Below are positions 1-64,000 of a DNA stretch of 64,000 nucleotides, piece after piece. Both the position numbers and the translations under genes were made by a program. The stretch lies in IMG/VR virus record IMGVR_UViG_3300013286_000009, positions 1-64,000 of that record, one strand, 5' to 3'. This DNA comes from a virus. Under the pieces are notes generated by a model that was not told the origin of the DNA, ran no database searches, and saw nothing but the letters and a program-made list of their open reading frames with translations. Numbering within the stretch: the stretch's first letter is position 1; every line of letters begins with the position of its first letter.

Positions 1-48
1 TGCCGCTACTGCCGGTGCCGCTACTGCCGGTGCCGCTACTGCTGGTGC
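1..48. repeat. 15-bp tandem repeat encoding Ala-Pro-Ala-Val-Ala
   Basis: Three copies of a 15-bp unit, TGCCGCTACTGCCGG with one C/T difference in the third, lie head to tail and are followed by a decayed fourth. They code on the minus strand for an Ala/Pro/Val linker. The array continues beyond the window edge, so its copy number is unknown. Confidence 0.85.
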
Positions 49-288
49 CGCTGTCGGCATTGGGCCGTATTTTACATTCCAAATATCACCATATCGACTA
101 CGCCAAACTGTGCCATCACCACTAGTTGTTGCAGATAAAATTTTTCTGCCTTTGCCTTGAGGGCTATTATCAACATCGCCAATTTTTAATGGGGGATATA
201 TTTTAGGATCTAAAGGTTGCACTTCTTGATCACGCCCGCCTTCTTCTATACGTTCTAGCGATTCTAACAGTTGTTTCATCGAACTCAT
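1..288 (-). CDS. Partial protein with Ala-Pro-Ala-Val repeat, C-terminus off window
   Basis: This open frame of 96 codons begins at an ATG at 288 and runs off the left edge of the window. It begins MSSMKQLLESLERIEEGG and continues into a region with a Trp-rich stretch (VWRSRYGDIWNVKYG). It then enters Ala-Pro-Ala-Val repeats encoded by 15-bp tandem units. The gene follows the 302-2365 gene by 13 bases on the same strand, and an AGG-type ribosome site lies in that gap. A second in-frame ATG lies at 279. The short N-terminal amphipathic segment is common in virion and scaffold proteins of T4-like phages, but no family is recognised. Function is unknown. Confidence 0.6.
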   Translation of the reverse strand, partial: MSSMKQLLESLERIEEGGRDQEVQPLDPKIYPPLKIGDVDNSPQGKGRKILSATTSGDGTVWRSRYGDIWNVKYGPMPTAAPAVAAPAVAAPAVAA

Positions 289-301
289 AGTCTAGTACCT
301 G

Positions 302-2365
302 TTAATTTTTAAGATAAGATTCCATAACATCGTGTGCTTTGGCGATATTATCAACGGCACCTAGTCCAGATAATTTTTTAATACGCTCTTGTTGATGTAA
401 ACTACTACTTGGATCTATACGATCGATAGTGGCAAATACCTGTGCCTTTTCCCTCGGATCAGCATCCATAAATTCTTTTTCAAGTTTAACTTTAACTCCA
501 GTGCCACCGATAGTAAAGTTTTTCTTTTCACGATTGTAAAAACCACTGGCAAATCTTAACATGTCTTCAGCACTACTACCTTGTGGTTCTGTAGCAGGGG
601 CCATTGGTTTATCACTAGGGTCCATACCAAACTCTTCTAAAGTAAGGCCAGCCGCTAGAACCATTTCGCCCAATGTTTTATTTCCAATACGTGTATCAGC
701 AGTTGCTCCTGCCTTAACTGCTTTTGCAACAACGTAGGATAATCTATTTTCAGTTACAGGTGCGGCAGGGCCCGCTGATGCTTCTCCGCCTTCTGGTGCG
801 GCTGGGGCTGCTGGTGCGGCAGGTGCTTCACCGCTGTCTGGAGCGGGAGCAGCCGATGCGTCTGGAGCGGGAGCAGCCGATGCGTCTGGTGTTTCTTGTT
901 TAGTATCTCCGCCTTCTGCACTAAACATATCTTTATTGCCTTCATAGAATTCCGGATGATTATTTTTAAAATATTCAATAACTAATGCACGAGCATCTAT
1001 GTTAGGATTGGCACCTTCAAGGCTATGAAGCAATGTAGGGTCTGGATATACTGCTTTTACACTATCACTAATGTTAGGAAATCCTGTTAATTCTTTTGAC
1101 AATAAATCTTTTAACTTAGTCTTAGTCTCTTCATCTTCTAAACTAGGTAAATCGTCTATTTCTTCAACTAAAGAATCCATAAAGTTGATAAACTGTTTTT
1201 CTTCCTTAGTCATTTTTTCTGTTTCACGACGTGCTTTATCACTCATGTTAGTAACTTTGCCGCGGCCGTCTTTAGGTGTTGTGGATTTTTTCCATTCGCC
1301 TTCTTCCTTCCAGCTGATGACTTTACCGTCTTTATCCTTAACTTCAGTGCGCTTTTCAGCTAGCAAGTCTTCAGGATCTAACTCGCGTGTTGGTAACTCG
1401 CTTTCATCTACTAGTTTGTAGATGTATGGAAATACATCTTTCAATTCGTCTTTAAAACTACGCACAGTCAACCGATCGATCCAGTCATTCATTAGACTTT
1501 CTGGAATTTGTTTTGACTCGCTTGGTTGAAAACTTTCTGCAAACTGTTCGTAATATCCGTTTGTTTGCAATTTATGAATTTCTTTTTTAACTTGTTCTAA
1601 GCGTTCAGCAACCTTGCCATTGATTTCGCTCATTGCTTCACTTAATTGTTCGTTACGATTTACATACCCTTTGAACATGCGTAATTTTACTAGCTCTTCG
1701 CTTAAACTAACTACATGTTGTCCAATAGCATCGTATGGATTGCCGCCGTGATTGATATGTTGTGCCATTGCTCGGGCACCATTTAAATGACGTAATGGAT
1801 AACGGAAACGTTCACCTTGTGCATTGTCAATATAAATGCTTTCAATGTGCATGGTACGGCCTGCTGCCAAATCAAAGTTAACAGGCTGGGTATGTCTCAC
1901 AACTAACCTTGCCTCTCCCAAGTCTTGGTAACTTACTTTTGTAGTACCAAACATTTTGCTTTCCATCATTTTATCTTCTCCATCTTTTGCGTGGAATTCA
2001 TAATCCCGTTTATCTAGATTGCTCTTGCCTAGATTATCAACGTGATATCCTAGTAAATTTCTTCTCGCCAAATCTCTAAAACTTCTAATGAATTTGTACG
2101 CACCGTGGTGAGTTTCATTGGTTTCTTTATCGATAAGATCGCCGCCGGCTTTGATCACAACACCGTCGTCTTCATCTAGGGTAATAGTAATAGTACCCAA
2201 GGTGTTGCCGTCTTCTTTGTAATCAAACTCGAACCAACGAGCATTGGGAATATCACTTTTTTTACTTAAAACTTCGGTGGATTCGTCCGCGAACTTAATG
2301 GGGCGAAAACGGCTTTCAATTTTACCGTAAATCTCTTTTGCTACTGAATCTAAATTTGGGTCCAT
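302..2365 (-). CDS. Uncharacterised late protein with Ala/Pro linker, downstream of gp17
   Basis: This gene encodes a protein of 687 residues if it starts at MDPNLDSV. An in-frame ATG at 2431 would add 22 residues that overlap the terminase gene. The 2365 start is preferred because it lies just past the gp17 stop and has GATAAATA four bases upstream. The first two thirds are mixed and charged, with a likely coiled coil around SEAMSEINGKVAERLEQVKK. An Ala/Pro/Gly-rich linker follows (ASAAPAPD repeats), then a compact C-terminal domain of about 150 residues. It sits between gp17 and a second Ala/Pro protein, where T4 has structural genes. It is probably a virion-associated protein. No catalytic motif or known family is recognised. 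Confidence 0.7.
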   Translation of the reverse strand: MDPNLDSVAKEIYGKIESRFRPIKFADESTEVLSKKSDIPNARWFEFDYKEDGNTLGTITITLDEDDGVVIKAGGDLIDKETNETHHGAYKFIRSFRDLARRNLLGYHVDNLGKSNLDKRDYEFHAKDGEDKMMESKMFGTTKVSYQDLGEARLVVRHTQPVNFDLAAGRTMHIESIYIDNAQGERFRYPLRHLNGARAMAQHINHGGNPYDAIGQHVVSLSEELVKLRMFKGYVNRNEQLSEAMSEINGKVAERLEQVKKEIHKLQTNGYYEQFAESFQPSESKQIPESLMNDWIDRLTVRSFKDELKDVFPYIYKLVDESELPTRELDPEDLLAEKRTEVKDKDGKVISWKEEGEWKKSTTPKDGRGKVTNMSDKARRETEKMTKEEKQFINFMDSLVEEIDDLPSLEDEETKTKLKDLLSKELTGFPNISDSVKAVYPDPTLLHSLEGANPNIDARALVIEYFKNNHPEFYEGNKDMFSAEGGDTKQETPDASAAPAPDASAAPAPDSGEAPAAPAAPAAPEGGEASAGPAAPVTENRLSYVVAKAVKAGATADTRIGNKTLGEMVLAAGLTLEEFGMDPSDKPMAPATEPQGSSAEDMLRFASGFYNREKKNFTIGGTGVKVKLEKEFMDADPREKAQVFATIDRIDPSSSLHQQERIKKLSGLGAVDNIAKAHDVMESYLKN
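841..888. repeat. 24-bp perfect direct repeat in linker
   Basis: Two identical 24-bp units lie head to tail and encode two copies of an Asp-Ala-Ser-Ala-Ala-Pro-Ala-Pro linker segment of the 302-2365 protein. Length variation here by slippage is plausible. Confidence 0.85.
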
Positions 2366-2369
2366 ATGG

Positions 2370-2377
2370 TATTTATC
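2370..2377 (-). promoter_or_regulatory. Late-promoter-like GATAAATA abutting the start at 2365
   Basis: GATAAATA on the minus strand lies four bases before ATG 2365. It fits the T4-like late consensus (NATAAATA). At this distance transcription would begin about at the start codon, giving a leaderless message. The motif overlaps the end of the gp17 gene. Confidence 0.45.
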
Positions 2378-3968
2378 CGAGTCCTGATATAAAAATAGGC
2401 ATAGGCGGGTCGTAATCTTCCTGCCATTCATCCCTGCTGGTCATGCTATCTGCGACACGAATGTCCCAATCGCATAGTATTTCTGCCACTCTGATAATTA
2501 GCAATAGGCTAGATACCAGGTCGTCGTGTTGTCCGTCTTTTGCTTTAAATGTGATATTGTGTGCTACAAACGTCTTTAGCTGTGTAATTGTGGGCTTGCT
2601 AGAAATCTTCATTCTATCAGTTTCTATTAGGTACTTTAACCGAGCACAGGCCGCAATTTTAGCACCATGTGTGGTGTTAAATCCTTTGCGGAACTTGCGC
2701 ACATGTCCTTTGCGTACAGGTTCGCTTACAAACAGCCCTGGGAATGTTTCTTCACCGTTTTCACTAATAGCAACTAGGGCCGCTTCGCCCACAGTGTTGT
2801 TTTCCACACTCCAGAATATGTTGTTCACATTGCGCTCGCCTATCTTTTCTTGAATATGACGCAGTATTTCTCGCAACAATTTTATCTGTTCTTGCACTTT
2901 GGTAATGTTGTTTTGCCACTCGCCTACTTGTATAAAGCCGGGTAATTCAAATATCTGTATAGCGGCAAAGTCGCCGCCTGTACCTAAACTAGGGTCTAAA
3001 CATATCGCATAAAGGTGTTGATCGCTGAGCTCTTTATACCAGCGCACTTGACCCATTTTTAACATGGGTTCTCGTCCTAACATTTCACTTAGTTTAATAC
3101 TGTCTATTAATGTTTCGTCATAAATTAGGAATTCACATCCATATTCACGGCGGAATTTTTCTTCGCCAATGCGTCCCATTTCTGTAATGCGCCATGCGTC
3201 ATCACGATCAGGATGTTCGTCCCACGCGGCTCTAAAGCCAAAGAATCCGTTACGACCACGGCCATCTTCAGTTTCATTGCCAAACGTGTCAAACTTATCT
3301 TGGCTTTCTTTCCAGATAGTAGCAAAAGTATCTTCGTCACTGTTTGGGGTTGATGTAATAATTGCTCGTCCACCAGTTGCTAGTGTTGGACTTATTGAAG
3401 TCCAAAATTCTTCAGCAATGTTAGGCTGTACGAACGCAAACTCATCACAATATAATAACGATATCGACATACCACGACCTGTGTTTCCCGTAGTAGTTTG
3501 ACTTACGATACGTGATCCGTTGTCAAATTCTATACTGCCTTTGTTATAACTAACAACACCTGCACGAATATGATCAGGGCAAAGTTCGTATCCGTAGCGA
3601 ATACGTTGCATAATTTCTTGTGCGCCCAAATACTTGTGTGCGGCAACTAAAATAGTTTGATCTGGATGGAACATGGCGTACCATAACAAGTATGCTGAAG
3701 CACAAGTGGTCTTGCCACTTTGACGCGGTAGCATGTTTACATTGAATCGGCTGTTGTGATAACTGGCTAATAATCTTATTTGATAATCAAACGGTTCAAA
3801 TAAAATCTTACCACGGACTGCATGTTGAATATAGAAAAAATGCCTAGCAAAATATAAGTATCCGTCATCTGGATGCATACATGCGGCAAAGTCAACGACT
3901 TCGTTTTCGGTAAATTTGGATTTAGTGTGCGCCTTTTTGACAAGGACGCCTTCTAATGATTTTGACAT
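2373..3968 (-). CDS. gp17: Terminase large subunit (packaging ATPase/nuclease), T4 gp17-like
   Basis: This is the DNA-packaging motor that pumps and cuts concatemeric phage DNA at the portal. In its 531 residues the N-terminal ATPase carries Walker A PRQSGKTT (about 81-88) and Walker B LLYCDE (about 171-176). The motif TSTPNS near 205-210 probably couples hydrolysis to movement. The C-terminal RNase H-like nuclease has an acidic residue in ICLDPSLG (about 325), one in WSVENN (about 389), and HDDLVSS near the end. These match the expected Asp/Glu/Asp metal site. Length is a little below the 610 residues of T4 gp17. The start is the first Met of the frame. It has no clear ribosome site but does have a TGTAAATA motif five bases upstream, just after a terminator. 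The gene is intact. Confidence 0.96.
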   Translation of the reverse strand: MSKSLEGVLVKKAHTKSKFTENEVVDFAACMHPDDGYLYFARHFFYIQHAVRGKILFEPFDYQIRLLASYHNSRFNVNMLPRQSGKTTCASAYLLWYAMFHPDQTILVAAHKYLGAQEIMQRIRYGYELCPDHIRAGVVSYNKGSIEFDNGSRIVSQTTTGNTGRGMSISLLYCDEFAFVQPNIAEEFWTSISPTLATGGRAIITSTPNSDEDTFATIWKESQDKFDTFGNETEDGRGRNGFFGFRAAWDEHPDRDDAWRITEMGRIGEEKFRREYGCEFLIYDETLIDSIKLSEMLGREPMLKMGQVRWYKELSDQHLYAICLDPSLGTGGDFAAIQIFELPGFIQVGEWQNNITKVQEQIKLLREILRHIQEKIGERNVNNIFWSVENNTVGEAALVAISENGEETFPGLFVSEPVRKGHVRKFRKGFNTTHGAKIAACARLKYLIETDRMKISSKPTITQLKTFVAHNITFKAKDGQHDDLVSSLLLIIRVAEILCDWDIRVADSMTSRDEWQEDYDPPMPIFISGLG

Positions 3969-3973
3969 AGTTT

Positions 3974-3981
3974 TATTTACA
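3974..3981 (-). promoter_or_regulatory. Late-promoter-like TGTAAATA before gp17
   Basis: TGTAAATA lies five bases before the gp17 ATG and directly after the terminator at 3983-4010. A fresh transcript is therefore expected to start here. No Shine-Dalgarno lies between the motif and the start codon. Confidence 0.5.
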
Positions 3982-3982
3982 C

Positions 3983-4010
3983 AAAAAAATAGCTCCCGAA
4001 GGAGCTATTT
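3983..4010 (-). terminator. Rho-independent terminator with UUCG loop
   Basis: On the minus strand a perfect 10-bp stem (AAATAGCTCC / GGAGCTATTT) closes a TTCG tetraloop and runs into seven T residues. It follows the 4030-4821 gene and separates it from gp17. Confidence 0.9.
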
Positions 4011-4029
4011 GGCATGGTTAAACAGTATA

Positions 4030-4821
4030 TTATTTGCTTTCTCTTAGTTTAACTTCTTGATATAAATTGGCCAATTGATCTAATAAACCGCCTTCTCTCA
4101 TTGGGTTAACGCCTATTGGTTGTCCTGGTCTCTGGGTTTGATCATGTTGCTTGTCTTGTCCGCCTGTGATGTCGTTGTTCATATATCCCATGCCTTGATG
4201 ACTAACATCTGGACGATTTGCGTATTCTTCATCCATATCGTCATCACCAACTGCTGCCGCTACTGCCGCCTTAATTTTCTTTTCTGGACTAATTACTGGA
4301 GTTTCTGCTTCGTGATCGCCGCTGTCAATAATTTCCATGTCGCCGTGATGTTCGCCTGGATCTAATTCGTCGTGTCCCATTTCAGGCTCATCGTGATCCA
4401 TTTCAAGACCTCCGATTGGACCATCAATTTCGATTGCACCATCTAAATCTGGTTCTGATACTGGATTATAATGCGGAGCGTGTTGGGCCGCATCTTCGAT
4501 ATTTTTTAACACATTCATTAGGTCACGAATGCCGCCTTTACCGCTAGCGTTCATGCTAACATTCATGCTGACAGTATCTTGTTGTGGAGGTTGCATGCCT
4601 GGCATAGCATGTGGCATGTTCATCATACCTGGCATTGCTGGCATATCGCCACATTCTGCTACTGGGGTTGAAGCACCACCACCTGCATTTTTAGCAGGAG
4701 TACCTGATGTGCTGAAATTTGTAAAATTATTTTTTTCAAAACTATGAGTTTCAAATGATTCCATCAACGTTTGACTTCCGTCAATCTTTCTTAATTTTTC
4801 TGCTAGTTCATGAAAATTCAT
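4030..4821 (-). CDS. Uncharacterised acidic Met/His/Asp-rich protein between gp16 and gp17
   Basis: This gene encodes 263 residues from MNFHELAEKLRKIDGSQT. The start at 4821 is chosen over one 30 bases upstream because AAGGGAA lies at good spacing and the previous gene stops at 4823. The middle has a low-complexity Met/Pro/Gly stretch (MPAMPGMMNMP) and a very acidic His/Asp/Glu stretch (DHDEPEMGHDELDPGEHHGD). The C-terminus is a short charged helix. Such composition is seen in scaffold or core proteins of T4-like phages, but this is only a compositional likeness. It is the last gene before the terminator at 3983-4010. Function is unknown. Confidence 0.75.
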   Translation of the reverse strand: MNFHELAEKLRKIDGSQTLMESFETHSFEKNNFTNFSTSGTPAKNAGGGASTPVAECGDMPAMPGMMNMPHAMPGMQPPQQDTVSMNVSMNASGKGGIRDLMNVLKNIEDAAQHAPHYNPVSEPDLDGAIEIDGPIGGLEMDHDEPEMGHDELDPGEHHGDMEIIDSGDHEAETPVISPEKKIKAAVAAAVGDDDMDEEYANRPDVSHQGMGYMNNDITGGQDKQHDQTQRPGQPIGVNPMREGGLLDQLANLYQEVKLRESK

Positions 4822-4822
4822 A

Positions 4823-5371
4823 TTAGTTTCCCTTGGCCGGCGTGCCAGCAAATAATTGATCGTTTACGCCTTTGTATTCTTCCAGGCCATGCTTTTCTAA
4901 GGTTTTTAGAAAGCTCATAACTTTTTTATCGCCAACCATTTCTTGGTAATCGGCATCAGCATAAGGTGTGTTTAACAATGCTTCGTCTGCATTTTTAGAA
5001 GTTGTAGTTTCTAAACCTTTCATATACTGAACGTTTAATTCTGTTTCTTGTTCTTCACCAAGTGTGCGTACTACAATGTGTTTAGTGTCGATACCTAATT
5101 TAGTATTGATAAGTTGTTGAATAACAGGAGTAATTGTTGGATAGCGTAAGGCAATATCAAACACAGTTACTTCTCTAAATTTTACGTTGGGAAAGTCGAT
5201 TGGACTTTCTTGAATAGGTGTACGTTTGGCATTTTTAATGCTTTCAACATTAAATTGTGATAGTGCAATCTTAAGATTTGTTGCGAAATCTTTAGGGATA
5301 TCACCCGCAATTTTAACCTTGTATTCGTAGGTTTTCTTGCTTTCTGTTAAGTATTCTTTGTATGATTTCAT
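4823..5371 (-). CDS. Conserved T4-like phage protein of unknown function
   Basis: This gene encodes 182 residues from MKSYKEYLTESKKTYEYKVK. A start 15 bases upstream (MMEAN) is possible, but GGAAG precedes the 5371 ATG and AATAAATA lies 16 bases upstream of it. The segments RTPIQESPIDFPN and VTVFDIALRYPTITP resemble, from memory, a small conserved protein of aquatic T4-like phages that lies near the terminase genes and has no assigned function. The protein is alpha/beta with no membrane or signal segment. It is translated just ahead of the 4030-4821 gene with a one-base gap. Confidence 0.75.
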   Translation of the reverse strand: MKSYKEYLTESKKTYEYKVKIAGDIPKDFATNLKIALSQFNVESIKNAKRTPIQESPIDFPNVKFREVTVFDIALRYPTITPVIQQLINTKLGIDTKHIVVRTLGEEQETELNVQYMKGLETTTSKNADEALLNTPYADADYQEMVGDKKVMSFLKTLEKHGLEEYKGVNDQLFAGTPAKGN

Positions 5372-5387
5372 ATTGGCTTCCATCATG

Positions 5388-5395
5388 TATTTATT
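5388..5395 (-). promoter_or_regulatory. Late-promoter-like AATAAATA upstream of 5371 start
   Basis: AATAAATA on the minus strand overlaps the gp16 stop and lies 16 bases before ATG 5371. This leaves room for a short leader carrying GGAAG. Confidence 0.45.
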
Positions 5396-5870
5396 TCATA
5401 TTCTTCAATTTTTCAATTAGGCTATTACGATCGGTGATAATAACACCTTCACCCGATATAGTAACACCGTCATCTGAACTTGAATCGTTGTCTAATTTCT
5501 GTTTCTTTAACTGCAAATCTATCATTTTTAGCTTTTTATCCAGCTTGGCTGTTTTAGCTGTAATCGCATGTCCCAGCATACTAGCCGCAACTTCAAACAT
5601 ACGGGCACTATAACGTGCTTCTACGTTCATTCCCAAGTCCATAATATCGTCATAAGCATCTTTGGCTTTTTGAGCTAGTTCATCTAGTTCTTGATCACCT
5701 AAATCTCCTAGGCCTTTTACCGCAGGTAGTGCGGCACTGATCTTATCAAATTCACTAATATCTCTAAGTAGTGGCGGTACTGCTGGCGGAAGTTCACGCT
5801 TAGTTTCTTCCGCTTTTACTACCTTTTTACTTTCAGGTAAATTTAGGATTTCTTCAAGTTTTTTAGTCAT
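5391..5870 (-). CDS. gp16: Terminase small subunit, T4 gp16-like
   Basis: This 159-residue protein is predicted to be the small terminase subunit, which forms a ring, recognises DNA and stimulates gp17. It has a Pro-rich N-terminus (ELPPAVPPLLRD) and a helical hairpin. The central segment YSARMFEVAASMLGHAITAK is followed by a Lys-rich coiled helix (KLDKKLKMIDLQLKKQKLD), the arrangement expected for gp16 of T4-like phages. Length is near the 164 residues of T4 gp16. Genomic position two genes upstream of gp17 supports the call. It starts eight bases after gp4 ends. Confidence 0.85.
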   Translation of the reverse strand: MTKKLEEILNLPESKKVVKAEETKRELPPAVPPLLRDISEFDKISAALPAVKGLGDLGDQELDELAQKAKDAYDDIMDLGMNVEARYSARMFEVAASMLGHAITAKTAKLDKKLKMIDLQLKKQKLDNDSSSDDGVTISGEGVIITDRNSLIEKLKNMK

Positions 5871-5877
5871 ACTTTAC

Positions 5878-6315
5878 TTATCTTCCAGTTTGGCTGAATA
5901 GATCATTTTCATTAAGTACTCGAAACTTAATACCTTGTTGTTTCGCCCATGCACTGGCACTGGCCCACTTGGCTTGATTTTTTATATACTGTGCCTGATT
6001 ATATTTGTTCTTGCCTACTCGTTCTAGTATAGCTTGACTAGCAGGTTTAATTTCAACTAATTCTGTATGTACTTGATGATTTTTATCAATATATTGAATA
6101 AAAAAATCCGGAACGTAAACTGTTTGCTTACCAGTTAGCGGATCTCTGTAAGGTATTTTAACAGCTTCGCTAGCCCATTTTTGCACACTGACATTAGTAT
6201 CGCAAAAATTCATGAAGCTCCATTCCCAACTTGATCGGTATGTAGGTGCCGTCAACCCTACATACTTTTCGGGGTTCTTCATGACAAATTTACCTTTTGC
6301 AAATCTATTAGCCAT
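5878..6315 (-). CDS. gp4: Head completion protein, T4 gp4-like
   Basis: This 145-residue protein matches the gp4 (gp50/4) head-completion family. That family acts after packaging so that filled heads can join tails. Visible signatures are SSWEWSFMNFCD, the nuclease-like core VYVPDFFIQY ... VEIKP, and a Lys-rich C-terminal half (NKYNQAQYIKNQAKW). The PDF...EIKP pattern resembles a TnsA/PD-(D/E)xK-type nuclease site, which suggests DNA-end binding or trimming. Length is close to the 150 residues of T4 gp4. It follows the 6317-6688 gene with one base between. Confidence 0.85.
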   Translation of the reverse strand: MANRFAKGKFVMKNPEKYVGLTAPTYRSSWEWSFMNFCDTNVSVQKWASEAVKIPYRDPLTGKQTVYVPDFFIQYIDKNHQVHTELVEIKPASQAILERVGKNKYNQAQYIKNQAKWASASAWAKQQGIKFRVLNENDLFSQTGR

Positions 6316-6316
6316 A

Positions 6317-6688
6317 TCAGACTAGAATATTTCTAGATTCAAGTGGACTGTTTGCACCTTGTACTTTATATCCTAGCAAACTTGTATTTTCCCTATAGGT
6401 ATTCATTACCTGTGTAATCACCTGAGTCAACTGCAAATCTGTAATAGTTTTTAAACTATCTAGTAATTCAAATACATTGATACTATCTATACGAGCTTGA
6501 TTAAGCATTACAATACTAACAGTTCTTGCACTGTTAATATCAAATCCTCTTTTTTGGAAAAAACCAACTACAGCATCGATTTCGCCTGCTGGAAAACTGA
6601 CCGGATATTGATAATATTTGTCAAAAAATTGTCTAACAATAGTGGAACTATCTGTAGTACTGTTGATAGGTAAATTTGTTTGATTCAT
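6317..6688 (-). CDS. Small conserved T4-like phage protein, unknown function
   Basis: This protein has 123 residues and is mostly helical. It carries FFDKYYQYPVSFPAGEIDAV and VGFFQKRGFDINSARTVS, features I associate with a small conserved protein next to tail-tube genes of aquatic T4-like phages. No catalytic motif is visible. Its ATG overlaps the stop of the 6688-7689 gene (TAATG), so it is probably translated by coupling. A role in tail or neck assembly is suggested by position only. Confidence 0.7.
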   Translation of the reverse strand: MNQTNLPINSTTDSSTIVRQFFDKYYQYPVSFPAGEIDAVVGFFQKRGFDINSARTVSIVMLNQARIDSINVFELLDSLKTITDLQLTQVITQVMNTYRENTSLLGYKVQGANSPLESRNILV

Positions 6689-7689
6689 TATAGATTCTTT
6701 GATTTAGCTTCAGTTGTGTAAGTAACACTTTTTGTCGGAACTTGTATGTTTGACATGTTTCCACCCGACGCTGGATTATTTTGTGTTGTAGTGGTTCCTC
6801 GCTTAACTGGAACTGCACTATTAGTATTTTGATAACTGTTAACTGTTTTAATCGCGTTGTTGATAAAATTAGATTTATTGTTGTTAGTTAAATTGGCATC
6901 TAACAAAGTTGACCCATTTTTAATATCGTTGATATTGCTGATAGCGTTTAATCCAACTAACGGGCTTGGTACCTGATCGTAATTTTCAATACCAAATCCT
7001 TCAGGATCGCCGGGAGCTACAATACCAGACCCGTATTCAACTGCTTCAAATGCAATAGTCATCATGTTTTCGTGAGGCGACTGCGTCTGAGCATAGTCAA
7101 CACTTTCATGACTCCAACTAGTGACTATAGGGTTAATAAGTTTATAACTTACATACTGTCCCTGAGCCATTTGGTATATTGTGATGTAGTTAAAAAATGA
7201 ACCAGAACTACCACTATCTAATCCATAAGCATTTCTTATAAAATTAAATTTCTTAGTTGCTGTTTGATTAAAGGCGCCGGCTGTTCTTGCACTAACACTG
7301 TCTGAATAATAATAATTAAAATAATTTTGCCACATCAAATTAATTAAACCCATATTATCATCATGGAATTTAATAGTGGCATCGTCATAGGTAACTTTTT
7401 GTTGTATATTTCTTTTACGATTGTACTGGTTTACCTTATCTACCTGCATGGTAAATTTAGGCAATGATACATTTTTAACTAACATTCCTAAAACATTTTT
7501 ATAATTGTTAACTAAAACAGGTGTAGTTACTGCGTTCGGATTAATGCTTATTGCAACATGGAATAAGAAATTTTGTTTAGGACCGTAATTTTGATTATTG
7601 TCAGTAAACATCCTCGCGGCATGTTGCCAGTCGCGAAGATCGGGTCCTATATTGTTATTGCCAAGATAACCAGAGTTTTGATTTGCCAT
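6688..7689 (-). CDS. Tail-tube-fold virion protein (second tube-like, gp54-like?)
   Basis: This 333-residue protein resembles the tail-tube family. An N-terminal RDWQHAARMF segment leads to a core with LPKFTMQVDKVNQYNRKRN, then TIKFHDDNMG and a Tyr-rich NYFNYYYSD. A strand-rich part ends near EAVEYGSG. The last 110 residues are Asn/Ser/Thr-rich and probably flexible. In T4 the tube-fold proteins besides gp19 are gp48 and gp54, which start the tube on the baseplate. This gene could be one of these or a structural protein specific to aquatic T4-like phages. It has its own late-type motif after the gp19 terminator, so it is a separate transcription unit. Confidence 0.7.
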   Translation of the reverse strand: MANQNSGYLGNNNIGPDLRDWQHAARMFTDNNQNYGPKQNFLFHVAISINPNAVTTPVLVNNYKNVLGMLVKNVSLPKFTMQVDKVNQYNRKRNIQQKVTYDDATIKFHDDNMGLINLMWQNYFNYYYSDSVSARTAGAFNQTATKKFNFIRNAYGLDSGSSGSFFNYITIYQMAQGQYVSYKLINPIVTSWSHESVDYAQTQSPHENMMTIAFEAVEYGSGIVAPGDPEGFGIENYDQVPSPLVGLNAISNINDIKNGSTLLDANLTNNNKSNFINNAIKTVNSYQNTNSAVPVKRGTTTTQNNPASGGNMSNIQVPTKSVTYTTEAKSKNL

Positions 7690-7693
7690 ACTA

Positions 7694-7701
7694 TATTTAT
7701 T
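7694..7701 (-). promoter_or_regulatory. Late-promoter-like AATAAATA abutting start at 7689
   Basis: AATAAATA lies four bases before ATG 7689 and downstream of the gp19 terminator, with no room for a Shine-Dalgarno. It belongs to the repeated start-abutting set in this window. Confidence 0.5.
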
Positions 7702-7733
7702 ACATTCATTAACTGTGTAGTTAATGATTGCCT

Positions 7734-7761
7734 ATAAAAAAGCTCGCCTAAGCGAGCTTTT
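7734..7761 (-). terminator. Rho-independent terminator after gp19
   Basis: On the minus strand a perfect 10-bp stem AAAAGCTCGC / GCGAGCTTTT with a four-base loop runs into a T tract. It lies directly past the tail-tube stop codon. Confidence 0.88.
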
Positions 7762-7763
7762 GT

Positions 7764-8408
7764 TTAACGTGGGCCTGCGCCGCCGCCAGTCGCCAGTGTA
7801 CCTGGAGTAGATGGACGTACTGAAGTTGCATTGCCGATCCCTGAACCATTTGGACTTTGTACTGCATTGTCCATTTGTAAAGTCAATGTAATTTCAGCTG
7901 GGCCTTGTTGGCCGTAATCGATAGCTTCGTAGTTAGCTTGTTGTACATAACAACCATAACACTGCCATGTTTCAAGAACATTAGGTGTACTTGCACCATT
8001 ACCACCGTCTAACATTTCGATACGTAATGTAAACTTGTAGTCTTGTCCGCTTGCGGCACTTGATTGCTCATAAAAGTCAAACTGTTTCTGCATCTGTTCG
8101 CCAACTAGTTTACTAACTGCGCCAGTGCTGTCATCGCGTAACTTAATTTGAATAGTCTGCCACTTAGGCTTTCCAGCATAGTGAATTTGACTATTGTAAA
8201 TTGGGATTACTTGATCTTCGAACTGTACGTTAGGACGAGCCGCTGACATAACTTGTTTAGTTAATTCAGTTGTAGGTGTACTAATACCGAAGTTTTCAAA
8301 GCTCACTCGAAAGCGATACTTTAACTTCGGCATCAACATACCTTGTGAGGTAGCACTTTGGTCTGACGCTAAAGGTACTGTAAAATTTGATAATGCCGCT
8401 ATTGCCAT
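7764..8408 (-). CDS. gp19: Tail tube protein, T4 gp19-like
   Basis: This is the predicted major tail-tube subunit, which stacks in hexameric rings inside the sheath to form the DNA channel. It has 214 residues, against 163 in T4. Signatures are LMPKLKYRFRVSFENFG near the N-terminus, a beta-rich core, and the C-terminal pattern WQCYGCYVQQANYEAIDYG ... EITLTLQMD, typical of the gp19/Hcp-like tube fold. The tail ends in a Gly/Pro/Ser-rich tag. GGAG lies about nine bases before the ATG. It follows gp18 by 15 bases, so sheath and tube are co-transcribed. Confidence 0.9.
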   Translation of the reverse strand: MAIAALSNFTVPLASDQSATSQGMLMPKLKYRFRVSFENFGISTPTTELTKQVMSAARPNVQFEDQVIPIYNSQIHYAGKPKWQTIQIKLRDDSTGAVSKLVGEQMQKQFDFYEQSSAASGQDYKFTLRIEMLDGGNGASTPNVLETWQCYGCYVQQANYEAIDYGQQGPAEITLTLQMDNAVQSPNGSGIGNATSVRPSTPGTLATGGGAGPR

Positions 8409-8423
8409 GTTATATATTCTCCG

Positions 8424-11400
8424 TTACTTTGAAAGACCTTTGATTGCACCAGTATTTTCTAAGCGCATCGGAATGTAAATAAACTCCGCTGCCTTCACTG
8501 GTTCAATTGCTACGTCAAGATGTAATTCACTGCGGTCTATACGAGCAGGTGTATTGTTTGATGTGTCGCAAACCACTAGGTAGTCATAGATAGCACGTTG
8601 TCCAACTAGTTCTAACAATAAACTTTCCGCAGAATTTTTAATTTCATTACGTGTAATTGTATCGTTTGGTTCAAACACAAATGGTTTTGCCAATACTGTA
8701 AATTGACGACGTAGGAAAATTATTAAACGTGCTACGTTGATACGATCTAAACTACTTGCCGCCAATTGACGTGTATATTGTCCGTATGCAACTAATCCTG
8801 TACCGCTAATAAATGTTATAGGATTAACGTGGATCGCTGCCAATGCGTCGCGCTGTCCGCTATTTAATGCTACTGAATAGAATTCGCCAGTATTTCCAAC
8901 ATATCCGACTGCTGAAGCATTTGTAATTCCACCACGACGTGTACCGGCTGGTGCAAACCATGGATAAGAAACATTGTCGCTTAGAGCAATAGTGCGCAAC
9001 ATCATGTGACTCGGTGGAACTGCAATATTGTTTCCTTTATTGTCAGTTGAATAGCCCCATGGATAGTAAACGCCTAAATATGGATCTGTAGTTGTTAAGC
9101 CTGCTTCCCCATTGCCAACTGATTTAGCTGTGTTATTGCCCCAGTTGCTTAAACTTGTAGCATCTGGTGTCAAACGGGCTGGCGTATCTGCAACTACAAA
9201 ACTTTGAATACCGCGATCATAGTTCAATGAAACCATTTCGTCGATTAGTTCTGTATAGCCAGGTGCCGCAATCAAGTTATATGTTAATGAATCTTCATCC
9301 CGTATATTTTGATTACCTGAAATTAATGCTGCCAATGCTTGCACAACTACTGCACGTTGAGCTTTACGACCAAAAGTGCCAGCGCCATTCGCTTGATTAG
9401 CCGCTTGGCTTACCCATGCATTTGCAAAATACGAAGTTTGATTTTCGTTAGACCAGCTACGTGGGTTTTTACCTTGTGTGTTAACATAGTTGCGAACATA
9501 TTTCTTAACGTTGTATCCGCTACGACGTAAGTTGAACAGCAACATGCCTTTTGGATATTTGGCAGGATCTGGAGCATCATAATCTAAGAAATCGCTGTTC
9601 ATCATAGTGATAATACTATCTTGAGTACTGTTTAATCCAGTGCTGTTCCAACGAGCATCGGCAAATATAATACCGTTTTCAGTTGTGTTATCTGTTTTAT
9701 CTAGTACAACCCATTTCACACTGCTTGCATTCCAAACACTGATCTTAGGATAATTTTCTAAATCGCTTGAATCAATCCACAAATCACCTTGCACTAATGC
9801 AGTGCCGTCTGATTGTAGTGTTGGAGTTGTGCTTGATACTATTGGACCGTTTGGATCTGTTGCATTAGTCGTAGCGTATGCCGATACGTTGTTTAAACCA
9901 TAATTAAATGATGCACCTGTACGTGCTGTGAAGTTATAATTGTTTAAACCTCTCCAATGGGTACCGTCATTAACTAAAATATCTGTATCAGTAATTATAT
10001 TGTTATACCATAATTGCTGATCTGCTGTTACTGTTGTTGGAGTAGTAGCACTTGCACTGTATGTTAAACCGTCAGTTGCATTGGTATCCAATGTTTTCCA
10101 GTTGCTCATCTGTCCAAAACTGTATGTTGCTTCTCCCGCCGGCACAGCGTAGAAATTAGCAGTTGTTCCTGTAACTAGTCCCGATTTAGCCAACGGCGTA
10201 TTTGTTCCGTCAGCCAAGCGAACAATTCCGCCGGCTGCATGAGTGATAACAACTTGGTTACTGCTATTCACGCTGGCAGTTATATTAGCAAATCCTGCAC
10301 TGTTGATAGCGCCTGCAAATGCAGTAGCATCGGCTGTTCCGCTTGTACCAGTTGCAGTAAACGTCACTGTCTTGCCGGAACCTTGCGATCCTGCAAATGT
10401 GTAGTCGCCCAAATATGCTGAACCTACAACGCTTTCAATGGCCGAAAATGTATTTGAACCGCCAGTAAATGTTGAATTTTTAATAATTCCAGTAGTTACT
10501 GTAGTAGGCCCTGAATTCAAACGACGGTGGATTTTAAAATCTACCACAGTTGGGTTTGCGCCATGGCTGTTATATTCGCTGTCATTGTATTTTACATACA
10601 ACGCACCGACTGGAATATTAAGTCCGCCACCTGCTGGATCTAGTCCGTAAAGAGCGGCTGAACTTGTTGCATATAATGGAGCATTTAGTTGTCCAAATGT
10701 TGCTGTAGTGGTGTTATATAACCAAACAGCCCAGTTTGCACCCAAGTTAGGATAAGTTGATTTAACCCATACACTTCCTGTTGGACGTGGATTAGAATCT
10801 GTTAATTTGTAAGCCGGTACACTAGTATGAGATTGTATACTTAACAATGGAGAATAATAAGTAGAAATTCCACCGTCTGCAGAAGTCAAACCAATTTGAT
10901 AAGCCAAGTCCGAACCTGAAGTGCCCTGAATTATTAATTTATCAACAGTTCCATCACAATAAATTGACACTTGATTATTGCTATTGACACTAGCAGTAAC
11001 TCCTGGAATTTTGCCAGTAAGTGCTGAAACAAAACCTGCAAATGTTGTAATATTAGCAGTTGTTCCGCCAATAGTAATAAATGTTTCTGTTTCTACGGCT
11101 GTCATCAATGCGCCGCTGGCAGTTGTCAATGCAAATGGAACAGCATTAGCTGTATTAGATGCGCTAATTGCAAAATAATTACCTGTTACAGAAATAACAT
11201 AGTATGTTGTTCCTGAAACAATGCTACCAAATACAGTTCCGCCAAACACAATTGGATCTCCAACTTGTAATGGGGTAGTAATAGTAGCTGTAATTACGTT
11301 ACATGGGGTTCCAGTAGTAGTTGTTACTGTACCAGTTGCCGCATAACTGGCAGTTGTTAATGTTACTGGAATTCCGCCAGGTGTTAAACTAATTGCAAAG

Positions 11401-12377
11401 TTACTGGATGTTAAATTAGCTGACAATACATAGTATGCTGTGTTTGCAGTAATGCCGTTACCAGTTACAGAGAATGAAACAATATCGCCGGCGAACAATG
11501 TGTTTGTTGCCGCAATTAAATTGTTTGCTGCCGCGGTAGCTGTTGTAGTAAGTGATCTACCAACAGTGGTAGCACTTGGTGTTACACTAATGCTCGGAGC
11601 AGTACCGTTGTATGTTGGACTAATTTTTAATGAGTATGCGGCAGTTAATGTCTGTGAAGATTTTGTACTAGTCACTGTTGGCCAGCTGGATGTCCATGCA
11701 TTTGAACCAACTTGCACCCATGTGCCTGAATAATTTTTAAACCATAATCTGCTAAGAACAGGTTGACTAGCACCGGAATATGTTGTCACAGCATATGAGT
11801 TAATTGCGCCAATGCTTGACAATGGAGCATAGTTGTTACTTGCATCCAGTTTAGCGGAATCACTAATAACTACTGGTACACGATTTGTAAATGTTTGGCC
11901 GCCTGTTGTACTTGCAGAATTTGCATTCCATTCAAATACACCAAACGCTGTATCAGTAGTGTCGAACCAATATGTTCCTGCGGCAGGAGCTCCTGCCGGG
12001 ATAGTACTAGTACCAACTAGCTGTGCTGTGTTAATATCTGCGCGAACAACATACGCACGGCTACTTACACCTAAATAACTGTATGCGGCTTGCAATCCAT
12101 ATTCATTTAGTTCACCTGCATGAACTGGATTATTGTTAGCATCAGTTTGAAAGTAAGGTGTACCAAATGTATTGCCCAAGTCCATTTGACTGGTCATTAA
12201 ATACACATCGCCTGCGTTTGCTTTTAAGGTACCTGAAGCAATTCCAGTACCTGCTGAATTCGTTTTATTTTCTTGGGTTGCAACAAAAATTAAAGGTGTT
12301 GTCCCTGGGGCTGCTGGTGTGTAGAACGACTCGTCTACTACTGTAACCGCTACGCCTGGTGAACCGAGTGTGGCCAT
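8424..12377 (-). CDS. gp18: Giant contractile tail sheath protein, T4 gp18-like
   Basis: This sheath subunit is 1317 residues, about twice the 659 of T4 gp18. The N-terminus MATLGSPGVAVTVVDESFY and the C-terminal 400 residues are classic sheath. The latter includes GKNPRSWSNENQTSYFA, a long domain through AVGYVGNTGEF, INVARLIIFLRRQFTVLAKPF and a terminal KAAEFIYIPMRLEN. Between about residues 130 and 900 lies a Ser/Thr/Gly-rich beta insertion. It carries repeats of the type GDPIVFGGTVFG...TTYYVISV...FAIS, the same module found in the giant fibre proteins at 38665-57959. The insertion should project from the contracting core. A late promoter and a CCGGAG ribosome site precede the gene. Confidence 0.93.
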   Translation of the reverse strand: MATLGSPGVAVTVVDESFYTPAAPGTTPLIFVATQENKTNSAGTGIASGTLKANAGDVYLMTSQMDLGNTFGTPYFQTDANNNPVHAGELNEYGLQAAYSYLGVSSRAYVVRADINTAQLVGTSTIPAGAPAAGTYWFDTTDTAFGVFEWNANSASTTGGQTFTNRVPVVISDSAKLDASNNYAPLSSIGAINSYAVTTYSGASQPVLSRLWFKNYSGTWVQVGSNAWTSSWPTVTSTKSSQTLTAAYSLKISPTYNGTAPSISVTPSATTVGRSLTTTATAAANNLIAATNTLFAGDIVSFSVTGNGITANTAYYVLSANLTSSNFAISLTPGGIPVTLTTASYAATGTVTTTTGTPCNVITATITTPLQVGDPIVFGGTVFGSIVSGTTYYVISVTGNYFAISASNTANAVPFALTTASGALMTAVETETFITIGGTTANITTFAGFVSALTGKIPGVTASVNSNNQVSIYCDGTVDKLIIQGTSGSDLAYQIGLTSADGGISTYYSPLLSIQSHTSVPAYKLTDSNPRPTGSVWVKSTYPNLGANWAVWLYNTTTATFGQLNAPLYATSSAALYGLDPAGGGLNIPVGALYVKYNDSEYNSHGANPTVVDFKIHRRLNSGPTTVTTGIIKNSTFTGGSNTFSAIESVVGSAYLGDYTFAGSQGSGKTVTFTATGTSGTADATAFAGAINSAGFANITASVNSSNQVVITHAAGGIVRLADGTNTPLAKSGLVTGTTANFYAVPAGEATYSFGQMSNWKTLDTNATDGLTYSASATTPTTVTADQQLWYNNIITDTDILVNDGTHWRGLNNYNFTARTGASFNYGLNNVSAYATTNATDPNGPIVSSTTPTLQSDGTALVQGDLWIDSSDLENYPKISVWNASSVKWVVLDKTDNTTENGIIFADARWNSTGLNSTQDSIITMMNSDFLDYDAPDPAKYPKGMLLFNLRRSGYNVKKYVRNYVNTQGKNPRSWSNENQTSYFANAWVSQAANQANGAGTFGRKAQRAVVVQALAALISGNQNIRDEDSLTYNLIAAPGYTELIDEMVSLNYDRGIQSFVVADTPARLTPDATSLSNWGNNTAKSVGNGEAGLTTTDPYLGVYYPWGYSTDNKGNNIAVPPSHMMLRTIALSDNVSYPWFAPAGTRRGGITNASAVGYVGNTGEFYSVALNSGQRDALAAIHVNPITFISGTGLVAYGQYTRQLAASSLDRINVARLIIFLRRQFTVLAKPFVFEPNDTITRNEIKNSAESLLLELVGQRAIYDYLVVCDTSNNTPARIDRSELHLDVAIEPVKAAEFIYIPMRLENTGAIKGLSK

Positions 12378-12412
12378 ATTGTGATCTCCGGTGAATACAA
12401 GTTTCCTACATG

Positions 12413-12420
12413 TATTTATA
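12413..12420 (-). promoter_or_regulatory. T4-like late promoter TATAAATA for gp18-gp19
   Basis: TATAAATA on the minus strand lies 35 bases before the sheath ATG, followed by a normal leader with CCGGAG. This is the best match to the T4 late consensus in the window. Confidence 0.75.
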
Positions 12421-12474
12421 GATAATTGGTTAATTTGTGGCGCTATAACTAGTTTTGAAAAGGTTTAAAAAAGG

Positions 12475-12482
12475 CTTAAATA
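12475..12482 (+). promoter_or_regulatory. Late-promoter-like CTTAAATA abutting start at 12487
   Basis: CTTAAATA lies four bases (TCAC) before ATG 12487. The same TAAATATCAC string precedes the gp14 start at 14942. No Shine-Dalgarno fits between. Confidence 0.4.
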
Positions 12483-12486
12483 TCAC

Positions 12487-12813
12487 ATGCGATCACTTTG
12501 TTCATGCGGCCGTGGGCCCGTAGCCATAAATTACTATAAAGAAGGACAGGCATACTATAGAAGTCGATGTGGTGCTTGTTTACGAGGCGTAAAAATAGCC
12601 CGATGGCAACAAGCAGGCTATAATATGAAAAATACTTGTGACAAGTGCGGGTTTAAAAGTCCGTACAAGGAAATATTTTCAGTGTTTCATGTAGATGCTA
12701 ATTTAAATAACTGCATACACACCAATCTTAAGACGGTATGTGCAAACTGTCAGCGTGTCCTACATAAAGAGGGGATTCGGTGGAGACAAGGCGATCTTGT
12801 ACCAGACCTTTAA
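12487..12813 (+). CDS. Small HNH/zinc-ribbon-like protein
   Basis: This 108-residue protein has four Cys pairs or near-pairs: CSCG at the N-terminus, CGAC, CDKCGF in the middle, and CANC near the end. A middle FHVDANLNNC...HTNLKTVC recalls the His/Asn core of HNH nucleases and the zinc ribbons that accompany them. It resembles, from memory, a small conserved Cys-rich protein of aquatic T4-like phages. The expected role is nucleic-acid binding or nicking, but a full HNH triad is not clear. Its 3' end overlaps the oppositely oriented dNMP kinase by 86 bases. Confidence 0.75.
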   Translation: MRSLCSCGRGPVAINYYKEGQAYYRSRCGACLRGVKIARWQQAGYNMKNTCDKCGFKSPYKEIFSVFHVDANLNNCIHTNLKTVCANCQRVLHKEGIRWRQGDLVPDL

Positions 12814-13426
12814 CCTTAGACATTAAGTCATCGATAGTACTATCATTGAATAGTACTGCATCAAAATTAGTTCCAACCCATGCTGTTTCGCTAGCATGAA
12901 TTCCTATTTTTTCTAATCTGCTACGACTAGTAGCCCATGCAAAATTACCACTTTCTCCACGATTTGCGTTGACTGCATCGTCATACCAATCAGGCAATTC
13001 GCCCCGGCGGACCCATACGATAATTCCGCCTGCGGCTTTAATTGATTTAATTTCGTTAGGAAAACGACAGTCTGAAATAACAATATCGTCTGTACTGTTG
13101 CGTAGTTTATTTTCCAAGCTAGCGATCCAGATATCATCATGGAATGCTTTGCGGCATACTTCAGTACCCCACAGTTGAAGCATCAACCGAGGAGTCAAAT
13201 TAGGCATATTCAAACGCTTTGCCCACCATGGGTCCACTTGTTCGCGCCATTCACGGGCTTGTTTTGTGCGACCTTCCAACATGGTTCTGTCCCAACCAAA
13301 TACTTGTGCTACTGCGTCTTTTAAACTGTTAGCAAAACTTTCTCGTCTAAAGCCATGAAAGTTAGTAAGATAATCGGCAATTGTATCTTTGCCAGAACCA
13401 ATAAAACCGCACACACCTATAATCAT
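12728..13426 (-). CDS. gp1: Deoxynucleoside monophosphate kinase, T4 gp1-like
   Basis: This enzyme is predicted to phosphorylate dNMPs to dNDPs in phage nucleotide supply. Its 232 residues compare with 241 in T4 gp1. The N-terminal P-loop GFIGSGKDT, preceded by MIIGVC, is the diagnostic feature. Further matches are LMLQLWGTEVCRKAF, DIVISDCRFPNE and the following VWVRRG, all expected of this family. The start is set by an excellent AGGAGG site. A sigma70-type promoter lies just upstream, suggesting early expression unlike the flanking tail genes. The last 29 codons overlap the 12487-12813 gene on the other strand. Confidence 0.9.
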   Translation of the reverse strand: MIIGVCGFIGSGKDTIADYLTNFHGFRRESFANSLKDAVAQVFGWDRTMLEGRTKQAREWREQVDPWWAKRLNMPNLTPRLMLQLWGTEVCRKAFHDDIWIASLENKLRNSTDDIVISDCRFPNEIKSIKAAGGIIVWVRRGELPDWYDDAVNANRGESGNFAWATSRSRLEKIGIHASETAWVGTNFDAVLFNDSTIDDLMSKVKGLVQDRLVSTESPLYVGHADSLHIPS

Positions 13427-13448
13427 AGAGCCTCCTGAAAGTAAGTCT

Positions 13449-13477
13449 AGTATATAACAGTTTTATTACAATGTCAA
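13449..13477 (-). promoter_or_regulatory. Sigma70-type promoter for the dNMP kinase
   Basis: TTGACA (13472-13477) and TATACT (13449-13454) are separated by exactly 17 bases on the minus strand, about 22 bases before the kinase start. This is a near-consensus host-type promoter and implies early transcription. Confidence 0.8.
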
Positions 13478-13478
13478 A

Positions 13479-14048
13479 TTATTTGTTAACCATTCTAATA
13501 TCCATTGCTATGGATATCCTATCATCCCCAGAAATGTTTTTTGACACACTATGAACCAACCATCCGGGAATAATTACTAGTTTGCCCGTGGCTGGAGGTA
13601 TAACCCACGAAGTTGAATTAAAGACATTTGGCTCTTCTACTAACGATGACAAAATATAATGCTCTAATGGTATCACCGGAGTATGCACTATCAAGTTTCC
13701 ACTCACTGCTCCAGATGCCTTTACATAGTATACTGCGGCAAACACATAACCTGGGTGACAATGTTTTACATCAATGGCCGAAGTGTTATCAGTATTGGCC
13801 CAAGCACGGTCGATAACCAGCTCAGCATTTCGAGATAAACCCAGTGATCTCCACAACGAATTAACTCTCACCAGGGTAGCATCGAGTAGATCTGTTATTA
13901 CAGGATCTTGCAAATTGACAAAATCAGATTGATTGTTTGGAACTAGCTCTTTTGCCACTGCTTGTTTGCAAAATTTTTCCAATGATATATTATCTAAAGT
14001 TAGATAATCTGTTACAATTGGGGTGGTAAAAATATGCTGTAGTTCCAT
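13479..14048 (-). CDS. 2OG-Fe(II) oxygenase-like protein, HxH type
   Basis: This 189-residue protein has a double-stranded beta-helix pattern like the uncharacterised 2OG-Fe(II) group often labelled TIGR02466. KHCHPGYVFAAVYYV supplies the first metal-site segment, with His-Cys-His where HxD is usual. KLVIIPGWLVHSVSKN supplies the distal His, and DDRISIAMD the Arg for 2-oxoglutarate. The predicted reaction is hydroxylation or related oxidation of an unknown substrate. It has its own sigma70-type promoter and a GGAGAA ribosome site, so it is probably early, unlike the related genes at 25519-28831. Membership in the superfamily is fairly secure. Activity and substrate are not known. Confidence 0.75.
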   Translation of the reverse strand: MELQHIFTTPIVTDYLTLDNISLEKFCKQAVAKELVPNNQSDFVNLQDPVITDLLDATLVRVNSLWRSLGLSRNAELVIDRAWANTDNTSAIDVKHCHPGYVFAAVYYVKASGAVSGNLIVHTPVIPLEHYILSSLVEEPNVFNSTSWVIPPATGKLVIIPGWLVHSVSKNISGDDRISIAMDIRMVNK

Positions 14049-14072
14049 AGAACTTCTCCGTGATTAAACTAC

Positions 14073-14101
14073 AGTATATTGTTGTTTGACTAGAATGTCA
14101 A
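14073..14101 (-). promoter_or_regulatory. Sigma70-type promoter for the 13479-14048 oxygenase
   Basis: TTGACA (14096-14101), a 17-base spacer and TATACT (14073-14078) lie on the minus strand, 25 bases before the ATG. The same hexamers and spacing occur before the dNMP kinase. Confidence 0.8.
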
Positions 14102-14107
14102 GAGTTT

Positions 14108-14899
14108 TTACCCTAATATAAAAGTCATTGGCTGTCCGCCAGCAACTAAATCTCCCAATTCTTTTTCAAGTTTTTCGATTTCTTTGTCGCCTTCCTGTTT
14201 CAGCGCACTGCCATTTAATTGTGTGCCGCTTTGTGGGCCAACAATACTGGCAAATTTACCACGTGCTTCGCCTAGCATCAGTTTGCAAGTGGCTAGAGTA
14301 TAATCGTACAACCACTGTTTGGCATACATGTCTTGTAGAATAACAAAATCAGGTCGGAAATTGTCAGTACGAATTAATACCTGTTCGCCTTGTGCGAACG
14401 GACGTTGTAGTAAAGTTAACATGTGCTTGGTTGGATTCCATGCAAATTCAATATAACTACCAAATATACGACCTAATAACTTTTGATATCCGCTATACAT
14501 TTCGTAAGTTGCAATGCCGCCTAGCTGACTGCTGTTCATCAAATAAGTATTTGTATAGGCCAAGTTGAACGGTTCAAACAAACTGCCGCCTGCGCCTTGG
14601 CCAGTTCTACTACCTACACTACGACGGAATACTGTTCGAACGTTGATAATTTCATTGGGTAAAATGTACTCGTTTTGATCTACAAATAGTTCTAAAAACA
14701 AGTAACTTTCTTCGGTTGCGCCTGGACTACGTTGTCTAAACTTGGCAATGGCTCTGTTAAGAGCTGTTTCGTAGTGTACTGGGTCAAGCTCTACCTCAAC
14801 CATACCATTACCTAACATATTTTTAACATAGTCAAAAACTTTATTTCGCTCGGCTGTTGCGGTTGTAAGGGCAGGGTCTGTAGGGTAAATATCGGCCAT
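14108..14899 (-). CDS. gp13: Neck protein, T4 gp13-like
   Basis: This 263-residue protein is predicted to sit in the neck at the head-tail junction. The start MADIYPTDPAL at 14899 is preferred over one 27 bases upstream because GGAGAAACC precedes it at good spacing. Recognisable stretches are VELDPVHYETALNRAIAKFR, YILPNEIINVRTVFRRSVG, and the C-terminal WLYDYTLATCKLMLGEARGK followed by a Gly-rich tail. These match, from memory, the neck protein of aquatic T4-like phages. Adjacency to gp14 supports this, although gp13 here is on the opposite strand, with the two starts only 42 bases apart. Confidence 0.75.
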   Translation of the reverse strand: MADIYPTDPALTTATAERNKVFDYVKNMLGNGMVEVELDPVHYETALNRAIAKFRQRSPGATEESYLFLELFVDQNEYILPNEIINVRTVFRRSVGSRTGQGAGGSLFEPFNLAYTNTYLMNSSQLGGIATYEMYSGYQKLLGRIFGSYIEFAWNPTKHMLTLLQRPFAQGEQVLIRTDNFRPDFVILQDMYAKQWLYDYTLATCKLMLGEARGKFASIVGPQSGTQLNGSALKQEGDKEIEKLEKELGDLVAGGQPMTFILG

Positions 14900-14928
14900 A
14901 TTGGTTTCTCCACTCATATTTAGCATAC

Positions 14929-14936
14929 GATAAATA
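14929..14936 (+). promoter_or_regulatory. Late-promoter-like GATAAATA abutting gp14 start
   Basis: GATAAATA lies five bases (TCACT) before the gp14 ATG in the divergent region between gp13 and gp14. The downstream protein start is conserved (MPRISLYKP), so a later start is unlikely. Confidence 0.5.
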
Positions 14937-14941
14937 TCACT

Positions 14942-16108
14942 ATGCCACGAATATCCTTATACAAACCCGAAAGAGGGTCAGACTTTAAATTTATGGATCG
15001 CCAAGCTAGCGAAATGTTCCAACTTGGCGGAACCGACATTTATTTGCACAAATATCTAGGAGCAAATACCAGCTCTGAAAATGCTACTGCCGCACAACCG
15101 CATTATGCTACTGATAATGTTACAAATATACAAGACATGTTATTGTTAGAAAATCGTGATAGAAAATATGAGCCTGAAATTTACAGATTACGTGGTTGGT
15201 ACAACGTACAAAACATTGATTTTAACCTAAGCCAATTTGGGCTGTTTATCGATAACGATACAATCTACATGACTGTACATATTAATGATTTTATCAAATA
15301 CATAGGACGTAAACCTGTTAGTGGTGATGTGTTTGAACTGCCGCATCTGCGTGATGATTTTGCATTGAATGATTTTGATGTAACTTTACCCCGATACTAC
15401 CAGATTACTGATGTAGGCCGTGCTAGTGAAGGTTTTAGTCCAACGTGGTATCCGCATTTATACAGATTAAAGTGTACAAAGATTACAGACAGCCAACAAT
15501 TTGCCAGCATTCTTAGTTTGCCTGCCGATGCAGATAATCCTACCGGCCCAACTATACAAGATATTCTTAGCACTCGTGCTAAAGATTTAGTAATTAATCA
15601 AGCAGTTATTAATCAAGCAGAGTCCGATGCGGCCTTAAGCGGTTATCAGACCAGACAATTTTATACAATGGCAGTTGATCCTAAAACTGGAAAACCCATT
15701 ATTAAAACAGCCGACGACGCTGACCTCGATGCTAGCGGAATAGATGCTACTGCGGCAGATGTTGATGGTACTCCAACCCGCAGTGGTTATACTGGATACT
15801 TGCTGGGTGACGGTGTTGCTCCAAATGGAATACCAAATTTTGGTGCAGATATTCAGTTTCCATCTAGCGCAGAACAAAATGATTATTTTTTAAGAACAGA
15901 TTTTATGCCAAATAGACTATTCCGATTTGACGGAACACGTTGGATTAAAGTTGAAGATAGTGTACGTATGACTATGACTAATAATGATACTCGTCAAACA
16001 CTAAAAACCGGATTTATCAACAATACAAATACAAATGTTATCGGCGGAACAACTGTTACTGAACGTCAACCGCTATCATCAGCACTTAAACCCAAGGCGG
16101 ATCTATAA
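14942..16108 (+). CDS. gp14: Neck protein, T4 gp14-like
   Basis: This 388-residue protein matches gp14, a neck component that joins the filled head to the tail. The N-terminal two thirds carry MPRISLYKP, FMDRQASEMFQLGGTDIYLHKY, LLLENRDRKYEPEIYRLRGWY and FNLSQFGLFI, all expected of gp14 in aquatic T4-like phages. It is longer than T4 gp14 (256 residues). The extra part includes an Asp/Ala-rich loop around TADDADLDASGIDAT and a segment YFLRTDFMPNRLFRFDGTRW near the end. It overlaps gp15 by one to three bases (TAATG), so translation is coupled. Confidence 0.88.
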   Translation: MPRISLYKPERGSDFKFMDRQASEMFQLGGTDIYLHKYLGANTSSENATAAQPHYATDNVTNIQDMLLLENRDRKYEPEIYRLRGWYNVQNIDFNLSQFGLFIDNDTIYMTVHINDFIKYIGRKPVSGDVFELPHLRDDFALNDFDVTLPRYYQITDVGRASEGFSPTWYPHLYRLKCTKITDSQQFASILSLPADADNPTGPTIQDILSTRAKDLVINQAVINQAESDAALSGYQTRQFYTMAVDPKTGKPIIKTADDADLDASGIDATAADVDGTPTRSGYTGYLLGDGVAPNGIPNFGADIQFPSSAEQNDYFLRTDFMPNRLFRFDGTRWIKVEDSVRMTMTNNDTRQTLKTGFINNTNTNVIGGTTVTERQPLSSALKPKADL

Positions 16109-17559
16109 TGCAATATTTTTACGATGGGCAAATTCGCAGATACTTGGTACAGACTATCAGACTGTTCAGTAATTTTACAGTCAAATACGGCGACGGCACA
16201 CTACATCAGATTCCAGTTAGCTATGGAGACCCGGATCGACAAGCGGCCGCTATCACTAGACAAAATAGTGAAAATGCTATTCAAAGTGTGCCGCGTATAG
16301 CTGTGCATATTAAAGATTTGCAATTAGATCGTACTAGATTAGCCGATGCAACTTATGTTGGAAAAGTACATTTACGTGAACGCGACACATATACTGATCC
16401 AGTAACAGGTAATCTAACTTACAGTGATGGTCAAGGTAAAAATTATACTGTTGAGCGTTTAATGCCGACACCATTTAAATTAACCTTAAGCGTTGATATC
16501 TGGTCAAGCAGTACCGAACAAAAATTACAAATACTTGAACAAATACTAGTTCTGTTTAATCCCAGTTTGGAAATACAAACGACTGACAACTATATCGATT
16601 GGACCAGTTTAAGTGTACTAGATTTAACGCAAGTACTATGGTCAAGTAGACAAGTACCGGTTGGTACAAATGATGCCATAGATCTAGCTACACTAACTTT
16701 AGAAGCGCCTGTGTGGATAAGTCCTCCTGCTAAGGTGAAAAATCTTGGTGTCATTGCCACTATTATTACTAGCATTTACGGAGCGGTAGGTGGTGACCCA
16801 GTAAATCAATATATAGAAGGGCTTGGAGTTGACATCATGGGAAATGACCCTACCATGAGCGATTTACTCAGTACACAATATACTACAAATACTGGAAATT
16901 TTGGAGTATTGCTACTAAACAGTACTGCTCAGATATTAAATCCTGGTAGTAATGTTAGCGCATCAAATGATAGTTTAACTGTTCCAGTTAATTTAAGTGT
17001 TCCTATCAATTGGCAGGACTTTTTAGCAGGTTGCAACGGTAGTTACCTAGCAGGTTCGAGTAAAATATATTTTAGACAAGCTACTGGATTTGAAGTGGGC
17101 GGAACTTTCACAATAAATTCATTGGATAATACCACTATTATAATAGTACTAGACTCGTCTACATATCCGAGCAACAGTATGCTCGCACCTTCCAGCGGTA
17201 ATAATAGGGCTAACGGATCCAGTGCAGGTACATTTGATGCTATTATTAATCCCATGACTGTATATCCTGGAAATGGTATGAGTAATTTACATGCAGGGGA
17301 TAGATTTTTAATTATAGAAGACATCGGCGCTATTGGAAATACTACACAAGCATGGGGCAACTTTGTAGCCAAAGCAAATGATATAATTGAATGGAGTGGT
17401 TCTGCATGGACTATTGTGTTTGATTATACTCAGAATTCCAACACCCTGCTATATCAAACGAATATATACAGTGGAGTCCAATATAAATGGAACGGCGTAA
17501 GCTGGGTTAAATCGTTTGAGGGCGAGTACGGGGCAGGTTTATGGAGAGTAGCACTCTAA
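16108..17559 (+). CDS. gp15: Tail terminator / sheath stabiliser, T4 gp15-like, with long C-terminal extension
   Basis: gp15 caps the tail tube and sheath at the neck. The N-terminal part (about 1-225) shows the family pattern: MQYFYDGQIRRYLVQTIRLF, KYGDGTLHQIPVSYGD, then VPRIAVHIKDLQLDRTR and PFKLTLSVDIWSSSTEQKLQ. T4 gp15 is 272 residues, and this one is 483. The extra 230 or so residues are Ser/Thr/Gly/Asn-rich beta sequence. They end in fibre-like YKWNGVSWVKSFEGEYG, similar in style to the other structural proteins of this phage. The gene follows gp14 by stop-start overlap and overlaps the Nudix gene by 19 bases. Confidence 0.85.
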   Translation: MQYFYDGQIRRYLVQTIRLFSNFTVKYGDGTLHQIPVSYGDPDRQAAAITRQNSENAIQSVPRIAVHIKDLQLDRTRLADATYVGKVHLRERDTYTDPVTGNLTYSDGQGKNYTVERLMPTPFKLTLSVDIWSSSTEQKLQILEQILVLFNPSLEIQTTDNYIDWTSLSVLDLTQVLWSSRQVPVGTNDAIDLATLTLEAPVWISPPAKVKNLGVIATIITSIYGAVGGDPVNQYIEGLGVDIMGNDPTMSDLLSTQYTTNTGNFGVLLLNSTAQILNPGSNVSASNDSLTVPVNLSVPINWQDFLAGCNGSYLAGSSKIYFRQATGFEVGGTFTINSLDNTTIIIVLDSSTYPSNSMLAPSSGNNRANGSSAGTFDAIINPMTVYPGNGMSNLHAGDRFLIIEDIGAIGNTTQAWGNFVAKANDIIEWSGSAWTIVFDYTQNSNTLLYQTNIYSGVQYKWNGVSWVKSFEGEYGAGLWRVAL

Positions 17560-17990
17560 GAGATAAAATTGTATGTAGTGGCGCATTAATATACGCTAGA
17601 AATACTCATAGGTTTTTACTTTTACAGAAAGCTCGCGGTAAACATCAAGGTACTTGGGGACTAGTAGGCGGAACTACTATAGAGGGTGAAAATCCTTGGC
17701 AAGGTCTCCAGCGCGAAATAGTTGAAGAGATTGGATCTCTTCCTAGCATAATTAAAACAATCCCGCTTGAAACATTTGTCAGTAATGATGCTGTGTTTAA
17801 TTTTCACACGTACTTGTGCTTAGTCGATGACGAATTTGTTCCTGTATTAAGTGACGAACATTGTGCATGGGCTTGGGGAATACTTGACCAATCCCCAAAA
17901 CCTTTACATCAAGGTTTAAAAAATAGTTTTTCAAACAAAGCTATGAGAACAAAATTACAAACAATTTTTGATTTAGTGGATTTAATATGA
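17541..17990 (+). CDS. Nudix hydrolase
   Basis: Nudix enzymes cleave nucleoside diphosphates linked to other groups. This 149-residue protein carries a perfect Nudix box, G44-x5-E50-x7-R58-E-x-x-E-E-x-G65. The surrounding GTWGLVGGTTIEG is typical of the fold, and the rest is a single Nudix domain. Substrate cannot be read from the sequence. NUDIX members of T4-like phages (such as T4 nudE) act on ADP-ribose or Ap4A-like compounds, but this may differ. It overlaps gp15 by 19 bases and the next gene by 4 (ATGA), so it is co-expressed with neck genes. Confidence 0.92.
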   Translation: MESSTLRDKIVCSGALIYARNTHRFLLLQKARGKHQGTWGLVGGTTIEGENPWQGLQREIVEEIGSLPSIIKTIPLETFVSNDAVFNFHTYLCLVDDEFVPVLSDEHCAWAWGILDQSPKPLHQGLKNSFSNKAMRTKLQTIFDLVDLI

Positions 17991-18640
17991 AAATAGAAAC
18001 TAACACCCTTGAAAGGACAATAATTTTACGTATGCGCGGAGTTTTTACTAAAGAACAATGCCGTGAAATTTCTTTTCAAATATTAAAGTACAAAGAAGGT
18101 GGATCGGAGCCGCCCGAATTTAATAGAAATGTTAACTCCGGTTGCTGGATGGGCAGGCCGTTACAATTTAATGGATTTACTCCGGACATAGCTGAATTAA
18201 TTGAAAAAAGATTTCGTATGGCGTGTACTACCTACTACGAAAATCTTCCTAAACCTGAATTTATTTTAACAAACAGTCCTACAAATTTATACGACGAGGA
18301 TTGGACATTATTTTCCTGGGCTAATGTAAATAACCCGGGAGCTGAAAACAGAGAACATACCCATACCGGAAATATTGTAAGTGGTGTAGCATATTTTCAA
18401 TCTCAGGGTACTGGTATGCTAGAATTTATGCCTTACAATTACACTTACAAGATGTCACACCCAGCATGGCCCTATTATGGTGTTGCTGAGTACGAGCCCG
18501 GGGACGGGGATATTTTATTATTTCCTAGTTTTTTATTGCACAGAGTAAAGCCAAACCCAAGCGAGCATCAGCGTATTAACATGTCATTTGATGCTAAACT
18601 AGTGCCAGAAATGCAACTAAGGCACTATGCCGATAAGTAA
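17987..18640 (+). CDS. 2OG-Fe(II) oxygenase-like protein, HxH type
   Basis: This 217-residue protein belongs with the 13479, 25519, 27646 and 28214 proteins. Its core reads EHTHTGNIVSGVAYFQSQG for the first metal segment. Later come DILLFPSFLLHRVKPN for the distal His and HQRINMSFD for the 2-oxoglutarate Arg. The usual HxD is His-Thr-His, as in its relatives. The N-terminal third has TKEQCREISFQIL, a helix common in prolyl-hydroxylase-like folds. It overlaps the Nudix stop by four bases (ATGA) and sits directly before groES. Substrate is unknown. Confidence 0.75.
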   Translation: MKIETNTLERTIILRMRGVFTKEQCREISFQILKYKEGGSEPPEFNRNVNSGCWMGRPLQFNGFTPDIAELIEKRFRMACTTYYENLPKPEFILTNSPTNLYDEDWTLFSWANVNNPGAENREHTHTGNIVSGVAYFQSQGTGMLEFMPYNYTYKMSHPAWPYYGVAEYEPGDGDILLFPSFLLHRVKPNPSEHQRINMSFDAKLVPEMQLRHYADK

Positions 18641-18643
18641 ATA
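18636..18643 (+). promoter_or_regulatory. Possible late promoter AGTAAATA before groES
   Basis: AGTAAATA overlaps the stop of the upstream gene and lies about 30 bases before the groES start. An AAGGAG ribosome site sits between them. The match to the late consensus is weak, so groESL may only be read through from gp14. Confidence 0.3.
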
Positions 18644-18672
18644 TTGTCTCAAAGCATAATTAAGGAGAAACG

Positions 18673-20635
<1,963 letters not shown>

Positions 20636-20649
20636 AAAAGCTCACCCGT

Positions 20650-20680
20650 AAAAAAAGGCAGGATCATCCTGCCTTTTTTA
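20650..20680. terminator. Bidirectional terminator between groEL and the tail chaperone
   Basis: A GC-rich stem GGCAGG / CCTGCC with a five-base loop is flanked by A6 and T6 tracts. It can stop transcription from both sides: groEL on plus and the 20691-21128 gene on minus. Confidence 0.9.
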
Positions 20681-20690
20681 TTGATTTAAA

Positions 20691-21128
20691 TTATGCTGGT
20701 TTAGTCGGCCATTCGATATCATACGGAAAATTAGCTTGTTTACTAATATTTCTTAATGCATCTCGGTAGCCAGACCAAGCAGTTTTTTGACTGTCTGATA
20801 GCTTGGATTGTCCGATAGCTGTTTCAGTATAATCACTTCTTAACAATAAATCGTCACGAGTGGTGCGGGCATCTTTCTCTAATTCTGCCTGTTCTTTAGG
20901 TTCGGTGACAAACCATTCGCCAGTACCGTGATGAGTGTCGCCGTGTGCGCCGCTTTTTATCGATTCATAAACATCTTTAGAAAATTGCAGTCCAGATGTT
21001 GGAGAAGCCAAAAAATTACATGGGACTGATCCGCCCTTTAATTGAATTTTACACCAGAATTGTTCGACTCCGGTAACAAACGAAATCATTGTAATCTCTT
21101 GAATGTCGTTTAATGTGAATTGCTTCAT
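20691..21128 (-). CDS. Tail fibre/tail assembly chaperone
   Basis: This 145-residue protein ends in a clear phage tail-assembly-chaperone domain of the Phage_tail_APC type. The pattern is RDDLLLRSDYTETAIGQSKL, then KTAWSGYRDALRNISK and PYDIEWPTKP. Such proteins help assemble tail or tail-fibre subunits and are usually encoded next to fibre genes. The N-terminal 75 residues are less conserved. Here it closes the minus-strand oxygenase cluster and lies about 12 kb from the fibre genes, with the halogenase island between. A CATAAATA late-type motif and AAGGGG precede it. Confidence 0.85.
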   Translation of the reverse strand: MKQFTLNDIQEITMISFVTGVEQFWCKIQLKGGSVPCNFLASPTSGLQFSKDVYESIKSGAHGDTHHGTGEWFVTEPKEQAELEKDARTTRDDLLLRSDYTETAIGQSKLSDSQKTAWSGYRDALRNISKQANFPYDIEWPTKPA

Positions 21129-21157
21129 TGCATAACCCCTTAATATACTCTTATAGA

Positions 21158-21754
21158 CTATTTATGCCTAAAACCTATCCCCGGACGCTTATCAAATGCA
21201 TATTCTGGGTAATAAGGCCCATTCTTGTCAATATAATGAAAAAATGCCTGAACTTGATAGCTACTGTTGTCAGAAACGAACGGATCTCTCCAATGCTCTA
21301 CTTCGCATCCTCTATAAATTATTAAATCGCCCGGCTGTTGTTGTATCATGTTATTTTCTCCCACATACATACCCCAATTATATTCAAAGTTTGGAGGATT
21401 TACATAATCCAAACCCATACAGATTGTGGTACTAATTTCACAACTAGGCCTATCTGTATGTTTTGTAAGAATCATGCCCGGATGATATACTCGGTAATAT
21501 GTGTATGTAGGACACAGTGTTAGACCTGTATGTTTTTCCATATGTGGAAGCATGAATGTCATTAGTGTTTCCATCAATGTATCACCGTATACAGACTGTG
21601 CATTTTCTACTTGAGCATGTTCGCCTGTTTCTGGCGTGAACTCGTATTGCTCTTTTAACAAAGCATATCGAGTAACGATCCTGCAAATATCTGTTGGTAT
21701 GATAGATTTGACACTAACATATTTGTTTATTTTAAAAAATTCAGGATTTGTCAT
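21158..21754 (-). CDS. 2OG-Fe(II) oxygenase-like protein, HTD type
   Basis: This 198-residue protein shows a prolyl-hydroxylase-like fold. YYRVYHPGMILTKHTDRPSC supplies His-Thr-Asp, and LIIYRGCEVEHWRDPF supplies the distal His. The expected Arg that holds 2-oxoglutarate is not evident; YQVQAFFHYID occupies that strand. It is the third of three overlapping minus-strand genes, and its ATG overlaps the stop of the 21751-22539 gene by four bases. It may act in the same pathway as those neighbours. Substrate is unknown and activity is uncertain because of the missing Arg. Confidence 0.72.
   Translation of the reverse strand: MTNPEFFKINKYVSVKSIIPTDICRIVTRYALLKEQYEFTPETGEHAQVENAQSVYGDTLMETLMTFMLPHMEKHTGLTLCPTYTYYRVYHPGMILTKHTDRPSCEISTTICMGLDYVNPPNFEYNWGMYVGENNMIQQQPGDLIIYRGCEVEHWRDPFVSDNSSYQVQAFFHYIDKNGPYYPEYAFDKRPGIGFRHK
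21159..21166 (-). promoter_or_regulatory. Late promoter CATAAATA for the tail chaperone
   Basis: CATAAATA on the minus strand lies 30 bases before ATG 21128, with AAGGGG between. Spacing fits a normal leader. It overlaps the end of the 21158-21754 gene. Confidence 0.6.
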
Positions 21755-22539
21755 TTAAATGGTGCTCCTAGATTCCATGCTACTAAGCTATAGCGTGTGC
21801 CTTTTGTTACTGGAGTAACTTGATGGTGTATATGTGAAGGGAATACCACTACAGACCCTTTTGGTCTTATTTCATTACAAGTATGATATCGATCGGGTCT
21901 ATGTGGCCCAAGATCAAACCTTAATTTTCCGCCGGTATAATCTTTACCATCGTTAAGACTTATAGTCACACTTAATTTTCTTGTTTTTCCAACCATTTTT
22001 GTGTTACCCGTTCGCCATTGTTCCTCGGGCATAGGATTTCCAGTTTGATCTACAAATATTGTACCGTCTGTATTTTTGTGAACTGGGTGTATTGTTGGAT
22101 CAAATGCTTCATACGGACGTTCGCTACAGTCAGTATGCCATCCGTAAAACTGTCCTGGAGTATATTTTGTGAATTGAAAATCCTCAGTAAAATCCCAATC
22201 AAAATTCCAGCTGGCTTTAGTGTTAGCCTCTCTAACGAACGGCCATACTATATCGAACAGCGATGAATTATTTAAAAAAACAACATTAGAATCTCTAACA
22301 TACAAGTTTTCTAGATCCGACTTTGCGTGTATTAATCCGCTTACTGTTTTATCACCAACCGGTACACCTCCTTTTAACGAACTTTTTTCACGCCAGCCTC
22401 CGGTAGTACCGGAAATAGCATCTTCACCATATTTAGATTGAGTATCGTGCATAGCACTAATACCCAGCTCTAATATTTGATCGCAAATTTCAGGAGGTAT
22501 TGCTGATTTAAAAAACCAATAATAATACTGAAGTATCAC
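21751..22539 (-). CDS. Prolyl-4-hydroxylase/PKHD-like 2OG-Fe(II) oxygenase
   Basis: This 262-residue protein is the most canonical oxygenase in the window. FTKYTPGQFYGWHTDCSERP gives the HxD metal pair, followed by RKLSVTISLNDGKDYTGGKL. SVVVFPSHIHHQVTPVTKG gives the distal His, and TRYSLVAWNLG gives the Arg for 2-oxoglutarate. It should hydroxylate a peptide side chain or small molecule. It begins with GTG, whose GTGA overlaps the TGA stop of the 22536-23150 gene, so translation is coupled. A long N-terminal part with a WREKSSLKGG loop could shape the substrate pocket. Confidence 0.88.
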   Translation of the reverse strand: MILQYYYWFFKSAIPPEICDQILELGISAMHDTQSKYGEDAISGTTGGWREKSSLKGGVPVGDKTVSGLIHAKSDLENLYVRDSNVVFLNNSSLFDIVWPFVREANTKASWNFDWDFTEDFQFTKYTPGQFYGWHTDCSERPYEAFDPTIHPVHKNTDGTIFVDQTGNPMPEEQWRTGNTKMVGKTRKLSVTISLNDGKDYTGGKLRFDLGPHRPDRYHTCNEIRPKGSVVVFPSHIHHQVTPVTKGTRYSLVAWNLGAPFK

Positions 22540-23150
22540 CTAAACAATGCTCCGTGTACATGCCCGATTATGAAATGTGCTGTTCCTTTCTTCATTGGTG
22601 CAATTCGATAAGGGATAAAGGAAGGAAAAATAAGACAGCATCCCTGGTCGTTAACACCAGCTTGGGAAGTATCAATATTTAAAAACTCAACTTGGCCGCC
22701 TTCATACTCTGCAGGGTCCGTAAGATTGATAATAAAAGTCAATTTGCGCGAAGGTGCTACTGGTGTCATTTCGATATGCCAATTATAATAATCTTTTTCA
22801 GTATACTTGAAAACTTGGGGATAATCTTGATCTATAATACCTAACAAATTAAAATCATATACTGAATCGTTAGCATTTTTTGTAACATCACGGATATCCA
22901 TAAAAGGAAATCCTTCAACGTTGCCCCTTAGTTTTTGTCTTGTAGATTTATGCAAATCAACAGAACCTATCACTTTAGAAGGTAACCACAATTCTTCAAT
23001 GCAGTTTTTTAATACTTGTTCGCATTGATCTTTGGAAAATAATTCTGATTTGTTAATGGATGTAATTTCTAAACTAGCAATTTTAGTAGTCATTGCTGCC
23101 GCCGCATCGGTAAAACTGCTGTCGATAGATCCTAATTCTTCTGTTGCCAT
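22536..23150 (-). CDS. Degenerate prolyl-hydroxylase-like oxygenase
   Basis: This 204-residue protein is related to the 21751-22539 protein. YTEKDYYNWHIEMTPV has His-Ile-Glu at the first metal position, and RKLTFIINLTDPAEYEGGQV matches the following strands. At the distal His the alignment gives FPSFIPYRIAPM, with Tyr instead of His. At the Arg position KGTAHFIIGHVHG has Ala-His. With both key residues lost it may be inactive, act as a partner subunit, or use another metal site. It is first in a three-gene overlapping operon. AAGGACC lies upstream of the ATG. Confidence 0.75.
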   Translation of the reverse strand: MATEELGSIDSSFTDAAAAMTTKIASLEITSINKSELFSKDQCEQVLKNCIEELWLPSKVIGSVDLHKSTRQKLRGNVEGFPFMDIRDVTKNANDSVYDFNLLGIIDQDYPQVFKYTEKDYYNWHIEMTPVAPSRKLTFIINLTDPAEYEGGQVEFLNIDTSQAGVNDQGCCLIFPSFIPYRIAPMKKGTAHFIIGHVHGALFR

Positions 23151-23253
23151 AGTATGGGTCCTTGTATGGTTATTTTGTATGTACTTATCTTAAAGATATC
23201 GATGAATTTAAAGTTTTGGCGGTTCAAGTCTGCTGACCGCACGATAGAATTAT

Positions 23254-23261
23254 TGTAAATA
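23254..23261 (+). promoter_or_regulatory. Possible late promoter TGTAAATA for 23286 gene
   Basis: TGTAAATA, the same octamer as before gp17, lies 24 bases before ATG 23286 with AAGGAGA between. Spacing suits a normal leader. Confidence 0.45.
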
Positions 23262-23285
23262 TTGGGACAAGGAGAACTGTTTTTA

Positions 23286-23885
23286 ATGGGTTGGCTAGAA
23301 GATAACACCATGCATTCGCCGGTAACTATATACAAATCCGAGCACACATTTATAGAAACTGTGGTGTCGGGTTCTCGTTTTCCTTGGTTCTGGCAAGGGC
23401 AACAAACGTTCAACGATGCCAAGGAAAATGCGGCCTTGCCAAAAGATATGAAATATTTTAACGGGCCTTATCTTAGTCATATATTGTTACACAGGACTGA
23501 AGTAGAAGAAATCAGCCATTTAACAAGAATCGCAAAAGATTCTAGTGAACATTATGAATTCTTTATAGAAATTTTTCATAGATGGATGGTTGAACAGGGA
23601 TTAAAATATACTAAAATTTTCAGGGCAAATCTTAATCTCACATGGCATAACGGCAATTTGCATACAGAACCACATTTGGATCATGCATGGCCCCATAATA
23701 ATTTTGTAATGTATTTGGATACTTGCGAAGGAGCTGAAACATTACTATGGGATGACAAATTTGAACAAATGTTCGCAATACCCTGTGTTAGTTACACCGC
23801 TGTTACATTTAAATCTTGCTGGCATGCACATAGATATCCTGCTATTGGAAAACGTCGACTAATATTAGTGATTACATACGCATGA
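23286..23885 (+). CDS. 2OG-Fe(II) oxygenase-like protein, HLD type
   Basis: This 199-residue protein starts at MGWLEDNTMHSPV. A TTG 24 bases earlier is in frame but would start before the AAGGAGA site, so it is rejected. HTEPHLDHAWPHNNFVMYL supplies His-Leu-Asp, then LLWDDKF. FKSCWHAHRYPAIGKRRLIL supplies the distal His and Arg. The PWFWQG near the N-terminus is shared in form with PWFYSE (28828 gene) and PWYFTP (29433 gene), making these three a subfamily. It is read in the same direction as the first halogenase 76 bases downstream and is probably in its transcript. Confidence 0.8.
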   Translation: MGWLEDNTMHSPVTIYKSEHTFIETVVSGSRFPWFWQGQQTFNDAKENAALPKDMKYFNGPYLSHILLHRTEVEEISHLTRIAKDSSEHYEFFIEIFHRWMVEQGLKYTKIFRANLNLTWHNGNLHTEPHLDHAWPHNNFVMYLDTCEGAETLLWDDKFEQMFAIPCVSYTAVTFKSCWHAHRYPAIGKRRLILVITYA

Positions 23886-23961
23886 CAGATATCCGGCGCC
23901 AAAACAGCGTAGAGTTGTGTTTGTAGTTACATATATATAGTAAACATAAAATAGGAATCGT

Positions 23962-25518
23962 ATGAAAATAGTAATTGTTGGCGGAGGTACTGCTGGGTGG
24001 ACTACGGCAGTTTTAATGTCTAGCAGATGGCCTACACATCAGATTACCGTCATTGAATCTACTAAGATAGGAGTTATTGGGGTGGGAGAAAGTACCACCG
24101 GATTCTTAACAGACATACTTACCAATTACGGTCAGGATCTAGATATGGATCACGACGAATTTATTGCGGAAACAGGCGCAACTTTAAAGTATTCCATCAA
24201 ACACAAGGGATGGACTAACGATATAGACGACTTTTATCACGGGCCGATAGACGGTACCACTACTAAGGAAAGTACCCCAGATGTTGCTTTTGCATACGCT
24301 TTGAAATACCTGCAATCTAAACAACGACCTAATGCATCAGAATGCGGGTGGTTAATAACTTCTGGTAAATCTAATTTTAACAAACACACAAATACATTTG
24401 ACAATTATCGACATGCTATGCACGTCGATGCACATTTAGTCGGAAAATATTTTAAAAAGAAAGCGTTATGCAGATCTAATGCCTCTCATGTAGATTCAGA
24501 AGTTGTTAAAACTAATCTTGATGAAAAAGGATACATTAAATCCGTTAGATTAACTGATGGTTCTGAGGTAGCCGGTGATTTTTTTATAGATTGTACTGGA
24601 TTTTCTAAAATGTTGATGAAAGAAATGCCCGGTAACGGATGGGAAAGTTATCAAAAAAATCTCCCTTTAAATACCGGATTGCCATTCCAATTAAAATACT
24701 TAGATGATGAGATGCCAGAGCCGTTTACAACAGCTTGGGCTCAAAAGAACGGATGGATGTGGCAAATACCACTCATGGATCGCAAAGGATGTGGTTATGT
24801 ATTTTGTGATGCATTTACTACTCCAGATAAAGCACAAGAAGAAATTGAGACTATTTTAAAAAGACCAATAGAACCTATTAAAGTTATTAAATTTGATACT
24901 GGTAGACAAAAATCATCATGGATTAATAACTGTGTAACTATAGGGCTGTCTTCGGCCTTTTTAGAACCACTAGAAGCTACCAGTATTCATACTACTATTG
25001 TACAAGCAAGAATACTAGCATTTGAATTTATTAAACATACTCTTGAAGATACTATAAATCCTGGAAGTATTAACATATACAATCAAAGAACAAGACGTAT
25101 ATTCGACGATGTTAAAGATTTCTTAGTAATGCACTATATGGGTGGTAGGAATGATTCAGAATTTTGGAAATATATTGAAACTGGTGCAACTAAAACCCCG
25201 TATGTCAACGATTTACTGCTCATGGCTCAGAACAAATTGCCTACTGTAAATGATTTTCCACAATATCTTGGCTCGGCCGGTTGGGCACTGTACAGCTATG
25301 TTATGGCTGGAATAAATCGAATAGATATATCAAAGATGGATGGCGAATTAAATCTAGAAACCCCTGGCGGGAATTTAGAATTTATAGCTAGAGAATTTCA
25401 TTATGATTTCCAAGATCAGATGAAAAGAAAATATCAGGATTGCGCCAGCTATGATGACTTCATAAGACATTTCAGGGCAATTAGACACAAACACGGTTTT
25501 TCAGATCTTAAACCTTAA
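23962..25518 (+). CDS. Flavin-dependent tryptophan-type halogenase 1
   Basis: Flavin-dependent halogenases use FADH2, O2 and halide to make HOX, which a Lys passes to an electron-rich ring. This 518-residue protein has the FAD motif GGGTAGW at the N-terminus and GVGEST near 41-45. The catalytic Lys is in ATLKYSIKHKGW (K76), the diagnostic WMWQIP is near 265-270, and GLSSAFLEPLEATS near 330 carries the conserved Glu. All match PrnA-type enzymes (Lys79, Glu346). The gene follows an oxygenase and has AGGAATC before its ATG. Its stop lies base to base with that of the oppositely oriented 25519-26136 gene. Substrate is unknown. Confidence 0.95.
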   Translation: MKIVIVGGGTAGWTTAVLMSSRWPTHQITVIESTKIGVIGVGESTTGFLTDILTNYGQDLDMDHDEFIAETGATLKYSIKHKGWTNDIDDFYHGPIDGTTTKESTPDVAFAYALKYLQSKQRPNASECGWLITSGKSNFNKHTNTFDNYRHAMHVDAHLVGKYFKKKALCRSNASHVDSEVVKTNLDEKGYIKSVRLTDGSEVAGDFFIDCTGFSKMLMKEMPGNGWESYQKNLPLNTGLPFQLKYLDDEMPEPFTTAWAQKNGWMWQIPLMDRKGCGYVFCDAFTTPDKAQEEIETILKRPIEPIKVIKFDTGRQKSSWINNCVTIGLSSAFLEPLEATSIHTTIVQARILAFEFIKHTLEDTINPGSINIYNQRTRRIFDDVKDFLVMHYMGGRNDSEFWKYIETGATKTPYVNDLLLMAQNKLPTVNDFPQYLGSAGWALYSYVMAGINRIDISKMDGELNLETPGGNLEFIAREFHYDFQDQMKRKYQDCASYDDFIRHFRAIRHKHGFSDLKP

Positions 25519-26136
25519 TTAGAAAAAATTAAAGGATAGGCTTACTCTAAGATCGTCTTCATCTTCTGTAAGATTAGATTCAACATAGTGTGCTAAATGC
25601 CCGGGAAATAATAATAACATTCCTTCTTTGGGTTTAAATGAATATTGTGTCCATAGTCTGCTGTTATTAATATCTTTTCCTTGCTTTTCTAATTGTTGGC
25701 TAATGAAATTCATGCGGTCTACTTCTATTACCGATCTAGTAAACACGATGTTGCCGCTATTAGCCGGTACCTTAAGATAATAAACACCGCTTAGAAAAGC
25801 ATTATGATGAGTGTGTTCTCTGTTGTATGTATGGCGTGGATTGGCATTATACCAGTATGCAACAGTATCCATTTCTGAAGGTAATTCCCATGCAGATTTT
25901 ATACGTTTAGCAGACGGAATTATATAATTTTGAAATAATCGATCAGTTGCCCAGTTATCGTAATTAGGAGAATACATCGCCGGAGATTGCCAACCTCCTA
26001 AATTGCTCTTTTGCACACTAGGAGTAGTTGGTATTAATTGTTTTATGGCATCAAGAATAGGCGGATTGATCACCGGATCTAAATAAGTACTAAAACAAGA
26101 TGATACAAACAATAAATTTTCTTTTAGCTCTGCCAT
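25519..26136 (-). CDS. 2OG-Fe(II) oxygenase-like protein, HxH type
   Basis: This 205-residue protein is a good member of the uncharacterised TIGR02466-like oxygenases. YNREHTHHNAFLSGVYYL is followed by PANSGNIVFTRS. Later LLLFPGHLAHYVESN gives the distal His, and DDLRVSLSFNFF the 2-oxoglutarate Arg at the extreme C-terminus. The first metal segment has His-Thr-His. It is a single-gene unit with TATAAATA five bases before its ATG, and it ends exactly where halogenase 1 ends on the other strand. Convergent transcripts would therefore overlap. Confidence 0.8.
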   Translation of the reverse strand: MAELKENLLFVSSCFSTYLDPVINPPILDAIKQLIPTTPSVQKSNLGGWQSPAMYSPNYDNWATDRLFQNYIIPSAKRIKSAWELPSEMDTVAYWYNANPRHTYNREHTHHNAFLSGVYYLKVPANSGNIVFTRSVIEVDRMNFISQQLEKQGKDINNSRLWTQYSFKPKEGMLLLFPGHLAHYVESNLTEDEDDLRVSLSFNFF

Positions 26137-26141
26137 GTAGA

Positions 26142-26149
26142 TATTTATA
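26142..26149 (-). promoter_or_regulatory. Late promoter TATAAATA abutting start at 26136
   Basis: A perfect TATAAATA lies five bases before ATG 26136. The region is near-palindromic (ATATTTATAAAT), so the plus strand also reads TTATAAAT about 25 bases before halogenase 2. The divergent pair may share this element. Confidence 0.6.
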
Positions 26150-26175
26150 AATGCACATTTAACACGGAATCATTC

Positions 26176-27645
26176 ATGAAACAACTTAAAAAACTATCAG
26201 TGATAGGGGGCGGAACAGCTGGATTTGTTGCCGCTTTAATTCTTAAACAAAGATTTCCACTTATGGAAATTGAATTAGTTAGATCTAAAAAGATAGGTAT
26301 TATAGGTGTCGGTGAAGGTAGTACTGAACACTGGAATGAATTCCTCACATATATTGGAGTTAAATGGCAAGCTGTTATTCAGCACTGCGATGCTACGTTT
26401 AAATGCGGTATTATGTTTCGTGGGTGGGCAGATGAGGACTATATGCATAGCATCGGGCCAGAAAATGATGTTAAGAATGGACAATATCCTACCATCTATG
26501 GCAAATACATAGCAGAAGGTGCTGCCAACAGATTCTTTAATCCTAATTTAACGTGGGATAACAAGCTATACGCAAACTTTTTAAAGCCTGAGACATCTTC
26601 TCCCTACAATCAATATCATTTTAATACTCAAAAATTGAATGATTTCCTTACCATGATTGCCATACACAAAGGCATAACAGTTACCGATGATGAAATAGTC
26701 GATATTATCCTTAACGAACAAGGCGAAATAGAAGAGCTTGTTGGAGAAACAAGCTCTTATAAATCTGATTTTTACATAGATAGTACCGGTTTTAAAAGAT
26801 TATTGATATCTAAACTAGGAGCAAAGTGGTGCAGTTATAGCCAGTATCTTAAAATGAAAGCCGCTATTGTATTTCCTATAGGGGATACAGAAGAATACAA
26901 TATATGGACCACAGCACAAGCTATGGATTACGGTTGGATGTTTAAAATTCCAGTATGGGGACGTAGTGGCAACGGGTATATTTTTGATAGTGATTATATT
27001 ACTGCGGAACAGGCGCAAGAAGAAGTTGAAAAATTCCTCGGACATAAGATAGAAGTAGGTAAACATTTGACATTTGATCCGGGTGCCTTAGATAACGTAT
27101 GGATTAAAAATTGTTGCGCTGTTGGACTTAGTTCTAGTTTTGTAGAACCATTAGAAGCTACGAGTATTGGAACTAGTATACAACAAGTTTTTAAATTAAT
27201 GCATCGTATTCCAAATTATAACGAAGATACTATAGAAGAATATAATAAAGATATTAGTGATATGTTAACTAACATCAGAGATTTTGTTATTTTGCATTAT
27301 GTTACAAACAAATCAAATACACAATTTTGGAAAGATGTAGCTAATATTAAATTGCCAGACGAATTAGAACGTAATATTAAAAAATGGCGTAAAAATTTAC
27401 CCATAGCAGAAGATTTTCAAGGCAAGTCTGCTTATATTTTATTTAGAGATGCTCATTACTTACAAGTATTAGCTGGATTAAAATTGTTTGACCAGCAAAG
27501 CATACGTGCTGAATACGACATGATGAATCCAGCTGTTAAAAAAATAGCAGAAGATTTTATTAGAGAGACTAAAACTGCTGAAAAACGTGATCCAGTTATA
27601 GGTCACAAAGAATTTATTACAAAATTACGTAATACAAAATACTAA
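26176..27645 (+). CDS. Flavin-dependent tryptophan-type halogenase 2, variant motif
   Basis: This 489-residue halogenase homologue has GGGTAGF at the FAD site and GVGEGST near 45-50. The catalytic Lys is in HCDATFKCGIMFRGW (K76), and VEPLEATS lies near 325. The signature WxWxIP reads WMFKIP near 255, with Phe for the second Trp. In known enzymes this motif blocks monooxygenase chemistry, so the change could alter product or substrate. It starts 39 bases from the divergent 25519-26136 gene. It ends base to base with the stop of the 27646-28227 oxygenase, repeating the arrangement of halogenase 1. Confidence 0.92.
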   Translation: MKQLKKLSVIGGGTAGFVAALILKQRFPLMEIELVRSKKIGIIGVGEGSTEHWNEFLTYIGVKWQAVIQHCDATFKCGIMFRGWADEDYMHSIGPENDVKNGQYPTIYGKYIAEGAANRFFNPNLTWDNKLYANFLKPETSSPYNQYHFNTQKLNDFLTMIAIHKGITVTDDEIVDIILNEQGEIEELVGETSSYKSDFYIDSTGFKRLLISKLGAKWCSYSQYLKMKAAIVFPIGDTEEYNIWTTAQAMDYGWMFKIPVWGRSGNGYIFDSDYITAEQAQEEVEKFLGHKIEVGKHLTFDPGALDNVWIKNCCAVGLSSSFVEPLEATSIGTSIQQVFKLMHRIPNYNEDTIEEYNKDISDMLTNIRDFVILHYVTNKSNTQFWKDVANIKLPDELERNIKKWRKNLPIAEDFQGKSAYILFRDAHYLQVLAGLKLFDQQSIRAEYDMMNPAVKKIAEDFIRETKTAEKRDPVIGHKEFITKLRNTKY

Positions 27646-28227
27646 TCAGCTGAAATTCATTGCTATTGATATGCGGGGAGTAATATTCTTCCCAGGTTCT
27701 ACCATGTGTCTAAGCCAGGATCTGAATATTAAAAGTTTTGCAGGTTCTGGAGCATAAGATATACGGGTAAAGCTAAGTGTATTTTTCTTTTTAATTTTCT
27801 TAAGGCCAAACATATCAGGTTCTAGTGGGCTTTCAAATATGATACGCCCGGCATTTTCTGGAGCAGCCATATAAAAAACTGCACTAAAAATAGACCCGTT
27901 ATGTGTATGAAATTCTTGCCAACCCTTGTCATCAGATATGTTTAACCAAGCAGAATCATTTTTATATGTTCCTTCGCAATTATGTAACGATGCGAATTCA
28001 TTAACATGATCTGTAATTAAATCTAACAACGGTTTAAATACCGGATCGTTAGTTAAATCATGAGTACCGTGTGTATTATATGTACCACCTAACCATTCTG
28101 CTCCTCCAGTTGGAGTTTTATCTTTGATGATAAAAGAATGTTCTATAAGGTTTGCATTTTCTTCTGCGGATATAAGATTTTCTTCTACATAAATGCATGT
28201 AGGAAACCACATTTCAACTTTGCCCAT
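27646..28227 (-). CDS. 2OG-Fe(II) oxygenase-like protein, HxH type
   Basis: This 193-residue protein contains WQEFHTHNGSIFSAVFYM, then PENAGRIIFESPLEPDM. Next comes KLLIFRSWLRHMVEPGKN with the distal His, and TPRISIAMNFS with the Arg at the C-terminus. It groups with the 25519 and 28214 proteins. It is the last gene of a four-gene minus-strand operon and overlaps the 28214-28831 gene by 14 bases. GCAGGACC lies just before its ATG. Its stop touches the halogenase 2 stop. Confidence 0.8.
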   Translation of the reverse strand: MGKVEMWFPTCIYVEENLISAEENANLIEHSFIIKDKTPTGGAEWLGGTYNTHGTHDLTNDPVFKPLLDLITDHVNEFASLHNCEGTYKNDSAWLNISDDKGWQEFHTHNGSIFSAVFYMAAPENAGRIIFESPLEPDMFGLKKIKKKNTLSFTRISYAPEPAKLLIFRSWLRHMVEPGKNITPRISIAMNFS

Positions 28228-28831
28228 TTGGTCCTGCCCATATATTAAATGAAATTGCTATGCGATTCTTATCAGATTTATTAACAGTTACTGAATGATT
28301 TAACCAGGATTCAAATAATATAATTTCTCCTTTTACTGGCGTATGATTAACACTGTAAAAATTATAACCGTTATCTTCTTTTTTTAAAGTATTAAAAAAT
28401 ACATCTGTTACTCGCCTAGTTTCTATAGGATTAAAAAATACTATATCACCGCTGTCTTCTGGTACTTGCAAATAATAACAACCGCTTATTAATGCTCCGT
28501 AATGATCATGCCTATTAAAATCAGCACCCGGCGGGTATAACTGTAACCAGGACGTTATATCCAACAAACATTCGCGATCAAACCCTAATAATTCTAAAAA
28601 TTTTCTAGCTTCTGAATTAATTACCTCTATCATAGGAAAATCTTTAATTTTTCCTAAGAAATTTTTATCTGTTTGATAATAAGTTGTTAATAATTGTTTA
28701 GGATCTCGGGATTCTTCAAAGCATTTAGATTCGTCGATGTAGTCGTATACTAATCCTAAAGAATTAGCTACTAATTCTGGATCAACGGTTGTTGTTACTA
28801 TAGGAATTGGAAATATATGATCTATCTTCAT
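28214..28831 (-). CDS. 2OG-Fe(II) oxygenase-like protein, HDH type
   Basis: This 205-residue protein has ADFNRHDHYGALISGCYYL, in which His-Asp-His gives either an HxH or a shifted metal pair. PEDSGDIVFFNPIETRR and EIILFESWLNHSVTVNKS with the distal His follow, and NRIAISFNIWAG carries the Arg. The fold and order match the other HxH-type proteins. The start overlaps the stop of the 28828-29433 gene (ATGA), so translation is coupled. Substrate is unknown. Confidence 0.8.
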   Translation of the reverse strand: MKIDHIFPIPIVTTTVDPELVANSLGLVYDYIDESKCFEESRDPKQLLTTYYQTDKNFLGKIKDFPMIEVINSEARKFLELLGFDRECLLDITSWLQLYPPGADFNRHDHYGALISGCYYLQVPEDSGDIVFFNPIETRRVTDVFFNTLKKEDNGYNFYSVNHTPVKGEIILFESWLNHSVTVNKSDKNRIAISFNIWAGPNGQS

Positions 28832-29433
28832 AATGGTTCTAGATTTATATTTAATATCACCCGTCTACTGGATTGTATAGGATTGCTAGCAGTATGGTAT
28901 TGTAAACCATTTATCCATACAAGTCGATTGGCTTTAGGATGTACTCGGGTGCGGGTGGTAAACTTGTCATATCCAATGCCATTACTACCTGGTACAGGGA
29001 TAAACGTTTGATCAAATATTCTAGTATCACCGTCGCAGTCGTTAAAATAAAATATCAATGTTTCGTGTGGTCGAAAATAATCAACATGTGGTAAGTTATA
29101 ATTTTCTTCTGTATAATTTATTCTAGGATGTTTCATACTGCATCTTGCACGTATCAAATGTCTTTCTGTAAAATTTAAGGTTGCAAGTTTTTTAAAAAAT
29201 GGCATGAATAAATCGTATGTAAAACTTTTTACGTCGTATGTTTTATCATAAATTACATGATTGAATCCATCCGTTTCAACTGCTAATAAATCTTTTACTA
29301 CATTATCTTCAGGAGCCAATGACACATGTTCAGAATAAAACCATGGAAATTTTTCCGATAATACAGCCGCGGCCAATGGTTGAAATTGTTCCGCAGGCAA
29401 AAAATCATCTATTATTTTTAATCGATCTGTCAT
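28828..29433 (-). CDS. 2OG-Fe(II) oxygenase-like protein, HVD type
   Basis: This 201-residue protein has NYNLPHVDYFRPHETLIFYF for the His-Val-Asp pair. DCDGDTRIFDQ follows, then VWINGLQYHTASNPIQSSRR with the distal His and an Arg pair. The opening RLKIIDDFLPAEQF is shared with KIIDDFIPKTYQ of the 29433 gene, so the two are close paralogues. It is second in the operon, starting at the stop of the first gene. It resembles rather general phage oxygenases whose substrates have not been found. Confidence 0.82.
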   Translation of the reverse strand: MTDRLKIIDDFLPAEQFQPLAAAVLSEKFPWFYSEHVSLAPEDNVVKDLLAVETDGFNHVIYDKTYDVKSFTYDLFMPFFKKLATLNFTERHLIRARCSMKHPRINYTEENYNLPHVDYFRPHETLIFYFNDCDGDTRIFDQTFIPVPGSNGIGYDKFTTRTRVHPKANRLVWINGLQYHTASNPIQSSRRVILNINLEPL

Positions 29434-29990
29434 TATATTACATCAAAATTAATAATGCATCTTACATCTTGTAAAGGTTGTTCAGCTGTATGATAGTACT
29501 TACCATTAAAAATAACAGCTCGTCCTTGTTTTGGAGTTATCCTATGTATGATATTGTAATCTTGTACCTTAGCATCAAATTCTTCAATTGCTCCATGGCG
29601 CTGTTTATCCACTATGATAGTATCTCCATCACTGTCTGTTACATAATATAATATTACTAAATGATCATATGTTAAATCTATGTGTAAATTATCAACTTGT
29701 TTTAAATTTTTTGATGGAAATTGCATAAAACTGCGACACTGTACTACATCGTTGTATCTAAAATTTATAGCATCGCATCCAATATATGCTAATGGTGCTA
29801 ACATATTATAAAAACTGCTTACAGTTTCTTTGCGATCTCTGTATAAATGAGCTAGCGCAGGAGTGTGTGTACTGGCCAAATTTCCAAATGTAATATCTGG
29901 AGTGAAATACCAGGGAAATGCAGGACCCATTAGTGTTTGTTTAATCTGTTCTTGATAAGTTTTTGGTATAAAATCGTCTATTATCTTCAT
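29433..29990 (-). CDS. 2OG-Fe(II) oxygenase-like protein, HID type
   Basis: This 185-residue protein has QVDNLHIDLTYDHLVILYYV for His-Ile-Asp. DSDGDTIIVDKQ and GRAVIFNGKYYHTAEQPLQD with the distal His follow, and VRCIINFDVI supplies the Arg. It is the first gene of a four-oxygenase operon (29990 to 27646) whose members overlap by 1 to 14 bases. TATAAATA lies six bases before its ATG. The upstream region to halogenase 3 is 73 bases and divergent. Confidence 0.82.
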   Translation of the reverse strand: MKIIDDFIPKTYQEQIKQTLMGPAFPWYFTPDITFGNLASTHTPALAHLYRDRKETVSSFYNMLAPLAYIGCDAINFRYNDVVQCRSFMQFPSKNLKQVDNLHIDLTYDHLVILYYVTDSDGDTIIVDKQRHGAIEEFDAKVQDYNIIHRITPKQGRAVIFNGKYYHTAEQPLQDVRCIINFDVI

Positions 29991-29996
29991 GTTGGA

Positions 29997-30004
29997 TATT
30001 TATA
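29997..30004 (-). promoter_or_regulatory. Late promoter TATAAATA for the four-oxygenase operon
   Basis: A perfect TATAAATA lies six bases before ATG 29990. It is expected to drive all four genes down to 27646. No Shine-Dalgarno fits between it and the ATG. Confidence 0.6.
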
Positions 30005-30063
30005 GAAATTTTCTACGGTACCAAAAAAAACAATAAGTACTGATAGACGGAGCAATTAAACGA

Positions 30064-31530
30064 ATGAAAGTACAATCATTAACAATAGTAGGCGGAGGTA
30101 CTAGCGGTTGGCTAGCGGCCGCATATCTTTATAAAAATCAACCCGACATAAAAATAACGGTTATTGATAAAGAAGTAGGCACTCCTGTAGGTGTAGGAGA
30201 GGCGACACTGCTGTCATTCCGACCATTCCTAGACGAATGCGGAATACCTATAGAAGAATGGATTGTTCCCTTAGATGCTGGCTATAAATCTGGTATATTG
30301 TTTACTAATTGGCGAGAAGACGGCGATGATATATGGCATCCTTTTCAAAAAGGAAATAGAGAAATCATGGGAGAGATCAAAACTCATGATCTATGGAGCC
30401 GTAACCAACATCTAGATTTCAAAGAATATGCTTTAGATTTTTACTCGTCTTCTATAGATCATAATTCCGTCGATGTTATTAACATTGAAAACTATGCCAG
30501 TCATGTTGACTGTGGGAAATTAGTATTATTTTTACAGGATAGACTTAAAGATAAAATCGATATTATACGTTCAGACGTTGTTAGTGTTGTAAACAACGCT
30601 CAAGGAATTGACTATCTAGAATTAAAAGACGGTTCTAAAATTAAAAGCGATTTGTATGTGGATTGTACCGGGTTTAAGAACGTACTAAGAACACCTGCAA
30701 AAAGAATCAACTTGGAAGATAGACTATTTGTTAATACCGCATTGGCACATCCAGTACAATACCAAGACCGGTCTACTGAATTTAAACCACACGCCGTATG
30801 TGAAGCAGTAGAACATGGCTGGATATGGAAGATCGGTGTTGCCAGTCGTATCGGCACCGGACTAGTGTTTAATCGAAACATAACTACCGTAGAAGATGCT
30901 AAAGATTCTTTTGTTGCACACTGGAGTGATCGTATAAAGAAAGAAAACATTCGTGTAATTGACTGGTCTCCTTTTTACATAGAAGATCAATGGAGTGGCA
31001 ATGTAGTTAATATTGGATTAAGCGCAGGATTTATCGAACCGTTAGAAAGTACAGGCATTGCGCTAATCACTATCGGTATAACACAATTGCATAATGCATT
31101 AAATGAAAGATACTATACTGATATAAATCGAGATTATTATAATCTACAGATGAAAACATTGTTTGAAGATTGCATAGATTTTGTCAGTATGCACTATGCT
31201 AACAATCGCAGGCCTGGAAAATTCTGGGACCATGTGCGTAATACTTTTAAACCTTCGGAAAGAATGTTGCATCAGATAGACGAATTAGCTGATCCTAACA
31301 TAGTAGTACCTCGAAATTCTAAACATAATTATATGTTTGGAGGAAGTAACTGGATGTTGATGCTATATCAACTAGGATATACTTTGGCGCCACGCAATAT
31401 GTCAATCCCAGATGAAGTAGCTCTTGAAAAATTAGTAAAAAACTATAAAGAATATGCTAAGAATAGGCATGTATGGAGCAGGCATCACAGTACAGAAATA
31501 GATAGAATTCACGAGATTAGAAAACTATGA
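30064..31530 (+). CDS. Flavin-dependent tryptophan-type halogenase 3, variant motif
   Basis: This 488-residue halogenase homologue shows GGGTSGW at the FAD site and GVGEAT near 43-48. The catalytic Lys is in DAGYKSGILFTNW (K75), and GLSAGFIEPLESTG lies near 320. The signature reads WIWKIG near 253, with Gly replacing the final Pro. YVDCTGF and HYANNRRPGKFW are typical of the family. GGAG precedes the start at a suitable distance. It heads a three-gene plus-strand operon with the 31527 gene and halogenase 4, joined by an ATGA overlap. Substrate is unknown. Confidence 0.94.
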   Translation: MKVQSLTIVGGGTSGWLAAAYLYKNQPDIKITVIDKEVGTPVGVGEATLLSFRPFLDECGIPIEEWIVPLDAGYKSGILFTNWREDGDDIWHPFQKGNREIMGEIKTHDLWSRNQHLDFKEYALDFYSSSIDHNSVDVINIENYASHVDCGKLVLFLQDRLKDKIDIIRSDVVSVVNNAQGIDYLELKDGSKIKSDLYVDCTGFKNVLRTPAKRINLEDRLFVNTALAHPVQYQDRSTEFKPHAVCEAVEHGWIWKIGVASRIGTGLVFNRNITTVEDAKDSFVAHWSDRIKKENIRVIDWSPFYIEDQWSGNVVNIGLSAGFIEPLESTGIALITIGITQLHNALNERYYTDINRDYYNLQMKTLFEDCIDFVSMHYANNRRPGKFWDHVRNTFKPSERMLHQIDELADPNIVVPRNSKHNYMFGGSNWMLMLYQLGYTLAPRNMSIPDEVALEKLVKNYKEYAKNRHVWSRHHSTEIDRIHEIRKL

Positions 31531-32270
31531 GAGAAATACGTTGGTCGTTTAGCACAAGTTGCGAATGGTTCGTTGATCATGCGTCGTCAATAGAGCATTT
31601 GGTACAGGACTACGATCCTTTTACTAGTCTGACTAAAGATGTTATGGCTGAACGTAAAGGAGCAGTGTTTACCAAATGTCCTGCACATACTGATTTTATC
31701 AAAAATACATTTATCATACGTGCTCCGTTTGATCTTACTATCAATAGCAAGATAGATCCTGTTACTAATGACGGTGAATTGTGGTGCGACAACCTCACAC
31801 AGGAACAATTTAAACAGATAATAGACACTAGATTTTTATTTAATAATGAACGCGGTATTAATCCGTGGCCTATTATTGGCATCGATTGGTTATACTGTTT
31901 TACTTCTGACGTTTCTACTATATTGCAAATAATGCCGGCATTCATGCACAGAAATCAATTTGTAGAAAAAACAATTATGGTTCCCGGGCAGTTTGATATT
32001 AGCAAATGGGTGCGTAATGTAGAAACAGCTTTTGAAGTAAGAGGCAACAACGAACGTATCGAGATAAAGAAAGGTGATGCCATTATGTATGCCAAATTTT
32101 TATGCGATGAACCTGTAAGATTAGTACAAGAATCTATTCCTTGGGAGGAGATGTATGTGTGTAACGAGATAAAAAGTAAAGATCGCAACAGGCCTCTGCA
32201 GAACCGTTACGAAGAATATGCCAAAGTACGTGCGGCAAAGTGTCCATATCCACATGACAAACAAGATTAA
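31527..32270 (+). CDS. Unknown protein co-transcribed with two halogenases
   Basis: This 247-residue soluble protein is not recognised. It begins MREIRWSFSTSCEWFVDHAS. A segment FTKCPAHTDFIKNTFIIRAP is followed by a beta-rich middle, with VPGQFDISKWVRNVETAFEV and a C-terminal IKKGDAIMYAKFLCDEPVRL. The last 40 residues are basic and helical, ending in CPYPHDKQD. No P-loop, oxidoreductase or metal motif is clear. Its start overlaps halogenase 3 (ATGA), and its end overlaps halogenase 4 by 17 bases, so it is translated between them. Plausible roles are a substrate carrier or partner of the halogenases, by context only. Confidence 0.75.
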   Translation: MREIRWSFSTSCEWFVDHASSIEHLVQDYDPFTSLTKDVMAERKGAVFTKCPAHTDFIKNTFIIRAPFDLTINSKIDPVTNDGELWCDNLTQEQFKQIIDTRFLFNNERGINPWPIIGIDWLYCFTSDVSTILQIMPAFMHRNQFVEKTIMVPGQFDISKWVRNVETAFEVRGNNERIEIKKGDAIMYAKFLCDEPVRLVQESIPWEEMYVCNEIKSKDRNRPLQNRYEEYAKVRAAKCPYPHDKQD

Positions 32271-33819
32271 TTCCATTATCGTAGTAGGCGGTGGCAGTGC
32301 AGGCTGGATTACAGCGGCATCATTGATCACACAACTTAAAGATGTCAAGGTAACTGTGATTGAAAGTCCTAACATACCCACTGTAGGTGTGGGAGAAAGC
32401 ACAGTAGGCGGAATACGTGCTTGGTTGCGCATGGTGGGTATAGTAGATCGCGACTTTATGAAAGCTACCGATGCCAGCTACAAGATTGCTATTAAATTCA
32501 ATAATTTCTATGAAAAAGATCAAGGCACTTGGTATTATCCATTTGGTCGACCACTGCTGGAAGATAATTTGCATGGAAGAGATGATTGGTTTATTAAGAA
32601 ATCTCTATACCCAAAAACTCCTAGTCACGATTATGTAGACTGCTATTATCCGCAAATGGCACTGGTTAATTCTAATAAGATCATGATGAACAACGGTGAC
32701 CTTGATAATTTTAATTTTTATAACGACACTGCTTTTCATTTTGATGCGGCTAAACTAGGTATTTGGTTGCGAGATCATCACTGTAAACCTAAAGGTGTAA
32801 GTCACATACCTGCTGAAGTACAAGAAATAAAAGTAGATGAAACCGGTATACAATATCTCACATTAGATAGCGGTGCAAATATATCTGCTGACTTGTATAT
32901 AGACTGTACTGGATTTAAAAGTTTGCTGTTGGGAGAGGCATTGGCAGAACCATTCGTAAGTTACGAACATTTGCTACCTAACAATCGTGCTTGGGCTACT
33001 AGAATTCCTTATACCGATAAAGAAACACAACTGACCAATGTAACTGAATGCACTGCAACGGATAACGGTTGGGTATGGAACATACCTTTATGGAGTCGTA
33101 TTGGAACTGGCTATGTTTACAGTGACAAATATCTTACTCCTGAACAGGCAAAAAATGATTTTATTAACTATTTGTCAGCACAAGGACATCCCGTAGAAGA
33201 TCTAGAATTCCGTGATATTAAGATGCGTGTGGGTAAACATAAGAGACTATGGGTTAAAAATTGTGTAGCTCTGGGTCTTAGTGCGGCATTTATAGAACCT
33301 TTAGAATCAACAGGATTATTAACTACACATGATTTTGCTAGATCATTATGCGATATGTTGGTAAGAGATTCAATTAGCCAATGGGATAGAGATGAGTTCA
33401 ATCTTAAATGCGAAGATGAATTTAATTACTGGGCTCAATTTGTTTCCATGCATTACGCTCTAAGCCAAAGAAATGACAGTAAATATTGGCAAGATATTAA
33501 TAATAAATCCTATCTGGATTTAATGCCTGCTGTTAATAGACTAGGAACACAAAGTCTATATCATCATTCTATCTATTCAAAAAACTTTAATAAATTTTTT
33601 CAAGACGATGACGGAGTTAATTGTTTGGCAGCTGGAATGAATTGGAATCCCCAAACATCTGTAAATCTCAATACTATATTTGCTGTTGGTACTGATTTAC
33701 ACGAAGATTTTAGTCTAATGGTTGATAAATTAGAAGACAGAAAAGAAAGATGGAAAAGGGCTGTAGCAACAGCCCCTAGTCTTTATCAATATCTAAAAGA
33801 TAATTTTTATAAAGATTAA
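32254..33819 (+). CDS. Flavin-dependent tryptophan-type halogenase 4
   Basis: This halogenase has 521 residues from MTNKINSIIVV. A start 36 bases upstream would add a tail unlike the family, where the FAD motif lies within the first dozen residues. Motifs are GGGSAGW, GVGESTVGG near 45-53, the catalytic Lys in DASYKIAIKFNNF (K77), WVWNIP near 273, and GLSAAFIEPLEST near 340. All are intact. It overlaps the 31527 gene by 17 bases. Its stop overlaps the stop region of the first glycine-rich fibre gene by four bases on the opposite strand. Confidence 0.94.
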   Translation: MTNKINSIIVVGGGSAGWITAASLITQLKDVKVTVIESPNIPTVGVGESTVGGIRAWLRMVGIVDRDFMKATDASYKIAIKFNNFYEKDQGTWYYPFGRPLLEDNLHGRDDWFIKKSLYPKTPSHDYVDCYYPQMALVNSNKIMMNNGDLDNFNFYNDTAFHFDAAKLGIWLRDHHCKPKGVSHIPAEVQEIKVDETGIQYLTLDSGANISADLYIDCTGFKSLLLGEALAEPFVSYEHLLPNNRAWATRIPYTDKETQLTNVTECTATDNGWVWNIPLWSRIGTGYVYSDKYLTPEQAKNDFINYLSAQGHPVEDLEFRDIKMRVGKHKRLWVKNCVALGLSAAFIEPLESTGLLTTHDFARSLCDMLVRDSISQWDRDEFNLKCEDEFNYWAQFVSMHYALSQRNDSKYWQDINNKSYLDLMPAVNRLGTQSLYHHSIYSKNFNKFFQDDDGVNCLAAGMNWNPQTSVNLNTIFAVGTDLHEDFSLMVDKLEDRKERWKRAVATAPSLYQYLKDNFYKD

Positions 33820-34961
33820 TATCTTACAACAACAATACCAGAACCACCGTCTGCACCATGCTGTCCACCACCGGCACCGCCACCTGTATTTGCGCCGCCG
33901 TGGCCGCCACGTGCTGTAGGTTGTGCATCTTGGCCTTGGGTAAGAGCCATTCCGCCGCCTTGGCTAAGTTTAATAGTTCCTCCGTATGGCCCGCCATGAT
34001 GATGTCCGCCACCGCCGCCACCACCAATGCCACCATCGCTAAATCCCCAGCCTAAATGGCCACCTCCGCCACCTCCGCCACCATAGTATATTGAGGCACC
34101 GCTACCGAGGATATCGCTCGCACGGCCTGCGCCGCCTATAATCATATTATTACGAAAACTACCACGGTATGCTTGACGTCCGTCAGGAGCACTTGCTCCA
34201 GGGCCGCCTGCACCGCCGCCACCTCCGCCTTGGTGAGTATTTTCGGTGTCGACATTGTATCTAAGGCCAGAACCTCCAGGATATCCTAATCCTACAGTTC
34301 CGTATCCACCATATGATCGCTGTCTACTGCCGCTAGTATCTGTATTTGAGCCGCCGCCACCGGATGCACTACTGCGGCCGCCGGTTGATCCGTTGTCCAT
34401 CGATCCGTTACTGCCGCCAGCCCAGGATCCACCGCCACCTCCGCCTGTGGCGGTTATGGATCCAAACACACTTGATCCTCCAGTTGGCCCTGCGACGTTA
34501 GGAGTACGGCCGCCGCCACCGCCGCCTACTGTAACACTAACACCAACGCCAGCACTAACCGGATAACTACGATTAAAGCTAACGCCACCCCCGCCACCCC
34601 CGGCAGCCCAATCGTATCCGCTTGAACCACCTCCGCCAACTACTAGCACTTGAACATTGCCGGTAAATGTTGGTGTAAATGTTGCAGATGTAACTGAGGT
34701 AAACATGTGAATAATAGCACCGTGAGCATAATATATGCTATCACCGCCTGTACCCACTAGACCCGGACTATAACCTGTTACTGGTCTCCAAGCACTACCG
34801 TCATAAAATTCTAAAGTTCCTGAAGAATTTCCTGCGGCATTATAGTTATTATTAGTAGTATTATATCTTAACTTTGCTAATCCCGTTGATGTACTAACTG
34901 TCTGATTAGGCAGTTTAATATTGTCTGATCCGTTGATTGTGGTATTTTTAAGGGTTGCCAT
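33816..34961 (-). CDS. Glycine-rich tail fibre/adhesin protein 1
   Basis: This 381-residue protein has a fibre-type N-terminal part. It carries LEFYDGSAWRPVTGYSPG, then FTPTFTGNVQVLVVGGGG leading into some 250 residues of very Gly-rich sequence (runs of five to eight Gly). It ends GGSGIVVVRY. The VLVVGGGG...GIV(V/I)(V/I)RY frame is the glycine-rich domain seen in phage and bacterial surface proteins, possibly packing as polyglycine-II sheets like some T4-like adhesins. It is the last gene of the long fibre operon and meets halogenase 4. GGAG precedes its ATG. It probably binds receptors. Confidence 0.82.
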   Translation of the reverse strand: MATLKNTTINGSDNIKLPNQTVSTSTGLAKLRYNTTNNNYNAAGNSSGTLEFYDGSAWRPVTGYSPGLVGTGGDSIYYAHGAIIHMFTSVTSATFTPTFTGNVQVLVVGGGGSSGYDWAAGGGGGGVSFNRSYPVSAGVGVSVTVGGGGGGRTPNVAGPTGGSSVFGSITATGGGGGGSWAGGSNGSMDNGSTGGRSSASGGGGSNTDTSGSRQRSYGGYGTVGLGYPGGSGLRYNVDTENTHQGGGGGGAGGPGASAPDGRQAYRGSFRNNMIIGGAGRASDILGSGASIYYGGGGGGGGHLGWGFSDGGIGGGGGGGHHHGGPYGGTIKLSQGGGMALTQGQDAQPTARGGHGGANTGGGAGGGQHGADGGSGIVVVRY

Positions 34962-34972
34962 CTATCGCTCCA

Positions 34973-36112
34973 TTAGTATCTGATAATAACAATGCCACTG
35001 CCGCCATTGCCTGCTTGCCCGTATGAGCCACCACCACCACCGCCTGTATTATCTCCGGCACTGCCGCCAACATAATGACTAGACCCTTGTCCGCCATTAT
35101 TAATAGAATAGCCACCGCCTACTGATGTTCCTGTATGCTGTGTACCAGGATATCGAGGGCCGCCATGATATTGGGCGCCGCTACCACCACCACCAATACC
35201 ACCACTTGGACACATTGTGCTGTTACCATGGTGTACAGCGCCACCGCCACCACCACCCCAGTACTGTATGTAACCCATGACATCACTGGCTGCGCCTGCG
35301 CCGCCATTTTGTGCTAATCCTTGGTGGCAATCGTCCTCCATACTCCAACCAGGTTCGGCAGCTCCGCCGCCTCCGCCTGCATGGTGACTATCTTCACCTT
35401 GACGATTATATCTCATTCCGCTTCCGCCTGGAAATCCTTGGCCGCTTACACCGCGTCCGCCCAAATTTGTGTTACGACTGTCGTTTGGACCAGTATGGCT
35501 ATTTGATCCGTTGCCTTGTGATGCAGGACAACCGCCGCCGCCTGAACCGCCTGGTCGTGCGGCATATCCGTCCCAAGATCCGCCACCACCACCGCCGTAT
35601 GCGGTAATTGATCCAAATGTTGTGTTGGCTCCTGGATTTGAACTTTGCGCATAGGCAGGGGGTGAAGGCTGTGTACCGGCTACGTTTAGCGGAATTCCTG
35701 AACCTTGACTTACTGGATATGCTCTGTTGTAAACGAATCCTCCAGCGCCTCCGCCACCGCCTAGATGTCCTCCGCCTGAGCCACCGCCACCAATTACTAA
35801 AACTTCTACGGTTCCTGAAAATGCAGGTGTAAATGTTGCGGCGCCTGATGCAGTAAACATGTGTACTACACCGGGTGCTCGATTTGAATTATTTGGAGCA
35901 CTGTATATCAAAGTGCCGCCTGTACCTATAGAACCTTTGCTGATACCAGTAATAGGTCTCCAACCAGTAGAATCATAAAATTCCATCAAATTGTTAGCAG
36001 TATTTAATCTTAACATACCTGCTGTTGGACTACCGTTTCTACTAGCAGTTGCTCCTGTTGGTAAATCTAAATATCCAGTATCACTGATTGTTGTGCTTTG
36101 TAAAGTTGCCAT
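34973..36112 (-). CDS. Glycine-rich tail fibre/adhesin protein 2
   Basis: This 379-residue paralogue of the proteins at 33816 and 36116 has the same order: LMEFYDSTGWRPITGISKG, FTPAFSGTVEVLVIGGGG, a long Gly-rich part and GGSGIVIIRY. The Gly-rich loops differ from those of its neighbours in composition (for example Ser/Asn/Asp/His-rich turns), as expected for variable receptor-contact loops. It is separated from its neighbours by 11 and 3 bases. A tail-fibre tip role is inferred. Confidence 0.82.
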   Translation of the reverse strand: MATLQSTTISDTGYLDLPTGATASRNGSPTAGMLRLNTANNLMEFYDSTGWRPITGISKGSIGTGGTLIYSAPNNSNRAPGVVHMFTASGAATFTPAFSGTVEVLVIGGGGSGGGHLGGGGGAGGFVYNRAYPVSQGSGIPLNVAGTQPSPPAYAQSSNPGANTTFGSITAYGGGGGGSWDGYAARPGGSGGGGCPASQGNGSNSHTGPNDSRNTNLGGRGVSGQGFPGGSGMRYNRQGEDSHHAGGGGGAAEPGWSMEDDCHQGLAQNGGAGAASDVMGYIQYWGGGGGGAVHHGNSTMCPSGGIGGGGSGAQYHGGPRYPGTQHTGTSVGGGYSINNGGQGSSHYVGGSAGDNTGGGGGGSYGQAGNGGSGIVIIRY

Positions 36113-36115
36113 TGA

Positions 36116-37177
36116 TTAATACCTAACTATAACAATACCAGATCCACCGGTACCGTGATAACTTCCAGCGGCGCCGCCGCCGCCGCCTGTGTTTGCTCCG
36201 CCGTTGCCACCGAAACGAGAATGACCGTCACTGTTGCTAGCATTGCCGCCGTTGTTTAATGCTTGACTACCGCCATATCCATTTCCTACACTTGGAGTTC
36301 CTGGACTGTAATGGGCTCCGCCTGCACCTCCGCCACCGATGCCGCCATCGCCACCACCACCATCGCAGATGTGTGGGCCGCTGGCGCCGCCGCCGGACCA
36401 ATATAAAATACTGCCTAAAATATCACTGGCCGCGCCTGGGCCGCCATGTGTTGCTTGTTTTTGATTTGAATCTTGCGACGCAAGGCCCGGGCCGCCTGCG
36501 CCGCCGCCGCCGCCGCCATTGTGTGTATTTTCGCCGTCGTCATTGTATCTTACGCCGGCACCACCAGGAAATCCTTGACCTGTAGTTCCTGCGCCGCCAA
36601 AACATCTCATACGATTACCGTCTGAGTCACAGTTTGCTCCGCCACCCCCAGATCCTCCTGCATTTCCTGGAGTGTTTTGATTCCAAAATCCTGAATAGCC
36701 GCCGCCATATGCCGTTGTTGAACCAAACGTTGAGTTTCCCCCTTGGCCAGAACCGCTTGGGCCGCCACCGCCAACACTTAGTGGGATTCCAACACCTTGA
36801 CTAACTGGATAAGCACGGTTAAAAACTAGACCGCCACCACCACCGCCACCGCCCCAGCCACCATTGGCTCCGCCACCACCGCCTACTACTAATACCTGTA
36901 CATAACCTGTAAAGTTAGGAGTAAATGTTGCAGATGTAACTGAGGTAAATTGATGAACAACTCCGCCACCTAACATGCTGATATTATCGCCGCCGGTGCC
37001 TACAGTCCCATGACTATAACCGGTCACTGGACGCCAATTTGTACCGTCCCAATATTCCATTAAATTATAATCAGTATTATAACGCATCATTCCGTTAGCA
37101 GGGCTACCTGGACGCTGTGCAGAATTGCCTTGTGGTAATGTTAGCTCTGTAAATGTAGACGATTGTAGCTGTGCCAT
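36116..37177 (-). CDS. Glycine-rich tail fibre/adhesin protein 3
   Basis: This 353-residue third paralogue contains LMEYWDGTNWRPVTGYSHG, FTPNFTGYVQVLVVGGGG, a Gly-rich body with runs of up to eight Gly, and the final GGSGIVIVRY. It starts directly at the end of the S74-tailed fibre gene, as part of one late transcript. Three tandem copies suggest duplication followed by divergence of the adhesive loops. Confidence 0.82.
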   Translation of the reverse strand: MAQLQSSTFTELTLPQGNSAQRPGSPANGMMRYNTDYNLMEYWDGTNWRPVTGYSHGTVGTGGDNISMLGGGVVHQFTSVTSATFTPNFTGYVQVLVVGGGGGANGGWGGGGGGGGLVFNRAYPVSQGVGIPLSVGGGGPSGSGQGGNSTFGSTTAYGGGYSGFWNQNTPGNAGGSGGGGANCDSDGNRMRCFGGAGTTGQGFPGGAGVRYNDDGENTHNGGGGGGAGGPGLASQDSNQKQATHGGPGAASDILGSILYWSGGGASGPHICDGGGGDGGIGGGGAGGAHYSPGTPSVGNGYGGSQALNNGGNASNSDGHSRFGGNGGANTGGGGGAAGSYHGTGGSGIVIVRY

Positions 37178-38293
37178 TTAATTGCTACCTTTTGTTTTTT
37201 TAGTAATAGTAGTTTTAGTAGCTACCGCTTTACCTTTGAGTTCGTTAATTTCTTCTTGGAGTGTTTTGATACACTCAATTAAGTATGCACTTACTTTTGT
37301 ATAGTGAATTCCGTAAGGATTGCCTTTATCATCTAAAGCAACTAGTTCTGGAACATGTTTGAATACATGTTCAGCAATTAAACCAGCTTCATGTTTCTTA
37401 TTGTCTTTACGATCATACGTCACACCAGTTAATTTTAATATTGCATCTAATGCGCCAGTAATAGGGTTAATATTTTCTTTAAATGCGATACTTGATGTTT
37501 CAACTAATCCAACTGTGTATATTGTTCCGCCGCAGCCAATACCGCCAACAACGTTAAATGCATTACTTGTGCTGGTTGCTGTGTTACCTTGACTACTGGA
37601 TGTGATTGCATTTAATCCACTACTTGCTGTTGAAGTAATTAAACCGGTAGTGCTCAATACACCGTTGCCGTAAATGGCACCGCTTACACCTAGACCACCA
37701 GTTACCAACAAAGCGGCCGACGCTGTGTTATAAGCTGTTGCCACGCCGCCTGTAACTGATAATGAATTGGCACTAGCCACGTTGGTTGATACAGATGTAA
37801 ATGCGCCGGCTTTAGCTGTAGTGCCGCCAATTATCATATTGTCTATTGAGCCAGTGGTCGCTGGATTGACTGTGACTACCCCAGAGCCGGTGGGACTTAA
37901 TACTACGTTGGCGTTTGCGGGACTAAGTGTTACAGTTGAACTGGCAGTTAATGTACTTGCACTAAGCGGGCCGCCTAATAGGGTAACTACAACATAATCA
38001 GTTCCATCAGAAACAAGTTGAACTGTTGAACCGTTTGGTAATGCTTGTGTTCCGGTACCCGAAGCACCTGGACCAATAAAGTTAGCACCAGTGCCTGTGA
38101 GAAGTGACACAACACTACCAGTTTTATTATAAAACACTTGTGTTACACCGTTGTATAAAGGTGCTAATGGTACTGTTACCGAATAAGGTCCAGTGCCGGT
38201 GAGTTCTGTAAACTGTCCTTGAGAAGGACTTGCAAGCGTAGCTCCGCTTAACGACCCACTTGTTGAACTAATTACGGTATTATAACGTGCCAT
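37178..38293 (-). CDS. Tail fibre/spike with S74 auto-chaperone domain
   Basis: This 371-residue protein has a Ser/Thr/Gly-rich repetitive body. The C-terminal 110 residues are an intramolecular chaperone (peptidase S74 type). ETSSIAFKENINPI contains the expected cleavage Ser and Lys, followed by LDAILKLTGVTYDRKD, then HEAGLIAEHVFKHVPELVAL and a helix IKTLQEEINELKGK. Such domains trimerise the fibre and cut themselves off. The last residues are Lys/Thr-rich. It follows the 38317 gene by 23 bases. Confidence 0.88.
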   Translation of the reverse strand: MARYNTVISSTSGSLSGATLASPSQGQFTELTGTGPYSVTVPLAPLYNGVTQVFYNKTGSVVSLLTGTGANFIGPGASGTGTQALPNGSTVQLVSDGTDYVVVTLLGGPLSASTLTASSTVTLSPANANVVLSPTGSGVVTVNPATTGSIDNMIIGGTTAKAGAFTSVSTNVASANSLSVTGGVATAYNTASAALLVTGGLGVSGAIYGNGVLSTTGLITSTASSGLNAITSSSQGNTATSTSNAFNVVGGIGCGGTIYTVGLVETSSIAFKENINPITGALDAILKLTGVTYDRKDNKKHEAGLIAEHVFKHVPELVALDDKGNPYGIHYTKVSAYLIECIKTLQEEINELKGKAVATKTTITKKTKGSN

Positions 38294-38316
38294 ATTTTAT
38301 CTCTCTTTAATTTCTA

Positions 38317-38646
38317 TTATGATGTCGATGTTTCAATACCATAAACAGTTGCATTGACTTGATTACCTGTGCTTGCACTTGCTACTACGTATAGGTTTGA
38401 ACCAGCTACTAATCCTGTACGCTCAAATACACCGTAACCTACAAGGGTGGTTTGTTGTTCTATAAAATCACTAGTACCCGGTGTAGCTGATGTTGCTATC
38501 GCCAATTTGATAGTCACTGCGGATGATCCAGTATTGGTCAACGAAACGTTGAATACTGAATAGTAGTTGTTAGGAACTATGTAAAGTGTTGTATTACCAG
38601 TTGCTAACTGTAGTGAGCCGCCTATCGTTAAACGTCCTGTTGCCAT
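38317..38646 (-). CDS. Small beta-sandwich virion protein
   Basis: This 109-residue protein is beta-rich and Ser/Thr-rich, with MATGRLTIGGSLQLATGN, then LYIVPNNYYSVFNVSLTN and a Thr/Val-rich end. It resembles the 62868 protein in size and style, both like small fibre-decorating or hinge proteins of T4-like phages. No specific function can be given. GGAGAAAT lies just before its ATG. It sits between the giant 3706-residue protein and the S74 fibre. Confidence 0.6.
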   Translation of the reverse strand: MATGRLTIGGSLQLATGNTTLYIVPNNYYSVFNVSLTNTGSSAVTIKLAIATSATPGTSDFIEQQTTLVGYGVFERTGLVAGSNLYVVASASTGNQVNATVYGIETSTS

Positions 38647-38664
38647 TTTTATTTCTCCAAAATT

Positions 38665-41600
38665 TTATCGTTGACTAAAGAATACAAGGGCAACTGGTGC
38701 TCCGTCAATTCCGCCCGAAAACGTCATCTTAGAAGTTACCAGGATTTGTGCCCCAGTTGTATTACTTATCACATTATTTGCTATCTGAACTTGTCCTGCT
38801 ATCAAAGTATTTACGTTCAAGCTACTAGATCCGCCACCAATTTGAGCTGTAATATAGCTCTTAATCGCTTTTTGTGTTGGTACAATACTGTCGCTATTTG
38901 CTGTAAAGTACGGGTCTGTTGAAAATTGCGTAATAATTGCACTTCCAACACCTAAACTTACTGCACCCAGTTGCAATGATTGTAATCCTGACAAATTAAA
39001 CGCACTAGCGTTCAACGTAGCTGTACCAGTTGCTTGTTGAACTCCGAACAAGTTACCCACGTTAAAGTTACCGTCTTGATCAGTTGATGTAAAGAACACA
39101 CGACCGCCACCACTTGAATTTTGCTGATTTGCTTGAATAGCATTGGCAGCAATTACATATGGATAATTGGTTTGTGTTTGATTTCCAGTACCAATGTACA
39201 AGAAATCGTGTCCGGTTAAACGAACTTGACTGTATTTCAAACGTGTTGTAATTAGTGTACCTTGTGCCGGCGCCAGCAACGTACTCATACTTGGATTAAT
39301 CTGGAATGATGCTGTATAATTTCCAGCTATTCCTAAGATATTAGTTACTTGTACCAGTTTGTACCATTGTGAGCTACCAGTAATTGTTGCAAATTGCACG
39401 TTTGATCCTGCCGCTGGCATACTAGGTAGACCAGCAACGTTGATATAACTACCAACTTGATACAAATCGCTATAGCCATCACCTGCTGTTACAGCAGTAG
39501 CAGTTGTATTGTTTGTACCTCTGTTAGGAAAACTAGGATTACCTAATGCCCCGTCGGTTGTACGAACTCGAGTACTTGCAACGTTAACTTTGTTAGGATC
39601 AGTTATAGTAATAATTGGACCAGCAGTATAAATCATACCACTTGTAGTTGCCGCAGTAAATGCAATACTAGTGCCTGCTGTTGCTAATGCCGCACTAGTT
39701 GCAACTTGGAATGTCAATGAACCAATACTTGATCCTACAACATAATATATGGTGTTGGTAGATAAGCCGCTGAATGCCGCGTTAAATTCAATTGGCTGAT
39801 TGGCAATTAAGTTTTCAGTGTTGTCAGCAATAATAACACCCTGCACAGTTGCTACAACTGTTAGACCTGTTGTTGTTCCTACAGATGCCGCGCTGCCTGT
39901 CGGTGTTGTAGCAACTGATAGACTTGTGCCTGAACTTGATTGTACATAGTAAACCGTTGGGCTGGCAGATAAACTACCAACTGTGCTAGCAAATGTTATC
40001 GGCGATCCGACAGTTAAACTAGCACTAGAACTCAATGTAATGACTGTAGTACTGCTTGAGTTTACTGTTACAGTGGTAGCCGCAGTAATTGAACTGATAG
40101 TTCCTTTTGGATATCCGCTACCTGGTTCAACCATGCGTATCTCAGTAATTGCGTTGCTTGCCACTTTTGCTCTAGCCTGTGCAGTTGCGCCAGTGTGTGC
40201 AGATACTGCAACTGTTGAACTGGCCGCGTTTGAAATGCCTACCCACAAAGGATTATATCCAATAGTTGAATTAGTTAATACACTACCAAATGTTACAGCT
40301 TGCCATGTAGTAGAATTTGCAAATGCTTGTAACGACCAGTTAATACCGTCAGAGCTTACAGCACAGAAGTTATTAGAACTGCCTTTGGCCACTGCCATAA
40401 ACAAGCCTTCGCCGTAAGCAATACTTGACCATGTTGCCGCACTAGGCAATCCTGGACTGCCAGCTGCCGTAGATGCAAACCAAGTAACACCTAAATCGTA
40501 ACTGTAAGCTGTTGTGGTGGTGCCAGATGCTATTGCAACAAAACGTCCATTACCATATGTAATGCCGGTCCATGTTGCAGTACTAGGCAAAACTCCGCCT
40601 AGTGCCCATGTGTTACCATTTGTTGATTTTGCAGTAGTTGTACTGCCGCTGGCAATAGCAATATAAGCACCGTTACCGTATGCAACACTAGTGTAAGTTA
40701 CTGCACCAACTGTATTAGCGGCCGCTGTCCAGTTGGTATTTGCGCCATCGCTAGTATATGCCAATGCTGGAGTAGTAGTTGTTCCGCCAACAGCAATCCA
40801 TTTGCCGTTTCCGTAACAAACTGAATTAAAGTTTGAACCAGGTAATGTGCCGCCTGCACTCCATGATACACCAGTAGTACTGTAAACAGAACTTGTTGAA
40901 CTATTTGAAATAGCCAAGAAGCGACTTACAGCATCTGTAACAGTTATAGTTGGTACTGCGGTATATCCGTAACCGGGTATTGTTATAGTATAGCTACTTA
41001 CACCATAGTTGGTCATTGTTGCTGTTGCAACAGCCAATGTACCAACATAAGTTAATGCAACTCCGTATGTTCCCGCCGAGCCAGTTCCAGATGTAAATGT
41101 TGGAGCGGCAGCGGTAAACGTTCCGTTAGCACCTGCTTGATAGTAAGTGGTTGTAAATGTTGTACTATTATAATAAGAATAGTAAGTGTTTAAGGTAGCT
41201 GATCCGCCGCTACTCCAAATTGTTGCACTGTATGGAGGTGCAATAACAACTGAGGGAGTGCTGTAATAGTTTGAACCCCATTTTACAGGTGTAACGACAG
41301 TAACAATACTGGTTACTGCGGTAACTGTTGGTGTAGATGCATATCCGTTTCCTGGAATTATTACAGTTACTGATGAAATTGCGCCGTTTAATACTGTACA
41401 TGTTGCAGTTGCACCTGTGCCGCCGCCGCCCGAAAATACTATAACAGGAGGAGTTAAGTAGTTAAATCCGCCACTGACAATGTTTACTCCAATAATTTGA
41501 GAATAGCTGGAACCTGTAGTTCCAACAACTGCTGTTAATACCGCGGCTGATCCGCCAAAGCCGCCAACTGTAACTGTTGCAGAAGCGCCAGAGCCGCCAC

Positions 41601-44600
41601 CAAACGCAATGGATGACAATGAAGTCACACCCGATGCACCACCTGCATTCCAAGTTTTTCCGTCTGTACTGTAAGCAGTGGTAGTACTACCATTGGCAAT
41701 AGCTACATAACGATTAACTCCGTAAGCAACAGCTTGCCAAGTTGCACTTCCTATAGTTCTTGCTGTACTGCTGAATCCTGGGCCAGTATATGAAACTGCT
41801 GGCTCAATAATGTATGTAGTAGTTGAATCCATTGAAGTTTGGATTGCAGTTCCTGGAACAATATGATCCCAACTTGCGGCATATAGCGACACTGATTGAC
41901 TAGTAGTAGTTGTAATAGCTGAAGTAAATGCCACGCCGCCTGATGTGTCCGTTACTGAGAATGTGGTCGTGTTGACAACAGTTTTAACATAATAAACAAT
42001 ATTTGTTAATAATCCGCCAACCGCAGACGCTACATAGAATGGCATGTTGGCATATAATGTTGCTGTACTTGCAACTGTAACAGTTGAAGGTGTACCGTTT
42101 GTTGTTGCTGTAATAGTCAACGTAGCAAATGATGGTCTGATAATTTGGGCAATTTTACTGCCGTTAGTATATGAATAAATTGTTGCATATTGACCTACAC
42201 CAGTTCCAGCAGTTATCTGAATTTTCATTCCAACATAAGCGCCAGTTAGTGCTAAATCAGTAGCCGCAATAGTTATAAATCCAACTGTTGATCCAGCAGT
42301 AACAGCTTGTGCAGTACTAGTCGCAGTTACATAACTACTACCTCCCACACCTTGGCCATTATTCAAGTCAGTTAATCTTGTTTCGGTAACTGCGGCATCT
42401 CTAAATTCATCATGTGTTGCAGTTGCATTGTATCCACTACCGCTGATACCTGCTACGCTGTTTGAATAAGATGAACCAGCGTTTCCATATTCAAATCTCA
42501 ATACTTGATTCAGAACATCGGTGACTACGTTAGTAATTTGTGCGCCGTTGGCACGATTGTTTAATGTTCCGTAAATAGGAGTTTCGTATGTATCAACACC
42601 TTCTGCTACAACACCATATGTACCATATGAACTGTTGCCGTTGGTTGCACGAATACGTGCTCCTAGTTCTGCTAGGTATCCTGCATAGCCGTAGTAATTA
42701 AACACTGAAACTAGTTCTGATAAAGCGCCGGATCCAGTGACCCAGAAGCCAATACCGTCACCAATAATTGTTGTATAATCGTTGGCAACCATTGATTTAT
42801 TGCCACCGTTGTGCAATGCCGCATCCACTTTAGCGCCAGAACATGCATAGCCAAACATGGTATTATTTTGAACATAGCACGAACGTGCATAGATCCAACT
42901 GTTAGCATCGTTAGGGCCAAAGCCTGGATCAAGTGCCGCATAAGCACCAGCAGTTGGACGTTTGGTTCCAAAGCTGTTTACTACACTTAGATATCCGGTT
43001 AATCCGTTCATAGTGGTATTACGTATACCTGAACTATTACGCACTTGGAACATGTTAGATGTGATTGAGCCGCCAGTAACCGCATTAACATATAATTGGG
43101 CCGAACGTAATGATTTATAATTTCCCGGGAAATTTAAATCGTAAATCATAGCTGTTATATAAGCATTTGTATCGCGTAAACACTTAGCCAATGAATAGTA
43201 ATAAGATATAATCATCGAGCCAGCGCCGTTAATAACTTGGAATGGAGTTGTGCTTGATGCAGTGGTAGTCAATACCAGGGTAGTACTGCTAGGAACTGCA
43301 AGTACATAGTAAGTTGTTGTCAGTGCAAGATTTCCATATACTCCGCCAGCAACGCCTGTCATACTGCCCGATCCAATACCTAACGTAATTGCAGTGCCGC
43401 CGTATGTACTACTTAAAGTAATTGTACTTGCGCCTGAATTTACGTTGATGATATAGTATGGACTTCCTGAGTTAATTTGATTTCCAGTACCAGTTCCAAT
43501 AGGAGTTCCTGTAAACGTAACAATCATACCAGTTACTAAATTAGTAGTGCTATTTACAGTGACCACACCGCTTGCGGCTGTTGCTGTTGCAGTCGGTGTT
43601 GCTGTAACTGCACTGATAATTTGTACAGGATCGCCTATGGATAAATTATGAGCCGCACTGGTTGTTTGGTAATTATTCTGGCCAGTCACCGATGTTGATG
43701 CAACAGTTTGATTGGCGTTGACTGTAAACACTGTAGCACTGGTTGTTGCAACAATATAAGTTCCAGCAGTGACGCCTGTTCCGCTAAGAACTGTTCCAAT
43801 TTGGAAAGTTCCTGTTACAGAGCCACCAGCGGTGAATGTATAACCTGAGATTGTGCCTGCGCTTGCACTGGCACTGGCATTGGTTGTTGAAGTTATAGTT
43901 CCACTAAAATTAGCAGTGGTATAAGCACTGGCTTCGTATGCTAGAAAGTTTGCATTAGCACGTAAAATTTCTGCACCTTGAATAGTAGCCAAGGTATTAT
44001 TATAAGTTAATGTGCCGTGAACTTCAGGAGTTGTTCCAATTCCGTTAGTTAGGATATTAATAAACAATGCCATACTAGAGCTTGCATTGGCAGCGGCTGT
44101 ACTATTTCCTGCTAGTGTAGTAGCTATTTGACTTGTCAAATAATTGAATGCCGCAATAGTTGCTGATTTTTGTATGCCAACCACTCTGCTAGCCTGTGCT
44201 TGATAGTAACTCATTCCAGCTTTTACTGTTTGATAATTACTTCCAAGTATTGAATCGTACCCTACGCTATCAATTAGTAATCCAATGTCTCTATAGCAAA
44301 TAGTTTGTAAGTATGATAAGTTTGGAAAGTTAGTAGAAATATAATTAATAACACCTGCTTGCAAACTTGCACGAGCCGCACTTAATACAGCCTGACCCGA
44401 TTGTAGTGTAGTACTGGCTTGACTATAAGCAGGCAAACTAGAAACTTCAGCAGATATGGTTAAACCTGAACCGCTGACAAACGTTGTTATTACAGATCCG
44501 TTAAAACTATTGGATAATTGGAATTGTGTGCTAGTTAAGCCTGTACTTGAAACAAAATAAGCAACATTAGATCCAGTGATTGTAGTACTTGATACAGTTT

Positions 44601-47600
44601 GACTTATATTAACTGTATATGTTCCAGTACCGCCAGTTCCGGATACTAATGCAGTAATATATGTTCCTTGTGCAACACCTGTGCCGGTTATAATTTGACC
44701 AACTGCAAATGCACCAGTTGGTGAGCCGCTTATTGTTAGAGTATATGCACTAATGACACCTGTTCCAGATCCTGGAACAATTACAGTATCGTTAGCATTC
44801 AAATTATGTGTTGTACTAGCTGTAAATGTTGTTCCTGTAGCAATAGTATTAATTGTAATCTTAGGTGCACTGGTATAGCCGTTGGTAACAATATTGGTAA
44901 TATTGGTCATCAATGTACTTACTAATGTCGCTTGAGTACTTGTTCCACTAGCGCCAGTCACGCGAGGTACTGTAGTTTGTAACCTAGTGTATGCCGCGCC
45001 TTGTGCAAGTGCTTGAGCAATGGTGCTGATCTGCGATATGCTGGCTAACCAAGCTGTTTGTTCAGTCGAAGCTAACAAGAACTGTCCAGTAATAAAACTA
45101 TAGTATGCCTTGGCAGCTTTAACAGTGGCATAATTTCCACCATATGTCAAATCATAACGTAGAGCATCAATGATATATCCTATGTTTTGCTGATATACAG
45201 TTTGACTATAAACTAAACTTGCATAGTTAGTCGTAATGTATTGAATAATTTCGGCTTGTATAAATGCTTTATTTGCAAAAATAATTTTTGCGGCATTTCC
45301 AGTATTAGTAACAATATTACTAGGATCAGGCCATGTAAATCTTGCTGGAACACTTCCGCCATTAACATAAGCAATTATGTCATTAATCATGTTAGTCAAC
45401 TGCGCAACACTACCGCTGGCCGCAATATGACGTGCTTTATATTTGATAAAGTTTACTGCGCCTAATTCTGCGGCTAGTTGGCTTGTTCTTACAATATTAA
45501 CACTGGCAATATTTCTATTGTATGAACGACCAACAGTTATAGAACTAAAGTTACTACCAAATACCAAATCATAAACAAGGGCATCAACAATATAACCAGC
45601 ATCGCGGCTACATGTTGAACTATTAAAGTTCATTGTTTGATAGTTCTTTTGTACCCATGCAACTGTATCGGCTTGAATTTCTGAACGTTTAGCAACCACG
45701 GCATTATATGCTGTTTGTAAACTTGAACTTGTAAGTGCGATAGCACTAGTCGGCAATACGCTTGCATCAGCCGCACTATTATTGATCCAGTCGTTAATTT
45801 CAGTCATACGTGCTTGAGCAAATGTTGCCGCTGCCGACGATCCGGCAGTACCGAATGTTACTTGAGATGTTCCTGAGAAACCAGTCGATGTTGTTACTGT
45901 TTGCGCTTGGATAATTTGTCCTAAAATAGTAGACAAACGTCCGTATGCGGCAACAGTTGCGGCTTTTTCTGTTGTAGCGATAGTTGTAAGATAGTTACTG
46001 TAGTAAGAACTACCTGCAATTAATGTTTGATTATTACAACCATAAGTCATATCAAACTGCAATGCATCTAGCAAATAACCAACGTCACGTTGGCATGTTG
46101 CTTGTACGATTGCAGTCCAAACAGAACTATAGTTATAAGCTAGATAAGCCGAAATTTCATCTTTAATAAATTGATAATTTCTTATAATCTGTGCAAGACC
46201 ATCACCATAGCCTACTAAGAATGAAGAGTTATATCCCGTAACTGGAGGAATTGTAAATGCTTGGTTAAGACTAGTTATAGTACCTTGTACAGTAATTGAG
46301 CCAGTTGTTGTAGATGCAAAACTTACACTAGTTGTTGTACATGCTGTAACAGCATAGTAACTATTATATCCAACTGGTGTTACTCCGTATACTTGTATGT
46401 TTTGTCCTACTTGATACGGAGGTGCGCTTTGAATTGAAAAATTCAATGTAACTACTGATCCAGTTGCACTTGCTAAACCAGTAGTAGCTAACGATACCAC
46501 TGCAGGTGCTGTTGGTACATTACTAATACCATTATTAATAATGTCGTACATTAAATCACAATTAGTACTAACTCTAGTTGTTGCTAATGTGCTACCAACA
46601 TCGCCCGCTGGCAATGAAGTAACTTGAGTTTGTGTATTTCCGCTAGTAGCAGTAACAGTAGCATTTGATAATAAAGTAGGCAATATTGTTTGGATACGAG
46701 TTAGTGCCGCTATTGATTTTGGTTTATCAGTGGCTAGTAATGCAATAGCTTGTGCTGGCTGGATAACTGTACTTCGTAGTTCGTCTCCTACTATTGCTGT
46801 ATATGCTGGAAGTATGATTGGTAAAATTTCATTGTACGTGCCAGTTTTAACACTGACAGTAGTATTTGGATTGATTACGTTAGCAATACCAGTATTGGTT
46901 CCAGCAATTAACGCTGTGGTTATAATACTTAAATTGGCCTGAGTAATTGCCAATGCTGTTGATTCAGCAGTCAATGTCGAATCAATAATTTGTAGAGCTC
47001 TAGTAGAAATACTAGTTAATGTTTGGTAATTACTTGCCGGAGCAGTATTTGCCAATACACTGGCGAATAATGTATTTGCTAGATAATTGTAACTGGCTAC
47101 AGATTGGCTTGCTTGATATCCAAACGCTGTGGTAATGTATGCGCCGTTTGAGAAATAACTTTGAGCCGCTGTATAATTTTTATAAGTGCCACCATGTGTT
47201 AAATCAAATATTGCCGCATCAACTAGATAACCGACATCGCGTTCGCACTTAGCTGTATTGTAAACTAGCGTGGCAGTCATTGCCGTAGACCCAGCAGTTA
47301 AAACAAGAGCCTGGCCTCCATAAGTAGTTGTAATACTAAAGTGAGTTGAATCAACAATACTTTGTACATAATAAGTTTGGCCTGCGGTTACTCCGCCACC
47401 AGTCCCTGAAAAACTGATTGGCATACCCACTGTCATAGTTGCAGTAGTTGATTGATATGAGCTACCTGCACCGACAGCAAATGCTGTTGTACTAGCAGAT
47501 AATACACTATATGAATATTGGTATACAGTCCATGCACTAACTTCTTTCATCATAAACTGTTTGTTTTTTGTTAATAATGCTCCAGCATTGGTATTTAAAT

Positions 47601-49785
47601 AACCATCTTCGATTTGTTTGCAAGCATAACGAATGGTCGCCCAAGGTTTATCAATAGTTGTACCTTGTCCGTTAGTAGTTGCATCTGTACCGTTAGTTGC
47701 TACGTAAACAATATTGTTGATTTGTCCGTAATATTGCCACGCTGGAATAGTATTGTTGACACGTAATAATTGTCCGTCAGTACCGATTGGTAGGCGTGTC
47801 GGGCCGTTTGCTCCGTAATAGAACATATCGCCCTGTGTGGTTAGAACAGCTGACTCTGCGCCGCTGGCTAGTAAATTCCAATATGTTGCTACAGTATCTG
47901 CATCTGGGCGATTGCCGCTTGTTGCCACGTGTGCCGATACACAAATATAACTGTTTGCTCCAAAGTACACACTGTCGCCTAGCACATAGGCAGTACCAGT
48001 AACCCATGTAACTGAATAGCCTGTTGCACTTATACCGCCTGATTGAATTACTCCACTACTAACAGTATTAACTGTAATTGTAATATCGTTTGCTGGACTA
48101 ATACCGCCAACACTAGTACCTAAAATCTTTATAGTATTGTTTGTTCCGTATCCGGTCCCGCCATTGTTGACAGTAACAGTATATATTGTTTTGCTTGCAG
48201 TAATATTGAATGTTGCACTCGAGCCTGTACCAATAATATTTGTTCCACTAACGGCAGAATAAGTTGAATTTGTTGGGTTCCAACGAATACCAGAATTTAA
48301 TCTTGTCCAAAATGTGGCAAATGGCGGTGTTGGATTAGAGGTAACTGTAAATGCACTACCGCTACTAGTGCCGGCTGTAAGAGCAGTTGCACTTCCAGCA
48401 CTTATAGTTGTTGCTACTTTAAAGTGGGTACTATCAACCACCGCTTGTACATAATATTGTTGTGATGTTGATAATCCGCCAATTGCGGTTCCTGAAAAAT
48501 TAATAGGTAAATTTAAAACTAGGCCAGCAGTTGAACTAACGGTAATTTGATTTGGAATTGATACGTCGCCGCTGGCAGCGGTTGCTGTTACATTTAAAGT
48601 TACCGCACTGTTGTCAACTGTTGCAAGATAAGTATATCCGCCTAAACGCACAACATGACCAATTTTATAAGAGTTTGAATTTACCCAATCGCCTTGGAAA
48701 CTAAAACCCGATGTGAATGGTTGCCAGTATGCCGTAGCAGTACTAGGAATTTGATTTAATCCGTTTTGAATAGCAGTATATGTATTACCGCCATAAGTTA
48801 CGACATCACCTAGGATGTAATTAGTTGCGCTTGACCAGCTGTTAACAAATTCAAAACCACTTACAAACAAACTAAACTTAGTACCATCTAGGGTGGTGCC
48901 AGAAGATGTATGTTGTGTCGTACAAATCCATAGATCAGCACCGTAGGTTACAACGTCGTTTAATCGATATCGAACACTACTCCCACTCCATGTACTGCGA
49001 TAAATGATACCAGCATTGAATGTATCCCATTTGCCAGAATCATTTTCTAAACCTAATGTAGTTGTGTTTGCGGATATGTGTGCGGCATTACATAGATAGC
49101 TATATCCGCCATAGGTTACTAAATCTCGAACTTTATATCGCGTGTTAGTAGACCAAGATTGAGACCAATTAATATTTGACGCAAAAGCAGTCCATTTCGC
49201 TTGATCGTTTTCTAAACCAAATTGATTTGTTCCTGTCACGGTTCCTAAAGTTACAACAGAATAAGTTCCAGTTAGTGCAAATGTCAGCTGTGTGGTTGAG
49301 CAAGTTACAACTGTGAATGTTGTGTTAACAGTATTAACTACAGTACTAGTTGATGTTGGACTGAATCCAGCCAACGTGATAGTTGAACCAACAAGAAACG
49401 GCTGTACAATCTGACTTGAATAAGTCAACGTCGCAGTGCCACCGCTGACTATAAATCCAGTAGCAGTTATTGTGGATGTTGTAGCAACGCTAGTATGCGG
49501 TGTAACACACTGGTATACAATTCCGCCATATAACGCTTGATCGCCCGTATTATAATACGTATTATTAGCCCAAGAGCCTGTCCATTTTGAGCCATCGGCC
49601 ACAAGATTCCAGTTGGTTGGATTAGCAGTTAAATCTGTTACAAACAAAGACGAAGCCGTGTGGCTAATTACACAAATATATGTTTTTCCGCCTACTGTAA
49701 CAACATCATCAACTACATACGCAGTGCTAGTTGCCCAAGCACCTTGATAAACAAACTTAATCCTACCAAGTTTAAATTCTGCCAT
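38665..49785 (-). CDS. Giant 3706-residue multi-domain tail/fibre protein
   Basis: This virion protein has repeated modules. Residues 1 to about 390 hold several CBM5/12-like units (W...Y..GD.V.YGG..Y.C...HT). A pectin-lyase-like start (KPWATIRYACKQ) comes near 700. Six segments of the type RDVGYLVDAxxxDLxxG follow near 47245, 46090, 45605, 45190, 44290 and 43180. Next is a likely beta-helix part with NNTMFGYACSGAKVDAALHN. A beta-propeller-like set W..IAYGNGRFVAIA...YS.DG (about 40250-41780) follows, with TYYV-type beta modules between the blocks. The end SQVRLTGHDFLYIGTGN ... FFTSTDQDGNFNVGNLFGV matches the 49833 protein. A late promoter and AGAGGA precede it. Cell-surface sugar binding is likely. 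Confidence 0.88.
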   Translation of the reverse strand: MAEFKLGRIKFVYQGAWATSTAYVVDDVVTVGGKTYICVISHTASSLFVTDLTANPTNWNLVADGSKWTGSWANNTYYNTGDQALYGGIVYQCVTPHTSVATTSTITATGFIVSGGTATLTYSSQIVQPFLVGSTITLAGFSPTSTSTVVNTVNTTFTVVTCSTTQLTFALTGTYSVVTLGTVTGTNQFGLENDQAKWTAFASNINWSQSWSTNTRYKVRDLVTYGGYSYLCNAAHISANTTTLGLENDSGKWDTFNAGIIYRSTWSGSSVRYRLNDVVTYGADLWICTTQHTSSGTTLDGTKFSLFVSGFEFVNSWSSATNYILGDVVTYGGNTYTAIQNGLNQIPSTATAYWQPFTSGFSFQGDWVNSNSYKIGHVVRLGGYTYLATVDNSAVTLNVTATAASGDVSIPNQITVSSTAGLVLNLPINFSGTAIGGLSTSQQYYVQAVVDSTHFKVATTISAGSATALTAGTSSGSAFTVTSNPTPPFATFWTRLNSGIRWNPTNSTYSAVSGTNIIGTGSSATFNITASKTIYTVTVNNGGTGYGTNNTIKILGTSVGGISPANDITITVNTVSSGVIQSGGISATGYSVTWVTGTAYVLGDSVYFGANSYICVSAHVATSGNRPDADTVATYWNLLASGAESAVLTTQGDMFYYGANGPTRLPIGTDGQLLRVNNTIPAWQYYGQINNIVYVATNGTDATTNGQGTTIDKPWATIRYACKQIEDGYLNTNAGALLTKNKQFMMKEVSAWTVYQYSYSVLSASTTAFAVGAGSSYQSTTATMTVGMPISFSGTGGGVTAGQTYYVQSIVDSTHFSITTTYGGQALVLTAGSTAMTATLVYNTAKCERDVGYLVDAAIFDLTHGGTYKNYTAAQSYFSNGAYITTAFGYQASQSVASYNYLANTLFASVLANTAPASNYQTLTSISTRALQIIDSTLTAESTALAITQANLSIITTALIAGTNTGIANVINPNTTVSVKTGTYNEILPIILPAYTAIVGDELRSTVIQPAQAIALLATDKPKSIAALTRIQTILPTLLSNATVTATSGNTQTQVTSLPAGDVGSTLATTRVSTNCDLMYDIINNGISNVPTAPAVVSLATTGLASATGSVVTLNFSIQSAPPYQVGQNIQVYGVTPVGYNSYYAVTACTTTSVSFASTTTGSITVQGTITSLNQAFTIPPVTGYNSSFLVGYGDGLAQIIRNYQFIKDEISAYLAYNYSSVWTAIVQATCQRDVGYLLDALQFDMTYGCNNQTLIAGSSYYSNYLTTIATTEKAATVAAYGRLSTILGQIIQAQTVTTSTGFSGTSQVTFGTAGSSAAATFAQARMTEINDWINNSAADASVLPTSAIALTSSSLQTAYNAVVAKRSEIQADTVAWVQKNYQTMNFNSSTCSRDAGYIVDALVYDLVFGSNFSSITVGRSYNRNIASVNIVRTSQLAAELGAVNFIKYKARHIAASGSVAQLTNMINDIIAYVNGGSVPARFTWPDPSNIVTNTGNAAKIIFANKAFIQAEIIQYITTNYASLVYSQTVYQQNIGYIIDALRYDLTYGGNYATVKAAKAYYSFITGQFLLASTEQTAWLASISQISTIAQALAQGAAYTRLQTTVPRVTGASGTSTQATLVSTLMTNITNIVTNGYTSAPKITINTIATGTTFTASTTHNLNANDTVIVPGSGTGVISAYTLTISGSPTGAFAVGQIITGTGVAQGTYITALVSGTGGTGTYTVNISQTVSSTTITGSNVAYFVSSTGLTSTQFQLSNSFNGSVITTFVSGSGLTISAEVSSLPAYSQASTTLQSGQAVLSAARASLQAGVINYISTNFPNLSYLQTICYRDIGLLIDSVGYDSILGSNYQTVKAGMSYYQAQASRVVGIQKSATIAAFNYLTSQIATTLAGNSTAAANASSSMALFINILTNGIGTTPEVHGTLTYNNTLATIQGAEILRANANFLAYEASAYTTANFSGTITSTTNASASASAGTISGYTFTAGGSVTGTFQIGTVLSGTGVTAGTYIVATTSATVFTVNANQTVASTSVTGQNNYQTTSAAHNLSIGDPVQIISAVTATPTATATAASGVVTVNSTTNLVTGMIVTFTGTPIGTGTGNQINSGSPYYIINVNSGASTITLSSTYGGTAITLGIGSGSMTGVAGGVYGNLALTTTYYVLAVPSSTTLVLTTTASSTTPFQVINGAGSMIISYYYSLAKCLRDTNAYITAMIYDLNFPGNYKSLRSAQLYVNAVTGGSITSNMFQVRNSSGIRNTTMNGLTGYLSVVNSFGTKRPTAGAYAALDPGFGPNDANSWIYARSCYVQNNTMFGYACSGAKVDAALHNGGNKSMVANDYTTIIGDGIGFWVTGSGALSELVSVFNYYGYAGYLAELGARIRATNGNSSYGTYGVVAEGVDTYETPIYGTLNNRANGAQITNVVTDVLNQVLRFEYGNAGSSYSNSVAGISGSGYNATATHDEFRDAAVTETRLTDLNNGQGVGGSSYVTATSTAQAVTAGSTVGFITIAATDLALTGAYVGMKIQITAGTGVGQYATIYSYTNGSKIAQIIRPSFATLTITATTNGTPSTVTVASTATLYANMPFYVASAVGGLLTNIVYYVKTVVNTTTFSVTDTSGGVAFTSAITTTTSQSVSLYAASWDHIVPGTAIQTSMDSTTTYIIEPAVSYTGPGFSSTARTIGSATWQAVAYGVNRYVAIANGSTTTAYSTDGKTWNAGGASGVTSLSSIAFGGGSGASATVTVGGFGGSAAVLTAVVGTTGSSYSQIIGVNIVSGGFNYLTPPVIVFSGGGGTGATATCTVLNGAISSVTVIIPGNGYASTPTVTAVTSIVTVVTPVKWGSNYYSTPSVVIAPPYSATIWSSGGSATLNTYYSYYNSTTFTTTYYQAGANGTFTAAAPTFTSGTGSAGTYGVALTYVGTLAVATATMTNYGVSSYTITIPGYGYTAVPTITVTDAVSRFLAISNSSTSSVYSTTGVSWSAGGTLPGSNFNSVCYGNGKWIAVGGTTTTPALAYTSDGANTNWTAAANTVGAVTYTSVAYGNGAYIAIASGSTTTAKSTNGNTWALGGVLPSTATWTGITYGNGRFVAIASGTTTTAYSYDLGVTWFASTAAGSPGLPSAATWSSIAYGEGLFMAVAKGSSNNFCAVSSDGINWSLQAFANSTTWQAVTFGSVLTNSTIGYNPLWVGISNAASSTVAVSAHTGATAQARAKVASNAITEIRMVEPGSGYPKGTISSITAATTVTVNSSSTTVITLSSSASLTVGSPITFASTVGSLSASPTVYYVQSSSGTSLSVATTPTGSAASVGTTTGLTVVATVQGVIIADNTENLIANQPIEFNAAFSGLSTNTIYYVVGSSIGSLTFQVATSAALATAGTSIAFTAATTSGMIYTAGPIITITDPNKVNVASTRVRTTDGALGNPSFPNRGTNNTTATAVTAGDGYSDLYQVGSYINVAGLPSMPAAGSNVQFATITGSSQWYKLVQVTNILGIAGNYTASFQINPSMSTLLAPAQGTLITTRLKYSQVRLTGHDFLYIGTGNQTQTNYPYVIAANAIQANQQNSSGGGRVFFTSTDQDGNFNVGNLFGVQQATGTATLNASAFNLSGLQSLQLGAVSLGVGSAIITQFSTDPYFTANSDSIVPTQKAIKSYITAQIGGGSSSLNVNTLIAGQVQIANNVISNTTGAQILVTSKMTFSGGIDGAPVALVFFSQR
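40250..41780 (-). repeat. Propeller-blade-like protein repeats in the 3706-residue protein
   Basis: At least six copies of the type (W/F).(S/A)(I/V).YG.G.(F/W/Y)(I/V)A(I/V) followed by AYS.DG..W can be read in the minus-strand translation. They suggest BNR/Asp-box-like blades of a beta-propeller. A second set occurs in the 49833-57959 protein. Confidence 0.6.
43170..47260 (-). repeat. Six helical RDVGYxxDAxxxDL protein repeats
   Basis: Six segments share (C/x)xRD(V/A/I)GY(I/L)(V/I/L)DA(L/x)xxDLxxGxN and are followed by Tyr/Ser-rich helices (AQSYYSN, AAxYSF). They are spaced unevenly, from about 400 to 1150 bases, with beta modules inserted. One related copy (RDAGFILDAFVYDL) lies near 56190 in the neighbour. 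Confidence 0.65.
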
Positions 49786-49804
49786 TTTATTATTCCTCTG
49801 ATAA

Positions 49805-49812
49805 TATTTATC
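49805..49812 (-). promoter_or_regulatory. Late promoter GATAAATA for the 3706-residue gene
   Basis: GATAAATA on the minus strand lies 19 bases before ATG 49785. AGAGGA sits between, leaving a short leader. Confidence 0.6.
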
Positions 49813-49832
49813 TTAATTAAAATTATTAAGTT

Positions 49833-52800
49833 TTAGTTTCTACGAAAAGCGTTTCTTGCAAAAAAGTCAAAAGCCGCCATATTTCCGTCAACACTTGCGC
49901 CTGCGCCTTGGAACATTACTTTACTACCCATTTTTACACTACCAGTTGCTAGTGTCGATCTAATGTAGTTAGGATTTCCCACGGTTACTGTACCTGCTGT
50001 CAATTGTCCAGTGCTTGTGTTTGAGCCACCTTGACTCAATCGACTTGCCAAATAAGTCTTAACTGCTTTTTGTGTCGGTAATACACTGTCGGAGTTTGCA
50101 GTAAAGGTACTATCAGTGCTGAACTGTGTAATTACAACACTTGATCCGCCAACTGCAATACCGCCTAAACTCAGCGTGTTTAGTCCAGTTAATCCAAATT
50201 GACTTGCACTTAATGTAATAACACCAGTCGCTTGCTGGACTCCAAACAAACTACCAACCTTGAAGTTACCGTCTTGGTCGGTACTTGTGTAAAATACACG
50301 ACCGTAGTTTGCTTCCACTGTTTGATTTTGATAAAGTGCTACATAACCGTTAGCTGGAAAACCTGGATAATTACTTGTTATAAAATCACCATAACCAATA
50401 TTTAAAAAGTCATGATTTGTTAAACGTGCTTGACTGTACTTACTTCTTATCTGTATTGTTGTGCCATTGGCCACGGCATTGGCTACACTAACTGAAGGGC
50501 TTAAACTTACATTAGCTTCTAAATTTGGAACAGTTGTACCGTAAACGGCATAAGCACTAGTAACTTTGTACGCCGTAGATACACCTGCAACTGTTAAACT
50601 ATCGCCCGGGCTTGGCAAACGTGTAAGATTATTTAAAATAATACTTAGACCGGTTTGATATTGATCTGCATAACCATTTCCAGTTATATAAATTAGTGTA
50701 CTATTACTATTATATCCAGATCCTCTATTAACAAAAGTTGGGCTAGCCAATACACCGTTGCTAATTCGCGGAGTAACTACTGCTAAACTTGTGACGTTAG
50801 GGTCAGTAAATGTAACTGTAGGAATTTGAGGTCCGAAAATACTTATACTACTTGTATATCCAGAGCCCGGTTCAAACTCACTAATACTAGTTATGACACC
50901 AGAAGTAATATTTCCCCGACCTTTTGTTCGACACCCTGCACTCATGTAGATTGCAGTTGATGAACCGGCTAATGCCGAAAACGTACCGTTATAATATGTA
51001 CCAGTAAATCCAAATGCCAATGCTGTATACGATGCAGACGGAACGCTTTGCTGACTCCAGTCTAAACTACTTTCGCTGGTCCATGCTGTAGTACTCGATG
51101 CAGAAATTGCTAAAAATACTCCCTGGCCGTAGGCAATTTTATCGGCTGCAATTGGTATAGTAGCAGTATACCAAGTTTTGCCATCAAACGAGTATGCTGG
51201 ATATGCGGTGGTAGAAGCCACCGCAGTAAATCTGCCTTGGCCGTATGCAATACTAGACCAAGTAGACGAACTTGGTAAGTTACTGGTAGTCCATGTAATG
51301 CCGTCAGTACTATAAGCCGCTAGACTGTTACTAGTAATAGTGCCAGCGCCGCCCGTTGTTGATGTACCGTTAAAATATCTAACAGTGGTAGTATCACAAT
51401 AGGTAACAGTTTGTGTACCGTTATATCCATTTTGATTTATGCCCGTTACTGTTATAATTTGTCCTACTGCATACGGTGCTGTAGCTTGTGCAGATGTAAA
51501 TGTTAATGTTGCTACAGTTCCAGATCCAGTTGCTCCTGATACAGATAAATTATTAGACCCATTGGAAACTGCCACAAATAAATTTGCACCATATGTCACA
51601 CTGGTCCATGCTGCCGATGCTGGAAGTGTACTCGATGTCCAGGTTGCTCCGTAAGTAGTGCTGACTGCGGCAGCAGATGATGCTGTAGCTAATGCAACAA
51701 ATTTACCCGAACCAAATGCAATAGTATTCCATGTAGTATTGCTAGGTAATGTGGATTTCCTCCAACCGATACCGTTACTATTAGAATATACTGCGGTAGC
51801 ACTTGTTGAATTAATAGCCACCCAGTAGTTGTTTCCATATGCTAATGCTGTCCATGTGGCACTCAGTGGAAGAACAATGCTGGTCCAAGTGGATGCATCT
51901 GTACTAACAGCCGCAGTGGTATTTGCATTTCCAAGGGCCATCCAATAATTATTGCCATATGCCATTGCACTATACGTTGCACTCAAAGGCAATGTAATTG
52001 GACTTGTAGCTGTAGCCTGATAGAATCCCGGAGCTGTAAATGTAGTTCGAGGTTCAATATAGTAAATGCTAGAACTATCCGGATTTACAGATGGCTGGCC
52101 TGGTGTGACATGATCCCACCCTAATGCCGCAAGATTCATAGACCCTGTTTTAGAAGCCAACGTAACCGGAGTACCGCTTCCTTGTGTTGTAGTTACTGTA
52201 ATGGTACTCGACGAAGGTATTGTGTTAATATAGTACGTAGTACCCGCTGTAATGTTTGAACCACCAAATAACTGTGTAGAGAATGTGGCATTCATAGATC
52301 CTATAGCAAGAGTTAATGTACTCTTTTTAGCTGTAGTTGTGCCAACCATACTTCCTGATGCTGTTAACAACGAAAACGATGCTCCTGCGGTTTTACCTGT
52401 ACAGCTTCCAGTTAATATCGAAGTTCCGGATACTGTGTTCAACGGAACAACACTGCCGCTTGGAGTTTGACTAACGGTAAATGTATTAGCATCGTTAATA
52501 ACTAAAATATAATATGTTGTTTCAGCTGTTAAACCGCTGCCAAAAGTGTTGCCAACAAATATAATCGGTTGTCCTATAACTAAACTAGCAGTAACATTAG
52601 AACCAACAGCATATATCAAGTTGGTAGTAAGATATGTTGCAGTTATATTCAAATTAATTATATTACTTGCAATGGTAAAAGTAGTATTATCAACGATTGA
52701 GCTTATATAATATTTTGTACTTTCAACAATGTTACCATATACAGTACCACTAAAAATAATTGGATTCAGCGGAGTTAATGAACTAGTTGTAGATACCGTT

Positions 52801-55800
52801 AATAAATTAGTTCCAGATGTAGTGTTTGTTATTGTTACATTTACTAACGACGGAGCTACTGTAAAATTATTGACATCTATTATATCTTGAATATAATAAG
52901 TTACCCCGTTACTTAATCCGCCCAGTGCAGTTCCGGTAAATTGAATTGGATAATTAACTACCATGTTTGTAGTAGATGCTGCCAGGTAGCTGGTGTTCGA
53001 ACTAAAATTCATAACCATCGGTGACGCTGGTGGTGTAGCAGTACTTAGCGGCCACACAGTTCCAAAAATTTGCGAACTAATTTGAATAGTAACACTGTCA
53101 ATAATTGCATACACGTAGTAGGTATATCCTGTGGTTACTGTACTAAACACCGGTGAAGTAAAAGTTATTGGGGTGTTTACTGCCAAACCAACTGTACTTC
53201 CTACGGTCATTTGATTTATAGTTCCGCCTACAGTTGCAGTCACCGTGGTTTGTGCTAAAGATGTGCTGGTAACAGATGTTGTGTAGTATGTTGGTATAAA
53301 CTGTAAGGGCATTCCAACCCACAAAGTATTAGTATTATAAGAACCGTTTAATGTCATAACGTTTCCGGTAATATTGGTAGAAATAATAGGAATACTTGTG
53401 AACGATTCTTTTAATACATACGCAACTTTGGTGCTGGCATTGTAGTTTGAAATATAGCCGTATTGTCCTGCGCCAGTACCGTTATTGATAAACACTCGCA
53501 TGCCAGTGTAGTTGGCCGCAGTATTGGTATCTGCTTGTGCAATTTGTATAGATACAGATGTACCAGCTTGTGCATTGTTGCTGGCTGTAAGATATCCTGT
53601 TCCGCCCGCGCCGGATCCTGGATCGGTGATGCGTGTTTGGAAAACCGACCAGCTTCGTGTCTCATCGCCGATGGTCGATACACCGGTACCGGAACCAGAT
53701 ACGTTGAAATTAGCATAAGCAGTAAAGTTTACATTCAACGTATCTGAATAAAAACTCGGAGCATAAGTGCTTGATGATATTTCAATTTGCGGAGCGTAGA
53801 AATAACTGTAAGTTCCAGCATTGCCGCTGGTGCCTTTTGGATAAATTCTAAAAGTAAGTTGGTTATTTAATCCTGAAGTATCGTTGATTGTAAACCATAA
53901 ACGATACCAACCTGCAACCAATGATTGTTGTGCTCCGTAATTTACTGGTAAGAATCCAGTAGCACTGCCAGGAGTCACTGTATTTGCTCCAAAGTTATAT
54001 GTAAGAGTGCTCGTACGTGTGCTAGTACCACTAAACTGTCCCCATAAATCTATACTTGATGCTGTACCAACATAGGTATAAACACTCAATGTGTAATTTT
54101 GAGCACTGCCCGAGGGCACTGTTCCTGATACTGAAACAGTTAATATTGCACTACCTGTGATTGATTGAATAGTAAGATAACATTCATTTACTCCTGCTTT
54201 GCCGCCAAGCAAATTACCTGCTATCACCAATTGCTGAGATGTATTATAACCTGTACCACCGTTCGTCACTGCAACGGTATAGGCAGTACTTGTTACGGTA
54301 ACTGTTACAGTGGCATTGGATCCAGTACCAGCGCCGTAATTAGATGGTTGAATGCCAGTATACACCGCGCCTGCTGGATTAATAGTTATTGTTTGCTGTA
54401 CATAGCCTGTTCCAGGAGTAGCCGATGTGCCAGTTAATGCCCATGCTTCTGTTAATCCTGTTGGAGCAGTATAAATTTTGTTAAGAGAAATATTGCCGTC
54501 GTTGGTCCACGGACTTGTTGTAAGCTGGTTACTATAAAATAGCATGTTTGTAGTAGTAGTGTTATAAGCACTCCCTGCATTGCTGTAATTTATTTTAATC
54601 AGCTGAGCGTTTGTTCCTAAACTACTTTGTACTTGTGCTTGTACCTGTGTACTTTGATTGTACACAATACCGGTAGCTGGTATTTCTGTAGAATCAAATC
54701 CTGTAGCTATCACACCGTATGTACCGTATGAACTATTGCCGTTGGTTGCACGAATACGACCTCCTGCTTCGGCAAGATATCCCGAGTATGCATAATAAGA
54801 AAACACACTTACTGCTTCTGTTTTTGAATCCGGACCGTAGCACCATATACCAATGCCGTCACTAATAATTTGTGTAAAATCATTCGACGTCATTGATTTA
54901 TTTCCGCCATTGTGCAAGGTACCATCGATCTTCATACCCGAGCACCCGTTACCGAATGTGGTAACGTTTTGTACATAGGGGCTACGACGGAAAATCCATA
55001 CACTGGAATCATTTGGGCCTGTTCCTGGATCAAATGCACAATAAGATCCGCCGGTTGGACGTTGAATATAATTTGCATCAACCGCACTCAAAGTACCTAA
55101 CAGTCCTACTAGAGTCACATTACGTAATCCAGTAGCATTTCGCAAACGGAACATGTCTTTTAAACAATCGCCTGCATACGCATACATGACTGTACTGGCC
55201 GCTACTGTTCCAGACCCTGAAGTAAGTGTTACTGGCGCACCAGTAGCTGTGATAGTAGTGTTTACTATTGTAGTTGAACCTAACTGATTAACAGTTATAG
55301 TATTTGCCACTGCATTAGTAGCCGCAATTCCGATTCCAGTAATAATTGTATTAGCTGGCAATCCGCTGCCAGTAAGAATCGCACCGACTACTAAACCGTT
55401 TATATTTACAACATCGGTAATTACATAGCTGTTTAGCGTTACTGTTCCTACAAAAGTAGTAGTCGCACTGGCTACAATACCAAATTTTGTTGAAGTAATT
55501 GTTGAACCTTTAACATAATAAGTCTGGCCAAGAGTAACTCCTCCAAATCCAGTAAATGACAAACTAGTGTTAATATTTGGATCAACAAATTGCACTGGCA
55601 TTTGATCGGTAAGGCCAGTAGTAGAGTTTACTGTGAATAAACTTGTGTCGCAAGAATACACAGTCATTGTTATACTAGTTGCAGGTTGTATTACTACTCC
55701 GCGTAATTCGTCTCCTATAACAGCAGTGTTTTCAGGAATTGCAATTGGCAATGTTTCAGAATATGTGCCTGTCTTGACAAAAATACTGGCTGTAAGTCCA

Positions 55801-57959
55801 TTATTTTGTGGAGGAACAGCTTGTGTACTTGCTGTAGACAATGCTGTATATAGTATAGAAAATAAACTTGCTATACTAGCGGTTGCTGAAATTTCTGTGC
55901 CAAATGCTCCGCCGTTGTTAGCCGAAGTCACTTGGTATACTAAATTGCTAGCAATAACGTTATTAAGAGATTGATAATTTTGAGATGGAGTACCACCATT
56001 CAATGCGCTATTGATGAGACTAAGAAGCTGATTAAGAATTGGCAAATAGTAAGGCACATCTGCTGTAACTGCGGCATTAAAAAATTGATTTGTACTACCG
56101 TATTGAAAATATGCCAACGTGGTTGCTACTGTTTGACTGTTGCCGCCGCGTGTTAAATCATAAACAAATGCATCAAGTATAAATCCAGCATCTCTCACAG
56201 TTTTTGTTCTATCTAACACATAAGAACTTGTAAAAGGAGAAAGATTATTAGTAACCTGGTATGCTACCCAATTTACTAATTCAGTTGTAATCCAAGTATG
56301 GTTTGCATTAATTGAATTTGCAGACAACGGATATAATACACCGTTACTGATAAAATTACATGCATATCTAATAGTTTTCCAAGGCTGATCCCAAGAAGTT
56401 CCGTAATCTGCACGGTCTATTCCTGTAGGTGCAACATAGTATACATATGGAACAGTATTAATTTTTGTCCAAGTTGGAGTATTATTTGTACTTCTTAAAA
56501 CATAACTGTTAGAACTGAGTGGTATAGCATTGTAGCCTCCCACTGTGCTACTATAAATTTCAATGTCACCTTGTGTATTCATCGCATTTTTTCTTGCGTG
56601 AGCTATGAAAGTAGTCCAGTATGTATTTGTTAGATCATTATCAGGGCGTGTTAAAACAGCCGCAGTATGACGTTGTGTACAAATATATGTGGAATTTTGC
56701 CAAATAGCAAGATCGCCGATGGCATAAGTGGTCCCACTCGCCCATGTTTTAGTCCAATAGGATCCGGTTACAACTAATTTCCAATAAACGTAATTTACAC
56801 CAACAAAATTTAAAAACTGGCTATTTGTTAATGTACCGTCTGGTGCTTTGTTCAGTACTATGGTATTTGAATTGATTGCCGCAACAACCTGGCCTTGTGT
56901 AATGCCTACACCAATTACGTTCATACCTAATTGGATGCCTGCCGTGTTAAGAACGTTTACATTTACGCCACTGCTACCGGTAGAATTATAAGTCTGTTGT
57001 ATTACAAATGCTACTGGGTCTTGTCCGCTGTTATCCGATACTGCTACAAACACTTGTCCGTTTCTTCTGATGATACTTCCAACTTTGTAAGTATCCACCG
57101 ATGTCCAATCACTTCGTATTTCGTACCCTTGATTTAATAAGGTCCAATCAACTGCATCAAGTGACGGAACATTATTTAAATTGTTGGCTGTGGCACTTAT
57201 GTAATCATAACCGCCATAGCTGACTACATCTCCAAGTTGGAATGTCTTACTTGAACTCCAGGTAGAAAAACTACCTTGCCCGGGAAGATATATAGTCCAT
57301 TTAGCTGGAGTAAATGTTGCATCGGCATTGTAAGTTATACAGGTATAAAGATCAACATCTAATTTAACAATATCGTTGATCTTGTATCGAGTAGCACTTG
57401 CCCAAGCGCCCTTATATTCAATACCGTTTTCAACAATAGTCCAGTTTGATTGGTTGGCTTCTAAGCCCAATAACGTTGTAGCGGCACTTGTGTGATTTGC
57501 CACACACTCATATACAATACCGCCGTATTTGACCAAATCGTTGACACCATAAACATAATTTGGAAGCCATCCAGCAGATCGCCATGCAGTAAATGTTGTA
57601 TAGATAGTCCAGTAACTACTTTGCAAAGCAAATGTTGTACTGGTATGCTGTGTATTGGCATAGTAAACTACTCCGCCAAAAATAACTAAATTACCTAGAC
57701 TATAAACAGTACTGGTAGCCCAGTTTCCTAAAAATGTTTTACCATCTACTACTAAATTCCAATAAGGAGTTTGAGCTCCGGTTCCGCTTACTTTATATAA
57801 GTCGCTATAAAAACTCGAGACGTCTGAAGTATTTGGTAATAAACAGACATACGTTTTACCTTGATATGAAACTACATCGTCGCGGGCGTATGCTGTTGCT
57901 GGCGTCCATACACCTTTCCAACTAAAACGCAATCTTCCAATTTTAAATTCTGATGCCAT
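49833..57959 (-). CDS. Giant 2708-residue multi-domain tail/fibre protein
   Basis: This paralogue of the 38665-49785 protein shares both ends. It begins MASEFKIGRLRFSWKGVW and continues with CBM5/12-like units (YARDDVVSYQGKTYVCL, YSLGNLVIFGGVVYYAN and others). The end TNHDFLNIGYGD ... FYTSTDQDGNFKVGSLFGV matches its neighbour. Between lie YYVAPTGIDRADYGTSWDQP, a pectin-lyase-like part with SGMKIDGTLHNGGNKSM, TYYV-type beta modules and blade-like repeats (AYGNNYWMALG, AYGQGRFTAVAS). It has one RDAGFILDA segment instead of six. The 48-base gap to the paralogue holds that gene's late promoter. It is probably a tail-tip or fibre component that binds cell-surface glycans. Confidence 0.87.
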   Translation of the reverse strand: MASEFKIGRLRFSWKGVWTPATAYARDDVVSYQGKTYVCLLPNTSDVSSFYSDLYKVSGTGAQTPYWNLVVDGKTFLGNWATSTVYSLGNLVIFGGVVYYANTQHTSTTFALQSSYWTIYTTFTAWRSAGWLPNYVYGVNDLVKYGGIVYECVANHTSAATTLLGLEANQSNWTIVENGIEYKGAWASATRYKINDIVKLDVDLYTCITYNADATFTPAKWTIYLPGQGSFSTWSSSKTFQLGDVVSYGGYDYISATANNLNNVPSLDAVDWTLLNQGYEIRSDWTSVDTYKVGSIIRRNGQVFVAVSDNSGQDPVAFVIQQTYNSTGSSGVNVNVLNTAGIQLGMNVIGVGITQGQVVAAINSNTIVLNKAPDGTLTNSQFLNFVGVNYVYWKLVVTGSYWTKTWASGTTYAIGDLAIWQNSTYICTQRHTAAVLTRPDNDLTNTYWTTFIAHARKNAMNTQGDIEIYSSTVGGYNAIPLSSNSYVLRSTNNTPTWTKINTVPYVYYVAPTGIDRADYGTSWDQPWKTIRYACNFISNGVLYPLSANSINANHTWITTELVNWVAYQVTNNLSPFTSSYVLDRTKTVRDAGFILDAFVYDLTRGGNSQTVATTLAYFQYGSTNQFFNAAVTADVPYYLPILNQLLSLINSALNGGTPSQNYQSLNNVIASNLVYQVTSANNGGAFGTEISATASIASLFSILYTALSTASTQAVPPQNNGLTASIFVKTGTYSETLPIAIPENTAVIGDELRGVVIQPATSITMTVYSCDTSLFTVNSTTGLTDQMPVQFVDPNINTSLSFTGFGGVTLGQTYYVKGSTITSTKFGIVASATTTFVGTVTLNSYVITDVVNINGLVVGAILTGSGLPANTIITGIGIAATNAVANTITVNQLGSTTIVNTTITATGAPVTLTSGSGTVAASTVMYAYAGDCLKDMFRLRNATGLRNVTLVGLLGTLSAVDANYIQRPTGGSYCAFDPGTGPNDSSVWIFRRSPYVQNVTTFGNGCSGMKIDGTLHNGGNKSMTSNDFTQIISDGIGIWCYGPDSKTEAVSVFSYYAYSGYLAEAGGRIRATNGNSSYGTYGVIATGFDSTEIPATGIVYNQSTQVQAQVQSSLGTNAQLIKINYSNAGSAYNTTTTNMLFYSNQLTTSPWTNDGNISLNKIYTAPTGLTEAWALTGTSATPGTGYVQQTITINPAGAVYTGIQPSNYGAGTGSNATVTVTVTSTAYTVAVTNGGTGYNTSQQLVIAGNLLGGKAGVNECYLTIQSITGSAILTVSVSGTVPSGSAQNYTLSVYTYVGTASSIDLWGQFSGTSTRTSTLTYNFGANTVTPGSATGFLPVNYGAQQSLVAGWYRLWFTINDTSGLNNQLTFRIYPKGTSGNAGTYSYFYAPQIEISSSTYAPSFYSDTLNVNFTAYANFNVSGSGTGVSTIGDETRSWSVFQTRITDPGSGAGGTGYLTASNNAQAGTSVSIQIAQADTNTAANYTGMRVFINNGTGAGQYGYISNYNASTKVAYVLKESFTSIPIISTNITGNVMTLNGSYNTNTLWVGMPLQFIPTYYTTSVTSTSLAQTTVTATVGGTINQMTVGSTVGLAVNTPITFTSPVFSTVTTGYTYYVYAIIDSVTIQISSQIFGTVWPLSTATPPASPMVMNFSSNTSYLAASTTNMVVNYPIQFTGTALGGLSNGVTYYIQDIIDVNNFTVAPSLVNVTITNTTSGTNLLTVSTTSSLTPLNPIIFSGTVYGNIVESTKYYISSIVDNTTFTIASNIINLNITATYLTTNLIYAVGSNVTASLVIGQPIIFVGNTFGSGLTAETTYYILVINDANTFTVSQTPSGSVVPLNTVSGTSILTGSCTGKTAGASFSLLTASGSMVGTTTAKKSTLTLAIGSMNATFSTQLFGGSNITAGTTYYINTIPSSSTITVTTTQGSGTPVTLASKTGSMNLAALGWDHVTPGQPSVNPDSSSIYYIEPRTTFTAPGFYQATATSPITLPLSATYSAMAYGNNYWMALGNANTTAAVSTDASTWTSIVLPLSATWTALAYGNNYWVAINSTSATAVYSNSNGIGWRKSTLPSNTTWNTIAFGSGKFVALATASSAAAVSTTYGATWTSSTLPASAAWTSVTYGANLFVAVSNGSNNLSVSGATGSGTVATLTFTSAQATAPYAVGQIITVTGINQNGYNGTQTVTYCDTTTVRYFNGTSTTGGAGTITSNSLAAYSTDGITWTTSNLPSSSTWSSIAYGQGRFTAVASTTAYPAYSFDGKTWYTATIPIAADKIAYGQGVFLAISASSTTAWTSESSLDWSQQSVPSASYTALAFGFTGTYYNGTFSALAGSSTAIYMSAGCRTKGRGNITSGVITSISEFEPGSGYTSSISIFGPQIPTVTFTDPNVTSLAVVTPRISNGVLASPTFVNRGSGYNSNSTLIYITGNGYADQYQTGLSIILNNLTRLPSPGDSLTVAGVSTAYKVTSAYAVYGTTVPNLEANVSLSPSVSVANAVANGTTIQIRSKYSQARLTNHDFLNIGYGDFITSNYPGFPANGYVALYQNQTVEANYGRVFYTSTDQDGNFKVGSLFGVQQATGVITLSASQFGLTGLNTLSLGGIAVGGSSVVITQFSTDSTFTANSDSVLPTQKAVKTYLASRLSQGGSNTSTGQLTAGTVTVGNPNYIRSTLATGSVKMGSKVMFQGAGASVDGNMAAFDFFARNAFRRN

Positions 57960-57971
57960 TTGAATATCCTA

Positions 57972-58352
57972 TTAATTTGAACTAACGATTTGTGCGACTG
58001 AATATGTGTACACTTGATTAATACGCACTACTAGTTGTCCTTGACTATCTATATAATAATAACAATTTTTATTGTCCCAACGATACTGATCAAAGTATAA
58101 ATTAGGATAAGGACGACTATGATCTGTTGCTAGCCGTCCATCGAAGAAATCTACGCCATATTCAAAGTTTTCAAAATTTCCGCTATTAGGGCCAGCTACG
58201 TTTAAATTAAAAGATGCTGTGCTAGTTAACTGATCTACTTTTTCAAAATACAATGTACCATCATCTGATCTTCGTAGTCCGTAAAAAAATCTAGGACTAT
58301 CTCCAAGAATATCGTTTAACGATGTATCGCCTATGTAATAATTTCCGCTCAT
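57972..58352 (-). CDS. Small conserved virion protein
   Basis: This 126-residue protein is rich in Tyr and Asp. MSGNYYIGDTSLNDILGDSP and RRSDDGTLYFEKVDQL open it, and YRWDNKNCYYYIDSQGQLVV closes it. I recall a similar small protein beside the giant fibre genes of aquatic T4-like phages, with no assigned function. AAGGA lies 11 bases before the ATG. The location suggests a fibre connector. Confidence 0.7.
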   Translation of the reverse strand: MSGNYYIGDTSLNDILGDSPRFFYGLRRSDDGTLYFEKVDQLTSTASFNLNVAGPNSGNFENFEYGVDFFDGRLATDHSRPYPNLYFDQYRWDNKNCYYYIDSQGQLVVRINQVYTYSVAQIVSSN

Positions 58353-58363
58353 AATATTAATCC

Positions 58364-58921
58364 TTAAACAATTTCAACCAAACTTACAACAGCATCTACG
58401 CTGGCCGCTGTGTTGGAGACGATACTTAATGTGTTACTTCCGCCTAATACTAAGCGTTCTCCGCCGTTGATAACCCGCAAACTTTGATTTGGTGGAATTA
58501 CTACATCTTTAATATAGTATGCACTGATAGCGGTGGCATCTGTGAAACTTACAACTATAGCTGTAGAAGCAGATCCTGCTGAAGCATTTTGGCTCATAGT
58601 GATTGTTCCAGCGGCTATGTTAAAACTGCTGACTGTGGTCAATGCTGGAATATAACCAACAGATGTAAGAGCCGCTCCATTTTGTATTTCACTGAATGTG
58701 TTTACATTACTAATAGTTGGGCTACCACTTACAAATGTTCCTGTAAAAGTTGATGTTGGACCCGGATCAGTAACAATTACACTAACTGTAATAAAACCGC
58801 TGGTAATATTTGCAAGACTGATGCCTAATACAGTAGTTCTCACGTTACTGCTTGCTGTATAAACAATAGTTGCTGTTGTTCCAAGAGCCGGGCTTAATGC
58901 ATTTTTAAATGTGGTTGCCAT
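58364..58921 (-). CDS. Beta-rich fibre-associated protein
   Basis: This 185-residue protein has MATTFKNALSPALGTTATIV, then NVRTTVLGISLANI. A Thr/Ser/Gly-rich beta middle follows, with a TYYV-module-like piece FTGTFVSGSPTISN. It ends SLRVINGGERLVLGGSN ... VDAVVSLVEIV. This resembles short virion proteins that decorate fibres. AGGA precedes its ATG and it closely follows the 58926 gene. No specific function is known. Confidence 0.65.
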   Translation of the reverse strand: MATTFKNALSPALGTTATIVYTASSNVRTTVLGISLANITSGFITVSVIVTDPGPTSTFTGTFVSGSPTISNVNTFSEIQNGAALTSVGYIPALTTVSSFNIAAGTITMSQNASAGSASTAIVVSFTDATAISAYYIKDVVIPPNQSLRVINGGERLVLGGSNTLSIVSNTAASVDAVVSLVEIV

Positions 58922-58925
58922 GTTA

Positions 58926-60416
58926 TTATCCTAATGTTAGTGCCCACTGGACACTGATGTCTGACGCTTGGCTAACTGTAATACCACTTTGTACACCAGC
59001 AACACTGGTCCATGCAGAACCGTTATAAATTTCAACAGCAAGTGAGCTGTTGTCAGTGTTAAATCGTATCATTCCAGTTGTTGGAATACTTGGGCGCTGT
59101 AATGTTGTTCCTGACGGAATAACAACTCCGTTAGTTCCGCCAATATTGACATAACCAGAAACAGTTCCTGTAATACTTGTACTAATACCTAAGGCTTGTG
59201 CTGGAGTTACATAATATGTTCCTGCTCCGCCTGTGCCTGTTAATAGTGCAGTAATAATAGTTCCGCTTGTAACTCCGGATCCTGTTAAAATCATGCCTTT
59301 GTAAATTGTGGCTGTCGGTGTTCCAGTTACAGTTAATACCGTTGGTGTTACTGTGATAGTTGTATTAGCTTGAGTTAAGTAGTTATTAATTTGCCACTGA
59401 CTGCCGTTACCAGATCCTGCAATATTGGCTACAATATATGTGCCTGCTGGCAAACTTCCGCCGCTTATTACTTGTCCGATGGCAATTGTTCCGCCAGGCA
59501 CTGAGTTAACAGTTAATGTTGTTCCGCTTGTACTTCCTGAAAAAGTAAAAGTTGATCCAAGAGCAATAGTCCCATTAAAAGTTGAACTTGAAGTTTGCTG
59601 TTGGAAATTTGAAATAGCATTTGGAGTGGTGTTTTGTATAGTGTTTCCACTGATTCTAAAATTACCAATGTTTACTCCGGCAGCACCAGTTGTTATAATC
59701 GAAATATCTTGATTGTTGGCAGTATTTGTTATACTATTGCCAGAAAATGTAAAGTTAGCTGTGCTTAAATTGCTAGCAGAAAAAGTATTTAATGTTAAGG
59801 TATTAGCATATACGTTTGCCCATTGTAAACTATTGCTACCTAAATTATATGTGTTTGTGGTCGCAGGTAAAATATTACTGCTAACACCTGCGGTAATAGC
59901 CACAGTATCGGTCGTTGCATCACCAATTTGAATATTTCCTGCAACTGTAAGTACCCCCTGTACAGTTAAATTACCGGCAGTATTAAAGTTGCCGTTTACT
60001 GTTAAATTACCATTTACTGTTGTTGCACCGGTACCCGATGTAGTGAATACAATGTTTTGATTGTAGCTGATTGTGCTAATTGTACTACCAGTAAGTTGTA
60101 GATTACCTACTTGCAAAATGCCTTGATACACTACAGGATTTGCGCCGCTGGCTGATAAATTTATAGTGCCGCTTGTACTAGTGATGTTGTTAGAGCTGAA
60201 ACTAATGGTGCCAAGCGTAGCTGTACCACTAGCATTTAAATTAGTAGTTCGTATTGTACCAACTACTTGAAGGTCGTCTGAAGGAGTGCTGGTATTAATA
60301 CCTACACGGCGATTGGTAACATCCAAGTATAATAAGTTCGTCTCAAAAGCTAAATCTACACCATTACGAAGTAGATTCGATTTTAAGAGCGGACCCGAAA
60401 TTCGACCTAAGGCCAT
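58926..60416 (-). CDS. Tail fibre-like virion protein (ISGPLL type) 1
   Basis: This 496-residue protein shares ALGRISGPLLKSNLLRNGVD, then LLYLDVTNRRVGINTSTPSD, with the 60535 protein and with fibre proteins of aquatic T4-like phages. The body is repetitive beta, with GNLTVQGVLTVAGNIQIGDA and TNTYNLGSNSLQWANVYANT. A TYYV-type module (GTYYVTPAQALG) lies in the last third. The end carries AVEIYNGSAWTSVAGVQSG, a fibre motif also found in neighbours. GAGGAG precedes the ATG. A trimeric fibre shaft is likely. Confidence 0.78.
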   Translation of the reverse strand: MALGRISGPLLKSNLLRNGVDLAFETNLLYLDVTNRRVGINTSTPSDDLQVVGTIRTTNLNASGTATLGTISFSSNNITSTSGTINLSASGANPVVYQGILQVGNLQLTGSTISTISYNQNIVFTTSGTGATTVNGNLTVNGNFNTAGNLTVQGVLTVAGNIQIGDATTDTVAITAGVSSNILPATTNTYNLGSNSLQWANVYANTLTLNTFSASNLSTANFTFSGNSITNTANNQDISIITTGAAGVNIGNFRISGNTIQNTTPNAISNFQQQTSSSTFNGTIALGSTFTFSGSTSGTTLTVNSVPGGTIAIGQVISGGSLPAGTYIVANIAGSGNGSQWQINNYLTQANTTITVTPTVLTVTGTPTATIYKGMILTGSGVTSGTIITALLTGTGGAGTYYVTPAQALGISTSITGTVSGYVNIGGTNGVVIPSGTTLQRPSIPTTGMIRFNTDNSSLAVEIYNGSAWTSVAGVQSGITVSQASDISVQWALTLG

Positions 60417-60534
60417 GTACTCTCCTCAAACCCCGTGTTTCACGGTTAACCACCTTGCATTGCGGGTTTACCACAGTTTAATATCGGGAATTTTGGTCAA
60501 ACTCCACAGTAATAGTATTTAGCGGATTGGGTTT
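60417..60534 (-). promoter_or_regulatory. 118-base intergenic region with a possible late promoter
   Basis: This gap before the 58926-60416 gene contains GCTAAATA (60516-60523, minus), a weak late-type match. It also has a short hairpin CCGTG-TTT-CACGG near the gene with no T tract. No coding potential was seen. Confidence 0.35.
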
Positions 60535-61656
60535 TTAACCTAGTATAATGTCGTAAATGACACTAAGATCTGCGGCGTCTGTAGCTGATGTAGAAGCTCC
60601 TGAGCCGATAGCCGCTTGCCAACTTGAACCGTTATAAATTTCCAAATACTGTAAAGTAGAGTTATAACGAGTCATGCCAACAGTTGCTGGTATACGTTGT
60701 GCGGTAGTTCCTGAAGGAATTACCAGGGCTGTTACATTATTAAAATCCCAATAACCATCACTTGTCGAAAGCAAATTATAAGGTTGATTAGTTGAGTTAA
60801 TAACATCGTTAGCTGAAAACGGATATATTCCGTTAAGACTAACTTTGCCTGTTCCCGTTGTTGTAAACGTAATATCTTGCGTTGGATTAACGCTACTAAT
60901 TGTGTAACCTGTAAATCGTATTCCGCCGGCATTTAGGGTTGTTGCAGTAGTTGACGATACTCCGCTAGCAGTTGTAGCGTAGAGATTATTCCATTGTAAA
61001 CTAGAACTACCTAATGTGTCAGTATTAGTGATACTGGGTATTAAGTCACTAGTTAGTTCAGCAGTAAAACTTACAGTATCTGTTGTTTGGTCGCCAATAT
61101 TAATAACACCTGTTGCTGATAAATTTCCGGTGACATATCCGTTGCCCGTAATAGTAGTTAAAGATCCTGAGCCGGTAACTGCTCCGTCGCCTGTCCAATT
61201 TACAATAGCTGTACCGGACGGTGAAAGATTAATATTAGAATTGGTTGTTGGTGTGTAGATTCCGTTAATATTATCTACATAAATGCCTAAAACACCAACT
61301 CCGCTTGCAATAATAGTAGGAGTACTTGCTTGATTTGGAGATACAGTTAGTGTTGCATTAAGGGCATCGCTGATAGTATTTCCGCTGATGGTCCAGTTGT
61401 TATTAGTAAATGCTGTATCAACTTTTAAGTTTGTGGTACGTATTCCATTAGCACCTCCAAGAAATAATGCAGTAGGACTGGTGCCGTAATTATTGATACC
61501 GATGCGCTTATTAGTAACATCAAAATATAATAAATCAGTATCGAAACTTAAATCGCCGGCTTGAGAATTTTCAAAATTAGCAAGATTATCGGCTAATAGT
61601 GGGCCGCTTATTCTTCCTAAACTTGCGGCATAATCTGGAGTTATATCCGCTGCCAT
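60535..61656 (-). CDS. Tail fibre-like virion protein (ISGPLL type) 2
   Basis: This 373-residue paralogue of the 58926 protein has AASLGRISGPLLADNLAN, LLYFDVTNKRIGINNYG and NTDTLGSSSLQWNNLYATT. The end is LQYLEIYNGSSWQAAIG, followed by AADLSVIYDIILG. Relative to its paralogue it is shorter and lacks the TYYV-type insertion. AGGAAC precedes its ATG. It probably forms another segment of a jointed fibre. Confidence 0.78.
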   Translation of the reverse strand: MAADITPDYAASLGRISGPLLADNLANFENSQAGDLSFDTDLLYFDVTNKRIGINNYGTSPTALFLGGANGIRTTNLKVDTAFTNNNWTISGNTISDALNATLTVSPNQASTPTIIASGVGVLGIYVDNINGIYTPTTNSNINLSPSGTAIVNWTGDGAVTGSGSLTTITGNGYVTGNLSATGVINIGDQTTDTVSFTAELTSDLIPSITNTDTLGSSSLQWNNLYATTASGVSSTTATTLNAGGIRFTGYTISSVNPTQDITFTTTGTGKVSLNGIYPFSANDVINSTNQPYNLLSTSDGYWDFNNVTALVIPSGTTAQRIPATVGMTRYNSTLQYLEIYNGSSWQAAIGSGASTSATDAADLSVIYDIILG

Positions 61657-61671
61657 ATGCTGTTCCTAGTA

Positions 61672-62868
61672 TTATTGGTCAAAACCTGACAATACTGTTA
61701 CAGGTTTTCCTAAGGGAACTGCGCTGGTAAATCTAATATAATAGCCTGCTGGTCTACTAGATTGTATTGCACGATTAGCGGCAATAGCACCGGTAGTTGG
61801 ATTGTTGATTGTAATTGTATTTGTTGTTGTATTAACACTGGTTACTGTGGTGCTTGCCGCAAAAACTGCGCTACTTGCTGAACTTGTAAACACCATTGCT
61901 CCAGTAGGTGTACTGTCTGGAGTTGAACTGAGTACTACAATATTACTTCCACTCGTACTTACCACAGTTTGAAAGCTATCAAAACCAATACCGTTAACAT
62001 ACATGCCAGCAGTAATACCTGCGTTACTTGCAACAAGTAAATTTGCTCCGTTAGAGCCCGGGCTTGATCCTGCAACATCAAATGTTAATGTTCCTATAGG
62101 TTGTGTATTTGCCACAGCGTTTAATACAATAGTCCAACTTCCGCCGCCGCTATTGGTAGCTGATTGCACATATTGATTACTGTTAAAACCAGTTCCTACT
62201 ATACGTTGTCCTACGACGATTGCTGTACCAGTAAAGCTGGTTACAGTCATAGTAGTTGATACAACTCCGCCTGTATTATAAGTTGCCGTGTTAGCCACTA
62301 TATTAACTGTTGTACTAACTGTTGTCGTAGGAGCCGCAGTGGATAATGTATCTCCTACATTGATATCAAGTACTGTTGAAAGAATCAATTGAGTCGATGA
62401 CGTGCCAGCCAATGTTGTGACAACTGATTCAACAATTGGATTTTGAGCAAGAAGATAATTTGTTACTGCAATTTGCAATACGTTTTCTACTACCACTATT
62501 AAATTTTGTGGCCCAAAAGTTGCGCCGCTTTGTACTTGACTTGGAAAAGTTCCTGCCGATAACGGCCCAAATAATGTGTTAAGTGCATTACCATTACCCA
62601 ATGTTTGTTGTGTAATTGCTGTTGATTCTTTGAATCTTAAGGCACGCCATCCTGTTGCTTGATATACCATAACTTGGTTAGTTGTTGTATCATAACGCAT
62701 CATACCAGTTGAAGGAGCACTGGGTTGACTACCAGTAGGTCCGTTTGGCAATACCAAACTTCCTTGTCCAACAGGGCTGACATAAACGTTAGCTCGTGCG
62801 GCATCAGAATACAATGTTGTATTATTTGCGCTTCTTCTATCTAGTGCTTGACGTTTTAAAAATCTCAT
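61672..62868 (-). CDS. Fibre-like virion protein with TYYV-type repeats
   Basis: This 398-residue protein opens with MRFLKRQALDRRSANNTTLY, a basic start unlike the rest of the block. It then carries TGMMRYDTTTNQVMVYQATG, the fibre motif also seen as MxRYN...LEFYDG in the glycine-rich proteins. The middle has LIVVVENVLQIAVTNYLLAQ, and the rest is a set of Thr/Val/Ser-rich beta modules with a VGDTLS / VGQRIVGTGF pattern. The start overlaps the end of the 62868 gene. No specific function can be given. Confidence 0.7.
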   Translation of the reverse strand: MRFLKRQALDRRSANNTTLYSDAARANVYVSPVGQGSLVLPNGPTGSQPSAPSTGMMRYDTTTNQVMVYQATGWRALRFKESTAITQQTLGNGNALNTLFGPLSAGTFPSQVQSGATFGPQNLIVVVENVLQIAVTNYLLAQNPIVESVVTTLAGTSSTQLILSTVLDINVGDTLSTAAPTTTVSTTVNIVANTATYNTGGVVSTTMTVTSFTGTAIVVGQRIVGTGFNSNQYVQSATNSGGGSWTIVLNAVANTQPIGTLTFDVAGSSPGSNGANLLVASNAGITAGMYVNGIGFDSFQTVVSTSGSNIVVLSSTPDSTPTGAMVFTSSASSAVFAASTTVTSVNTTTNTITINNPTTGAIAANRAIQSSRPAGYYIRFTSAVPLGKPVTVLSGFDQ

Positions 62869-63188
62869 TATACTGCCAATGTGCTTATGGTAAATGTTAA
62901 CATACTAGCAAGACTTGCTATGGCAATCAATACATCGCCGTTTGCTAAAACTAATTTTTCTTGATCTAAACTTACAGTTTCGCCTGCCGGAATGGGTAAT
63001 GCTGAAATAATTGTGTGTTTAACTTGGGTGGTTGTCCCGCTGACATCGGCCGCAGGAACGGCAAATAATGTTAAATTACTAGTTGATGCTCCGTAGTTAC
63101 AAATAATTATAGTTGAAATAGCATTTGCACCGCTACTTGTATACATAACTGAATTACTTGCTGTAACTAATGTATTTTGAATTGCCAT
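62868..63188 (-). CDS. Small beta-sandwich virion protein
   Basis: This 106-residue protein begins MAIQNTLVTASNSVMYTSSG, then STIIICNYGASTSNLTLFAV. The middle has LPIPAGETVSLDQEKLVLAN, a motif shared in form with SLRVINGGERLVLGG of the 58364 protein. It is likely a small decorating or hinge protein. AAGGAAC precedes its ATG. Unrelated folds cannot be ruled out. Confidence 0.65.
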   Translation of the reverse strand: MAIQNTLVTASNSVMYTSSGANAISTIIICNYGASTSNLTLFAVPAADVSGTTTQVKHTIISALPIPAGETVSLDQEKLVLANGDVLIAIASLASMLTFTISTLAV

Positions 63189-63197
63189 GTTTGTTCC

Positions 63198-64000
63198 TTA
63201 AAATAGTATACTCAACAATAATGCTCTGTTTTTTGCAATTAATTCATCATTATAGTTAGCACTATTTACAAAATATATACCTGTCTTACCTGCACCTATG
63301 GTTGAACTAGCATAAAGTTCCGCACCAGAGGATGTGTATGTCGGTACACTAACCAAATTATCTAACATTAAATAACCATTTACTTCAACTGCCGCACTGC
63401 TGGCCGCAGTTAGTACTAGATTATTTCCGCCAGTGCCACTAATAGTGTTTTGTGTTGTATTTCCACCAATACGTACATTACCTAAGAAGAAACCAGCATT
63501 GGTCATAGTTCCAATCGTAGTAGGAGACGATGCGACTTGCGCTTGGAAAGTGATTGTACTACTACCAGCTTGTATACTTGTATTAGCTGTACCTATTGTT
63601 GATCCAACTGTTGATGGATATTGTAAATTTGATACTAATGCATTACCTGGAGTGCCGTTCGTATACGTACTTGATACATAATTTTGTAAAAATTTGTATG
63701 TTGGAATATCATTATCTCTAATAACATAATTGGCATAATTAATACTATTTGCAACTGTCAATACTTTAGTCGTATTGCGCATGTCAAATACTATATCAGT
63801 TGGATTGCCGCCGTTAGTGATGGTTTCAAGAGCCAATCCGTTCAACTTACCATCTACAGTTTTTAATTGGAATACACCGGCTAAATCAGCACCAGTACTT
63901 GCTACTATTGTAGCTGTTAAATTAGTTCCGCTACTACTAGTAGTTGTAATAGCAGGGCCGCTATAAGTTGCAGACAATGTAAATGCTGATATACCGCCGG
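63198..64000 (-). CDS. Fibre-like virion protein, N-terminus off window
   Basis: The frame is open to the right edge, so this is the C-terminal part only. An in-frame TTG at 63977 is not a real start, since GGISAFTLSATYSG is readable through it. The visible part is Thr/Ser/Ala/Gly-rich beta, with NYVIRDNDIPTYKFLQNYV and VAVEVNGYLMLDN-like stretches, and ends ELIAKNRALLLSILF. It heads the visible part of the fibre operon. At least 267 residues lie in the window. Confidence 0.7.
   Translation of the reverse strand, partial: GGISAFTLSATYSGPAITTTSSSGTNLTATIVASTGADLAGVFQLKTVDGKLNGLALETITNGGNPTDIVFDMRNTTKVLTVANSINYANYVIRDNDIPTYKFLQNYVSSTYTNGTPGNALVSNLQYPSTVGSTIGTANTSIQAGSSTITFQAQVASSPTTIGTMTNAGFFLGNVRIGGNTTQNTISGTGGNNLVLTAASSAAVEVNGYLMLDNLVSVPTYTSSGAELYASSTIGAGKTGIYFVNSANYNDELIAKNRALLLSILF

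Follow-up and report, generated by a model that had tools for sequence, protein, structure and literature searches.

It was the finding of prnA-like genes in cyanophages that first revealed viral halogenases, and one of them, VirX1, has been characterised biochemically. To our knowledge, no native substrate of a viral halogenase has been described. VirX1 prefers iodide and forms a trimer; the helical lid of Thal is missing from it, which leaves its pocket large and accessible (PMC7948982; PMC8407142). A flavin-dependent halogenase (FDH) with a peptide substrate is SrpI, which brominates a proteusin peptide with a structured leader (PMC10858898). Here, we describe a locus with four FDH homologues in a window of 64,000 nucleotides, positions 1 to 64,000 of the IMG/VR contig IMGVR_UViG_3300013286_000009. 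This contig of 85.6 kb comes from an uncultured, jumbo-like phage. The terminase lends no support to a cyanophage origin; its best isolate matches are PA5oct-like Pseudomonas jumbo phages (51%).

The four genes lie on the plus strand at 23962..25518 (FDH1, 518 aa), 26176..27645 (FDH2, 489 aa), 30064..31530 (FDH3, 488 aa) and 32254..33819 (FDH4, VirX1-type, 521 aa), and span 9,858 bp from FDH1 to FDH4. A first-pass annotation had placed four FDH homologues at 23962, 26176, 30064 and 32254, and this was borne out: the open reading frames are intact at these starts and match PF04820 over their full length with 280-363 bits against a cut-off of 21 (whole-protein E-values of 6e-97, 6e-96, 4e-83 and 2e-108 for FDH1 to FDH4). 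For FDH4 an in-frame ATG upstream at 32218 is a possible alternative start. No further PF04820 gene was found on the 85.6 kb contig. All four proteins contain the GxGxxG FAD motif, and the catalytic Lys is K76, K76, K75 and K77 in FDH1 to FDH4, exactly as counted in the first-pass annotation; alignment likewise confirmed the FAD motif and the EPLE(A/S)T segment that it had reported. The catalytic Glu is E338, E327, E328 and E351. Lys and Glu are kept in 70 of 70 aligned rows of the four FDH clades, and in 26/26 of the FDH1 orthologues. The surrounding motifs vary. The EPLE segment reads EPLESTG in FDH3 and FDH4 and EPLEATS in FDH1 and FDH2, so that the halide loop is ESTG in the former and EATS in the latter pair, while ESTS is seen in 9luq. 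WxWxIP is present in FDH1 (WMWQIP) and FDH4 (WVWNIP); FDH2 has WMFKIP and FDH3 has WIWKIG. FDH1 and FDH2 depart from the usual residues in the halide loop or the Trp motif (EPLEATS, WMF), so that their use of halide is uncertain. All four FDHs are under strong purifying selection, with dN/dS values of 0.03-0.17 (groEL, 0.04-0.10). The AF2 model of FDH2 (pLDDT 89) finds its best PDB matches in the Trp halogenases SttH, AbeH and PyrH (TM 0.86-0.87); a Trp-halogenase fold is predicted here from the FDH2 model only.

Pairwise identity among FDH1-4 is 26-33%, and each protein falls into a separate phage FDH clade in a quick tree (support given as SH-aLRT). A tree with VirX1 had been proposed in the first-pass annotation, and in it FDH4 lies inside the clade that contains VirX1 (SH-aLRT 99; phmmer to VirX1 6qgm, E 8e-107). 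FDH1-3 lie outside this clade: FDH1 groups with S-RIM44 gp061, the FDH2 orthologues with P-SSM2_217 and FDH3 with S-SSM7_125 (SH-aLRT 100). A search of cellular genomes found nothing close to FDH3; FDH2 has relatives at 31-47% in marine MAG contigs, some of them probably phage. Recent tandem duplication of the FDHs is ruled out by the low identity and the four separate clades, in agreement with the wide divergence noted earlier. That the divergent copies have separate substrates, as was suggested on the same occasion, is plausible.

The first-pass annotation was silent on the 2OG-Fe(II) oxygenases of this region and on its fixed position beside tail adhesins and giant fibres. The 11 2OG oxygenases or oxygenase-like genes, which are interleaved with or neighbour the FDHs, and the fixed place next to adhesins and giant fibres together give the best clue to function. 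PF13759 is matched by OG1 (13479..14048, minus strand; E 4e-15; phrog_81), which lies outside the exchanged block described below, and by OG2 (17987..18640, plus; E 7e-16), OG7 (25519..26136, minus; E 1e-19), OG8 (27646..28227, minus; E 2e-19) and OG9 (28214..28831, minus; E 3e-21). PF13640 is matched by OG4 (21751..22539, minus; E 1e-13; HTD...H) and by the oxygenase-like OG5 (22536..23150, minus; E 5e-6; HIE, distal His lost), OG10 (28828..29433, minus; E 7e-4, phrog_274 E 3e-34; HVD...H) and OG11 (29433..29990, minus; E 2e-3, phrog_274 E 1e-36; HID...H). The remaining two are 2OG-oxygenase-like and belong to families with the PHROG names 'ferrochelatase' (OG3, 21158..21754, minus; phrog_2954 E 1e-42; HTD motif) and 'endonuclease V' (OG6, 23262..23885, plus; phrog_274 E 2e-21). 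Since the FDHs and most 2OG genes lie on opposite strands, the region is not a single operon, a point against the cassette reading given below.

Upstream of the FDHs lie a phage groEL (18971..20635, plus; phrog_5725 E 6e-142), which is the first conserved gene of the exchanged block, and a tail (fibre) assembly chaperone (20691..21128, minus; PF16778 E 6e-15 and tail-fibre-assembly PHROGs). An FDH-partner protein (31527..32270, plus; phrog_17480/phrog_7084-like) is conserved between FDH3 and FDH4. The genes directly after the halogenases in Syn9 (gp43) and S-CREM1 (S-CREM1_70) belong to phrog_7084; the partner matched their PHROG weakly, and an hhalign probability of 6% against their profiles is unconvincing. 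Its AF2 model (pLDDT 89) has weak PDB matches (dUTPase-like, E 1.4e-3, TM 0.36) and we therefore claim no function for it. Downstream of FDH4, all on the minus strand, follow three glycine-rich adhesin-type genes (33816-34961, 34973-36112 and 36116-37177; Gly_rich_2/phrog_2295/863), a further adhesin-type gene that encodes a tail-fibre C-terminus with an S74 chaperone (37178-38293), and two giant tail fibres of 3706 aa (38665-49785) and 2708 aa (49833-57959, with five CBM_5_12 matches). The giant fibres match phrog_9851 tail fibre at E 6e-134 and 4e-120. The adhesins have conserved Trp residues within their glycine-rich loops, and no PDB relative of the glycine-rich adhesin was found by sequence.

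Single halogenases had been noted for some phages in the first-pass annotation, with VirX1 of Syn10 as the example. Phage FDHs are indeed present there, but Syn9 and Syn10 carry two halogenase genes each and S-RIM44 carries three, only two of them adjacent. This is the maximum among the isolates searched, so that the impression of an uncommon four-gene set holds for these isolates. For uncultured phages it finds no support: at least 26 other IMG/VR contigs have either the set FDH1-2-3-4 in unchanged order or 4-5 FDH genes, most of them with this arrangement (gene counts in G012-G014, G022, G026 and G042 were hand-corrected for split genes). At FDH identities of 47-76%, contigs retain the order FDH1-OG-FDH2-OGs-FDH3-partner-FDH4, and the number and type of FDHs vary between contigs at this locus. 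The FDH/2OG block of the window and of about 15 syntenic contigs is preceded by neck-gp15-nudix-groEL-tail chaperone, and its other flank consists of glycine-rich adhesins and a giant fibre where the sequence extends that far. Additional contigs show this placement as well.

The groEL gene is 61-77% identical to its counterparts in the island contigs and is absent from contig G026, in which the block has been swapped. At the DNA level, G026 is 84-88% identical to the window between 11.8 and 18.0 kb and 80-86% identical beyond 57.3 kb, and the two neck proteins are 99% identical in amino acids. Between these matching flanks G026 has no DNA similar to the groEL/FDH/2OG block until FDH4 (51% aa), and its fibres are at about 50% aa. 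The modification genes and the fibres have thus changed together. This is one clear case in which the whole block from groEL to the fibres was replaced in one piece against the neighbouring virion core, and the enzyme set thus seems to be exchanged together with tail genes. In another pair of contigs, G005 and L009, identity is 91-95% for vs388/gp15/nudix and falls to 62-77% for groEL and the FDHs. The break falls at the same upstream boundary as in G026; the comparison of this pair covers the part upstream of the fibres.

Among isolates, FDHs stand beside fibre or adhesin genes in 9 of the 14 loci viewed, including the VirX1-type locus of Syn9. Syn9, S-RIM44, P-TIM40, S-WAM1, P-RSM6, S-CREM1 and S-SZBM1 have the layout fibre (or large upstream gene), tail-fibre-assembly/collagen-like adhesin and halogenase(s), with 2OG genes downstream of the latter. 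In P-SSM2 and the actinophage DSL-LC01, the neighbours of the FDH include fibre-assembly or collagen genes. The adhesins of Syn9 and S-CREM1 have phrog_863 and phrog_2295 in common with those of the window. The other five loci are away from fibre genes: S-H38, S-B64 (among replication genes), S-SSM7 (in a carbamoyltransferase cluster), HTVC008M (by the terminase) and S-RIM44 gp061 (in an AMG region). Adjacency is also not universal in the 62 viral FDH loci of at least 15 kb, of which 41 have a fibre-type homologue; 19 have no detectable homologue of the window's fibre/neck genes, a count in which unrelated fibres would escape.

This gene context suggests that the enzymes chemically decorate the phage tail. 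Our preferred reading, held tentatively and short of calling it probable, is that the region could be an exchangeable cassette for tail-adhesin maturation, whose enzymes would halogenate and hydroxylate the receptor-binding proteins. The FDHs would act late in infection on newly made adhesins or fibres. With O2, a halide and FADH2 supplied by host reductases, they would form hypohalous acid, which the active-site Lys would guide to aromatic side chains (Trp/Tyr), and the 2OG enzymes would hydroxylate other side chains. No phage-borne flavin reductase (PF01613) was found in 12 contigs, one of them 278 kb. Such modification would change how the adhesins bind receptors, how stable they are or how the host recognises them. 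We propose that every FDH would serve a site or protein of its own, which would account for the retention of four divergent copies. It is possible, and we say so with more reserve, that in several phage lineages such an exchangeable cassette of multiple FDHs and 2OG enzymes, partner protein and chaperones serves as a system of post-translational modification for the phage's own receptor-binding and host-range proteins, and that this is the native role of VirX1-type halogenases. The link to adhesins provides a concrete substrate hypothesis, and Syn9, S-RIM44 and S-WAM1 are culturable phages with the same layout. If true, receptor binding by phages and the evolution of their host range would come to involve halogenated and hydroxylated proteins, and the four divergent FDH subfamilies would be possible protein-acting halogenation tools.

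Co-exchange need not imply a functional link, because tail-fibre loci are hot spots of recombination in general, as is known from T4-like phages. The locus might merely collect accessory genes that are used elsewhere, so that the connection of FDH and 2OG genes to fibres would be positional only; the varying number and type of FDHs between contigs and a groEL that travels with the block fit this picture. We regard it as improbable, since the gene order persists at 47-76% FDH identity and the genes are strongly constrained, unlike shuffled cargo, and since the combination of FDH, Gly-rich adhesin and 2OG enzymes recurs in distantly related cyanophages and an actinophage FDH is found with collagen genes. 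A pathway for a small molecule or surface glycan, in which an infected or pseudolysogenic cell would use FDHs and 2OG enzymes to make an antibiotic, a toxin or a capsule decoration that is halogenated and hydroxylated, is unlikely. Characterised FDHs mostly act on small molecules (PMC7948982, PMC8407142), and such a role was proposed in a comparative study of jumbo phages for the S-SSM6a cluster of carbamoyltransferases, halogenase and 2OG enzymes (PMC7824862), a cluster type whose S-SSM7 halogenase is the closest isolate relative of FDH3. However, PHROG and Pfam recognised no NRPS, PKS, RiPP precursor, carbamoyltransferase, sugar or transport genes among the annotated window genes, the intergenic gaps of the FDH island are at most ~110 bp and hardly offer space for a gene encoding a precursor peptide, and the genes that constantly flank the island are those of adhesins and fibres instead of biosynthetic ones.

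The FDHs might also serve auxiliary metabolism or host manipulation by modifying free tryptophan, indole or host proteins such as a surface receptor, which would alter physiology or block superinfection. Traditionally, prnA homologues are counted as host-like or cyanophage signature genes (PMC3037559, PMC2984593), and the FDHs of S-RIM44 gp061 and S-B64 do lie among metabolic or replication genes. Four divergent FDHs and about 11 2OG enzymes are, however, too many for one Trp modification, the VirX1 pocket is open, unlike that of the lidded Trp-specific enzymes (PMC7948982), and the fixed place beside virion adhesins would stay unexplained, so that we give this explanation a small chance. It is very unlikely that some or all copies are now plain flavin monooxygenases, that is, hydroxylases or sources of HOX without specific halogenation. 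EPLEATS instead of EPLESTG in FDH1 and FDH2 and WxF instead of WxW in FDH2 would allow it, and free HOX leaks from FDHs (PMC7948982). Against it, catalytic Lys and Glu are fully conserved across the four clades. The Lys is essential for halogenation and dispensable for flavin hydroperoxide formation (PMC7948982), and its conservation hence argues for halogenation. In addition, the solved bacterial homologue 9luq, named a Trp halogenase by its depositors, has the similar loop EPLESTS.

The window proteins belong to the same family (PF04820) as PrnA, RebH, Thal and PyrH, with a common fold (TM ~0.85-0.87 for the FDH2 model), catalytic Lys/Glu and FAD motif. The differences lie in the FDH2 identity of 23-28%, the altered halide loop of FDH1 and FDH2, and a window in which no biosynthetic cluster and no flavin reductase gene were found. 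The cluster of halogenase, carbamoyltransferase and 2OG genes in S-SSM6a and S-SSM7 (PMC7824862) contains FDH3's nearest isolate relative, has 2OG genes nearby and lies upstream of the neck gene gp13, but its carbamoyltransferases and sugar genes have no recognised counterpart in the window. SrpI, the flavin-dependent RiPP brominase (PMC10858898), offers by its description a precedent for protein-like FDH substrates; no RiPP precursor was recognised in the window. Also close are VirX1 of Syn10 (PDB 6QGM), as clade-mate of FDH4, and the loci of Syn9 and S-RIM44, which share the plan fibre, glycine-rich adhesin, FDH(s), partner-type protein, 2OG oxygenases and neck. While the isolates have one or two FDHs per locus (the third of S-RIM44 lies elsewhere), the window, from a phage with a terminase nearest to PA5oct-type jumbo phages and not cyanophages, unites four FDHs from four subfamilies, interleaves them with 2OG genes on the opposite strand and adds groEL and giant fibres.

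The window covers positions 1-64000 of a virus contig in IMG/VR that is 85.6 kb long. PF04820 proteins are found four times in it, all full-length and within 9.9 kb, as judged from open reading frames and Pfam searches. The E-values of these flavin-dependent halogenase homologues (FDH1-4, genes at 23962, 26176, 30064 and 32254) range from 1e-83 to 1e-108, which rules out chance matching. The four homologues within 10 kb described in the first-pass annotation are therefore real, and the catalytic lysines counted there (K76, K76, K75 and K77) are correct by the alignment motifs. Catalytic Lys and Glu are conserved in 70/70 aligned rows of the four FDH clades, the dN/dS of close pairs is 0.03-0.17, and a model of FDH2 (pLDDT 89) matches SttH, AbeH and PyrH at TM 0.86-0.87. 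Enzyme identity and constraint are shown for FDH1-4. Outside the four clades the Glu is occasionally lost, being replaced by Gln or Asn in the homologues S-RIM44 gp061 (locus L125, 7938-9374), L056 (545-2059) and L078 (432-1964); according to a review, a Glu-to-Gln change abolishes the activity of an FDH (PMC8407142). The halide loop is altered to EATS in both FDH1 and FDH2, and the Trp motif to WxF in FDH2. Since these changes are near-constant within the clades, with few rows deviating, a clade-specific chemistry of FDH1 and FDH2 is possible. In contigs G012-G014 (locus L022, about 8178, minus strand) and in locus L055 (8761-9969), intact FDHs have as neighbours short FDH-like proteins of about 400 aa that are divergent (23-26% identity) and possibly decaying or regulatory.

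The first-pass annotation had taken the wide differences between the copies to speak against recent duplication, and both the pairwise identities (26-33%) and the tree with VirX1, a halogenase of cyanophage Syn10, that it had proposed agree with this. In this quick maximum-likelihood tree the split into four clades is clear despite the long branches of the isolate sequences. FDH1 clusters with S-RIM44 gp061 (support 98), FDH2 with P-SSM2_217 (100) and FDH3 with S-SSM7_125 (100), while FDH4, alone of the four, is nested in the clade containing VirX1 (99). Local duplication is ruled out, because each FDH falls into a different clade with a different isolate type. Judged from the phylogeny, the island is a gathering of four old FDH subfamilies.

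The virion genes of the contig are those of a contractile-tailed, T4-type phage (terminase, neck, sheath, tube and other structural proteins). The terminase is closest to those of PA5oct-like Pseudomonas jumbo phages (51%) and of a jumbo phage of Sinorhizobium (47%) rather than to cyanophage terminases. The tail sheath protein (8424-12377) is unusually long (1317 aa), with sheath-family matches in its C-terminal half. Between 18 and 58 kb the order is 2OG-Fe(II) oxygenase (2OG), GroEL, tail assembly chaperone, 2OG genes, FDH1, 2OG, FDH2, four 2OG genes, FDH3, a partner protein (31527-32270), FDH4, an adhesin block (three glycine-rich adhesins plus a fibre C-terminus that carries an S74 chaperone) and two giant fibres (3706 and 2708 aa). 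All FDHs lie on the plus strand and the 2OG genes mostly on the minus strand, and no gap inside the island exceeds about 110 bp. The partner protein is conserved between FDH3 and FDH4, evolves faster than the FDHs (dN/dS 0.14-0.17) and has a weakly dUTPase-like fold; phrog_7084 includes the genes that follow the halogenases in Syn9 and in S-CREM1, the latter being annotated as a triphosphate nucleotidohydrolase. PF13759-type 2OG oxygenases (13479-14048, 17987-18640, 25519-26136 and 27646-28831) carry H-x-H (HCH, HTH, HDH) and the other 2OG genes H-x-D/E; in OG5, a further 2OG gene (22536-23150), the distal His is gone. From these motifs, metal binding may differ from the usual in the H-x-H enzymes and OG5. 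Some 2OG-like proteins with HxD...H (21158-21754, 23262-23885 and 28828-29990) match PHROGs labelled 'ferrochelatase' (phrog_2954) or 'DNA endonuclease V' (phrog_274), and the 'endonuclease V' genes next to halogenases in many cyanophages may be misnamed.

Relatives of any one of FDH1-4 occur in 65-70 of 50,697 INPHARED records. The view of the first-pass annotation that a four-gene set is uncommon holds for the INPHARED records listed, none of which has more than three FDH places (maximum S-RIM44, three), but not for IMG/VR. The database search for such islands that it had suggested found, after correction for split matches, 4 or 5 FDH genes in at least 26 other IMG/VR contigs, some of them near-duplicates of each other (G001-G005, G007, G008, G012-G014, G017, G018, G023-G025, G038-G040, G042 and the contigs of L009, L250-L253, L275 and L278). 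In most of them the order is FDH1-FDH2-FDH3-partner-FDH4, 2OG genes are interleaved and the flanks are unchanged; the arrangement differs in G038-G040 and G042. The set is thus conserved as a shared trait within a group of phages that are uncultured. FDH2 relatives (33-47%) also occur in marine MAG contigs (L130-L136; Porticoccaceae, Maricaulis, Verrucomicrobia and others), several with 2OG genes too. Some of these are probably phage contigs, and they might hint at hosts.

In syntenic contigs that extend far enough, the FDH/2OG block adjoins the glycine-rich adhesin/giant-fibre block. In contig G026, DNA identity to the window is 84-88% over 11.8-18.0 kb and 80-86% starting at 57.3 kb, and the neck proteins agree at 99% aa. 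Between 18.0 and 57.3 kb, G026 has no DNA resembling the groEL/2OG/FDH part of the window and lacks groEL, and identity falls to 51% aa in FDH4 and about 50% aa in the fibres. The same upstream break is seen between G005 and L009 (91-95% in the upstream genes vs388/gp15/nudix, 62-77% in groEL/FDHs), a comparison covering this side of the block, and L198 is a third exchange candidate (core 76-93%, FDHs different). The phage GroEL (554 aa, 18971-20635; dN/dS 0.04-0.10 in close pairs) moves with the halogenase/fibre block. Among isolates, adhesins ('tail fiber assembly' or 'collagen-like') are followed by halogenase(s) and 2OG genes in Syn9, S-RIM44, P-TIM40, S-WAM1, P-RSM6, S-CREM1 and S-SZBM1, and fibre-assembly or collagen genes lie beside an FDH in P-SSM2 and actinophage DSL-LC01; five other isolate FDH loci do not have this layout. 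PHROG families 863 and 2295 are common to the Syn9/S-CREM1 adhesins and those of the window. Conserved Trp residues in glycine-rich adhesin loops (W118, W180 and W305 of a 381-aa protein) are candidate modification sites.

Location, co-exchange and the precedent of an FDH acting on a protein-like substrate (PMC10858898) lead us to propose, tentatively and at slightly less than even chances, that the FDHs halogenate Trp/Tyr of the adhesins while the 2OG enzymes hydroxylate alongside, and that host binding would be affected. The FADH2 would come from the host, because PF01613 was absent from 12 contigs, mostly fragments, in a search whose controls worked. The chief competing explanation is a pathway for a small molecule or glycan, of the kind already proposed for S-SSM6a (PMC7824862). 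In Thal a helical lid shuts the Trp site; VirX1 has no such lid (PMC7948982), which fits a bulky substrate.

Phage FDHs and FDH pairs are already known, as is the abundance of 2OG genes in cyanophages (PMC3037559, PMC2984593, PMC10452541). Relative to the openly accessible literature searched, where we found no report of either, what is new here is that uncultured phages conserve an island of four to five FDHs and that this island is exchanged along with the adhesins.
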